From assembly GCA_026388125.1 (NCBI GenBank), contig JAPLKJ010000219.1:1-49071 (forward strand): a DNA stretch of 49,071 bases, written 5' to 3'. This document shows, in pieces, positions 1-49,071 of this stretch. Position 1 is the first letter of the stretch, and the number at the start of each line of letters is the position of its first letter. The notes under the pieces were generated by a model that ran no database searches, was not told the origin of the DNA, and saw only the letters and a list, made by a program, of their open reading frames with translations. The stretch comes from Elusimicrobiota bacterium (lineage in GTDB: Bacteria > Elusimicrobiota > Elusimicrobia > Elusimicrobiales > UBA9959). The position numbers and the translations under genes were made by a program.

Positions 1-369
1 GTTCGGGGTCTGCGCCGTGAACTCCCAGGTCTGGCAGTTCATGTCGGGATACACCGGTGAATAAGGATGAGGCATGGGCGGCGGATGCGGCGGGTTCCAC
101 GGCTGGGGCGGAGGAGGCGGGGGATAGCCGCCGTGGCCGCCGGGACCGCCGGGGCCGGGATGATGATCGCCGCCGGGACCCTGCTGCGGGCCGCCCGGGC
201 CCTGGTGCGGGCCGCCGGGGCCCTGATGGCCGGGCTGCGGGCCGGGAGCCAGCGTACTTATCACGTCAAGGACGTCGCTGACACTCTTGTCGAAATCGGA
301 TTGCGCCGCGTACACTCCGGTGGAAAGCGACAGCGCCGCCGCTATCGCAAGTAAACCTGAATATTTCAT
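1..369 (-). CDS. Secreted Gly/Pro/His/Gln-rich protein, 3' end truncated by window edge
   Basis: Not in ORF track because it runs off the left edge. Reverse strand from ATG at 369 reads MKYSGLLAIAAALSLSTGVYAAQSDFDKSVSDVLDVISTLAPGPQPGHQGPGGPHQGPGGPQQGPGGDHHPGPGGPGG..., open to position 1, with signal-peptide-like N-terminus and upstream GGGAGG. Confidence 0.7.
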   Translation of the reverse strand, partial: MKYSGLLAIAAALSLSTGVYAAQSDFDKSVSDVLDVISTLAPGPQPGHQGPGGPHQGPGGPQQGPGGDHHPGPGGPGGHGGYPPPPPPQPWNPPHPPPMPHPYSPVYPDMNCQTWEFTAQTPN

Positions 370-502
370 AACCCTCCCTTTAGCTTAAACGCCTTCTGCT
401 GCATCTTATGGATAGTCTAAACAAAACAAAGGAATTCCCAATAGAGGCAATAGGCCCAGCTGCCCGAGGTTTAATGGCCTAAAGCCTTCTGGGCCTTTAA
501 GG

Positions 503-524
503 CCTGCGCGGCCGGCCGCGCAGG
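503..524. repeat. 22-bp perfect GC palindrome in divergent intergenic region
   Basis: CCTGCGCGGCCGGCCGCGCAGG equals its own reverse complement. Confidence 0.8.
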
Positions 525-596
525 ACGCGTTTTACAGGGGAACCTTACTTTTGATAAGGTAACAACTGCATTATCCGAAAGGTGGAGGGAACATAT

Positions 597-1187
597 ATGA
601 TGAAAGACCCAATGAAAGCGCTGCTCTTAGCGGCCATGGCGGCGGTATTGGCCGCTCAACCGGCGAAATTAGCTTTTGCGGCCGACGAGCCGTGCGCCTC
701 AGACATTAACAAATTCTGCGCGGACGGAAAGCCAGGCGGCGGCCAGCTGCTGGACTGCCTGAACAGGAACGCGGCGAACCTGACGCCCTCCTGCAAGGCG
801 AAAGTAAAGGAATTGAACGCCGCCATAGTGCCCGCCAGGCCCTGCGCGGCCGACCAGGCCAAGTTCTGCAGGGACGTAAAGCCCGGAGGCGGCAAACTGC
901 TGGACTGCCTGAACAGGAACGAAGCGAACCTGACGGCCGCCTGCAAGGCGCAAGTGAAGGAATTGAACGCCGCCATTGTACCCGCCAGGCCCTGCGCGGC
1001 CGACCAGGCCAAGTTCTGCAGGGACGTAAAGCCCGGTGACGGCAAACTGCTGGACTGCCTTACCAGGAACGCGGCGAAGCTGGCGGCCCCCTGCAAAGCG
1101 CAGGTGGCGAAGCTGAACGCGGATATCAAAGCCGCCGGCCGGCCCAAACAAGCGCCGGCCGCGCAGAAGAAGCCAGCGGCTAAATAA
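597..1187 (+). CDS. Secreted protein with three tandem cysteine-rich (GLG1-like) repeats
   Basis: ATG at 597 preceded by GGAGG at 584-588; signal peptide; three repeats of CA.D..KFC.D.KPG.G.LLDCL.RN...L...CKA.V..LNA. Confidence 0.75.
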   Translation: MMKDPMKALLLAAMAAVLAAQPAKLAFAADEPCASDINKFCADGKPGGGQLLDCLNRNAANLTPSCKAKVKELNAAIVPARPCAADQAKFCRDVKPGGGKLLDCLNRNEANLTAACKAQVKELNAAIVPARPCAADQAKFCRDVKPGDGKLLDCLTRNAAKLAAPCKAQVAKLNADIKAAGRPKQAPAAQKKPAAK

Positions 1188-1207
1188 GCCCCTGCCGCAT
1201 TAAAAAA

Positions 1208-1234
1208 GCCGCGGAGCTGGTCCGCGGCTTTTTT
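1208..1234 (+). terminator. Rho-independent terminator
   Basis: GCCGCGGA-GCTGG-TCCGCGGC followed by TTTTTT. Confidence 0.85.
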
Positions 1235-1258
1235 ACGCCCGAAGATACGGACGGACGC

Positions 1259-2734
1259 CTACCCCGTCTCTCCTCCGGCGGCGGTGGAGACCAGGTTCTT
1301 AAGCGTTTCCAGCGAAGCGTGGTCGCCCAGGGAGATAAGTATATCCCCCTTCAGCATTTCGGTCTCGCCGCTGGGGATCAGGTATTTGGAATCGCGGAAG
1401 ATCAGCACTATCAGCGCCTCTTTGGGCACGCCCACTTCGAAAAGTTTCCTGCCGGCCGCCCGCGAGCCCGGCTGCACGATGAACTCCGTCATCTGCGCGT
1501 TTATATCGTAGCCGTCCTCCAGCGAGATAGGCGCCACCCTGGCCTCGGCCGCCGGCACCGCCAGCCCCAGCAGGCGCGCCGCGTACGCTATGGTGGTGCC
1601 CTGCAGCAGCGCCGAGGTGAGCACGCAGAAGAACACGATATTGAAGATCAGGTCAGAGCCTTTCACGCCGGCTATCAGCGGGAACGTGGCCAGCACGATG
1701 GGCGCGGCCCCGCGCAGCCCTACCCAGGAAATAAAAAGTTTTTCCCTGAACCCCAGCCTGAAAGGCGCCAGGGAGACGAACACGGCCAGCGGGCGCGCCA
1801 CGAAGATCAGCACGAAAGAGATGGCCAGCCCTTTCCACGCCACGGGCGCCAGGCGCGACGGATAGACCAGCAGCCCCAGCGCGAGGAACATGGCTATCTG
1901 CATCAGCCAGGCTATGCCCTCGTGGAAATACAGCAGCGGCTTCTTGTGCAGGAAGCCGCGCCCAGCCATCACCAGCCCGGCCACGTAGACCGCCAGGAAG
2001 CCGTTGCCTTTCAGCAGCGCCGTGGCGTAATAAGTGAGCAGTACCAGCGCCAGCGTGAACACCGAATACAGCCCCTCGTAATCCAGGTCCAGCCGGTTTA
2101 TGGCGTAAAGCATCAGGCGCGCCATCAGCCAGCCGGCCGCCAGGCCTATGCTCATCTCCAGCACGAAGGCCGGCAGCAGCAGAAAATAGCCCGCGCCGGA
2201 CGCGGAGATAACGCCTATCATGCCCACCGTCAGGAAAACGGCCGTGGGGTCGTTGCTGCCCGACTCCAGCTCCAGCAGGCCCCGCAGGCCGGGCCTGATG
2301 TTGGCGCTGCGCCCGCGCAGCGCGGCGAACACCGCCGCCGCGTCGGTGGAGGAAAGAACGGAGCCCAGCAGCAGGCCGGAGGGCAGGCTGAACCCCAGCG
2401 CGAAATGCGCGAACAGCCCCGCTACGAGCGCCGTAAGCACCGTCCCCGCCACCGCCAGCGCGAGCCCCTCTTTCACCACGGGCTTCACCGCCTTGATATC
2501 GGTGCCCAGCCCGCCGGCGAAAAGTATTATGGACAGCGCCAGCACGCCGGCGGCCTTGGCCAGCGGGGCGTTATCGAAATATACCCCGCCCAGGCCCTCC
2601 GAGCCGGCGAGCATGCCCATAACGATGAAGATCAGCAGCGCGGGCAGCCCTATCTTCGTAGAGGCTTTGCTGGCCAGCACGCTCACCGCTATCAGCAGCG
2701 CCGCGGCCGGGATAAGCTGTTCTATGCCTGTCAT
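1259..2734 (-). CDS. nhaP2: Potassium/proton antiporter, CPA1 family with C-terminal TrkA-C-like domain
   Basis: ~12 TM segments, GSVLSSTDAAAVFAALRG and ELESGSNDPTAVFLT motifs, C-terminal TrkA_C-like region. Confidence 0.85.
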   Translation of the reverse strand: MTGIEQLIPAAALLIAVSVLASKASTKIGLPALLIFIVMGMLAGSEGLGGVYFDNAPLAKAAGVLALSIILFAGGLGTDIKAVKPVVKEGLALAVAGTVLTALVAGLFAHFALGFSLPSGLLLGSVLSSTDAAAVFAALRGRSANIRPGLRGLLELESGSNDPTAVFLTVGMIGVISASGAGYFLLLPAFVLEMSIGLAAGWLMARLMLYAINRLDLDYEGLYSVFTLALVLLTYYATALLKGNGFLAVYVAGLVMAGRGFLHKKPLLYFHEGIAWLMQIAMFLALGLLVYPSRLAPVAWKGLAISFVLIFVARPLAVFVSLAPFRLGFREKLFISWVGLRGAAPIVLATFPLIAGVKGSDLIFNIVFFCVLTSALLQGTTIAYAARLLGLAVPAAEARVAPISLEDGYDINAQMTEFIVQPGSRAAGRKLFEVGVPKEALIVLIFRDSKYLIPSGETEMLKGDILISLGDHASLETLKNLVSTAAGGETG

Positions 2735-2822
2735 CAGTGAAGAATTTTAGCAATTATGAATATTAAAAAACTCGCCGGCTTTTTGTATCATAACCAGAAG
2801 GGGAGCTTTCACGCTGCCGCAT

Positions 2823-3515
2823 ATGTCTAAAAAAATCCTGCTGGTGGACGACGAACGCCATGTACTGGAAGTAATGCGCTGTTACCTGGAGAACCACGGG
2901 TTCAACGTGATCTTCACGGACAGCAGCTCCGAGGCCCTGCTGCTGGCGCGGGAGGCGCGGCCCGACCTGGTATTGACCGACGCGGACATGCCGGGGCTGG
3001 ACGGGTTCGGGCTGTGCAAAGCGGTCAAAAGCCTGGCCGGCCGGACGCCGGTGCCGGTAATAATCATGTCCGGCAGGAAAACCTCCGACGGGGACATCAT
3101 CTCCGGCTACGACGGGGGCGCGGACGAATACCTTTTAAAACCTCTTTCCTTCCCGGTGCTGGTCGCCATAATCAACGCGGTGCTCAGGCGCTACAGCGCC
3201 TGCGCGCAGGACAATTCCGCCCGGGTCAGCACGCTGGGGATGGTCATAGACCCCGCCGCGCGCACCGTGCTGGTGGACAGCAAGCCGGCGCCGCTTACCC
3301 GCAAAGAGTTCGACCTGCTGGCCCTGCTGCTGGAGAAAGAGAACCGCGTGCTGAGCGTGCCTTATATACTGGAAACGGTCTGGGGCTACGACACGGCCAG
3401 CTACAACGATCCCCATACCGTGGAAGTGCATATCTATTCGCTCAGAAAAAAGCTGGGGCCCGCCATAGCCGCTCATATAGTGAGCGTCATGGGGCACGGC
3501 TATAAATTCGAATAA
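2823..3515 (+). CDS. OmpR/PhoB-family response regulator
   Basis: Receiver ILLVDDE...DADMPGLDGF...LLKPLSF plus winged helix LTRKEFDLLALLLE...VEVHIYSLRKKL. Confidence 0.9.
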   Translation: MSKKILLVDDERHVLEVMRCYLENHGFNVIFTDSSSEALLLAREARPDLVLTDADMPGLDGFGLCKAVKSLAGRTPVPVIIMSGRKTSDGDIISGYDGGADEYLLKPLSFPVLVAIINAVLRRYSACAQDNSARVSTLGMVIDPAARTVLVDSKPAPLTRKEFDLLALLLEKENRVLSVPYILETVWGYDTASYNDPHTVEVHIYSLRKKLGPAIAAHIVSVMGHGYKFE

Positions 3516-3626
3516 GCCGCCCTCCCGCCGCCTTAAGAACCCATATTTGAGCAGGATTTGAACCGGTTTTGATGAGGATTTTAGACCGCCAACGTATACC
3601 ATTACTATAGGGCTGGAGGCGATGTT

Positions 3627-4409
3627 ATGACAGCCGGCTTTTCGTGGTGCATACGTTTCGCGGCAGCGGCCCTGGGCGCCGCGCTGCTTCTGTTGTGCAG
3701 CGCGGCGCCGTGCTTTGCCGGGGAGTATGAAAGGGCTGCCGGGCAACTGGTGAAAGCCGCCGCGGAAAAAGGCCTCACCCGGCTGGCCATCGGCGGCTTC
3801 ACGGCGCGGGAACAAGCCGTCCCCGAGGAGGCTGCAGCGGCGCAGCGGCGCCTCTCCGAAACGCTTTACGGAACGCCGGGCGTCGGCGTTATGGACACGG
3901 CGGTGCTGGAGAAAATGCAGGAGCGCGGCCGGCTCTGGGCCCAAGTGCTGGTAAAAGGGCAGGTGTACAGGACCGGGGCCGGCCTGTTCCTGGTATTAAA
4001 AGCGGTCGACCTGCGCACCGGGCGCCCCATGGGTACCATGCAGATAAACGCCGGCAGCGGGCCGGAAGCCTTCCCCAAGGACCTGCGCGACGCGCCCGGC
4101 GGCCTGAAGGATTCCGCCTGCGCCAAAGCTTCCGATGAGCTGCTCAAGGAGAACCTGGCCGCCGTCGACCAGAAGGCGCGCTACTGGGCCGCCCGGGCGC
4201 GCGAGCCCGGCTTCTCTTACGCCGGGCTGGACCGGGCGCCGGGCAGCGAGCTCAGGGATTACCCGACGATACAGAAATTTTACGCGCTGCTCAACGCCTA
4301 TTACGAGCAGGACGCCCCTGTAACGCTTGCGCCGGCCGAGCTGGCCGGCGTAAAGAAGCTGCTGGAGAAGGAGGCCGCCTTCCTGCGCGCCTGCCCGGAG
4401 ACGAAGTGA
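3627..4409 (+). CDS. Secreted protein of unknown function, possibly FlgO/CsgG-like fold
   Basis: Signal peptide; sequence pattern ARAIGGF...VGVMDTAVLEKM...VLVKGQVYRTG...LVLKAVDLRTGRPMGTMQI-like. Confidence 0.5.
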   Translation: MTAGFSWCIRFAAAALGAALLLLCSAAPCFAGEYERAAGQLVKAAAEKGLTRLAIGGFTAREQAVPEEAAAAQRRLSETLYGTPGVGVMDTAVLEKMQERGRLWAQVLVKGQVYRTGAGLFLVLKAVDLRTGRPMGTMQINAGSGPEAFPKDLRDAPGGLKDSACAKASDELLKENLAAVDQKARYWAARAREPGFSYAGLDRAPGSELRDYPTIQKFYALLNAYYEQDAPVTLAPAELAGVKKLLEKEAAFLRACPETK

Positions 4410-4509
4410 GTTCCGGGCCGCGGGTTTTCTCCGGCTTTTTCAAAGCCGTTCCGCTTTTGGTATCATAGCGGAGCGGCTTTTCAGCGCTCAGCTTCGGACC
4501 AGAACAACG

Positions 4510-6309
4510 ATGATACCGGAATATTTTCTTTACCTCACCCTTGTCCTCGCCTGGGCCCTTAATATTTATTTTTTCTGCCGTTTCGCCGTGCGGTGGCATA
4601 AGAGCGAGCCCTCGCCCGCCAAAGCCTGGGGCGCGCTGGCCGCGGTCTGCCTGCCGGCCCTAGCCGTCACTTTTTTCCTGGCCGCGCGCGGCGGCAGCGG
4701 CAGCGACCAGGACCTCCTCTACCTCGGCGCGAAATTCCTCCGGTCCGGCCTTAAACGCGTTTTCGAGCTCAGGGAGGTCGCGCCGCTGCTCACTGACCAG
4801 CTGACGGACGCGCTCAGCGGCGATTCGCTGCGCGCCCTCCTGTGGAAGAACCGCCTGCTTTTTTCGGCCTCCGCGTTCCTGTTCTTCGCCGGGCTGCGCC
4901 GGCTGGGCGCCGGGCTCACGGTCAGCTTTCTCGCCTCCGCTTTTCTTTTCTGGAACTTCCTGGCCCCGCTCAACGCCAACACGTTCTCCGCCACCGCCCC
5001 GAACCTGTTCATCTGGCTGCTGGCGCTGACCGCGCTGTTCGACGCGCACATGAGCGCCGATATCGGCGGCCGGCAGCTGGCCTGGCTGCTCGCCTCAGCC
5101 CTGCTCACCGCGGGCGGGCGCCCGGAATTCCTGCCGGTGAACCTGGCCCTGCTGGCCCTCTCGGCCGCGGCCAGGCCCGCGGCCTGGAAAAAATGCCTGG
5201 GCGCCCCCGCGGCCCGCTGGCTGCTGCCCGCTGCGGCGTGCGTTGCGGCGGCCTGGACCATACATTTCCACGGCCTGTCGGGCGGCGGCTCCACCCCCGC
5301 GCCCTGGGTGTTCCCGCTGAAGGGCCTGTTCTACCGGGCCGGCGCCGCGCAGGCGCCCGACGCCTATCCGCTGCAGTTCATGCGCCAGCAGCTGTATTTT
5401 TTCCTGCCGTTCGCCTACCTTTTCGCGCTGGCCGCCGCGGGCCTGCTGGCCCTGGCCGCCAATAAACCGGAGCGGTGGCGCCGGCGGGCCGCGTTGACCG
5501 CCGCGCTGCTGACGGCGGGCTACGCCTGGCTGAATTTTTCCGCCGCCCTCCGGCTCAACGCCGCGCGCAGCCCCGGCGACCTGGAGCTGGAATTCCTCTC
5601 CGGCGCGCAGCGCGCCTGGGTCCCCGGCTGCAGCATTTATTCTTCCGACGAACAGCCTGACCGCGCGGCCGTCCTGAAAAAATATTTCAGTTTCTCCGAC
5701 CTGTGCGGGAACTGCGCGGACGCCTGCCGGCCGGCTCCGGAGAACTGCGTGCTGGAATACCGGCCCCCGTCCGGCACCTCCCCCGCGCCGGCGCTGGCGA
5801 AGATGGACGCCAAGGCCATACTCGGCGTTAAGGCCGCCTGCCCGGGGGCCGGCAAGCCCGGCCAGGCGCCGCGCGCCGCCGCGTCGGAAAAGCCGACCAC
5901 CGGCTACGGGGTGTCTTACGACCCCTGGCGCGATATCGGCGCCGATATCAGGAGCGCGCGGGCGGCGGCCAAAGCCTCCGGCCGGCGCGTGCTGGTGCTG
6001 GTGGGCGGCGACTGGTGCAGCTGGTGCGCCACTATGGAGGGGCTGTTCGGCAAAAATCCCGACCTCAAAGCTTTTCTTGGCGCGCACTTCGTAAAAGTTA
6101 AGGCCTATTACAATCCTTCCGAGATGCCGCTGCCCGCGGCCCTGGCGGGCTATCCGGCCATACCCGGCTACCCGCACATCTACGTCCTTAACGCCGACGG
6201 GACCGTATTCGAATCCCGGGACACCACCACGCTCGAGAACGATTCCGGCGGCTACGACAGGGAGAAATTCTTCGCTTTCCTGAAAAAAGCCGCCCCGCCG
6301 GCGAAATAG
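4510..6309 (+). CDS. Polytopic membrane protein with C-terminal thioredoxin-like domain
   Basis: Multiple TM segments over ~370 aa, then RVLVLVGGDWCSWCATMEGLF (CxxC thioredoxin-like). Confidence 0.65.
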   Translation: MIPEYFLYLTLVLAWALNIYFFCRFAVRWHKSEPSPAKAWGALAAVCLPALAVTFFLAARGGSGSDQDLLYLGAKFLRSGLKRVFELREVAPLLTDQLTDALSGDSLRALLWKNRLLFSASAFLFFAGLRRLGAGLTVSFLASAFLFWNFLAPLNANTFSATAPNLFIWLLALTALFDAHMSADIGGRQLAWLLASALLTAGGRPEFLPVNLALLALSAAARPAAWKKCLGAPAARWLLPAAACVAAAWTIHFHGLSGGGSTPAPWVFPLKGLFYRAGAAQAPDAYPLQFMRQQLYFFLPFAYLFALAAAGLLALAANKPERWRRRAALTAALLTAGYAWLNFSAALRLNAARSPGDLELEFLSGAQRAWVPGCSIYSSDEQPDRAAVLKKYFSFSDLCGNCADACRPAPENCVLEYRPPSGTSPAPALAKMDAKAILGVKAACPGAGKPGQAPRAAASEKPTTGYGVSYDPWRDIGADIRSARAAAKASGRRVLVLVGGDWCSWCATMEGLFGKNPDLKAFLGAHFVKVKAYYNPSEMPLPAALAGYPAIPGYPHIYVLNADGTVFESRDTTTLENDSGGYDREKFFAFLKKAAPPAK

Positions 6310-6401
6310 CCGGGCGGACAAGCCTCCGGCAAGTTTTGTATCATACCCTCAGCGCCGCCCGCCGTTCGCGTGACGGCCCGCGGCATAAATTTTAAAGCCA
6401 C

Positions 6402-7700
6402 ATGAAATTCCCCGGAAAAAGAAAGAACAAACATTACTTCCCGGTCACCGAGAAAGGACGCGAGAGCGCCGACCCGCATTTCCTGCAGACCGAGCCGTTC
6501 TACCTGGCGGGCATCGACCAGCTGCTGGTGGATATCGAATGCTCCGTGGAGCCTGAATTCCTGCCCCGCTACCGGCTGAAAAAAGGCGAGTCGCAGATCC
6601 TCGAGGACGGCGTCGCCGAGGCCATCTACCGGGAACTGAAGGCGGGAGGCAGGATACTGGGCGAATACGCCGGCGGCTCGGTGGGCAACACCCTGCACAA
6701 CTATTCGGTGCTGTCCGAAGAGCGCTCGGTGGCCCTCGGCGCCATCACGCGCAACATCACGGTGGGCGACTACGCCTTCAAATACATCCGCAACACCAGC
6801 GCTAAAGTGGACCTGTCCTATCTCCAGCCGTCGGACAACCCCATGGGCCGCGCCATGTGCTTCGTCACCCCCGACGGGGAACGCACCTTCGGCATCAGCA
6901 AAGGCTGCATGAACGACCTGGCCCCGGAATTCATCCCGGCGGACGTGATAGAGAAGGCCTCGGCCCTGCTTATCTCGGCCTATATCCTGCGCGACGAAGG
7001 TGCCCCTATTTTCAACTCCACGGTGAAGGCCTGCGAACTGGCCCTGAAGGCGAAGGTGCCGGTGGTGATGACGCTGGGCACCAGTTCGCTGATAGGTCCC
7101 CGGCGCGATTTTTTCCGGGATTTCATACAGAAATACGTGACCTGCGCGGCCATGAACGACCTGGAGGCGCTGGCCCTTACCGGCTTCAGCGACCCGCTGC
7201 TGGCCGCGCAGTACGTGCTGGACCTGGCCGATTTCGCGCTGCTTACCGTGGGCGCGCACGGGCTTTACCTGGCCGGGCACGTGGACGAGCAGTTCGCGAG
7301 AAGGACCACGTACAAACTGCACACCAAGTCCATAGTGGACTACAACATGTACGAGTTCAGCCGCCCGATGCGCAAAAGCGACTGCGCCAAACCTTTGAAG
7401 ATCTACACCCATATCAACCCGTTCATGGGCGGCCCGCGGGTGATAAAGAACACCAACGGCGCCGGCGACGGCGCGCTGGCGGCGCTGCTGCACGACCTCA
7501 GCGCCCGCAAGTACCACCAGGCCAAAGTGCCGAATTCGCCCAAGAACCTGATAAATTCCCTGACCTACTCTTCCCTGTCGCAGATCTCGAAATATGCCAA
7601 CCGCGTGAGTTTCGAGGTGCTGGCGCAGAACTCCCCGCGCCTGATGCGCGCCCTGCCCGAAAGGGAGGACAACCTGCAGGAAGCGTACTGGGACACCTGA
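6402..7700 (+). CDS. gsk: Inosine-guanosine kinase (PfkB family)
   Basis: MKFPGKRKNKHYFPV N-terminus; MGGPRVIKNTNGAGDGALAALLHDL; SPRLMRALPEREDNLQEAYWD; strongly resembles E. coli Gsk from memory. Confidence 0.92.
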   Translation: MKFPGKRKNKHYFPVTEKGRESADPHFLQTEPFYLAGIDQLLVDIECSVEPEFLPRYRLKKGESQILEDGVAEAIYRELKAGGRILGEYAGGSVGNTLHNYSVLSEERSVALGAITRNITVGDYAFKYIRNTSAKVDLSYLQPSDNPMGRAMCFVTPDGERTFGISKGCMNDLAPEFIPADVIEKASALLISAYILRDEGAPIFNSTVKACELALKAKVPVVMTLGTSSLIGPRRDFFRDFIQKYVTCAAMNDLEALALTGFSDPLLAAQYVLDLADFALLTVGAHGLYLAGHVDEQFARRTTYKLHTKSIVDYNMYEFSRPMRKSDCAKPLKIYTHINPFMGGPRVIKNTNGAGDGALAALLHDLSARKYHQAKVPNSPKNLINSLTYSSLSQISKYANRVSFEVLAQNSPRLMRALPEREDNLQEAYWDT

Positions 7701-7734
7701 ACCCCGCGGCGGCGCGGGCCCGCCGGGCGGTTTA

Positions 7735-8067
7735 TTATTTGAAGATAGAGAGGAAGGCGCTGACTATCCACAGCACCAGGGCGAACACCAGCGCCCACCA
7801 GAAGCTGGCCACCTGGAAACCCGGCACCAGCCAGCTCACCAGCTTCACCATGAAGCCGATTATCACAAAAGTGAACAGGCCCAGCGACAGGATGTTGATG
7901 GGCAGCGTAAGTATAAGCAGTATCGGCCGCAGCACGGCGTTGGCCAGGCCCAGCACCACGGCCACCACCAGCGCGGTCATGAAGCCGTCCAGCTTCACGC
8001 CCGGCAGTATCCGGGCGGTCACGAAGACGGCCACCGTGCTTAAAAGCAGATTAACGAGAATTTTCAT
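7735..8067 (-). CDS. Phage holin family 4 / YvlD-like membrane protein
   Basis: 110 aa, 3-4 TM, LLLSTVAVFVTARILPGVKLDGFMTALVVAVVLGLANAVLRPILLILTLPINILSLGLFTFVI. Confidence 0.8.
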   Translation of the reverse strand: MKILVNLLLSTVAVFVTARILPGVKLDGFMTALVVAVVLGLANAVLRPILLILTLPINILSLGLFTFVIIGFMVKLVSWLVPGFQVASFWWALVFALVLWIVSAFLSIFK

Positions 8068-8080
8068 AGCGTCCTTATAA

Positions 8081-8590
8081 CTATTTCGGATAAATAAGTT
8101 TGTCCGTATCGAACCCCAGCGCCCTGGCCTTGGCCACCAGCCCGGCCGTCACGGCGGGAGACGGTTCGGGGCTGCGGGCCAGCAGCCACAGGTATGACCG
8201 GCCCGGGCCGGCCACCAGCGCGTACTGGTAATTTTCCTTGTCCAGCTCTAGTATGTAGTAGCCGCCGTAGAAAGGGCGGAAAAAACTCACCTTGAGGCTG
8301 CCGGTAGTCTTCTCGCCGGTGAAATAAGCCCGGCCCTCGGCCTCCTTCCATTCGTTCTTGCGGGGGTCGAAGCCTTTGTTCAGCACCCTCACGCCGCCGT
8401 CGCCGCGCAGCGAATACTCGGCGGTAACCTTTACGAGCCCGCGTTCGAAAGCATGGTCCAGCCGGGCCACCTCGTGCCAGACGCCGAGGTAGCGGCCCAG
8501 GTCGAAACCGTCCACCGGCCGCAGCCCCGCGGGCGCCGGCCCGCAGGCCGGCAGGAACGCCGCGCACGCCGCGAGCAGATATTTTTTCAT
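8081..8590 (-). CDS. blc: Lipocalin family lipoprotein (Blc-like)
   Basis: VDGFDLGRYLGVWHEVARLDHAFERGL, YALVAGPGRSYLWLLARSP; Cys in N-terminal signal. Confidence 0.85.
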   Translation of the reverse strand: MKKYLLAACAAFLPACGPAPAGLRPVDGFDLGRYLGVWHEVARLDHAFERGLVKVTAEYSLRGDGGVRVLNKGFDPRKNEWKEAEGRAYFTGEKTTGSLKVSFFRPFYGGYYILELDKENYQYALVAGPGRSYLWLLARSPEPSPAVTAGLVAKARALGFDTDKLIYPK

Positions 8591-8621
8591 GCCGCGGCCC
8601 TTCGCCCGGTAGAATTTTTGG

Positions 8622-9011
8622 TCATTTTTTATCGGCCGCGTCCGCGCGGTCCGCCAGCGCCCTGCGCACGGCTTCCAGGAATTCCGCCACTTCGAAAGGC
8701 TTCTGAAAGCGCGCCGCCAGCTCCAGGCCGGCGGCTTTCTCCAGGAACTCCTCCGTGGCCAGGTAACCGGTTATCAGGATGCAGGGCGCGCCCGGGAATT
8801 TACCTTTGAAAGCCCGGATCACGTCCGCGCCGTCGCCGTCCGGCAGATGCCAGTCCACTATCAGCAGGTCCAGCTGGTTGGCGGAAATTATTTTCAGGGC
8901 CTCGCGCATTCCCGCCGCGGGCAGGAACTCGTACATCCCCCCCAGCAGGCGCCGGCCCAGCTTAAGTACCACTTCCTCATCGTCCACGAAAAGTATTTTA
9001 TTGGTTTTCAT
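8622..9011 (-). CDS. Response regulator receiver protein
   Basis: ILFVDDEEVVLK...LLIVDWHLPDGDGADV...FQKPF. Confidence 0.88.
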   Translation of the reverse strand: MKTNKILFVDDEEVVLKLGRRLLGGMYEFLPAAGMREALKIISANQLDLLIVDWHLPDGDGADVIRAFKGKFPGAPCILITGYLATEEFLEKAAGLELAARFQKPFEVAEFLEAVRRALADRADAADKK

Positions 9012-10527
9012 TTTTAACGGGCAGCTCCACGGTGAACGTGGTCTCCCCTCCCGGCCCGCTTTCCGCGCTGAGCCTGCCTTTATGGTTCTCGACGATCTCC
9101 CTGGAGATGGAAAGCCCTATCCCGGTCCCCTTCCCCTTGGGTTTTGTGGTAAAGAACGGCTCGAAGATCCTGTCCAGGTTCCCTTCCGGGATCACCGGTC
9201 CGGTATTCGTGAATTTCAGTACTATCATGTTCCCGGCCGCCGCGGCCTTTATCTGCAGCCTGCCGCCCTTGGCGGAAACCATGGCGTCCCTGGCGTTGGC
9301 GATGATGTTGAAAAAAACCTGCTGCAACTGGGCGGCGTCGCCGAAGACCGGGGGCAGCTCGCTGGGCACGTCCTGCACCACTTCCATGCCGGGAGGGAAG
9401 AAATCGAGGCTGAGAAGTTTCATCACGCCCGCCAACAGATCGTGGACGCTGACGGTTTCCCGCACGGATTCCCTTTTCCGGCTGAACAGCAGCAGATGCT
9501 GGATGAACTCCTTGCAGCGCCTGGCCTGCAGGAGTATGACCTCCAGGTCCTCCCGCTGCTGCGCGGACAGAGCGCTGTCCTTCAGCATTATCTGCGCGTA
9601 GCCCATTATGCCGGCCAGCGGGTTGTTAAGCTCGTGCGCCACCCCGGAGACCAGCTGGCCCACTACGGCCATCTTGCTCGCCTGCACCAGCCGCTCCTGG
9701 GAATCCTCCAGCTGCCGGCTCCGTTTTTCCACTTTCTGTTCCAGGGTCTGCTGGTACACCTCTATTACGTTCTTTTTATTTTTCAGGTCCTTCAGCAGCT
9801 CGTTGAAGAACCTGGTCAGCCGCCCTATTTCATCCCGGGAGCTCACCTTTACCTCCCAGGCCAGGTCGCCTTCACGCGCTTTGCGCATGCCTTCCTGCAG
9901 CAGCCCCACCGGCCTCAGCATAAGCCGCACGAAAAAGCCTGAAATTATCAGGACCGCCAGCAGGAGCAGCGCGGTCGTCAGCAAAAGCTTCGAGACAATG
10001 CCCTTTTCGGCCTTGCGCGCGGGGGCGAGGGAAAAGCCGGCCCAGATATACCCTTCGGGCGCGCCGTTCTCCGCCGCCCCGTCGAGCAGGATCTTCCCGC
10101 CGGAAGCGTCTTCGGCCGCCCTTACGGGGATAAGCGTTTCGACTATCTCCTCACCCCTATAGAGCGTCCGCCGGTAAACCGGCTCCCGGGCCGGCAGGCT
10201 CCGCACCCAGCCAAGGTCGGCCGCGGCGCCCGCCAGGAGCACGTTGGTATGCGCCTGCAGCTTCAGGTCGGGGCGCAGCAGCCCGGCGTATATCAGGGGG
10301 GTCCGCTGCTGAAAGGCGCGCAGGACCGTCAGCCCGTCGGCCTCCCTGCCGGTGGCCAGCGTTTTCCGGAAGGCTGGCAGGATCTCGGCGGCCTCCAGAG
10401 CGGCGTCATTGGCGACCTGCACGCTTATCACGTTGGAGACGGCCTGCCTGGAAAAATACAGGCTCGCCCACAGCGATACGCCGGTAAGCGCCAGTATGAA
10501 GACCAGGAATTTAGAAGATAGCTTCAT
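8998..10527 (-). CDS. Sensor histidine kinase with HAMP, HisKA and HATPase domains
   Basis: GVAHELNNPLAGIMGYAQ H-box, N and G boxes (NIIANARDAM, GTGIGLSI). Start likely MKLSSKFLVF at 10527; overlaps the downstream receiver gene. Confidence 0.88.
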   Translation of the reverse strand: MKLSSKFLVFILALTGVSLWASLYFSRQAVSNVISVQVANDAALEAAEILPAFRKTLATGREADGLTVLRAFQQRTPLIYAGLLRPDLKLQAHTNVLLAGAAADLGWVRSLPAREPVYRRTLYRGEEIVETLIPVRAAEDASGGKILLDGAAENGAPEGYIWAGFSLAPARKAEKGIVSKLLLTTALLLLAVLIISGFFVRLMLRPVGLLQEGMRKAREGDLAWEVKVSSRDEIGRLTRFFNELLKDLKNKKNVIEVYQQTLEQKVEKRSRQLEDSQERLVQASKMAVVGQLVSGVAHELNNPLAGIMGYAQIMLKDSALSAQQREDLEVILLQARRCKEFIQHLLLFSRKRESVRETVSVHDLLAGVMKLLSLDFFPPGMEVVQDVPSELPPVFGDAAQLQQVFFNIIANARDAMVSAKGGRLQIKAAAAGNMIVLKFTNTGPVIPEGNLDRIFEPFFTTKPKGKGTGIGLSISREIVENHKGRLSAESGPGGETTFTVELPVKNENQ

Positions 10528-10629
10528 GGAAGCGGATAACCGGCCCTTTTCAGCGTTGCGCGGGCAGCAGTGCCGGCGCGCACGCAAAAATAGCCCCCCC
10601 TCATCTTTTTTCGCTCATGCCGCAGGTTT

Positions 10630-11010
10630 TTAACGGTTAAAACTGCGCTTCAGTATCCCGGCCACCCTGGCCGTCAGCTCTTCGTTGATAAAAGGCTTGA
10701 GCACGTAGTCCTCCGCGCCGGCCGCCAGCCCCTGCACCTTGCTGTCCACCGAAGTGGCGTCGCAGGTCAGCATTACTATCGGGATATGCCGTATGCGGGA
10801 ATTTTCCTTCATTTTCGCGCACAGGTCCAGGCCGTTGCCGTCGGGCAGGTTTATGTCCATCAGCACCAGGTCAGGCAGTTCCTTAAGGCAGGCGGCCATT
10901 CCTTCGGCGGCGGTATTCACCTGCAGCACATCGTAGCCTTCCGGCGTAAAGATACGCACCAGGACTTTAGACATTATACGGTCGTCTTCTATGACAAGCA
11001 GCTTAAACAT
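10630..11010 (-). CDS. Response regulator receiver protein
   Basis: LLVIEDDRIMSK...LVLMDINLPDGNGLDLC...VLKPF. Confidence 0.88.
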   Translation of the reverse strand: MFKLLVIEDDRIMSKVLVRIFTPEGYDVLQVNTAAEGMAACLKELPDLVLMDINLPDGNGLDLCAKMKENSRIRHIPIVMLTCDATSVDSKVQGLAAGAEDYVLKPFINEELTARVAGILKRSFNR

Positions 11011-11315
11011 ATGGTCCTCCCCGCGCGCCGGGCAGCGCCGGCGGGCAAAGCCGCCGGAAAATCCCCCAAAAAAACGTCCCTTCCTTTATATAGTACCAAA
11101 GTGGAAACGTTTTATGAAATCCCTTTAAGGTTCTCCCGCCCCCGGACCCGGCCGCGCGGCCGCGCCAAAGATTCTTGTTGACAAGCCTGGCGGGGATATG
11201 GTAAAAAATGAATACTGAATCACTATTCGCTTTATTGAGCCCGGCAGGCGCCGCGCGGAGAACAGGGCGGCCACGGCGGAGAAAAGCGTAAAAAATAAAC
11301 GGAGGGCAGAACAAA

Positions 11316-12059
11316 ATGGAAAAGAAAACAGCTGTAGTAACCGGGGCGGCCAGGGGTCTGGGACGGGCCGGGGCGGAAAGGTTCCTTGAAGCGGGCGACT
11401 GGAAAGTGGCCCTGCTGGACGTGAACGAAGAATCGCTGGCGAAGACCGCCGCGGAGCTGGCGGAAAAGTACGGCGCCGAGAACGTGGCGCATTTCACCGT
11501 GAACGTGACCTCGAAAGAATCGGTGGGCAACACCATGCAGGCCGTGCTGGCCAAGTTCGGCCGCATAGATACCCTTATAAACAACGCCGGCATCACCCGC
11601 GACGCCATGATGCACAAGATGATCGAAAGCGACTGGGACCTGGTGCTGGACGTGAACCTGAAAGGCGCGTTCCTGTGCGCCACCGCGGTAGCCCCCCACA
11701 TGAAAGAAAGGAAATCGGGCACCATCGTCAACACCTCCTCCGTGGTAGGCGTTTACGGCAACATGGGCCAGAGCAACTACGCGGCCTCCAAGTTCGGCAT
11801 CATCGGCCTTACCAAGACCTGGGCCAAGGAGCTGGGCCGTGACGGCATACGGGTCAACGCGGTAGCCCCCGGCTACACCATGACCGAGATGCTCGAGACC
11901 GTGCCGGAGAAGATCCTCACCGCCATCTCCGACAAGACCCCCCTTAAAAGGCTGGGCAACCCCAGGGATATAGCTAATTCTTATTATTTCCTTTCTTCCG
12001 ACCAGTCCGCCTTCATAACCGGGCAGGTCCTGTCCGTGGACGGAGGCCTGGTAATCTAA
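11316..12059 (+). CDS. SDR: 3-oxoacyl-ACP / acetoacetyl-CoA reductase
   Basis: TGAARGLGRAGAE, NNAGITRDAMMHKM, YAASKFGIIGLTKTWAKE, C-terminal ITGQVLSVDGGL. Confidence 0.9.
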   Translation: MEKKTAVVTGAARGLGRAGAERFLEAGDWKVALLDVNEESLAKTAAELAEKYGAENVAHFTVNVTSKESVGNTMQAVLAKFGRIDTLINNAGITRDAMMHKMIESDWDLVLDVNLKGAFLCATAVAPHMKERKSGTIVNTSSVVGVYGNMGQSNYAASKFGIIGLTKTWAKELGRDGIRVNAVAPGYTMTEMLETVPEKILTAISDKTPLKRLGNPRDIANSYYFLSSDQSAFITGQVLSVDGGLVI

Positions 12060-13255
12060 TGCCCGCAGCCCCTTCCACGCCGAAAGGCCAGAAGACCCGC
12101 GAGAGGATAATCAGTACCTCCGGCGAAGTTTTCTCGAAAGCCGGCTACGGCCTGACCGGGGTCGCGGACATCTGCGCGGCCTCGGAAATTGCCGTGGGCG
12201 GCTTTTACCGGTATTTCTCCGGCAAGGAAGAGGTGCTGGCGGCCGTGGTGGCCAGCCTGGAGGCCCGGCTGACCGCCGAGGTCGCCGGGCTGCCGCCCGC
12301 CGCCGACCTGCGGTCAGAGATAGCCGCCGTAGCCGGGCTTTATTTCCGGTTCGTGGCGGAGAACAAGGATTTCTACCAGGTAATGCGCGAAGCCGAGTTC
12401 GCCTGCGAGCGGGTGTCGAAGAAGTTCTACGGCTCCTTCGCCTCCGCCATCCTCGCGCGGCTCGCCAAATACGGCGCCGGCAAAGACGAGGCGGCGGTGT
12501 ACGCGCTGATAGGCATACTTTCTTTCGTGGGCGTGAAGAACCTCCTCTGGCAGAAAAGGCCCGTGCCCGCCGGGACGGCGGCGGCGGCCGCCGAAGTGTT
12601 CCTCAACGGCGTCAGCCGCGTAACGCCCGACTTCGCCGCGCTGGTGAAGAAGGCCGCTGCGCTTAAAAAAGCGCCGCAGCCGAAAGCGGCGAAGAACACC
12701 GCTGCGCGCCTGCTGGCCTCGGCCGAGGTGGTGTTCGGCCGCCTGGGTTACGGCCCGGCCCATATTTCCGAGATAACGAAGCACGCCGGCTACGCGGCCG
12801 GCACTTTTTACACCTGCTTCAAGTCGAAGAAAGAGGCGCTGGACCAGCTGGTGATAAAGCTGAGGAACGAGCTGGTGGCTAAGGCCGCGGCGTATTCCAA
12901 AGGATCGGGTTCCAGGACCGAGACCGAAGTGCTGGCCTTCATCGCCCTCTTCGATTTCATAGCCGAACATCCCTATGGCTACAGCATCATGCGCGAGGCC
13001 GAGTTCGTGGACTTTAAGCTGGCCGAGGATTACTACATCTACATCCTCAACGGCTACACGGCCGGCATGCGCGCCTACGCCCGCCCGGGCGAGTTCGCGC
13101 TCAACGACCACGAAACGCTGTCGCTGATGATGATGGGCATGGGGCATATGCTGGGGCTTAAGTACGCGCTGTGGAGCGCGAAGAACCCCGGCAGCAAAGA
13201 AATAGAAAACCTGCTGCGGCGGGTGTTCTCGGGTTTCAAAAAAACTAAAAAATAA
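12059..13255 (+). CDS. Tandem TetR-family regulator (two TetR domains in one chain)
   Basis: HTHs TRERIISTSGEVFSKAGYGLTGVADICAASEIAVGGFYRYFSGKEEVL and AARLLASAEVVFGRLGYGPAHISEITKHAGYAAGTFYTCFKSKKEAL; TAATG overlap with upstream SDR. Confidence 0.85.
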   Translation: MPAAPSTPKGQKTRERIISTSGEVFSKAGYGLTGVADICAASEIAVGGFYRYFSGKEEVLAAVVASLEARLTAEVAGLPPAADLRSEIAAVAGLYFRFVAENKDFYQVMREAEFACERVSKKFYGSFASAILARLAKYGAGKDEAAVYALIGILSFVGVKNLLWQKRPVPAGTAAAAAEVFLNGVSRVTPDFAALVKKAAALKKAPQPKAAKNTAARLLASAEVVFGRLGYGPAHISEITKHAGYAAGTFYTCFKSKKEALDQLVIKLRNELVAKAAAYSKGSGSRTETEVLAFIALFDFIAEHPYGYSIMREAEFVDFKLAEDYYIYILNGYTAGMRAYARPGEFALNDHETLSLMMMGMGHMLGLKYALWSAKNPGSKEIENLLRRVFSGFKKTKK

Positions 13256-13270
13256 ACGGAGGGTTAACGT

Positions 13271-14245
13271 ATGTTCAAAATAGTATCTACCGGGATGTAT
13301 CTTCCCAAAAACCTGGTGACCAACGAGGATATGTACAAGAAATTCGGCAGCGACCCGCTCAGGAAGGTCTTCGAGCGCATCGGCCACGGCGCCCGCTATT
13401 ACTCGGACAAGGAAGAATCCTCCGCCACGCTGGCCATCAATGCCGGCCGCCAGGCGCTGGAGAATTCCAACCTGAAGCCCGGGGACATAGACCTCCTTAT
13501 AATCTCCACCGATACTCCCTCCCAGCTTTCCCCCGCCACCGCGGCGCAGGTAGGCCACGAACTGGGCATCAAGAGCGCCGGCGCGTTCGACGTGAACTGC
13601 GCCTGCGCGGGCTTCGTCACCGCCGTGGACATGGCGGCCAAGTACCTCAACGGCAAAGAATACAGGAACGCCATGGTGATAGGCACCTACGCCATGAGCA
13701 AGCACCTGGACCACGACGACGGCAACACCTCCATCCTGTTCGGCGACGGCGCCGGCGCTTTCATCATGAGCTACTGCCTGGAGAAAGGCAAATCGGCCTC
13801 CACCCTTAAATCCGACGGCTCCTACTGGGATTTCATGGGCATCTACGGCGGCGGCACCATGATGCCGGTGGACGAAAAAGTGCTGATAGAGCGCACCCAC
13901 AAAGTTAAGGTCCCGAAAAAATTCCCCGCCACGCTCAACTCCGAAGAGTGGCCCCCGCTCATCGAAAAGACCCTGGCGAAGCTCGCGCTCAAGCCCAAGG
14001 ACGTGGACGCCTACGTCTTCACGCAGATCAGGAAGCCCACCATCGTGGAAGTGATGGAGAAGTTCAACATCCCGATGGAAAAAACCCACACGATAATGGA
14101 AAAATGGGGCTACACCGGCTCGGCCTGCGTGCCCATGGCGTTCCACGACATGGCGGCCCAGGGCAAAGTGAAGCGCGGCGACCGCGTGCTGCTGTGCGCC
14201 TCCGGCGGCGGCTACTCGATGGCCTGCATGACCTTCAGATATTAA
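13271..14245 (+). CDS. 3-oxoacyl-ACP synthase III-like (FabH family)
   Basis: VNCACAGFVTAVDMAAKYL active-site Cys region; LFGDGAGAFIM. Confidence 0.87.
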   Translation: MFKIVSTGMYLPKNLVTNEDMYKKFGSDPLRKVFERIGHGARYYSDKEESSATLAINAGRQALENSNLKPGDIDLLIISTDTPSQLSPATAAQVGHELGIKSAGAFDVNCACAGFVTAVDMAAKYLNGKEYRNAMVIGTYAMSKHLDHDDGNTSILFGDGAGAFIMSYCLEKGKSASTLKSDGSYWDFMGIYGGGTMMPVDEKVLIERTHKVKVPKKFPATLNSEEWPPLIEKTLAKLALKPKDVDAYVFTQIRKPTIVEVMEKFNIPMEKTHTIMEKWGYTGSACVPMAFHDMAAQGKVKRGDRVLLCASGGGYSMACMTFRY

Positions 14246-15373
14246 ATGGAGACCGTGATGACGCGTACCATACAGCCCGCCCCCGCCGCCCACGCGGCGG
14301 GCGCGGGGGCGGGGGTCTACAAGAGCAAGCTCATAAGCATAGACGAGGCCGTGTCGAAGATACGGTCCGACCAGGACGTGGTGGTGGCGCAATGCGCCTC
14401 CGAGCCGCAGGGCCTGATGTCCCGGTTCCACACCGCGGCGGCGGAGAACGTGCGCGTGTTCTCCGTGCTGACGCTGAAGCCCTATGACTTCTACATGCGG
14501 CCCGACATGAAAGGGCGGTTCGAGCTGTGCAGCTGGTTCCATGCCCCCGGCTCTCGCGCGGCGCTCAAGAACGGCACCGGCACGGTGACTTTCGTGCCCA
14601 ACATGCTGCACCGCGCCGCGCTGGACCGCATCCAGGCCCGGCGGCCGGACGTGTTCTTCGGCACCTGCACGCCGCCCGACAGGAACGGCTTCGTTTCGCT
14701 GTCTTTGGGCATCACCTACGAAAAAGAGATCCTCGAAGCGGCGAAGCTGGTTATTCTGGAAGTGAACCGCAACCTCCCCCTCACCTTCGGGGACACCCAC
14801 CTGCACGTGAGCGCGGTGGATAATTTCGTGGAGCACACGCAGGAAGTGCCCACGCTGCCCGCGGCGTCCCCGGACGCCACGGAGCTGGCCATCGGCGGCT
14901 ACATCGGCGAGCTGGTGCCGGATGAAGCCACCATCCAGCTGGGCATCGGCGGCATCCCCAACGCCGCGGCGCTGGCGCTGAAAGGCAAGAAGGACCTGGG
15001 CGTGCACACCGAGATGATGGTGGATTCCATGATGGAGCTTTACGAGTGCGGGGCCATCACCAACCGCAAAAAAGCGCTGGTGAAAGACAAGTTCGTCTGC
15101 ACCTTCGCCATGGGCTCGCGCAAACTCTACGACTGGCTGGACGGCAACGTGGCCGTGGAGTTCCGGCGCGGCAGCTGGGTGAACGACCCCGCCGTGATAC
15201 GGCGCAACTCCAAGATGGTTTCCGTGAACACCTGCCTTACGGTGGACCTCACCGGCCAGGTGGCCAGCGAGACCATCGGCACCACGCAGTATTCCGGCAC
15301 CGGCGGCCAGACCGACACGGCCGTGGGCGCGAAAGAGGCCTACGACGGGCTGGGCAAGTCCGTGATAGCCTGA
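14246..15373 (+). pseudogene. Acetyl-CoA hydrolase/4-hydroxybutyrate-type CoA-transferase with internal deletion/frameshift
   Basis: Family motifs IGGYIGELVPDEATIQLGIGGIPNA and TGQVASETIGTTQYSGTGGQTD, but the frame stops after GKSVIA. The expected C-terminal segment LRGRTVRERAQNLIAVAHPDFRAEL follows immediately in another frame (15379-15486). Confidence 0.7.
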
Positions 15374-15378
15374 CGCGG

Positions 15379-15486
15379 CTGCGCGGCCGCACGGTGCGCG
15401 AGCGCGCCCAGAACCTGATAGCGGTGGCGCACCCGGATTTCCGGGCGGAGCTCAGGGCGCAGGCGGCCAAGCTCGGGTATATCTGA
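15379..15486 (+). pseudogene. Out-of-frame C-terminal remnant of the CoA-transferase
   Basis: CTG CGC GGC CGC ... = LRGRTVRERAQNLIAVAHPDFRAELRAQAAKLGYI*. Confidence 0.7.
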
Positions 15487-15528
15487 CAGTTTTGGGTTGG
15501 TATAAAAAAATTAACGGAGGAGAATAAA

Positions 15529-16710
15529 ATGAAAGAAGTTTTTATAGTTGACGGCGTTCGGACGGCTATCGGCAATTTCGGCGGCACGCTGGCGGACTTC
15601 AGCTCGGTGGAGCTCGGCAAAGTGGCCGGCAAAGCCCTGCTGGAGCGGACCCACACCGACCCCGCGCAGGTGGACGAGGCGCTGTTCGGCAGCATCTACC
15701 AGGCCGGCTGCGGCCAGAACATAGCCCGGCAGATAGCCATGGGCATCGGGATGCCGAACGAAAAGACGGCCCTTACCCTTAACATGCTGTGCGGCTCCGG
15801 GCTGCGCACCGTGGCTATGGCGGCGCAGCAGATAAAGTGCGGCGACGCCGAACTGATCATAGCCGGCGGCGCCGAGTCCATGACCAACGCGCCCTACCTG
15901 CTTAAGAAAGCGCGCGCGGGCTACAAGATGGGCCACGGCGAAATGCTGGACTCGCTGATCTACGACGGCCTTACCGATATCTTCAATAATTACCACATGG
16001 GCGTGACGGCCGAGAACCTGGTGACCCAGTACGGCCTCACCCGCGAACAGCAGGACAATTTCGCCGCGGCTTCGCAGAACAAGGCCGAGAAAGCCCAGGC
16101 CGCCGACCGCTTCAAGGAAGAGATCGCCCCCGTGGCCATAACGGACCGGAAAGGCAACACCACGTATTTCGCCAAGGACGAATTCCCCAAAGCCGGCATC
16201 ACCGCGGAGAAGCTTTCGAAGCTGCGCCCCGCCTTCAAGAAGGACGGCACCGTTACCGCCGCCAACGCCTCGGGCATCAACGACGCGGCCGCCTGCGTGC
16301 TGGTGGCCTCGGCCGACGCGGTGAAGAAACACGGCTACAAGCCGATGGCGAAGATAGTTTCCTACGGCTGGGCCGGCACCGACCCCGCCATCATGGGCAT
16401 CGGCCCGGTGGAAGCCGTAAAGCTGGCCCTCTCCCGCGCCGGCTGGCAGATGAAGGACGTGGAGCTGATCGAGGCCAACGAAGCTTTCGCCGCGCAGTCG
16501 CTGGCGGTGTCCAAGGACCTCGGCTTCAACCCCGACCTCGTGAACGTCAACGGCGGCGCGATAGCCCTCGGCCATCCCGTGGGCGCCAGCGGCGCCAGGA
16601 TCCTGGTGACGCTCATCCACGAAATGAAAAAACGCGGCGTAAAAAAAGGCCTGGCCACGCTGTGCGTGGGCGGCGGCATGGGCATAGCCATGTGCGTGGA
16701 AGCGGTATAA
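15529..16710 (+). CDS. Acetyl-CoA C-acetyltransferase (thiolase)
   Basis: [49 protein letters not shown]. Confidence 0.93.
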   Translation: MKEVFIVDGVRTAIGNFGGTLADFSSVELGKVAGKALLERTHTDPAQVDEALFGSIYQAGCGQNIARQIAMGIGMPNEKTALTLNMLCGSGLRTVAMAAQQIKCGDAELIIAGGAESMTNAPYLLKKARAGYKMGHGEMLDSLIYDGLTDIFNNYHMGVTAENLVTQYGLTREQQDNFAAASQNKAEKAQAADRFKEEIAPVAITDRKGNTTYFAKDEFPKAGITAEKLSKLRPAFKKDGTVTAANASGINDAAACVLVASADAVKKHGYKPMAKIVSYGWAGTDPAIMGIGPVEAVKLALSRAGWQMKDVELIEANEAFAAQSLAVSKDLGFNPDLVNVNGGAIALGHPVGASGARILVTLIHEMKKRGVKKGLATLCVGGGMGIAMCVEAV

Positions 16711-16733
16711 GAACGGTACTGCCGGCTACCCCG

Positions 16734-17747
16734 ATGACCGCTGTGAAGAACAGGGACCTTACGGCGCTGACGCCGGAACTGCGCGAATATTTTCTGCGCG
16801 CGGTTTCGGCGCCGCCGCCGGCGGCCGACCAGCTGGGCGAGGCGCTGGCGGTCTCCAAAGCTTTCCTGGCGGCGGCGGCCGCCCGCGCGGGCGCTTTCCA
16901 GGCCATGCGCGACGCCGAGACGGACGAAGCGCTGGCCCGCGATTTCTACGACCCGCTGGCCGACGCTATAGCCCTGCGGCTGGCCCGCTTTACCGCCGGC
17001 CGGCGCGCGCCGGTGCACGCCTGGGCGCTGCTGGGCGCTTTATATTTTTACGCGGTTAAATTTTTAGTATGGGATAAGGCGGCGGTGCCGCCCGGCGCGG
17101 CCGTTGCGGCGGCCAGCCTTTGCGCCAAAGGCATCAGCAGGCGCCCTTTCCCCTGGTGGGGACCCGCCGCCACCGGCCCGTCGCACGCCGTGCCCGCCCC
17201 GGGCGACACGCGCGGCAGGATGCTGGCCGCGGCCGAAGAAAGCTTCGGGCGCAGCGGCTACAACGCCACGCTGGTCTCGGACATCGCCAGGAAGGCCGGC
17301 GTCTCGGCCGGGAATTTCTATCTTTTTTTCGGCTCCAAGCAGAAAGCCCTTGAAACGGTGGTGACGCGCCTGCGCGACAGCCTGGTGAAAAAAGCCGCCG
17401 CTTATTCCGCCGGCGCGGGCTCCCGCGTGGAAACCGAGGCCATGTCCTTCTGGGCGCTGTTCGACTTCATACAGGAGCACCCGCACGGCTACCGCATAAT
17501 GCGCGAGGCGGAGACCGCCGACCGGGAACTGGCCGACGCCTACTACGGCGAAATTTTCAGGAACTACGCTGGTCAGCTGAGCCGCGCGGGAGAGGAAGAG
17601 TTCACGATAAAGGACCACGAACTGCTGGCCCTGGCCCTGATGGGCGCCGGGCATATGCTGGGCATGAAGCGCGTGCTGCGCGGGGGCTTGCGCGGCATAA
17701 CCGACAACGAACTTTTAAAAGCTGTCTTCGAGGGCGTCAGGGAATAA
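16734..17747 (+). CDS. TetR-family regulator; paralog of 12059-13255 with N-terminal half lacking a recognisable HTH
   Basis: C-terminal HTH TRGRMLAAAEESFGRSGYNATLVSDIARKAGVSAGNFYLFFGSKQKAL; N-terminal half keeps FQAMRDAE ligand-domain motif only. ATG at 16734. Confidence 0.75.
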   Translation: MTAVKNRDLTALTPELREYFLRAVSAPPPAADQLGEALAVSKAFLAAAAARAGAFQAMRDAETDEALARDFYDPLADAIALRLARFTAGRRAPVHAWALLGALYFYAVKFLVWDKAAVPPGAAVAAASLCAKGISRRPFPWWGPAATGPSHAVPAPGDTRGRMLAAAEESFGRSGYNATLVSDIARKAGVSAGNFYLFFGSKQKALETVVTRLRDSLVKKAAAYSAGAGSRVETEAMSFWALFDFIQEHPHGYRIMREAETADRELADAYYGEIFRNYAGQLSRAGEEEFTIKDHELLALALMGAGHMLGMKRVLRGGLRGITDNELLKAVFEGVRE

Positions 17748-17816
17748 AAAGCGCGGCACCCAGTATTTATAAATAAACTCCCCCGGCGCACTTATAATAT
17801 GATAGGATATTGACCA

Positions 17817-19112
17817 ATGACAAAGTCCTCTATAACTTTTTTCGCCCTTCTCCTGACCGCGCTGTCACCCGGCGCCGGCGCCGCTAAAGCGCTGGAACAA
17901 CTGCCGGGCCAAGCCCCGGACATAAAGATATCCGAAGTTTCCTCCCCCATGCCCGTTCCCTCGGTCAGGGCCGCCGGCCTCGCTCTGGTCCGTTCCATCC
18001 AGTCGAAATACTGGGAGCGCATAGAGTGCTACCAGGACACGGCCCGCCCTTTCGCGATAGAGAGCGCGCTGAACAAATCGCGCCACGAGAACCCGGAAGT
18101 AGTAGCGGCTTTCGGCTCCGCCATGCCGGCGGCCTCCACTTTTCTGCTGCATTACGGCCCGCGCTGGAGCACCAACACGGGCAAAACTGTGATACTGGCG
18201 CACGGCGCTTCAGACAACGCCACCCGCGCCTGGGCCGCCCCGCTCATGATGATGGGCGACGCCAACGCGCCCGGCCTGCTGCAGGCGCTGGAAGCGAAGA
18301 ACTACAGGGTTTTCGCGGTGACTTTCCCGCATAAGCACGGCAGCCTGTTCTACGAGGAGCAGTACCTGGCCGACGCCATCGAGCTGGCCCGGCAGGCCAC
18401 CGGCGCGAACAAAGTTATACTCATCGGCCACAGCGCCGGCGGGCTGGCCGCCAGGGCTTACGTTTCCAGCTACCGCCTGCTCGGCGCGTGGACCTCGTAC
18501 CGCAACGACGTGGAACAGCTGATAACGCTGGCCACCCCGCACCGCGGGCAGGACTTCGCTTTCCGCCATCCCGAGTTCAATTATTTCTTCATGAAGGACG
18601 ACATGGCCGCCAACGCGCCCATGAGCTGGGACAAGGTCCTGGCCTACGGCACCTGGCAGGACACCTTCGAGTTCAGTATCTACAGCGACAATTTCCCGAT
18701 GCAGCAGCAGGTGCTGTACAACTGGACCGGCAAGTATCCCGTCAACGCGATGTCGCCTGACAATGTTACCACCATGGCCGGCGGGCAGGGCTTCGTAAGC
18801 CACTCGCTGGGCATCAACAGCGCCATGATGAAAGGCGGTAATTTCATGGCCACTTTCAAGGCGTACCCGGTGCCGGCCGATATTTCCGTTACCGTGATAG
18901 CCGGCAACAACAATAAGATAGACGGCGTCCCGCAGACCGAGAGCGATGGCCCCTCCGACGGGCTGGTGTTCCTGGAAAGCGCCAGCCATACCGCCGACCT
19001 CACCAGCCCGGCCCGCAAAGAGCCCATCAATAAATTGATAGTGAACGAGAACCACCTGACCATGACCTACAGCCCGGCCATGATGAAAATGATCCCCGGC
19101 CTGTTGAAATAA
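17817..19112 (+). CDS. Secreted alpha/beta hydrolase, lipase/PGAP1-like
   Basis: Signal peptide; VILIGHSAGGLAARAYVSSY nucleophile elbow; LATPHRGQDFA. Confidence 0.75.
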   Translation: MTKSSITFFALLLTALSPGAGAAKALEQLPGQAPDIKISEVSSPMPVPSVRAAGLALVRSIQSKYWERIECYQDTARPFAIESALNKSRHENPEVVAAFGSAMPAASTFLLHYGPRWSTNTGKTVILAHGASDNATRAWAAPLMMMGDANAPGLLQALEAKNYRVFAVTFPHKHGSLFYEEQYLADAIELARQATGANKVILIGHSAGGLAARAYVSSYRLLGAWTSYRNDVEQLITLATPHRGQDFAFRHPEFNYFFMKDDMAANAPMSWDKVLAYGTWQDTFEFSIYSDNFPMQQQVLYNWTGKYPVNAMSPDNVTTMAGGQGFVSHSLGINSAMMKGGNFMATFKAYPVPADISVTVIAGNNNKIDGVPQTESDGPSDGLVFLESASHTADLTSPARKEPINKLIVNENHLTMTYSPAMMKMIPGLLK

Positions 19113-19122
19113 GAAGCTGCGG

Positions 19123-20955
19123 CTATTTATAGAATTTCTTGGCTTCCCTCTGGAACCCCATTATCAGCGGCGTGAACGCCGCCGCCGCGCGCCCCGGCTG
19201 CTGCCGGTATTCGCCGTCGAAAACCTTTACGCCGCCTTTGTACGCCTCCAGCGGCATCTCCAGCGTGGCGGTGGCCGTTATTATGCCGGCGCTGTCCCAC
19301 GACGAGGAAGGCAGGAAGGTCCGCTCTTCGCGCGCCAGCAGGCTGCGCCCGCTGGAGTAATCCTGGGCCGCGTTCTTCACGCCGGCCAGCGGCAGCAGCG
19401 TTGGGACGATATCCAGGTGGCTGGTAAGGATGCTCACGCGTTCGGCGGCCCGGCCCGGCACGTACAGCACCAGCGGCACGCGTATCTCCTCGGGGCTGTA
19501 GCCCTGGTTATGCCCGTAGCGCCCCCGCTCCAGGAAAGCCTCGCCATGGTCGCCCAGCACCAGCACCACCGTATCCTTAAGCCCGCCGGAGGCCTGCAGC
19601 GCCTTCATTATGCGCCCGACGAGGTGGTCGTCGAAGCCTACGGAATTCCTGTATTTGTTCTTCAGCCCGCCCACGTTGCTTTTGTTCAGCAGCAGCTGGC
19701 TCATCCCGTACGAGGGCTTGAACTTTTCGAAGCCGGGCAGGTAATCGTAATTGCCGTGCGAGGCGTCGTAGAAGATGAAGCCGAAATAAGGTTTTTTCGC
19801 GTCGCGCTTCTTCAGGTAGGAGATGAACTTCTCCGAGATGTCCTGGTCGCGCTCCGCGCCGTCCGCGCCGGCCGGCTCGTCGTAAATTCCGGCGCGCGGC
19901 ACGTCCACGAAGCAGGTCTTGTTGAACTCGGGGAAGCTGAGCTTGGCGCTGGCCAGGACCCGCAGGTCGTAGCCCTGCTTTTTCAGCACGTCCACCAGCA
20001 GCGGGCCGCGCCGCTCGCCCAGCATGGGGAACCAGTAGTTGCCGTAGATGCCGTACAGCATGGTAAAGATCCCGAACCGGGTGCAGTTGCCGCCGCTGTA
20101 ATGGTTCTCGAACACCGCGGAGCGCTTGCCCAGCGCCCAGGTTTCAGGCATCACTTCGGGCGTGAGCATATCGGAGCGCAGCGAGTCCACTATTATAAAA
20201 AGGAAGTTCAGCGGCCTGGCCGGCGGCTCCGTGCGCAGCGGCGCGCGCGGGTAGGCCAGCCCGGAATACCGCAGGTCCACGCCGCCCTTCACCTCGTTGT
20301 CCAGTTTCACGCCCAGGTATTTGCTGGCGAAGGTGCGGATGCGCAGCGGCTGGTAAAGCGGGAACAGCTGCGCGTTGCGGGTAATGTAGACCGAATCGTA
20401 AAGCGTGCCCCAGGCGAACAGCCCCTTGTCGGCCGCCACGAACAGCAGCAGCACTACCGCCAGCGCCTTGGCCTGCCGGGGCTTCCATTTCTGCGCCAGC
20501 ACCGCGGACTTGCGCCAGAAATACCACTGCGCCGCGCCCATGGCCGCTATTATCGCCGCAAAAAGCAGCTTCGTCCCCGGGCCCTGGCCCAGGGTGGCCA
20601 TCCCGCCCGGCGTGAGGATCAGGTTCAGCACCATGGAATTCTGGTGGAATTTAAAGATCTTGTAGATGGCCACGTCGACCACCAGCACGGTCTGAAAAGA
20701 CGCCAGCACGGCGGCCAGCGCGCCGCGGCCCGCCGGGAAAAGAAAAAGCAGCGCGGCCGGCACCGCCAGCACAACATACAGCATTACGGTGTTCGAAACC
20801 AGCGCGGCCACGGTATAAACCGTTTCCAGCGGCTGCCCGCCGGTGAAGAAAAGCAGGAAAGCGCAGACGGCCAGAGAAAGGCCGAAGTTAAGCCACAGGA
20901 ACGCCGCGAAACGTTTAAAGTCAGGTTTTAATATAGCCATAAGCGATAGCGCCAA
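19123..20955 (-). CDS. Membrane sulfatase/phosphoethanolamine-transferase-fold protein, YejM/LTA-synthase-like
   Basis: 5 TM N-terminus, then NFLFIIVDSLRSDMLTPEVMP, NHYSGGNCTRFGIFTMLYG, VLVLGDHGEAFLERGRYGHNQGY. Confidence 0.82.
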   Translation of the reverse strand: MALSLMAILKPDFKRFAAFLWLNFGLSLAVCAFLLFFTGGQPLETVYTVAALVSNTVMLYVVLAVPAALLFLFPAGRGALAAVLASFQTVLVVDVAIYKIFKFHQNSMVLNLILTPGGMATLGQGPGTKLLFAAIIAAMGAAQWYFWRKSAVLAQKWKPRQAKALAVVLLLFVAADKGLFAWGTLYDSVYITRNAQLFPLYQPLRIRTFASKYLGVKLDNEVKGGVDLRYSGLAYPRAPLRTEPPARPLNFLFIIVDSLRSDMLTPEVMPETWALGKRSAVFENHYSGGNCTRFGIFTMLYGIYGNYWFPMLGERRGPLLVDVLKKQGYDLRVLASAKLSFPEFNKTCFVDVPRAGIYDEPAGADGAERDQDISEKFISYLKKRDAKKPYFGFIFYDASHGNYDYLPGFEKFKPSYGMSQLLLNKSNVGGLKNKYRNSVGFDDHLVGRIMKALQASGGLKDTVVLVLGDHGEAFLERGRYGHNQGYSPEEIRVPLVLYVPGRAAERVSILTSHLDIVPTLLPLAGVKNAAQDYSSGRSLLAREERTFLPSSSWDSAGIITATATLEMPLEAYKGGVKVFDGEYRQQPGRAAAAFTPLIMGFQREAKKFYK

Positions 20956-21019
20956 AGTGATATAATGATTTTACTTATTTTAGACCTTTGCGGCCGAGCC
21001 AGGACCGCGCTTTACCTTT

Positions 21020-22042
21020 ATGGACATTAAAAAACTTGCTGTTTTCATGAAAGAGAACGGCGCCCCCGCTTTCCGCATAAAGCAGGCGCGCGACGCCGTG
21101 TACAAGAATTTCGCCGCCTCCTGGGACGAAGTGCCGGTGCTGCCCGCCCCCCTCAGGGAGGCCCTGCACCGCAGCCTCCGCATCCATTCCGTGGACAACC
21201 TGGAAACCCTGGTCTCAAAAAAAGGCGACGCGGTGAAGTTCTGCTTCGGCCTGAAGGACGGCCATAAGATAGAGACCGTGCTGCTCAACCTCATGCCCGA
21301 GAAATGGAGCCTCTGCATCTCCACGCAGGTAGGCTGCCCGGTGCGCTGCCCCTTCTGCGCCACCGGCCGCAAAGGACTGAAGCGCAACCTTTCGCCGGAA
21401 GAGATCACCGACCAGTTCCTGGCCGCGGCCTCTTACCTTAAAAAGACCCGCCAGCAGAAGATCACGAACGTGATCTTCATGGGCATGGGCGAGCCGTTCC
21501 TGAACTACGAGTCGGTGGCCGAGGCAATAAAGGCCATCTCCGACCCAGACCGCATAGGGCTGGGCCACCGGCACATCTCGGTGTCCACCGCCGGCCACGT
21601 GCCCGGCATACGCCGCTACGCCAAGGATTTTCCGCAGTGCAACCTGGCCATCTCGCTGCACGCCGTTGAGGACGCGCTGCGCACCAGCCTGGTGCCGCTC
21701 AACAGCACCTACCCGCTCGGCCAGCTTACCAAGGCGCTGACCGATTATATCTTCTCCACCAAGCGCCGCGTGTTCGTGGAATACGTGATGCTGGAAGGCA
21801 TAAACAGCAGCCGCAGCCAGGCGGCCAGGCTCAACTCCTGGCTGCGCACGGTGGCCGCACCCAAGTATTTCGTGGTGAACCTGATCCCCTACAACCGCAC
21901 CGGCTCCCTTTACCGGGCGCCCGCCCGCGAAAGGGTTAAGGTGTTCGCCGACCTGCTGACGGAGATGGGCATAGAAGTGACCACCCGCAAAAGCATGGGT
22001 TCGGACATAGCCGGCGCCTGCGGCCAGCTGGCCGGCGAGTAA
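21020..22042 (+). CDS. rlmN: 23S rRNA (adenine2503-C2)-methyltransferase
   Basis: Radical SAM CPVRCPFCATGRKGLKRNL, GMGEPFLNY, RKSMGSDIAGACGQL. Confidence 0.95.
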   Translation: MDIKKLAVFMKENGAPAFRIKQARDAVYKNFAASWDEVPVLPAPLREALHRSLRIHSVDNLETLVSKKGDAVKFCFGLKDGHKIETVLLNLMPEKWSLCISTQVGCPVRCPFCATGRKGLKRNLSPEEITDQFLAAASYLKKTRQQKITNVIFMGMGEPFLNYESVAEAIKAISDPDRIGLGHRHISVSTAGHVPGIRRYAKDFPQCNLAISLHAVEDALRTSLVPLNSTYPLGQLTKALTDYIFSTKRRVFVEYVMLEGINSSRSQAARLNSWLRTVAAPKYFVVNLIPYNRTGSLYRAPARERVKVFADLLTEMGIEVTTRKSMGSDIAGACGQLAGE

Positions 22043-22048
22043 GGGCAG

Positions 22049-22132
22049 AGGGGACGTATTTGACTTTTTGACTATTTATCAACAGCGCATGAGCAACTGC
22101 CGCGAATAGTCAAAAAGTCAAATACGTCCCCT
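22049..22132. repeat. Long inverted-repeat element (REP/MITE-like), 28-bp perfect arms
   Basis: AGGGGACGTATTTGACTTTTTGACTATT (22049-22076), 28-nt loop, exact reverse complement at 22105-22132. Confidence 0.9.
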
Positions 22133-22197
22133 GGCAATAATTATATAATAACTGTGTATTACGCTGTTTATTCGCTGGTCCTTTCCGGAGGTACACC

Positions 22198-23658
22198 ATG
22201 TGCGGCATAGCTGGCGTGTTCGAAGCCGAGGGGGCCACAGGCCTCATCGCGTCCATACTTTTCGCCATCCAGCACCGCGGCCAGGAAAGCTGCGGCGCCG
22301 CCGCAAAAGATACCTCGGGACGCATCCTGCTGCACAAGGGCATGGGCCTGGTGAAGCAGGTGCTGGATTCGGACGTGCAGGCGCGCCTGCCCGGCAGGTC
22401 CGCCATCGGCCACGTTCGCTACCCCACCGCCGGCAGGAGCGACGTACTTAACTCACAGCCCCATGTAATAGAACTGGCCCAAGGCCCCATAATGGCCATA
22501 GCCTCCAACGGCGACCTCATCAACTACGGCGAACTGCGCGCGCGGCTGGAGCGGGACGGCGTGGTGTTCAAGAGCGACAACGACGCCGAGCTGATAGGCC
22601 GCATGATAGCCATGTACCATGTGAAGGAAAGGCTGGAGATAGAGGACGCCATCGCCCGCGTGCAGCGCGAGCTGAAAGGCGCCTTCTCCACCGTACTTAT
22701 GTTCCGCGACCGCCTTTACGCTTTCCGCGACCCCCACGGCTTCCGCCCCTTCGTGATAGGCCACCTGAGCTACACCGGCGCCGGCGAGCCGCCCAGCGAG
22801 GGCACGGTGTTCGCTTCCGAGGACTGCGGTTTCGGAATTATTGGCGCGCGCCGCCTGCGCGAAGTGAAGCCCGGCGAGATCCTGCGCCTGGAGAAAGGCC
22901 GCCCGGTAATATCCGTGGCCCGCGCGCCGCTGCAGCTGCGGCATTGCGTGTTCGAACTTATCTATTTCTCGCGCCCCGACAGCATAGTCTTCGAAGAGCC
23001 GGTCTGGCAGGCCCGCCAGCGCATCGGCGCCTGCATAGCGGCCAAGGACGCGGCGCTGCCCAACGGGGACGACCTGGTGGCCATGCCGGTGCCGGATTCC
23101 TCCAACTTCATAGCGCTGGGCTACGCCAAGGCCAAAGGCGCCGAGTTCGGCATGGGCCTGCTGCGCAACCATTACGTGGGCCGCACTTTCATAAAGCCCA
23201 CGCAGGCCAGCCGCGACGAGGGCGTGAAGCAGAAGTTCAACCCGCTGCCCGGCTATTTCCCGGGCAAGCGCGTGGTGCTGATAGACGATTCCGTGGTGCG
23301 CGGCACCAGCCTGCGCAAGCTGGTATCCATGCTGCGCCGGGCCGGCGCCAAAGAAGTGCACGTGCGCATAGGCTCGCCCAAGGTGATAGGCCGCTGCTTC
23401 TACGGCATAGACACCCCCACCGCCGGGGAACTGATAGCCAACCGCATGTCCGAGAAAGAGATTCGCGCCTACTTGGGCGCGGACAGCATACGCTGGCTGG
23501 AAACGGCCGATTTCGAAGACCTGCTGCCCGGCCGGCGGCAGGACTTCTGCACCGCCTGCTTCGACTTAGACTATATCTACCCGCCGGAAGACTTCGCCGC
23601 CAAGGCCAACATTCCGGCGGCGCGGCAGGCGCCCGCGCCGGCCGCCTGCGTCTCCTGA
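22198..23658 (+). CDS. purF: Amidophosphoribosyltransferase
   Basis: MCGIAGVF nucleophile Cys, VLIDDSVVRGTSLRKLV PRPP loop, HVRIGSPKVIGRCFYGIDTPT. Confidence 0.95.
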   Translation: MCGIAGVFEAEGATGLIASILFAIQHRGQESCGAAAKDTSGRILLHKGMGLVKQVLDSDVQARLPGRSAIGHVRYPTAGRSDVLNSQPHVIELAQGPIMAIASNGDLINYGELRARLERDGVVFKSDNDAELIGRMIAMYHVKERLEIEDAIARVQRELKGAFSTVLMFRDRLYAFRDPHGFRPFVIGHLSYTGAGEPPSEGTVFASEDCGFGIIGARRLREVKPGEILRLEKGRPVISVARAPLQLRHCVFELIYFSRPDSIVFEEPVWQARQRIGACIAAKDAALPNGDDLVAMPVPDSSNFIALGYAKAKGAEFGMGLLRNHYVGRTFIKPTQASRDEGVKQKFNPLPGYFPGKRVVLIDDSVVRGTSLRKLVSMLRRAGAKEVHVRIGSPKVIGRCFYGIDTPTAGELIANRMSEKEIRAYLGADSIRWLETADFEDLLPGRRQDFCTACFDLDYIYPPEDFAAKANIPAARQAPAPAACVS

Positions 23659-23676
23659 CCGCCAGCCCGCAAAAAA

Positions 23677-23699
23677 GCCCCGGCGGACCGGGGCTTTTT
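23677..23699. terminator. Bidirectional-looking rho-independent terminator
   Basis: AAAAAA-GCCCCGG-CGGA-CCGGGGC-TTTTT between convergent purF and thiolase genes. Confidence 0.88.
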
Positions 23700-23718
23700 C
23701 ATTTGCTGCTTTAGCGGC

Positions 23719-24897
23719 TCAGCGCTCCACGCACATTGCTATGCCCATGCCGCCGCCTATGCACAGCGTGGCCAGGCCTTTCCTGGCGTTCCTGCGGCGC
23801 ATTTCGTGCAGCAGCGTAACCAGTATGCGCGCGCCCGAGGCGCCCACCGGGTGCCCCAGCGCTATGGCGCCGCCGTTCACGTTCACTATATCCATGTTGA
23901 AGCCCAGCTCCTTGGCCACCGCCAGCGCCTGCGCGGCGAAAGCCTCGTTGCCTTCAATAAGCTCCACGTCCTTAAGCTGCCAGCCGGCGCGCTTCAGCGC
24001 CAGCCGCACCGCTTCCGCCGGGCCGATGCCCATTATGGAGGGGTCAACACCGGCCCAGCCGTAGGACGCTATGCGCGCCATGGGTTTCAGGTTATATTCT
24101 TTCAAAGCCTCTTCCGAAACGGCCAGCACGGCGGCAGCGCCGTCGTTGATGCCGGAGGAGTTGGCCGCCGTAACGGTGACGTCCTTCTTGAAGGCGGGGC
24201 GCAGCTTCGCAAGACCCTCGGCGGTAACGCCGGCCCGGGGGAACTCGTCCTTGTCGAACGCCAGGGGGTCGCCCTTGCGCTGCGGTATCATTACCGGCAC
24301 TATCTCGTCCCCGAAGCGACCGGCCTTCATGGCCTGCTCGGCCCTGTTCTGGGAAAGGGCAGCGAAAGCGTCCTGCTGCTCGCGCGTAATGTTGTATTTC
24401 GCCGCCAGGTTCTCGGCCGTTATGCCCATGTGGCAGTTGTTAAAAACGTCCCAGAGCCCGTCGTTGATCATCGAGTCGATCAGCTCGCCGTTGCCCATCT
24501 TGTAGCCGGCGCGCGCTTTCTTCAGCAGGTACGGCGCGTTGGTCATGCTCTCGGTGCCGCCCGCTATTATCAGGCCGGCGTCGCCGCACTTTATCTGCTG
24601 CGCGGCCATGGCTACGGCGCGCAGGCCGGAGCCGCATACCATGTTTATGGTCAGCGCGGTCTTTTCCTTGGGGATGCCGGCGCCCATTTGCACCTGCCGC
24701 GCTATGTTCTGCCCCTGGCCGGCCTGGTAAATGTTGCCCAGCAGCACTTCATCGATATTTTCGGCCGCCGCGCCGGTACGCGCCAGCAGCGCCTTCACCA
24801 CCGTCTTGCCGAGTTCCACAGAGCTGACCTCAGCCAGCCCGCCCGAGAAATTACCTATGGCAGTCCTTACACCTTCCGCAATAAATACTTCTTTCAT
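23719..24897 (-). CDS. Acetyl-CoA C-acetyltransferase (second thiolase)
   Basis: [56 protein letters not shown]. Confidence 0.93.
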
Positions 24898-24908
24898 TAC
24901 GAGCCTCC

Positions 24909-25589
24909 TTATACGGCGCTTTTCGGTGCGGCAGCGCGCTTATGCCTGAGATACTCCACCAGCGCGGGCAGAATTGAAATAAAAACGATGGCCATGATGA
25001 CGGCCGTAAAATTGGCCCTGACCACCGGGATGTTCCCGAAGAAATAGCCGGTAGATAGCAGGATGGTCACCCAGGTAAAGCCGCCAACCACGTTGAACAT
25101 GAGGAATTTGGGATACGTCATGGCGCCCACGCCGGCCACGAACGGCGCGAACGTGCGCACTATGGGCACGTACTTGCACAGGATGATGGCCTTGCCGCCA
25201 TACTTTTCGTAGAAGTTATGCGTCTTCTGCAGGTATTCTTTTTTAAAGATGCGCGAATTCTCGTAGTGGAAGACCTTGGGGCCGATATAATTGCCCACGC
25301 CGTAATTCACGTTGTCGCCCAGGATGGCGGCAAAGACCAGCAGCGGCCAGATCTTGTGTATGTCCAGGTAGCCCAGGGCCGCGAACGTGCCCACCGCGAA
25401 CAGCAGCGAATCCCCCGGCAGAATGGGCGTTACCACCAGCCCCGTTTCGCAGAAGATGATGAGGAACAGGATAAGGTAGGTCCACGCCCCGTAATTCTGT
25501 ATTACGAGGCCGAGGTATTTGTCGAGATGGATGAAAATATTGAATGCGTAAAGAAGGAAGTTCGCCGCGTGGGCAAGGAGTTCTGTCAT
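24909..25589 (-). CDS. DedA family (VTT domain) membrane protein
   Basis: [56 protein letters not shown]. Confidence 0.92.
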
Positions 25590-25615
25590 TTACGCATTAC
25601 CGCGGAGGAAAAATC

Positions 25616-25690
25616 TGGTGGGTGATACAGGATTTGAACCTGTGACATCTGTCGTGTGAGGACAGCGCTCTACCGCTGAGCTAATCACCC
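25616..25690 (-). tRNA. tRNA-Val(CAC), CCA encoded
   Basis: Reverse strand GGGTGATTAGCTCAGCGGTAGAGCGCTGTCCTCACACGACAGATGTCACAGGTTCAAATCCTGTATCACCCACCA; 7-bp acceptor stem, anticodon loop CTCACAC. Confidence 0.95.
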
Positions 25691-25747
25691 TTTGAATATA
25701 TATTTTACAATAGTTTTTTGTGTTTTGCAGTTTTAATTTTGAACCCC

Positions 25748-25771
25748 TGGTGTCCAATTTGGTGTCCAATT
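25748..25771. repeat. Tandem perfect 12-bp direct repeat TGGTGTCCAATT x2
   Basis: TGGTGTCCAATT at 25748-25759 and 25760-25771, between tRNA-Val and integrase. Confidence 0.9.
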
Positions 25772-25778
25772 CCCAAAA

Positions 25779-25808
25779 TACAAGTAGAACCAAGTAGAAC
25801 GAAATAGC
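25779..25808 (-). repeat. Inverted copy of the 30-bp integrase-associated repeat
   Basis: Reverse complement GCTATTTCGT TCTACTTGGT TCTACTTGTA; 25/30 identical to the repeat at 26961-26990. Confidence 0.8.
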
Positions 25809-25825
25809 GATAAAAGGCACCGGAG

Positions 25826-26932
25826 CTATGGCTGGCATGATAGTTGACCACTATGCGTTGCCGGGGCCGCCGGCGCGCCCAGAACAGGCATCCCCGATTC
25901 GAACGCGGCCATGGCGGCGTTAATATGCGCCTTCGACAGGTGGGCATAGCGTTGCGTCATCTGCGGCGACGCGTGGCCCAACAGTTTTTGCAGGGCGTAC
26001 AGGTCCGCCGTCCTCATATAGAAGTGGCTGGCAAAAGTATGTCGAATATCATGAAACCGGAAATACGCAATGCCGGACTCCGCCTTCAACCGGTCGAACA
26101 GACGCCTGAACGTTATATGCGCTATTTCGAAAACTTTCCCCTCCGGTTTCGGCCTAGTACCTAACATTACTTCCTTCAGGCGCGGCGTGATAGGCACCTC
26201 GCGCGGCTTGCCGGACTTCGATATAAGAATGTAGATGGTGCCATGCTCAAGGTCGACGTTCTTCCAATCCAGCCTTAATATCTCGCCTTGCCGCATGCCC
26301 GTAAAGAGCGCGCAGACGACAACAGGATATAGCTTGCTGTACTCCGGCCCCTGGCACACGAGTAGTAGCCGGTCCATCTCGGCGGAACTTAGGTAACGGA
26401 GCCGGGAGGCGTTATCGGGCTGCTTCTTAATGCGCTTGGCAGGATTTTCCTTCTGAAAGTCGCCCCACTCAATGGCGCGGTTGTAGATGGCCTTTATCAA
26501 TGCCAGGTACCGGTTCGCGGTCGACGGCGTGGTCGAGACCGCTTTCTTGTTGTACCATTCCTGCCATTCTTTCGTCGTTATTTCGTCGGCCCGCCGATGG
26601 CCGAATTCGGGAATCAGGGTACCGGTTCGGTAGCTCCATGAACTATCCCTGTTGAAGCCGACAAGCCGGTAGTAGTTATCCGCCAGTTCTTTAAAAGTGC
26701 AACGCTTAACGGCGGCGATATATTTATTTTCATAAACCTCGCCCTGCACCTTAACTAGTGACCGCTTAGCCAACTTGCGCATTTCTGCGGTATCAGGCCC
26801 GATCTTCTCACGGTGGCGCTTGCCGGCCTGATCATTAAAGACTATCCATACTTCCGCCAATTTATCCGCCCGTTTTCGTATCCAGATTCCGTTTGCCATA
26901 AGTTCCTTTTCTCCTTGGACAATAGCGGACAT
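25826..26932 (-). CDS. int: Tyrosine recombinase/integrase
   Basis: ALFTGMRQGEILRLDWKNVDLE...FRFHDIRHTFASHFYMRTADLYALQKLLGHASPQMTQRYAHLS (R..HxxR..Y). True start may be MANGIWIRKR. Confidence 0.93.
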   Translation of the reverse strand: MSAIVQGEKELMANGIWIRKRADKLAEVWIVFNDQAGKRHREKIGPDTAEMRKLAKRSLVKVQGEVYENKYIAAVKRCTFKELADNYYRLVGFNRDSSWSYRTGTLIPEFGHRRADEITTKEWQEWYNKKAVSTTPSTANRYLALIKAIYNRAIEWGDFQKENPAKRIKKQPDNASRLRYLSSAEMDRLLLVCQGPEYSKLYPVVVCALFTGMRQGEILRLDWKNVDLEHGTIYILISKSGKPREVPITPRLKEVMLGTRPKPEGKVFEIAHITFRRLFDRLKAESGIAYFRFHDIRHTFASHFYMRTADLYALQKLLGHASPQMTQRYAHLSKAHINAAMAAFESGMPVLGAPAAPATHSGQLSCQP

Positions 26933-26960
26933 TTACGTCGTCCGTCAAGTCCTGTTTCGC

Positions 26961-27094
26961 TCTATTTCGTGCTACTTGGTTCTATTTGGTTTTGAATCAA
27001 ATCTACCCTGTTTTGACTTTGCTGTACTTTGTTGTATTTGGTTACGACCCCGCTTCCATGCAGTTCGACTTTGTTGTATTTTGTTGTGTTTGGT
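26961..27094 (+). repeat. Three degenerate 30-bp repeats at exact 52-bp period, each of three 10-bp units
   Basis: 26961-26990 TCTATTTCGT GCTACTTGGT TCTATTTGGT; 27013-27042 TTGACTTTGC TGTACTTTGT TGTATTTGGT; 27065-27094 TCGACTTTGT TGTATTTTGT TGTGTTTGGT; both spacers 22 nt. Confidence 0.82.
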
Positions 27095-28073
27095 TCAGGA
27101 GCCATTCATCTATCGTGCTTTTCCGGAACCGGTTCAGCCGCCCCAACTTTATAACGGGTATCTTCCCCTCGCTTACCTTCGTGTATATGGTGGCAATAGC
27201 CCAGCCCAGGTACGCGGAAAGCCCCGGCACATCCATCAAGGGGTCATTTTGAACGGGGACCGGCACGGATACTGGGGTGGCCACAGGCGCGGCGGCTGCG
27301 TTAATCGGCCCGGAATCGGGGCATAGCCGCGCTTTCGCCGCGTTTACGTAGTCCGCATTCAGATCGTAGCCCACAAAGCGCCGGCCGTGCTTCTGCGCCG
27401 CCAGGAGCGTGGTGCCAGAGCCGCAGAAGGGGTCAAGAACAACATCGCCGGGCTTACTGCCGTACAGAACGAACCGCTCTGCCACGGCGTCCGGCATCTT
27501 GGCGGGGTGGATCTCTTTCTGGTCCTGGGATTTAGGGTGAATAAAATAGTTGCCCGGGTCTTTGCCAAGTTCGTTATATTTATAGGTCCGGTTATCTTTG
27601 CCCGCCCATTCGCTCGGCTCGCGGATAGCGTCCTTATAAACAATAAAATCTTTTGATTTCGCGAAGTGCCAGATAAACTCAACAGAGTTCTTCAGCACGT
27701 TCCGGGCGGGCAGGGGATTGGCGTTGGGCTTCACCCAGGTATGCGTCTGCACGTGCAGCAGACCAAGCTCTTCTACTGCCATCTTCACGATCAGGTATTC
27801 CGTGGGCGAGGTCAGCCCGTCGATTATCTGCGCCTGAAAGTTCAGGAACAGGTTTCCGCCTGGCTTCAATACGCGCTTACATTCAGCCAGTACGGCTTTC
27901 AGCTTAGTTACATATTCCAGCCCCTGGTAATTCCCAAGATCCTCCGGGTCATCAGAATAATGCCGCATGGTCTCGTAAGGGGGCGAGGTAAGAATAAGGT
28001 CCACCGACAGCGGCTCCAGTTCCGCCATCCGCGCGGACGAGCTGCAGTACACCGCATCAAAAAAGTCTTTCAT
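27042..28073 (-). CDS. Beta-class DNA methyltransferase (SPPY) fused to C-terminal excisionase-type HTH (HTH_17-like)
   Basis: LILTSPPYETMRHY (motif IV) precedes GDVVLDPFCGSGTTLLAAQKHGRRFVGYDLN (motif I); C-terminus MDVPGLSAYLGWAIATIYTKVSEGKIPVIKLGRLNRFRKSTIDEWL. Confidence 0.88.
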   Translation of the reverse strand: MKDFFDAVYCSSSARMAELEPLSVDLILTSPPYETMRHYSDDPEDLGNYQGLEYVTKLKAVLAECKRVLKPGGNLFLNFQAQIIDGLTSPTEYLIVKMAVEELGLLHVQTHTWVKPNANPLPARNVLKNSVEFIWHFAKSKDFIVYKDAIREPSEWAGKDNRTYKYNELGKDPGNYFIHPKSQDQKEIHPAKMPDAVAERFVLYGSKPGDVVLDPFCGSGTTLLAAQKHGRRFVGYDLNADYVNAAKARLCPDSGPINAAAAPVATPVSVPVPVQNDPLMDVPGLSAYLGWAIATIYTKVSEGKIPVIKLGRLNRFRKSTIDEWLLNQTQQNTTKSNCMEAGS

Positions 28074-28086
28074 GGCACACTCCTAA

Positions 28087-28113
28087 AAAATATTAACCTT
28101 ACCTCAATATTTT
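28087..28113. promoter_or_regulatory. 8-bp inverted repeat just upstream of methyltransferase start
   Basis: AAAATATT-11 nt-AATATTTT, 14-40 nt upstream of the start codon at 28073. Confidence 0.4.
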
Positions 28114-28136
28114 AGGCCAGGCCATGAATAAGCGCC

Positions 28137-28181
28137 CGGATACAGTTCCGCGAACCGTATCCGAGTCCCGTCTGAAACGGG
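28137..28181. other. Two adjacent GC hairpins
   Basis: CGGATAC-A-GTTC-CGC-GAAC-C-GTATCCG followed by CCCGT-CTGAA-ACGGG; between the 28194-29480 gene stop and the MTase promoter. Confidence 0.6.
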
Positions 28182-28193
28182 CATTTGGGGTTG

Positions 28194-29480
28194 TCAGCTT
28201 TTGGGAAGAGTTACTGGCGGGGTTTCCGGCAAATTAGAGAGGGTCATATCTCCCGTTCCGGGGAAATATTCATCCAGATAATCTGTCCAAAGCTTGTTCG
28301 TCTGTGCAGTGCTTTTCCCTATATAGAAAAGTGTATTCGCGTAGTCTAACTTTTTACCATCCATTTCCATGAGGCCCATTTGCAGGGCGGCTTCCTGAAG
28401 CGCCTTGGATGTGTTGTGACTTTCAGAAGCACGGTATTCCGCTATCTGTCCAGTGGTGAGCTCCGGATATTTCTTCTGGCACTCCAAGAGGGCTTCGTCT
28501 CTGCTTTTACCGCTGGAGCATATCCCTTGTACATCTTCACGCATATTTAAAAAAACCTGTTGCAGCCTGTAAAGCTCATCAGGATTGCCCGGCTCTAACG
28601 CTGCAGGCGCTTCATACCCCGACACGTTGGCTAACGAGATAGCGCCGAAATCGCTGACAACTCCCTTGATAACCTTCAACTTCTCTTCCTGCAAGTATTT
28701 CCCCAGTGAATTCCCCGGCCGGTTCTTTCCGGCAACCAGGCTTTTAAGCTGCTCGTTGTAATAGCTATCACCTTTCGGCCGTTCTCTTTTATAATCAACG
28801 GAAATCTGGGCCAGTCTTTCTTTTGTGATCTTTGCCGTTACCGGGTTACAGATTTTTTCCGCGATCTGCTGCTTTTTTTCATCCGACATTGTGTCTTTTA
28901 TGCCCAGTTTTTCCGGCTGCTGGTTTATACGATCAAGCAAAGCATGTTTTTGCGCTTCCGATTTGTGGAATAACGGATCTGTTGAATTTATCCCGCATTC
29001 TTCCGGTAATTCCGGGGTAGTTCTTGCCCACTTGATTAGGAACGCTTTTTCTTTGTCAACTCCATGCTTGTTTATTGCAATATTTAAGCGCTCTGACAGC
29101 TCTTTTGGGGTTAAGTCAAAAAGATGGATATATCCGGTAGGAATTTTACTGGGTTTTTCATAGAGCAAGATTTTATGTTTTCCTTTCTCCACACGGTTGA
29201 AATATTCGATGGCAGAATTGGCCGAAATCAGGCTAAAAAAACTTTCAAAGAATTTTTCTTCTGGTTTTACCTCCAGGCAGGCCGCAAAAGAACGAAAAAT
29301 CGCAAGATCAGCCGGGATTAGCCCCATCACCCCGGAAACCCACCATTCAAAGGGCCGGGAATCGCCCGTCCAGAGCTTGTTTTTTAGAACGACAATCCGT
29401 TCATGTATTTCCCTATGCAGCACCGGGAAATTTTTCTGATGTTTTTCGGCCCATCGGCGCTTCTTAACTTCGTCTCTCAT
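28194..29480 (-). CDS. Hypothetical soluble protein, 428 aa
   Basis: Long ORF in low-GC region without competing frame; no recognised motif. Confidence 0.7.
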   Translation of the reverse strand: MRDEVKKRRWAEKHQKNFPVLHREIHERIVVLKNKLWTGDSRPFEWWVSGVMGLIPADLAIFRSFAACLEVKPEEKFFESFFSLISANSAIEYFNRVEKGKHKILLYEKPSKIPTGYIHLFDLTPKELSERLNIAINKHGVDKEKAFLIKWARTTPELPEECGINSTDPLFHKSEAQKHALLDRINQQPEKLGIKDTMSDEKKQQIAEKICNPVTAKITKERLAQISVDYKRERPKGDSYYNEQLKSLVAGKNRPGNSLGKYLQEEKLKVIKGVVSDFGAISLANVSGYEAPAALEPGNPDELYRLQQVFLNMREDVQGICSSGKSRDEALLECQKKYPELTTGQIAEYRASESHNTSKALQEAALQMGLMEMDGKKLDYANTLFYIGKSTAQTNKLWTDYLDEYFPGTGDMTLSNLPETPPVTLPKS

Positions 29481-30035
29481 AATTTTCCTCTAAACTCCGT
29501 GATAAACCCCGGCTTAAAGGATAAATCTTTTACCGGCGGCCATCAATAAGGATTTTAAAAGCCTTACAGTGGAAAATTTGAGATTTTATTACGTATTATC
29601 CGGGGAATTATTCCCGGGGCGACGAAGATAGAATAATATATCTAAAAAAAGTGGCCTGTTTTGCCCTGAACTTGTTATCTATATACCCCGAAATGTCCAT
29701 TTTTATAAACCGCGAAAGTTTTAACCCTTTTCCAGATATTTTCAATGGAAAGAATTCATCCTTACAAGGAAAATTATTACGCACTTGTCTCCAATGAAAA
29801 TAGCGATATTTTACAGCAAATAATTTTGGGGCTATGGAATGGAACCAGGAAACGAAAATAATGCCGGCTCCGGGCAGAGATTTCCCGATTTTCCCGGGGG
29901 AAAGTTCTTCACTACACGGCCCGGCACAGTCGCCACTCTGCCGGCAAGGCCGCCGTTGGCGGCAAGGCTCGCGCAAACAACTGCGGCCTTGCGGGAGAAA
30001 ATCCTTAAAAGATGTGAAAAAATCTCTAAACTCAA

Positions 30036-30962
30036 TTAGAAAAACCAAGTGCGATTTCTGAAAATAGCGCCAAAAACAATACTCGCTGGGATTAATATGA
30101 ATACGATGGATATTTTTAACCATCGATAATTGGTTCTGTTGTCTCTCATTGCCTTAATGCCGCATGAAAATAATGCAACAGAGATTGCCCAAGCGAAAAA
30201 TATAAATCCAGAATAGGCAAGTAGCCCGATCATGCCAGCACCATTCTGCTGTTGAAGTGAATCCGAAGCTAAGAACGTGTCTTTCCAAAAAGTGTTTTTT
30301 GCAACTATATTCATAGCGGCATAGCTATTGGAAATAGTAAGCCGTGATAAAAATTGTGCAACTGGATTGCATGCAATAATTAATAGCACCCATATTTTCT
30401 TCGAGATTCCTGAAAAATAAAAGAGTTCTTGGTCTTTAGAATTAAAATAAGTGGTCTTTTTTGCGAAGTTAAAGCTGAAGTAAGACGCGCTGAATGTGAG
30501 GAGTATTTGTAAAATGATCAACGTCCACTCACCAGAATTTATTCCTAAGACGAAAGGGTTTGCCTCTGCAAATGTCTGTCCCTTTATTATGCGAGCAGCC
30601 ACAAGTAATAGAGATTCAATGACACGGTAATATATCAACAAAAATCCAAATAAGACCCCCCAAAAAACACGTAGCTCTCTTAGATAATAACCGAGTATTC
30701 CTACCGAACATGTAATAACTAATGAGTCGAACAGTAAGGATATAAGGTTGAAAACCCAGAATTGAGTTAACGTTAAATAAATTGGGACACCATTGGTGGT
30801 TCGATATATCAAAGACTCTTGGAATTCAGGTATCGCCCTGCTAAAAAGCCCTAAATAGTTTAGCGCCAGAAAACTGGAGAATAGTAAAATAAATATTGTA
30901 TTTTTGCTTCTAGTTCTGGTTTTCATATAATTCCAGAAACTTTTAGTTGTAGTTCTGTTCAC
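30036..30962 (-). CDS. Polytopic membrane protein, unknown
   Basis: ~7 hydrophobic segments; AT-rich; overlaps upstream membrane gene by 20 nt. Confidence 0.7.
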   Translation of the reverse strand: MNRTTTKSFWNYMKTRTRSKNTIFILLFSSFLALNYLGLFSRAIPEFQESLIYRTTNGVPIYLTLTQFWVFNLISLLFDSLVITCSVGILGYYLRELRVFWGVLFGFLLIYYRVIESLLLVAARIIKGQTFAEANPFVLGINSGEWTLIILQILLTFSASYFSFNFAKKTTYFNSKDQELFYFSGISKKIWVLLIIACNPVAQFLSRLTISNSYAAMNIVAKNTFWKDTFLASDSLQQQNGAGMIGLLAYSGFIFFAWAISVALFSCGIKAMRDNRTNYRWLKISIVFILIPASIVFGAIFRNRTWFF

Positions 30963-31422
30963 GATTAATTAAAAAGAGTCCTAAACCTCGAATCCCTAAA
31001 GTTGCAATAAGTAGGAGTATGAGATTCCCGGATGTGCCCCACATTCCATGAAAAAGTGTCGCGAGAATGGCGAGCGGTACGACTCCAACTCCTAAGAAGC
31101 AAAGACCCAAAAAAACCGCGAGTATTCCCCAGATGTTGTACGTAATTAGTAAACCCCAGGCCCACAATGTTAATCCAAAAATATATGAGCAGAGATAAAA
31201 CCCAAGTCCAGAGAAACTTCTGGTTTTTCTGAACATAGAAAGAGGTAGAAGTATTAGTATGCATACTTCAGTAGTGAGGGTTGCTAAAACAAGTAAAATT
31301 GGATAAAGCTTAGCAGAAAGCCATGCAGCCCCCGAAAGAAATAATAAGCCTAATATCACAGATGCCGCTAGGACAAATATCCCCGCCAAAAATATTCCTA
31401 TTGATTTTAGTGAGTTGTTCAT
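30943..31422 (-). CDS. Polytopic membrane protein, unknown
   Basis: MNNSLKSIGIFLAGIFVLAASVILGLLFLSGAAW...; start taken at ATG 31422 rather than the track's 31611 because the extra N-terminus is not hydrophobic-family-like. Confidence 0.6.
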   Translation of the reverse strand: MNNSLKSIGIFLAGIFVLAASVILGLLFLSGAAWLSAKLYPILLVLATLTTEVCILILLPLSMFRKTRSFSGLGFYLCSYIFGLTLWAWGLLITYNIWGILAVFLGLCFLGVGVVPLAILATLFHGMWGTSGNLILLLIATLGIRGLGLFLINREQNYN

Positions 31423-31664
31423 GCGCAACCAAACCTTACATTTTCTAACATTTATTCGCCCAGTTAGCAAGATTAATTGACAAGAAAAGGCAACTGCGGC
31501 CATGCGCCCCGCCACTATTATAACTTGCAACCGTGGTGCCAGCCCACCAAGCGGGTTGGTTTGTAGGGTACCAAGCCGTATCCCCGTGCTCCACTGTACA
31601 GGCCGCGCCAAACCGTGGCCTTGCGGGAAATGCTGTATAATAATCAGGTTAGGAAACTCAAATA

Positions 31665-32780
31665 ATGATACAGCATAAGGCCGAATACCTTAAATTTCTT
31701 CAGGACGATCCGGCCGTAGACGACCCGTCAATAAAATCTTATGTTTCCTACCTAACAACGGTTTCCCGTTTTCTTGATAAAGACATTACTCCCGCCCTTC
31801 TTCATTCGGAAACTAATAGACAAGATATTGTTCGTCGACTTCAACTTGCAGAGAAGAACGTGCACACAATAAATAATTTAAGTTCTGCTATGCGCAAGTA
31901 TGTGAAGATGGTTCAGGTTGAAAAGTTTTACCGCCCTTTAGCAGAACCTAGCTATTGGCGTATATCTTTCCGTATTGGAAATCAGGGTGAGCGCCTTTGG
32001 TTGGATTGCCTTAAGCGGGGCGTAGCTGTCATCACTTATCCGTCTCTTCACAATATCGACCTTTCCAGATTTGATAAATATGAGCCGAAAGTTAAGTGGG
32101 CAAAACTGGCTGTGTCCCAACGTTTTAGTTTAGCAGCTATTGCGTATGAAATGAAACCAGGTGACATAATTTATGTAAAAGAAGGGCCGTTTATTGTCGC
32201 CAAAGGTTTAATAACTCGTGGATATCAATTTAATCCTAGCGTTCTACACCGGCCTGATGTGACTTGGGGACATCATGTAAAGGTAGATTGGAAATATACT
32301 TACCCCGAAGGCAGAATCAAATATGTCGGGCCCACGCAAAACACGGTCCATAAACTCACTCAGGAACAAGTGACTGGCCTAGAAGCGCAGAGTAAGAGGG
32401 TTTTTTTAGATCAAGAACATCAGGAAGATGTATTGGAAGGCCGCTTAATCGAATGCCATTCACATGCTCGTGTCAGAAATCCGAAACTCGCCCAGTTCAA
32501 AAAAACTCAATCTGATTACCGATGCGAGATTTGTGGTTTTAATTTCGAAGAGACTTATGGGAATATCGGGCGGGGATATATTCTAGTTCACCACCTAAAA
32601 CCTATTGGCAGTCGCCGGAGAGCAACAAAAACGCGATTAGAAGATCTTGTTGTTATTTGCCAGAATTGCCATGCAATGCTGCACCAACAAAGGCCCCCAT
32701 TATCTCCGGACGAACTGCATTCTCTTGTGGTTCAATTTGAAAAAGACACCAGATTAATCCCCAGTGTCGCAAAAGTCTAA
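31665..32780 (+). CDS. EVE/PUA-like domain + HNH endonuclease (putative modification-dependent restriction enzyme)
   Basis: YWRISFRIGNQGERLWLDCLKRGVAVITY...MKPGDIIYVKEGPFIVAKGLITRGYQFN (EVE-like) and CEICGFNFEETYG...ILVHHLKPI...LEDLVVICQNCHAMLH (HNH). Confidence 0.8.
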   Translation: MIQHKAEYLKFLQDDPAVDDPSIKSYVSYLTTVSRFLDKDITPALLHSETNRQDIVRRLQLAEKNVHTINNLSSAMRKYVKMVQVEKFYRPLAEPSYWRISFRIGNQGERLWLDCLKRGVAVITYPSLHNIDLSRFDKYEPKVKWAKLAVSQRFSLAAIAYEMKPGDIIYVKEGPFIVAKGLITRGYQFNPSVLHRPDVTWGHHVKVDWKYTYPEGRIKYVGPTQNTVHKLTQEQVTGLEAQSKRVFLDQEHQEDVLEGRLIECHSHARVRNPKLAQFKKTQSDYRCEICGFNFEETYGNIGRGYILVHHLKPIGSRRRATKTRLEDLVVICQNCHAMLHQQRPPLSPDELHSLVVQFEKDTRLIPSVAKV

Positions 32781-32827
32781 ATCCTTCTTTTCCCCTCGCG
32801 TCGGGAAATTCCCCCTTCCCCTCTTCG

Positions 32828-32858
32828 AGTGTCGCAAAAGTAGCACTTTTGCGACACT
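32828..32858. repeat. 14-bp-stem perfect palindrome, with a third copy of the arm at 32763-32776
   Basis: AGTGTCGCAAAAGT-AGC-ACTTTTGCGACACT; AGTGTCGCAAAAGT also forms the 3' end of the HNH gene. Confidence 0.88.
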
Positions 32859-33125
32859 GGATGGATAGGCCTGGGAATTAAATTGATGCCCCCTATTAGT
32901 TGTCGAGCTTTCTCCAAATATATCGTTGGTCTCCGTCCAAGATTCCCCTACGAATTCGCGAATGTAGGGCGGACTTAAAGTGGGACCAGATTTCACACGT
33001 TCTCACGGACCCGTTCAAATTCAAATGTTATAGTTCCGATCTACTGAGGATTGCTGGGAATAATGCGATTATGATTTTATATCATTCCATAATAGACGGT
33101 CACCTAAAAAATGCACAAAACACTA

Positions 33126-33155
33126 TTGACAGCATGTTTGGTATGGTGCTATAAT
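33126..33155 (+). promoter_or_regulatory. Near-consensus sigma70-type promoter with extended -10
   Basis: TTGACA (33126-33131), 18-nt spacer ending TGC, TATAAT (33150-33155), upstream of the gene at 33200. Confidence 0.75.
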
Positions 33156-33199
33156 AATGCTGTTATCGGTATAGATTCATATTAGTATGGAGATTTATT

Positions 33200-33574
33200 A
33201 TGTCAGAACAGGAACTTATCACTTTAACCGACGTCGCCGAGCGGCTGCAACTTCACCCGGAAACAGTACGCAGGCTCTACCGGCATGGCAAAATCCCGGG
33301 AATTAAATTCGGGCATCGAACGTTACGTTTTGATTATGCCAAGGTGGTGGAGGCGCTCCACAAACCCGGAATAGCAATGGCGAACATACAAGGCCCCGTC
33401 CAAGTTAAGAAATCACCAGTTTCCGATCCTAAAGCAAACATAACAGTTCAGAAGAAAGTGGAAGCTCCAGCCCCGGTTAAAACTGTTAAAGCGCCCATAG
33501 ACAAACCGACAGCGGAAACAACCATAAAGCCTAGAATGATCAGTCCAATAAACATTTTACGCCGGAAAGAATAA
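33200..33574 (+). CDS. Excisionase-type HTH protein with Lys/Pro/Ala-rich tail
   Basis: LITLTDVAERLQLHPETVRRLYRHGKIPGIKFGHRTLRFDYAKVVEAL (HTH_17-like). Confidence 0.85.
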   Translation: MSEQELITLTDVAERLQLHPETVRRLYRHGKIPGIKFGHRTLRFDYAKVVEALHKPGIAMANIQGPVQVKKSPVSDPKANITVQKKVEAPAPVKTVKAPIDKPTAETTIKPRMISPINILRRKE

Positions 33575-33773
33575 CGGAAAGGAACAAGCCGGAGGTTTTC
33601 ATACGTTATTGGGCCTGTGGGAATGCCGCTGACTGGTTGCATGCATAAGTGCAATTCTGTTGTGGGCGATTCTAGCAAAGGAGCTGGGACTCTGACCGCT
33701 TGTGGGGGCAGGCACTGTTTGGGACAGACCAAAAACAGGATGTTATTATTGCGGCATTTTGTAGAATTATTTC

Positions 33774-35654
33774 ATGGGGATAATAATTCCAGATTCCGCG
33801 CTGGCTGGCGGACCGTATAAGATCGAACCCGGAGAGAAGCTGCTGCTTAAAAAGTTCAAAGAGTCTCTCCCTGAAAACTGCCTGGTGTGGCACAATGTGG
33901 ATCTGCCGCGCCATTACCAACCCGACATCATCGCCTATATTCCCCGCCTCGGGATAATCATTATTGAAGTAAAAGACTGGCTTCCGTCGACCGTAACAAA
34001 AATAGGCAAGAACAAATGGGAACTGAGCATTGACGGCCGCCGCAAAGAAGTGACTTCCCCCCTTGAGCAGGTGAGAGGCTATTTCGTGCAGCTGAAAAAC
34101 CTGCTGGAAACGCATACCACCCTGCTTTCCCAAAGCGGAGCACGAAAAGGCTCCTTCAAACTGCCCATAAGCTATTTTGTCGCCTTCAGCAAGATCAGCC
34201 GCGCGGACCTCCCGGCGGAAGCCTCGGCATTTCTGTCCGAAGATAAATTCCTGTTCAAAGAAGACATAACCGCCATAGGCAATTCCCTGAAAGGCGCGGA
34301 CCTGGCGAAATATTTCATGCGCATTTTTGCGCAAAGCTTCTGGAAAACGGAACCGCTTTCACCCAAAGAGCTTGAAACGCTGCGCGGCGCCTTATATCCC
34401 GAAATAACGCTTACAAGAAAATCGAAGACCGGCGATAAACAGATAGTTCTGGACATAACCCAAGAGCAGTTAGCTAAAAAACTGGATTCCGGGCACCATG
34501 TTGTGCGCGGTATAGCCGGCAGCGGCAAATCCCTGGTATTATGCGCCAAGGCGAAACTGCTTGCGGAAACCAAACCGGAGTGGAAAACCCTGCTGACCTG
34601 CTTTAACACCAGTTTAAAAGCGCAGCTTGTGTTTTACATTAAAAACATGAACGATATGTTCATAACGGAGCCGGCTAGGCCCAACTGGGAAATAGCCAGT
34701 TTCTACAACCTGCTTTTTAGACTCGCCCGCGAAACAGGCTATAACGGCATCCCGGATGATTTTTTCTCGCACGGAGCGGATACGCAAAGCGACGAAGAAC
34801 AAAGTCTTAAAGCCGGCGAGCATTTACAGCAGATAGCCAAGCTACCGGGCGCTCCGAAGTTCGACGCGATATTGATAGACGAGAGCCAGGATTTTCATCA
34901 CTCCTGGCTGAAAGGCCTCATGTCGCTTTTAAATCCTGAAACTAATTTTATAATTCTGGCGGAAGACCCCAACCAAAAGATCTATAAACGCAGCTTCACC
35001 TATAAAGATGCCGGGTTAAATATCGCCGGGCACGTACGAAAACTGCCGGTTACATATCGCAGTACCAGGGAAATAGTGCTCCCCGCGTCTTTATTCGTGC
35101 AGCAGTCGAACTGCGACGAGTTTTTTAAGCAGTATGTGGGCGAAGATAATTTTGCGACGCTTTTCAGTGAGCCAGCCGGGACTCCGCCGCGGCTGGCCAT
35201 TGTTAAGGACGATAGAATTTTAAGTCATTTATTGGAAAGCATCTACCGCGATACCAAAAACGGGATGGCATATTCCGACATAGCCGTTATCTGTCCCTAT
35301 AATGAGCAAACCAGAAAAGTATCCGATTTCCTGCGGCGGGCTAAAATTCCGGCGTATTGGCTTGTAAAAGACGCCAAGGCCAAAAAGGAATACGACCTTA
35401 CCCAAGACAAAGTTGTAATAACCACGATCCATTCCGCGAAAGGCCTGGAGTTCGAGAAAGTGTACTTCCTGGGTTTTGAGGCGTTCCCTTTAGATTCCCT
35501 GGAACTAAACGACCGGGAAAACGCCTCGATGATCTACGTGGCCATGACCCGGGCAAAGAAGCAGCTTGAGATAGTAAGCACCCAGCGCACCAAAACTTTC
35601 AGCAAACTAAGTGATGTAATAGCGAAATACACGACTGCGGAGAACAAGGCCTAA
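33774..35654 (+). CDS. NERD-domain + UvrD-like superfamily 1 helicase
   Basis: N-terminal PDIIAYIPRLGIIIIEVKDW (NERD), Walker A GIAGSGKSLVL, ILIDESQDF, VVITTIHSAKGLEFEKVYFLG, IYVAMTRAKKQL. Confidence 0.9.
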   Translation: MGIIIPDSALAGGPYKIEPGEKLLLKKFKESLPENCLVWHNVDLPRHYQPDIIAYIPRLGIIIIEVKDWLPSTVTKIGKNKWELSIDGRRKEVTSPLEQVRGYFVQLKNLLETHTTLLSQSGARKGSFKLPISYFVAFSKISRADLPAEASAFLSEDKFLFKEDITAIGNSLKGADLAKYFMRIFAQSFWKTEPLSPKELETLRGALYPEITLTRKSKTGDKQIVLDITQEQLAKKLDSGHHVVRGIAGSGKSLVLCAKAKLLAETKPEWKTLLTCFNTSLKAQLVFYIKNMNDMFITEPARPNWEIASFYNLLFRLARETGYNGIPDDFFSHGADTQSDEEQSLKAGEHLQQIAKLPGAPKFDAILIDESQDFHHSWLKGLMSLLNPETNFIILAEDPNQKIYKRSFTYKDAGLNIAGHVRKLPVTYRSTREIVLPASLFVQQSNCDEFFKQYVGEDNFATLFSEPAGTPPRLAIVKDDRILSHLLESIYRDTKNGMAYSDIAVICPYNEQTRKVSDFLRRAKIPAYWLVKDAKAKKEYDLTQDKVVITTIHSAKGLEFEKVYFLGFEAFPLDSLELNDRENASMIYVAMTRAKKQLEIVSTQRTKTFSKLSDVIAKYTTAENKA

Positions 35655-35708
35655 CCGACGATAGAAGCCTGCTGTTTATGCAGCTGAGCGCAAATGTCAA
35701 AAAAATAT

Positions 35709-36644
35709 TTAGACCAATGGGCCGAGAAATTTATCTCCGTTAAAGTGGATCATGTGCCCTGGAACTTCCGAAACCCAGACTTCTGTTTCCCAGGCTATAT
35801 CATTTGCGTACCGTTTAAATTCCCTGAAATCCGGGAACGCGCTCACATAAATTCTGGTGGCGGGACATTTCGCAAGAATTTCTTCCAGCTCCATGTGCCG
35901 CTTTGGCGAAACCGGGCCATGCGCCGTAACCGCTTCGATCAAGAACAAATAATTCCTCGCCCTGTCGTAGAGGACAACATCGGGAAGCTTGTCGTGCTTG
36001 GTTATCGGAATGCCGAGAGCTTCTAACTCCTCTTTTTCCATGTGCAGAAGCTTATGGGCGGTGTCGCCCATATAAAGCAAACTCGCATCCGGGCAGAATC
36101 TTGCTTTAAACTCCTCGAAGATTTTAATCTGCAGTTTGTTGTGCTTTCCGGGTGATAAAGTTATGGTTTTATCTCCGCTTATGGGAAGGGCTAAGGTGTT
36201 GCTGGTTTTTACTTTTTGATACTTATCGACAAGCCGCCCCTGGGCCGCGATAAAACCACGCAGAGCTTCCTCCCATTGGGGAGTGCCGTACGTTGAAATA
36301 GTCGCTAATGCCTGCGGTGAGATGTTATAGACGTTATTCGGGCTGTTAGTCGGGCGCGTGGGATCATCGGAATTCCTTTCCGCAATCCCGGCCTGTTCAA
36401 ATTGGTGCAGAGTCTGGCGGCGTATCGTTTCGCGGGTGTTCTCGGCGTAGGTCTTGTTGTATTTGGCTTTTACGAATTTCAGAACGTCATGGACACGGAT
36501 TAAACCAGTCTTTGCGTCCTTCCATTCGCTCCGGGGCGAAAGATCGAGCAGCGCCAGCAACGTCAGGGCCGAGCGGTCATTTTGCTGCGCACGCGGGAGC
36601 CCCAAGTCTTTTAGGATCAGTGTTGCCTGTTTTATCTTGTTCAT
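35709..36644 (-). CDS. Type II restriction endonuclease, BsuBI/PstI family
   Basis: SLLYMGDTAHKLLHMEKEELEALGIPITKHDKLPDVVLYDRARNYLFLIEAVTAHGPVSPKRHMELEEIL. Confidence 0.85.
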   Translation of the reverse strand: MNKIKQATLILKDLGLPRAQQNDRSALTLLALLDLSPRSEWKDAKTGLIRVHDVLKFVKAKYNKTYAENTRETIRRQTLHQFEQAGIAERNSDDPTRPTNSPNNVYNISPQALATISTYGTPQWEEALRGFIAAQGRLVDKYQKVKTSNTLALPISGDKTITLSPGKHNKLQIKIFEEFKARFCPDASLLYMGDTAHKLLHMEKEELEALGIPITKHDKLPDVVLYDRARNYLFLIEAVTAHGPVSPKRHMELEEILAKCPATRIYVSAFPDFREFKRYANDIAWETEVWVSEVPGHMIHFNGDKFLGPLV

Positions 36645-38307
36645 TGTCGTCCTTTAGGTTCAGCAAATTGACGGGGATATCCAGGATTTTCGCCACCAGA
36701 AGATCAAGCTTTTTCCCCGGCAGGCATTTCCGCATGCGCACCTGCCGGCCTATCTCTTTGAGTCTCGCCAGCGGTGGCAAAGGCAATGCCCGCAAGTCTC
36801 CCGCATTAACCTGGGTGTTCCCGTTAATACTCCTAAAGAAGCAATCGACAATGGAAGTGTTAAGGAATGCCGCTATACCAAAAGCCTCCTCGGCGGGGAT
36901 ATCGCTGTTTTTCTTGTGGATATAGTTCAGGTGGTTCTCTATGCCTATATATTTGCCCTTAATATCGTTTCCAAGCAGGACACCCGCATATAAGCGGCGC
37001 TGCTGTTCTTTTGACGTGAACCTTTTTAAGAGAATGTAGTTTTTTGCGGGCAGCAGGATATTCTTTGTCCGGCCGCTGGTGGTAATATATTTTTCTTTGC
37101 CCGCCCTGTCTAAAGGCCAGCGGACATCAAGCCCCTGTATGTTATGCATCCATAGGAGCGGAGTAAGTTTTTCTTTGGCATCTGGCGCGTTGAAAAGGTA
37201 TTCTTTTGCCCGGAACGCCACTACGGGACCCGTAGAAACCGACATCCCCAGGCTCTGAAAGGTTAAATTCCATTTTTGGAGGATTTTGCCGATAGCAAGC
37301 TCTTCTTTGTTCGCCGGTATCTTAATGAAAGCATCCTCATGGTGGAAAATATCCGCGTAGGGGAATTTCCCCTCCGTAAGGTCTGAGAAAGTAGAGTCAT
37401 TACTCTGGGAAACAGTGACTTCCTGGTTGGGCGTGAAGGGCGTAATGTTCCGCACCTTGATGATTATGCTTTCCTGAAGGATGTCTTCGTTATAAAAAAC
37501 ATTCTTCCTTGAATCAAAATTATGGATATTTTCGATGGAGTAGCGGTCTATTAACCACTTCCGGAACTTCATATGGTAAAGCCCCGAGCAGAAACTTCTG
37601 GGGGTGATAAACACAAGCTGGCCCTTTGGTTTCAGCAAGAGCAGGGATAATATCATGAAAAAGACGTAGATATTGGGTTGGCCGGAGGTAAAATCTTTCA
37701 AAAGTATCGTTTCGGGCGAGTCGGCGTTCAGTTTAAAGTACGGAGGATTTGAAACGATATAATCATACCGGTCTTTCGCGGGATCAGCCTCAAGAAACAT
37801 TTGGGACCGGGCCACGTTTAGATTGGCCAGGATAAAATCGGCATTGATGATCTTGTAGGTTAAATCCCAGCCTCGGTCTTTGAATTTAAGATGGCAGGCG
37901 GCTATGGTCTTTTTCAGGAAAGGAAGCACTTCCCCGTCCTTCTCGTATAAATCAATATGGAGGATTACTTTCTTGTAGTTGTTAGCCAGGACGGCGTTGC
38001 AAAAGCCCGCGGTCAGTATTCCCGCTCCCGCTCCAGGGTCCAGCAATGAGATTTTAATGGAAGGTGTTTTAGGAAGCGAGAAAAGGCCGGACATGAAATT
38101 GGAGATTTCCGGCGGCGTAAAAAATTGCCCCTTCTCTTTGCGTCCGTCGGGCGATTTAAGGATGTATGCTTCGGCGTGTGAATTAGCCAGGGAAGTTAAA
38201 GTAATGTCATTGATGAATCTTTCGCGCATTTCATTTTCCTGATACTCTATTTTATCACATACAGAAAAGGTTGGGCCGTTTATTAACGACAAAAATATTT
38301 CTCCCAT
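36577..38307 (-). CDS. N6-adenine DNA methyltransferase, BsuBI/Eco57I-like
   Basis: GQFFTPPEISNFMSGLF, LLDPGAGAGILTAGF (motif I), YIVSNPPYFKLN (motif IV); 68-nt overlap with REase gene. Confidence 0.88.
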   Translation of the reverse strand: MGEIFLSLINGPTFSVCDKIEYQENEMRERFINDITLTSLANSHAEAYILKSPDGRKEKGQFFTPPEISNFMSGLFSLPKTPSIKISLLDPGAGAGILTAGFCNAVLANNYKKVILHIDLYEKDGEVLPFLKKTIAACHLKFKDRGWDLTYKIINADFILANLNVARSQMFLEADPAKDRYDYIVSNPPYFKLNADSPETILLKDFTSGQPNIYVFFMILSLLLLKPKGQLVFITPRSFCSGLYHMKFRKWLIDRYSIENIHNFDSRKNVFYNEDILQESIIIKVRNITPFTPNQEVTVSQSNDSTFSDLTEGKFPYADIFHHEDAFIKIPANKEELAIGKILQKWNLTFQSLGMSVSTGPVVAFRAKEYLFNAPDAKEKLTPLLWMHNIQGLDVRWPLDRAGKEKYITTSGRTKNILLPAKNYILLKRFTSKEQQRRLYAGVLLGNDIKGKYIGIENHLNYIHKKNSDIPAEEAFGIAAFLNTSIVDCFFRSINGNTQVNAGDLRALPLPPLARLKEIGRQVRMRKCLPGKKLDLLVAKILDIPVNLLNLKDDNEQDKTGNTDPKRLGAPACAAK

Positions 38308-38529
38308 AATTCAACCTCCATAACCGGCAAAATATATAAAAAGTATAGCAGACGAACCCGACATAGGCGTGACGGGTTGTAAAATGAAGGCGGCGTCGGG
38401 ATCCTTTCGGGCGGCGGCTTGCTGTTTTTCCAACCCGGTCCACACGTCAGCCCATGCGATTGGAGTTACCCACCCATTTGCTAAACATTGGCTACATACT
38501 TTATGTTATCATTGGGTAGTGGAGCCTTT

Positions 38530-39381
38530 ATGAGCAAGTGTAGCAACTGCAATGCCCCGCTATCACCAAGCTTAAGGCACTGCCCTGCATGTAGGGCAGA
38601 TGCTGGTGCACCTAATGTCAGAGAATGTGGAAGCACGGAAGAGCGGCTTGCATTAGAAGAACGCTTTGAAGTTTCAAAGAAAAGTGCATTTTCACGTGGG
38701 TGCGGAACAGAATTTTCAGATTTCATTTTACTGACAGAAAAAAGTTCTTGCGTGATTGTAAACATGCCAGCAGCTCAAGCACGTAATTTAGTGACAGATG
38801 TTAAGAATATATATGTAAATTATGAAAAATTAGTAGGAAGCGGATTACGTCTACCAGCATTAATTCCGAATGACAAAAAACGTAGTGGAATGGCTGGATT
38901 CTTCTTTGGCACTTATGATGACCAAATAATTTATGGCTTTCTCGGTTTTCCAAGCTCAAAGCTTCCATCTTATGGTGGAATTGCTTGCCAGTTAAAATCA
39001 ATTTCAATCAGAAATCGTGTAAGTTTTCTTGAGGAGAACTCCTATAGTTTCTTCAATCAGCATAAAGATGCCATCCTAAAGAGTGACTTCCCAAAAGGCT
39101 ATAGGGCAGTTTGGGGGAACCGTCATAAATTAGTAATGGCTAAACTAGGGGATAGAATTCAGAAAGGCTCTACAGATACCGACCATGAGATTCTTATTTC
39201 TGTTTCGGGGGGTATGAATAGAGAACAAGACGAATTTATTGAAGCGCACATTTTTGAAACTTTCAATGTTCACGCAATTGAAGCGATGAAAGATGCTAAC
39301 ACATCAAAGCATGATAAGGGTGCAAAAATAGACGCAAAAATAGCTCTTGAGCAATTTGCAAAGATTCAGACTACACCATGA
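38530..39381 (+). CDS. Zinc-ribbon protein of unknown function (gene 1 of a two-gene unit)
   Basis: MSKCSNCNAPLSPSLRHCPACRAD (two CxxC knuckles); ATG at 38530; 4-nt overlap with next gene. Confidence 0.75.
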   Translation: MSKCSNCNAPLSPSLRHCPACRADAGAPNVRECGSTEERLALEERFEVSKKSAFSRGCGTEFSDFILLTEKSSCVIVNMPAAQARNLVTDVKNIYVNYEKLVGSGLRLPALIPNDKKRSGMAGFFFGTYDDQIIYGFLGFPSSKLPSYGGIACQLKSISIRNRVSFLEENSYSFFNQHKDAILKSDFPKGYRAVWGNRHKLVMAKLGDRIQKGSTDTDHEILISVSGGMNREQDEFIEAHIFETFNVHAIEAMKDANTSKHDKGAKIDAKIALEQFAKIQTTP

Positions 39382-41282
39382 CGGTTCAAAAAGCTTTCTG
39401 GTCTACTACTGCGGGAGTTCTCGTTGGGGAGAGAACCGGTGAGGCTCCTCCTAAGGTGCATTCTATTGGAATACAGGATTTCTCCGACCAAGAAGCAGGG
39501 TATTACCTTTCTTCCATAACTGATTGGGAGGAAGTGGAATTCAACGACATCACATCTTTGTTAGGCACCCTTACAACTCGGTACTGGGTAGACAGAGCAC
39601 ATGCTTTAGCTGTAGCTTTATTAAGTGGTCTCTCCGAAGTGTTGGAGAAAGAAGTCCTAGAAGAACTCGAGCAACTCATTCAGACACGAATTAAAGCCAA
39701 GAGTCTGCTATCACTCCTTTTAGTCGCCCCTCTTGCTTCGCCTGCAAAATCGAAGTCCCTTGCAGTGACTTCACTAAAAACAAATCTCCCTGCTATAGCT
39801 GCAGTTTGGGACAAACTTAGTGAATTACAACCCTTAATTAATCGCTTTTCATCATTATGGCTAACTATTCCCGAAGAGAGTTTTTTACAATATGCACGGC
39901 ACGATTTATGGGTTAGGGTGGCCACGGAAGAAGTACTTCCGGACTTGCTTGAATCCCCCAATAGTAATAGTTTCCGTTCCCAATGGAATACTTTATTATT
40001 TAAGAGCAAGCAATCGCCTGACCAGATAAAATCTTTAAATACAGTGGGGATAACTTTAACTGGTAAATTATTCCCGCATGGCGCGAGTGTCACTCCAATG
40101 TCGATTGCGGACGAATTACCAGAAGAACACATACATAAAAAAAAGTTTACTCACTATATTGCCGCAGAGGAAAAGGACAGTGCTCTTAAACAAGTTGCTG
40201 CGATTGCAAAAACACTAGCTGAAGGTAAAGATGATATTGCCCATAAGTATCTGCGGGAACTTGTGAAGCATCAGGTAGCAGGTGGGGATACAGAATTCGT
40301 TCTTAAATCGCTATGTAATATCGCAAAGAAATGTGCAGACACGTTTAGAATTGATTTCGAGCATGACTGTTTGTTAAAAGCATTGTCTCTTTCTCCATCA
40401 GATTCCTGGACTTTAATTCAATGGGGAGATCATTTGAAAAGAACTGGGGATTACGATCTCGCACTAGAGGCGATGGAGAAAGCATGGCAGATGAGCGGCA
40501 ACATAATTGCCCAAACAATCATAGCTGATATATGGGCTATGCAGGGAAAGCGCGAGAAGGCTCTTTCAATATACAAAAAGATTGAGAATTGTGAAAATAA
40601 TGAGACTGTCAGAACCGCTATCGGTGACATTTTACGAAGAGATGGTCATCTTGAAAATGCTGAGAAAGAATATGATTATGTAATATCCAAATGGGAGTCT
40701 CATCGCGCTTATGCGGGCAAAGCTGAAATAGCTAAAAATAAGTTGCTATTCCAAAAATCTTTATCTATCTATGAGAAACTTCTAGAAAACCCAGATACCG
40801 ACGAGCATTCTCGCGCTATTTACAGATCGGCTCAATGTCGCTTATTTAAACTGATGGGCCGGTTTACTGAAGCCTATAAGGGGTGTGAGTTACTATTGCT
40901 TAAGTTACAACGATATGATGAAGCAAAATGCTTATTAACTGAGAGAATAGATTCTGTAATGGAATCGAGCGACAACCCCGCTCTTCTACGATTAGGGGCG
41001 ACATTGGCATTTTTAAGTGCACGAGAGGATTCAGAGGCAGAAAGAATAATTAAAGAGTTCCCTAAAAGTTCAAATCAGTATGTAGAATACCTTGCTTCTA
41101 TTATGAGGTTGCATCTTGCCGTTTTAAAATCGGATGAAGTATCTATACAGTGGTTGACTAAGGAATTGTTGCAGTACCCTGAAATGTCCACCAAAACGGA
41201 TGTAGCTTTAGCCGATCTTAAGAAACACGATTTTAAATCTATAATAGAGCTCGAGATCGAACTCTGCCTTATGGCTGCATAA
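39378..41282 (+). CDS. 634-aa TPR-containing protein (gene 2 of the unit)
   Basis: TPR-like helices SWTLIQWGDHLKRTGDYDLALEAMEKAWQMSGNIIAQTIIADIWAMQGKREKALSIYKKIENCENNETVRTAIGDILRRDGHLENAEKEYDYVISKW. Confidence 0.78.
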   Translation: MTVQKAFWSTTAGVLVGERTGEAPPKVHSIGIQDFSDQEAGYYLSSITDWEEVEFNDITSLLGTLTTRYWVDRAHALAVALLSGLSEVLEKEVLEELEQLIQTRIKAKSLLSLLLVAPLASPAKSKSLAVTSLKTNLPAIAAVWDKLSELQPLINRFSSLWLTIPEESFLQYARHDLWVRVATEEVLPDLLESPNSNSFRSQWNTLLFKSKQSPDQIKSLNTVGITLTGKLFPHGASVTPMSIADELPEEHIHKKKFTHYIAAEEKDSALKQVAAIAKTLAEGKDDIAHKYLRELVKHQVAGGDTEFVLKSLCNIAKKCADTFRIDFEHDCLLKALSLSPSDSWTLIQWGDHLKRTGDYDLALEAMEKAWQMSGNIIAQTIIADIWAMQGKREKALSIYKKIENCENNETVRTAIGDILRRDGHLENAEKEYDYVISKWESHRAYAGKAEIAKNKLLFQKSLSIYEKLLENPDTDEHSRAIYRSAQCRLFKLMGRFTEAYKGCELLLLKLQRYDEAKCLLTERIDSVMESSDNPALLRLGATLAFLSAREDSEAERIIKEFPKSSNQYVEYLASIMRLHLAVLKSDEVSIQWLTKELLQYPEMSTKTDVALADLKKHDFKSIIELEIELCLMAA

Positions 41283-41293
41283 CGGAAATAATG

Positions 41294-41321
41294 AAAAAAA
41301 AGGGACAGCGAGGCTGTCCTT
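41294..41321 (-). terminator. Rho-independent terminator for the 41364-46726 cassette
   Basis: On minus strand GGACAGC-CTC-GCTGTCC-C-TTTTTTTT. Confidence 0.82.
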
Positions 41322-41363
41322 AGGAAAGAGGCCCGGTGCATGCACGCGCCCTCTATTGCTATC

Positions 41364-42113
41364 TCAACACTGAGAGTCAAACTCCAAAAGCATTGACGCC
41401 TCTGGTAGTGCGATTAAATCTTGCACTGACATTGCGAGCCTCTCGGAACAGGGAACTTTGATAGCTACAGATTTGCATAAAATGCCGTTATCCACCAAAT
41501 AGATCCTAGTGGCAATCCGCAACACATCAACAATTTGATGAGCAGTGGCGATAATGGATAAACCATCACCTTCGACTCGTCTATGCAATTCTGACATTAT
41601 TTTAGCTTTTGTGATTGCATCAATCCCGGTAAAAGATTCATCTAAAAGAAGCAAATCAGGGTTAAATGATAGCGCCTTACACAATTCCACACGTTGCCTC
41701 ATGCCGAGAGAGAGTTGTCGGGGAAGAAGATCCTTTATCTTATAAAGGCCACATATTAAACATAGCTTTTCAAATTCATTTACATTTGCAGCGTGGCGTC
41801 TAAGAGCCGCTTCTGTAACAACATTATCCGTTACTGATAACCATGGGAGTAGTGTGCTATCATGCATTATATACCCAAGACATCTCACTGAGGAGCGAAT
41901 GGAATCAGAAAGGTTGCTTCGCAACACCCCACTCATAAGATTGAGGAATGTCGTCTTTCCGCAACCACTTCGGCCATGGAGAAAAATAATTTCACCTGGA
42001 AAAATTCGAAAGTCTCGTAAAATAAATTCAGAAGCATCCGCTATGCCATCATAGGAAAACTGTGATTTACTAATTTCAATCAAAGGGGACTTAGAATAAC
42101 GATCTGATATCAT
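41364..42113 (-). CDS. ABC transporter ATPase, SsuB/TauB-like
   Basis: Walker A LHGRSGCGKTTFLN, signature LSLGMRQRVELCKALSFNPDLLLLDESFTGID. Confidence 0.9.
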   Translation of the reverse strand: MISDRYSKSPLIEISKSQFSYDGIADASEFILRDFRIFPGEIIFLHGRSGCGKTTFLNLMSGVLRSNLSDSIRSSVRCLGYIMHDSTLLPWLSVTDNVVTEAALRRHAANVNEFEKLCLICGLYKIKDLLPRQLSLGMRQRVELCKALSFNPDLLLLDESFTGIDAITKAKIMSELHRRVEGDGLSIIATAHQIVDVLRIATRIYLVDNGILCKSVAIKVPCSERLAMSVQDLIALPEASMLLEFDSQC

Positions 42114-43588
42114 TATTTATTTGTAACCGCTAAAAGATTTGAAGATGTTTTACTGGGATCGTGTCTGAAGAAAAAAAGGACATCATCACAGGGCAGCGAA
42201 TCTATACCATGTACTTTGCGGACAAGATTAGCGAAGCGGTTTAGGATTTGAATATCATTGCATGGGTCATCATATAAATAATGGAGAAAGTCGGTAAGGT
42301 CATGCAAATATGCAATTGGGTATGTTTGTAGCACTTCACAATCCGGTTGTAGCAAATTTTGCATAGATTTACTACAGTCAACTGACACTAATTGGGCTTG
42401 GTCGATTACCATCTTCAGGAAGGTATCAATCCATATATGACTACGATTATCCGCAGTCAGTGAACGTGATTTAATGAATGAAATCGCAACAAATATCGAC
42501 TTTGGGCCATTACCTCTAAACACCACCAAAGCATTTGGCTTAGTATTCTGGATAACACGAATTATCTCGTGGACGGTTTTTTCCTCATATAGTACGTGAG
42601 AAAAATAGAGCAAATCAGCCTTTTTTGCTATGGTTAGCAAATCGGTCTCTTTGCCATTAATAAACCTCCATGCATTAGTAGTGTTCCGCGCATTGAATTC
42701 TTTCTCCCATCTTGAATCTTTTTCATAGCAGTAAACTTCTTTAGGGCTGATTTTCATCCAGGAAAGGAGTTGCGCTAATCGTTCTCCATCGCCACACCCA
42801 AAGTCCAAAACACAATCCATCGATCCTGTGATCGACGGAAGATTTGGTTGACTCAATTGTGCGATGTGTGTTTTGAAGCGTTTATAAATACTAGCGTAAT
42901 TCTCATCTTTCACTAAACTGTGAAATAGGCGTACAACTAAATAAAATAAAACACTCATTCCGACAGCGAGGTCTTTGGTATTTATATGAGATTCGTTGAA
43001 ATCTGAATTAAACCCCGGGTATCTTAGGAATATAATAAATATGATTATGGCAACAAATTCTATAAGCACCCATAACGTTGTTTCTGCTTTGTTCTTTTCA
43101 GGATTTTTTCCCTCACCCCAATCTCTAATAAGCCATAGAAGAAATAAGGCAATAAAGGTTCCATAAGACGCAGTTCGGAACATTTCAGAAGACCTTGGAA
43201 AGGCTAGGGATAAAGTGTATAACCCCTGGGCACCTAAAAGTAAAGTTGGAATAACAAAATGTTGCGGGAATAACCCTTCCATAGGTTGGGAGAACACTAG
43301 GATATTGAATACAATATATAGGTACAAGGCATGAGTTAGAGCCTTAAAGAGTACCCATACCTGCATGGTCAAGGGCGTGAATCCATTCGCCATATTTAAA
43401 GGAAATTCTGCTTCATAAATCAAAACAGTCAGAAGCGACATTCCAATAACTATGTATGTGAATAGCTTTAAATAGTATGCCGACCTCGTAGAGAAAGGTT
43501 TATGCTTAGAAGTGTCTTCAAGAACTGAATCTTGAATGGCAATGAACAAATCTCGAATTGTGGTACTGTTTAATGTAAAGTTAGCCAT
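42113..43588 (-). CDS. Membrane protein with C-terminal class I SAM methyltransferase-like domain
   Basis: Multiple TM segments over first ~240 aa, then CVLDFGCGDGERLAQLLSWMKISPKEVYCYEKD. Confidence 0.72.
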   Translation of the reverse strand: MANFTLNSTTIRDLFIAIQDSVLEDTSKHKPFSTRSAYYLKLFTYIVIGMSLLTVLIYEAEFPLNMANGFTPLTMQVWVLFKALTHALYLYIVFNILVFSQPMEGLFPQHFVIPTLLLGAQGLYTLSLAFPRSSEMFRTASYGTFIALFLLWLIRDWGEGKNPEKNKAETTLWVLIEFVAIIIFIIFLRYPGFNSDFNESHINTKDLAVGMSVLFYLVVRLFHSLVKDENYASIYKRFKTHIAQLSQPNLPSITGSMDCVLDFGCGDGERLAQLLSWMKISPKEVYCYEKDSRWEKEFNARNTTNAWRFINGKETDLLTIAKKADLLYFSHVLYEEKTVHEIIRVIQNTKPNALVVFRGNGPKSIFVAISFIKSRSLTADNRSHIWIDTFLKMVIDQAQLVSVDCSKSMQNLLQPDCEVLQTYPIAYLHDLTDFLHYLYDDPCNDIQILNRFANLVRKVHGIDSLPCDDVLFFFRHDPSKTSSNLLAVTNK

Positions 43589-43691
43589 ATTTAACTTCTT
43601 TTTTAATTAAATAAAATTAATTCAATGAGAAGTGTTTTCAGTCAATACAATTCATGAATTGGCGATGACATATTGATTTTACTGGCAATTA

Positions 43692-44672
43692 CTATTTATA
43701 TAATAAAGCAGCCTGCTGCCTAATCGACTCTGAAATTTCGTCACCAAGCCACATGTCAACCCGGTCTGGGGTTATTGGCATAATGGTGCGTAATTGTGCA
43801 ACTCGCTTAATAGCTGCTGTTATTTTAGTCGCATCCAATGTGGGCGATGCTTTTTTTAGTGCGTCCACTGCGCCTGATAAATCCTGGCTGCCTTTGACAT
43901 ATCCGTCTAATGTGGCTTGAGCTAATTTGTTTACGTCATCAACGGTTAATTTAGCGGCACTAAGGCTTTTCTGACCTGCCGAGACGAGTACAAGCCCATA
44001 ACTTTCAACCCCTAGATTTTCAAAATTTAATTCCTTAAATTTTGTCCCATCAATACTAAGGTCAACAGCATGGTTGGTTGTATAGGCACAAAAAGCATCT
44101 ATGTCCCCAGTCTTAAACGGGATTTGCCCACCATACCCAATTGGGATTTCAGTGAAGGAATTCAAGGGAATCATTTTCTTTTTCAGTAGATAAATAAATT
44201 GTGTATAGACAACCGATTGTGGATTAACGCCAATTCGTTTGCCTTTTATATTGTCCAAACCTTCAATATTGCTGGAAGGTTGAGTAATTAAAGTTGCTAA
44301 GTTGACAGGGATTAGAGGGATTGCTTTTGAAAAAATTCCCCCCTTTGCGAGTCGTTGTAAAATATCGCCAGAAGTAGTTGTTCCAAACAATGCTGCGCCT
44401 GTAGCAACTTGAGCTGCCACAAGGGGAGCACCATTTCCTGTAATAATTTTCACATCGTAACCAGCAGCAGCATATAACCCATGCTCCTTCGCATAGAATA
44501 TTCCATAGTATTCTGCCGATGGCAACCAATCGATGGTAATTTCAATCGTTCGGAGCTTAGATGACGCAGTTGAGGACCCACTCTTCCCACATGACGCCAG
44601 CCCAAAAGCGATTGCGATACACAAGACAACCACAATAGAAACAGGGCGAATGACTTGTTTTAATATTTGCAT
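43692..44672 (-). CDS. ABC transporter substrate-binding lipoprotein, NMT1/THI5/TauA-like
   Basis: Lipobox-like GLASCGKSG; TIDWLPSAEYYGIFYAKEHGLYAAAGYDVKIITGNGAPLVAAQVATGAALFGTTTSGD. Confidence 0.85.
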   Translation of the reverse strand: MQILKQVIRPVSIVVVLCIAIAFGLASCGKSGSSTASSKLRTIEITIDWLPSAEYYGIFYAKEHGLYAAAGYDVKIITGNGAPLVAAQVATGAALFGTTTSGDILQRLAKGGIFSKAIPLIPVNLATLITQPSSNIEGLDNIKGKRIGVNPQSVVYTQFIYLLKKKMIPLNSFTEIPIGYGGQIPFKTGDIDAFCAYTTNHAVDLSIDGTKFKELNFENLGVESYGLVLVSAGQKSLSAAKLTVDDVNKLAQATLDGYVKGSQDLSGAVDALKKASPTLDATKITAAIKRVAQLRTIMPITPDRVDMWLGDEISESIRQQAALLYK

Positions 44673-44686
44673 AATTTGCCTCCAAA

Positions 44687-45361
44687 TTAATATCCACGTT
44701 TTTGAATTAATTTCTCTTGGATATAACTTAAGCCGACGTAAACCGTGACTCCTTGAACGATTAATAGACTTACTGCTATATAAATCACATCCATGTCGAG
44801 AGAAGATTGCGCCACAAGTAATAATCTACCTATGCCACGATCAGGTTGTATGAATTCCGCAACGACTGCGCCCAAAACAGCTAAAGTGAACCCGATTTTG
44901 GCAGCTGATACAATAAGTGGAAGAGCATGAGGCATCACCACATAAACTACTTCGTCAAAAAAAGTGGGGTTTGCAATTGCAATAACAGCTTGGAGTGATT
45001 TTGGCAATGTGCGAGTAGCTGAGGCGCACGATGCGTAAATTGGGAAAAATGCTATTAGAAAAGCAATTAGAACTTTAATATGAAAACCAACTCCTAGCGC
45101 GACAATAATTACTGGTGTTAGGGCTTGTAGCGGAAATGATTGGGAGAGTGCAACAATAGGCCCAAAAAATCTTTCAATATGCCTATAGCGGATTCCAATA
45201 CCCGCCAACAAAATTGCTGCCACCAAAGCTATCACAGACGCCACAGCGGCAACAGAGAACGTCGCCCACCATTGCTCGAGTATATAAGGGCCATTGGCTT
45301 TTAAGACTCGTGCAATGCCGCCTGGGTTCGGCAATAATAATGCCCATTTCATTGAATCCAT
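44687..45361 (-). CDS. ABC transporter permease, SsuC/TauC-like
   Basis: TM segments and EAA-like PKSLQAVIAIANPTFFDEVVYVVMPHALPLIVSAAKIG. Confidence 0.87.
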   Translation of the reverse strand: MDSMKWALLLPNPGGIARVLKANGPYILEQWWATFSVAAVASVIALVAAILLAGIGIRYRHIERFFGPIVALSQSFPLQALTPVIIVALGVGFHIKVLIAFLIAFFPIYASCASATRTLPKSLQAVIAIANPTFFDEVVYVVMPHALPLIVSAAKIGFTLAVLGAVVAEFIQPDRGIGRLLLVAQSSLDMDVIYIAVSLLIVQGVTVYVGLSYIQEKLIQKRGY

Positions 45362-45565
45362 TTTTACCTTAACCCGAGAGCCAATAAACTAATTTAATTA
45401 ATGTTACTAAAAATATATTGGAAAGCGAAATGCTATATCCATTATGCATGTTTTACGCCGATTTTTTTTGTTATCAGAGCGCACGGTAATTTCCTGGCAA
45501 TATTGATTCACGATAATCATAATAGATTTTAAGAGTTTTGAAACAGCCTCACGTCCCATATCTCA

Positions 45566-46726
45566 CTATTTATTAGCATTCATATGCTTTTCACATGAAA
45601 AAGACAAATCCAGTAGGAATGCAAGCTCAGACGAGTAGAGCCTATTCAGATTGCCTTTCATAGCCCTCACAAATAATGAACCCCAATTATATGAGTCGTC
45701 GTTCGCAAGGTGCAGGGCATATGCCATGCGTGCATACGCTTGTTCAGAGTGCACGTTTTGCCTTTTCAGGGACTTAAGGTATAGTTGGCTGAGGTCATCT
45801 GTCGTTGGGCTCAAAAACCCTTTCATTGTTGCAAGACACTTAACTTGAAGACGGTGGGAATAGCGAGGCAGGAGCGACGCCAAGTCGATATACATAGATA
45901 CCAGATTCTCCTCTGCGAGCAATTTATCGGGGATTCCCCAAGTATGTACGTTCCATTCTGCTTCGAGATATTTAAATGTCGTTAACATCGAGAATTTGGC
46001 AAGGTTCAGTGCTTTTTGGGGAACATTTGTAATTGATCCGCTGATGACCGACCCAAGGAGTTTTGCCGCATATACACTTGCCCAAAGATCTGGCTCGCCT
46101 CGTTTTTCACTCGTCTGCCACCATCCTCCAGCGGTGTGTTGCCAGCCATTATTACCATCAAGCATCAAGTCAACGACTGCCCTTGTAATTAGATTCGTAG
46201 GGTCCTCGTCTGCGAGCATATGCGCGGCCGCCATGGTGTGACGATAATTCCATTTCATCTCATGTGAGGTAGGTGAGGAATCTGGAGCACTCGTGAACAT
46301 TGGGATTCGGTCCTCGCTGAAGAGGCCCCTCACCCCTGCCCTAGCGCGAGCTATCGATATTGGGACAAGACCATGCTTGTGCAGTATGATTGCCGGCCAG
46401 TAGGTAAGATACATCCTTGGCTTTAGGTCCAAAGTCTCTCTTGAACCTTTAGTCTGCCATTTCCCCGAATCTACAGCATTGCGTGATTTGCCGTACTCTC
46501 CCCGGTGTTGTCCAAACCAAGACTGGCCGCGAAGAAGATATCTCACCAGTCGTTTCTGGAGAGCCGTTGTGTCCGCGGAAAGGGGGCCTGCATCTCTTTT
46601 CCATGAAGAAGCGAGAAAACAGTAACGGGTTTCTAGGAGGACATGGAGGTGCCCACTTTGGTAGATGGTAACTAGCAAACCCCACAATGCTGAGGTAATT
46701 AGCCCCACGATAATAGTCTCAATCAT
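45566..46726 (-). CDS. Membrane-anchored protein, possible alpha/alpha-toroid (cyclase/prenyltransferase-like) fold
   Basis: N-terminal TM; DGNNGWQHTAGGWWQTSEKRGEPDLWASVYAAKLL; helical repeats; RBS GGGAGAGG. Confidence 0.6.
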   Translation of the reverse strand: MIETIIVGLITSALWGLLVTIYQSGHLHVLLETRYCFLASSWKRDAGPLSADTTALQKRLVRYLLRGQSWFGQHRGEYGKSRNAVDSGKWQTKGSRETLDLKPRMYLTYWPAIILHKHGLVPISIARARAGVRGLFSEDRIPMFTSAPDSSPTSHEMKWNYRHTMAAAHMLADEDPTNLITRAVVDLMLDGNNGWQHTAGGWWQTSEKRGEPDLWASVYAAKLLGSVISGSITNVPQKALNLAKFSMLTTFKYLEAEWNVHTWGIPDKLLAEENLVSMYIDLASLLPRYSHRLQVKCLATMKGFLSPTTDDLSQLYLKSLKRQNVHSEQAYARMAYALHLANDDSYNWGSLFVRAMKGNLNRLYSSELAFLLDLSFSCEKHMNANK

Positions 46727-46749
46727 ATCCTCTCCCGCTAAACTATCGT

Positions 46750-46765
46750 TAGACTGGTCAGTCTA
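46750..46765. promoter_or_regulatory. TetR-family-like operator upstream of the cassette
   Basis: TAGACTG-GT-CAGTCTA, 24-39 nt upstream of the start codon at 46726. Confidence 0.55.
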
Positions 46766-47265
46766 TTTTGGCCGATGAAATCTATAAATAGCAAGTTTTT
46801 TGATCTGACTCCCTAGTGATTTCGATTATTAGCGATATTTACTGACAGCAGTTCTGTATATAGCTTTAGTTTCGCCCTCATATTGCTGTAAGTTTTTTCA
46901 TGGCAACCCGGACTATCTCAATCCAAGCACATCAATTATTCTTTCCCGTGAAATTACGCCTGTGTCTAAAAATAATTCTTCTAATCTAAAATGATCTATC
47001 TCAACATCCTGCAGCTTAGAGTCGGGCCTTGGGGACGCTGTTTACTATCTTCCTATTCCCCCAGAAAGTGACAATTAGAAATCAGGAAACAGTGACCTTC
47101 CCCCAAAAAACAGACCACCCGCTGGTTTGGAATTTCCGAGGCTTTCCCAACCCACCAAGCCCGACGATACCAATATAGCTTTCAACAAACATAATTTTCC
47201 TCTAATTGTAGAATGGCCCTCATAATAATTGGCATTAAACAGTAACGTTCGCCCTCCCAGGCCTC

Positions 47266-47294
47266 AGCGGAATAGAGCTAGCCTCTATTCCGCT
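47266..47294. other. 12-bp perfect stem-loop downstream of the 47312 gene
   Basis: AGCGGAATAGAG-CTAGC-CTCTATTCCGCT; no T-run on the minus strand, T6 at offset on plus. Confidence 0.7.
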
Positions 47295-47311
47295 CATAAC
47301 TTTTTTCATGT

Positions 47312-49071
47312 CTAGCAAATGTCCATGCAACATTTTTTATATTTTCTGCCGCTGCCGCATGGACACTTGTCGTTTCTTCCAATAGTTGTAGTTGCTCTCT
47401 CCCGAGACACCCTAGCTTTCTTAAGTGATTCTGCCAATTCTTTTACTTTTTCCAACTCAAAGGAAGAAAGCGAATTAAGTTTCAAAAACTTGAAACATAC
47501 ATCAGTGATACTAGAGTTTTTATCAAAAAACAATTCAATGAGTATTCTTTCCGAATCATTGCGGATGATCATCGCTGCTTGCGAATGTTCTATTGCGAAC
47601 CTCTCATTTCTATCGAATACCCCTTCTTGCCAACAATAGATACTAATCTTTTCTCCTACAAATGTTGAGATAGATTTAGGACGCATATCGCGCGCCTGCT
47701 CTATCAATAACTCATCTATACCTGAAGCTATCTTTTCTCGCCAATAGCTGTCGCAATTTAGAAGAGCTCGAACGACCCGCGAGCGTCCAGGCCGTGTTCC
47801 TTTTACCAAGATGTCGTTAATTTCCCTGATTCTTTTTGGAGTCTTTTGTTTTGGAAGATGAACATCAGGAATGCCAGAAGCTTTTCTTGAATAATACCTA
47901 TCAATGTCCGCAGCGTACCCGACCCATTGCATCGGTTCATTTTCATTGAATTGTTTGGCATACTCGGTATAAAGATTGTGTTTTAAATATAACCCAAGAT
48001 GATATAACTCATCATCCAATTTAATCTGGAGAGATTTACTCGCCCGCAATCTTTCTTCCACAAAATGGAGGAACACCAATGGGTTCTCGAAAATATCCGA
48101 GTATACCGTTAGATCCTCAACCGATATTGACCAGACCGGAGAAGCACCGACATCCACTCCAATATCTTTAAGATGTGTTACTTGCGCAGCATATTCAGTA
48201 AACGGGTCTAAACTGACAGCCAAAATCACATTCTGCCGATAATCTCTATATGATACTCGCTTAATTTCACTATGAGAGGAATCGAATAGTGCCACTTCTT
48301 CCGCAGATGCAAGATACTTCAAAAATCTCTCCCCTTGCTTTGCCGGAGTAAGGACTAAATCCCTTAAAGATCGTATATACATGGGGAAGTCTGTGGCAGG
48401 AGAAATTAACTTAAAGGCACCTGCTTTTACCTCAACGACGAACAAGTAGTCATCATAAGTCAATACTGCATCAACTTCTCCCCACTGTCGGGGTGCCCCG
48501 CCTTCGGGCTGTATTGGGTAAAACACATTCCGATAGACTTGTGCGCCAGGAAGCAATCGCAGCAATAGATCACACGGGATCTTTTCTGAAATATCTTTCT
48601 GTTTATTGTTCCATGTCTCTTGATATCCCGGTTTATTTTTTAAAATCACTCTCTGCAAGGCACGGTAAAGGTGGTCGTACATGCCATGCAAATCAAAACA
48701 GTAATAATGATTATTTATCTTTAAAAATGGCCGCTTGAATACTGGCCAAACTCTCAATGGCCACCCACGAAACTTACCTTCAGAGAAAAACTCCAAATCT
48801 TCACCTACTCCCCAAGAAAGTGCGTCTAGGACATTTGAAGAAAAACCACTTGTTTTTTGTAAATCAAATAGGTCCTCCTGGAACAACCGTCCAATAATAC
48901 TTCCCTGCCAGTCTCCCCAACCTCTATCCACAACAATTTCATGCATTAGCCTGGGAATTTCATCTTCTGTCAAAATAGGATGTGTTTTTTGTTTTTCCTC
49001 CAGCTCTTGTAGCGTAGCCTGCCTGAATTCATTAAATTCTGCAAAAGCATCTGAAATCCCGATGGTTAGAG
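47312..49071 (-). CDS. Putative PD-(D/E)XK nuclease-like protein with C-terminal SEC-C motif; 5' end beyond window
   Basis: GEVDAVLTYDDYLFVVEVKAGAF and terminal RNDKCPCGSGRKYKKCCMDIC. The track starts at an internal TTG (48973), but the frame stays open to the edge (...LTIGISDAFAEFNEFRQATLQELEEKQKTHPI-LTEDE). Confidence 0.75.
   Translation of the reverse strand, partial: LTIGISDAFAEFNEFRQATLQELEEKQKTHPILTEDEIPRLMHEIVVDRGWGDWQGSIIGRLFQEDLFDLQKTSGFSSNVLDALSWGVGEDLEFFSEGKFRGWPLRVWPVFKRPFLKINNHYYCFDLHGMYDHLYRALQRVILKNKPGYQETWNNKQKDISEKIPCDLLLRLLPGAQVYRNVFYPIQPEGGAPRQWGEVDAVLTYDDYLFVVEVKAGAFKLISPATDFPMYIRSLRDLVLTPAKQGERFLKYLASAEEVALFDSSHSEIKRVSYRDYRQNVILAVSLDPFTEYAAQVTHLKDIGVDVGASPVWSISVEDLTVYSDIFENPLVFLHFVEERLRASKSLQIKLDDELYHLGLYLKHNLYTEYAKQFNENEPMQWVGYAADIDRYYSRKASGIPDVHLPKQKTPKRIREINDILVKGTRPGRSRVVRALLNCDSYWREKIASGIDELLIEQARDMRPKSISTFVGEKISIYCWQEGVFDRNERFAIEHSQAAMIIRNDSERILIELFFDKNSSITDVCFKFLKLNSLSSFELEKVKELAESLKKARVSRERATTTIGRNDKCPCGSGRKYKKCCMDIC

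Follow-up and report, generated by a model that had tools for sequence, protein, structure and literature searches.

The window, by which we mean the whole 49,071-nucleotide stretch of Elusimicrobiota DNA that was analysed, contains a tRNA-Val(cac) gene, a tyrosine integrase (Int) gene and, directly upstream of int, a gene that joins a DNA methyltransferase to a helix-turn-helix (HTH) domain. Four 30-bp repeat blocks and one pair of shorter boxes accompany these genes. The features are listed below, where G000 is the genome of the window, C147 and C34 are further contigs of it, G010 is a congener, and G021 and G016 are genomes with related islands.

25616..25690, minus strand: tRNA-Val(cac), the integration target, reconstituted at this end; empty site in G010
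25654..25713, minus strand: att common core, 60 bp; 97% copy at G000:C147:5597-5656 (attR)
25714..49071: island interior to the contig end; GC ~0.38-0.53, against ~0.62 in the left flank
25748..25771, minus strand: companion box pair AATTGGACACCAAATTGGACACCA, a 12-bp direct repeat separating the inverted block from the tRNA; second pair at C147 5459-5480
25779..25808, plus strand: inverted block of the attL arm, units TACAAGTAGA ACCAAGTAGA ACGAAATAGC; counterparts at the corresponding position in G021, G016 and G000:C34
25826..26932, minus strand: tyrosine integrase (Int) gene; stop 172 bp from the overlap
26919..26948, minus strand: predicted int promoter, TTGACG-18-TATTGT; identical hexamers in G021
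26961..26990, minus strand: block 1, units ACCAAATAGA ACCAAGTAGC ACGAAATAGA; gap-free alignment to the G021 block
27013..27042, minus strand: block 2, units ACCAAATACA ACAAAGTACA GCAAAGTCAA; degenerate in G021
27065..27094, minus strand: block 3, units ACCAAACACA ACAAAATACA ACAAAGTCGA; absent in G021
27042..28073, minus strand: DNA methyltransferase with a C-terminal excisionase-like HTH, a candidate recombination directionality factor

An island inserted in tRNA-Val(cac)

The 60-bp core runs from the anticodon loop through the 5' half of the tRNA and a further 23 bp upstream of it. A whole-genome search found its second copy on C147, flanked by a NUDIX gene. In G010 a VTT gene, tRNA-Val and the NUDIX gene are contiguous and form an empty attB. 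Because the core copy lies on C147 and the VTT-tRNA-Val-NUDIX site is uninterrupted in G010, the window and C147 carry the attL and the attR, respectively, of a single insertion in tRNA-Val(cac), the two ends being on separate contigs and joined through the G010 empty site rather than by contiguous assembly. The overlap is CTCACAC in the anticodon loop (GTGTGAG on the plus strand at 25654-25660). The 5' half of the tRNA comes from the island, the displaced fragment lies at the other end, the integrase lies inside and a relative retains the empty site, as in tRNA-gene integrative islands of the 5'-fragment class, here with the ends on two contigs. The earlier note on this DNA had described the repeats as an array bracketing the integrase gene; that picture is incomplete, for the arrangement is properly framed by the att site at tRNA-Val, which has its second half on a different contig.

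Since the drop in GC reaches the contig end, and the region from 38.3 to 48.9 kb has at most a short dispersed repeat matched in G010 or G021, the island comprises at least 23 kb in the window plus 5.6 kb on C147. A second island end inside the window was considered and rejected: no tRNA-core copy, decamer array or box pair was found to the right of 27.1 kb, and the core copy lies on C147 instead.

The island carries restriction-modification and other candidate defence genes, as does its family, together with ABC transporter genes. The candidate defence genes in the window (31665-38307) encode an HNH protein, a NERD-UvrD helicase (PADLOC C3a187) and a BsuBI/PstI-type restriction enzyme with its methyltransferase; on C147 (locus L011, 1272-3110) there are also genes for a ParA-like ATPase and a RelA/SpoT-domain protein. 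Two further repeats were observed. A perfect 26-bp inverted repeat with a 3-nt loop lies at the junction of attR and the chromosome (L011 5656-5710) and is absent from the G010 empty site, and a repeat of ~45 bp at 38335-38385 of the window is scattered, at 82-89% identity, over many places in G010 and G021.

Phased blocks of 10-bp units

It had been noted earlier that three 30-bp repeats start at 26961, 27013 and 27065, 52 and 52 bp apart, that each consists of three 10-bp units, and that a fourth copy, matching the first at 25/30 positions, is inverted at 25779-25808; coordinates, make-up and identity all proved exact. On the minus strand, which is that of the int gene, the unit consensus is ACCAAATAGA. 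The ending of roughly TTTGGT that had been attributed to every unit holds for some of them, and others vary (TTCGT, TTTGC and the like). Identities between the direct blocks range from 21 to 26/30, with blocks 2 and 3 the closest pair (26/30), while the nearest match of block 1 is the inverted copy. Autocorrelation of the array gave peaks at 10 and 52 bp. As 52 bp corresponds to 5 turns at 10.4 bp per turn, successive blocks would share one face of the DNA.

The best 30-mer identity within 25701-27130 was 26/30 in both direct and inverted orientation, and the maximum in 30 dinucleotide shuffles was 22 (direct) and 23 (inverted). When the 49-kb window was scanned with a 10-bp weight matrix, triple-unit matches were confined to the four blocks, and the first unit of block 2 was weak (7.1 bits, against 11-15 in the other units); the matrix was built from these same blocks, so that unit scores are not independent inside the window and are independent elsewhere. 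In a control scan of 757 kb from other integrase loci, at a cut-off of >=22 bits, the sole match was the block of the related island in G016. A decamer match on contig C14 of genome G018 was discarded, being part of the tail of a terminator-like hairpin at a place with no recognisable island end.

These data bear on whether the blocks are chance or coding-derived low-complexity repeats without function. The repeats are T-rich, and block 3 falls within the coding 3' end of the methyltransferase gene, whose stop codon is reached by the last base of block 2. Nevertheless, the identities exceed those of the shuffles, the control DNA matched only in a related island, and the blocks are kept beside the tRNA in independent islands and missing at unoccupied sites; we regard such an origin as scarcely credible. 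A CRISPR array was ruled out, the repeats being only 21-26/30 alike and composed of 10-bp units, with no cas gene among the neighbouring ORFs that were searched. Plasmid iterons were set aside, as the repeats track the integrase and the tRNA junction.

Att arms and related islands

Blocks are also present on the attR arm. On C147 two of them, with starts at 5507 and 5559, keep the 52-bp spacing and lie 9-90 bp from the overlap, so that the phasing that had been claimed for the window recurs on the second arm; the third unit of block B and the second unit of block A are poor. The order on C147, counted from the overlap, is two blocks and then the TGGTGTCC box pair. In the window it is the box pair (94 bp), the inverted block (125-154 bp), int, and blocks 1-3 (1307-1440 bp). 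There are thus six blocks in all, on the element side at both island ends and with 52-bp phasing on both arms. By comparison, 0/12 unoccupied tRNA-Val loci of relatives had triple-unit blocks or TTGGACACC box pairs.

The array upstream of int begins ~13 bp from the -35 hexamer, 1.3 kb from the core, and is adjacent to the promoter with no overlap. The Int start is probably an RBS-proximal ATG further in, near 26899. The position of these blocks, close to a conserved promoter and far from the core, is what one would expect if they were operators of an unrelated regulator whose likeness to the att-arm blocks is secondary. Their sequences nevertheless match those of the att-arm blocks, as in the pairing of block 1 with the inverted arm block, and the attR arm has the same 52-bp spacing. 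We consider separate operators very improbable.

Related islands retain part of this arrangement. The G021 island has an Int of 78% identity with one in-frame stop, and the same tRNA target. On its tRNA side a box pair and a block lie next to the tRNA; upstream of int, one good block directly precedes the same promoter, a degenerate second is in register and there is no third. Its displaced tRNA half is on contig C124, followed by an arm colinear with the C147 attR arm. The G016 Int (54% identity) lies on the contig of tRNA-Thr(cgt), ~4 kb from that tRNA, with a block ~130 bp from the tRNA and a variant box pair, TAGCCACC. The displaced half of this tRNA-Thr is on another contig, where the attR arm is weakly recognisable, and no blocks were found upstream of the G016 int. 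A further island end at tRNA-Thr, on C34 of the window's own genome, has a block and a box pair. Blocks therefore occur with Ints of 78% and 54% identity and beside a 69% Int fragment. The earlier note had proposed looking for the same phasing beside orthologous integrases; the triple array at the promoter is not conserved there. By comparison of G021, G016 and C34, the tRNA-side blocks are the conserved part, and the promoter-side cluster is a local and lineage-specific expansion.

With Int homologues of 36-47% identity the units were not found, and a de novo search for period-10 repeats at these homologues gave nothing convincing, the few better-scoring triples mismatching the motif. The arm motif is consequently lineage-specific. 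With it, ends of related islands could be identified in fragmented genomes.

The box pairs are more widely distributed. Direct-repeat pairs of the form GGACAC-N5/6-GGACAC occur in the interval between int and the tRNA across a broader clade of Elusimicrobiota integrases whose tRNA targets differ; besides the pairs at 25748-25771 of the window and at 5459-5480 of C147 (L011), they were seen at loci L021, L023, L024, L025, L028, L105 and L113. Several of the integrases concerned share 36-47% identity with the Int of the window, and some of the pairs lie beside stand-alone HTH genes. The box pairs form a second att feature that is conserved, and since they occur in the wider clade, in places beside stand-alone HTH genes, the HTH protein is a candidate for their binder. 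The TTGGACACC boxes may be related to an arm consensus of P2; a literature search found no paper with that consensus.

A separate observation concerns a 250-bp att-like repeat that holds boxes, blocks and a tRNA-anticodon-like palindrome. It is present in four copies, one of them partial: two at locus L160 (3550-3799 and 5282-5532; G010 C72), one at L013 (1855-2098; G000 C99) and one at G000 C178 (1756-1840). The copies adjoin cargo genes (DUF4143 ATPase, YhcG-like nuclease, AbiEi, DUF3800), and no integrase relative was found nearby. They are possibly cis-mobilisable elements. A large cassette array was rejected for the repeats of G010 C72 and G000 C99, there being only four copies among 32 genomes.

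Candidate binders and known systems

The AF2 model of Int (pLDDT 88.9) begins with a predicted beta-beta-beta-alpha fold at residues 16-72, followed by core-binding and catalytic domains. Among its best structural matches are full-length lambda Int (TM 0.61) and Tn1549 Int; the best sequence matches are the P2 and HP1 integrases. Int is accordingly predicted, from the model, to have an arm-binding N-terminal domain of the lambda type. Because the blocks lie on both att arms, are absent at unoccupied sites and are conserved with Int homologues, and because the model includes such a domain, candidate Int binding is well supported. The repeats are very probably arm-type sites for the Int of a mobile defence-gene island in a tRNA gene, as location and sequence comparison indicate. 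We are fairly confident in the reading as a whole, namely that the 10-bp units bind the N-terminal domain of the island's own Int, on the att arms and at the int promoter.

In the mechanism that we propose, recombination of the island would take place in the anticodon loop of tRNA-Val(cac). Once the island is circular, the core would be flanked on one side by the C147 arm, whose two blocks at 52-bp spacing are followed by boxes, and on the other by the window arm, with boxes first and then the block at 25779-25808. The catalytic domains of Int would grip the core while its N-terminal domains contact the arms, in the manner of lambda Int. At the three blocks upstream of int, Int would bind cooperatively and most likely regulate its own gene; alternatively, these blocks may form a remote arm. 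The island ends, the empty site, the positions of the sites and their conservation are observed; Int binding, its cooperativity and this autoregulation are inferred. Several points count against the reading: the promoter cluster is unconserved in G016 and partial in G021, Int homologues of 36-47% identity are without the units, some units of the attR arm are poor and that arm is weakly recognisable in G016, C147 and the window are linked through the empty site, and the KplE1 survey discussed below points away from autoregulation by attL.

The other protein that had been proposed for the blocks is the methyltransferase-fused HTH, which as an excisionase-like factor would act by bending the arms, promoting excision and controlling int. 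The protein has the methyltransferase motifs TSPPY and FCGSGT, and its C-terminal domain scores above the curated cut-off of the excisionase family TIGR01764 (30.3 bits against 28.8) and also matches HTH_17. The gene is kept beside int in G021 (75%) and G016 (53%), and at E<=1e-60 it was found in only 3/149 genomes of the order, those with the closest intact or near-intact Int homologues. It has been reported that excisionase-like wHTH proteins can form cooperative head-to-tail arrays (PMC11963761). However, the TTGGACACC boxes are at least equal candidates for its target, and 10-bp direct repeats occurring in runs on both arms are typical of Int arm sites. Location and comparison thus favour the Int half of the earlier proposal, and nothing ties the HTH to the blocks specifically; we consider the HTH an unlikely binder of the units. 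A combined scheme, in which the fused protein and the 52-bp-phased arms form one switch, with promoter-bound Int acting as a remote third arm or silencer, the enzyme methylating or bending the arm DNA and the methylation state gating excision, is a long shot. A methyltransferase-linked directionality factor would be unusual, and a limited literature search recognised no report of an excisionase-methyltransferase fusion.

Sites of this kind are known from several systems. Lambda Int, a bivalent integrase, binds short arm sites that flank the core on either side (P1, P2 and P'1-P'3) through a separate N-terminal domain and bridges them to the core (PMC4880445), and its domain order is that of the Int model here. 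In contrast to the five lambda sites, there are six blocks here (~16 units, including weak ones) of unrelated sequence, nine of the units belong to the array at the int promoter, 1.3 kb away from the core, and the target is a tRNA gene. Comparable arm sites of 10-11 bp occur in ICEMlSymR7A (PMC11963761). For the mycobacteriophages CrimD and Pixie, the available account of attP gives computed arm sites of ~11 bp to either side of the core, direct and inverted, with a set of three in Pixie, and in that account no 52-bp-phased triplets or separate int-promoter cluster are described (PMC3203893). Arm-type sites are therefore of a known kind, and what is unusual here is the number of copies, the 52-bp phasing and the promoter-side cluster, along with the rarer 5'-half tRNA orientation and the fusion of an excisionase-like HTH to a DNA methyltransferase.

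KplE1 provides a precedent for integrase self-regulation: its intS promoter overlaps attL, with integrase sites at the promoter (PMC2951348); the candidate sites here are adjacent to the int promoter. The accompanying survey predicted that integrases upstream of and co-oriented with a tRNA are not autoregulated by attL (PMC2951348). In the present island, unlike KplE1, it is the 3' end of int that faces the tRNA, and the promoter has blocks of its own and lies 1.3 kb away from the core. The promoter-side cluster probably serves autoregulation of int, as a separate array that would take this role where the 3' end of int faces the tRNA. It offers a testable case of integrase self-regulation in an orientation for which the survey did not predict it.

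A limited literature search found no study of such islands in Elusimicrobiota, and the loci described here provide a complete att-site anatomy for a tRNA-island family of this phylum: attL, attR, attB, candidate arm sites and a candidate directionality factor. Islands with a displaced 5' tRNA fragment have been described before (Zhao and Williams 2002, as summarised in PMC6563490) and make up 159 of the 3919 islands in Islander, or ~4% (PMC4383910). The element analysed here belongs with them in supplying the tRNA 5' half. It differs in that the rarer orientation looks like a trait of its clade: the tRNA 5' end faces int in 10/11 loci with a tRNA close downstream (clade at >=36% identity), a count that sets aside two proteobacterial loci.
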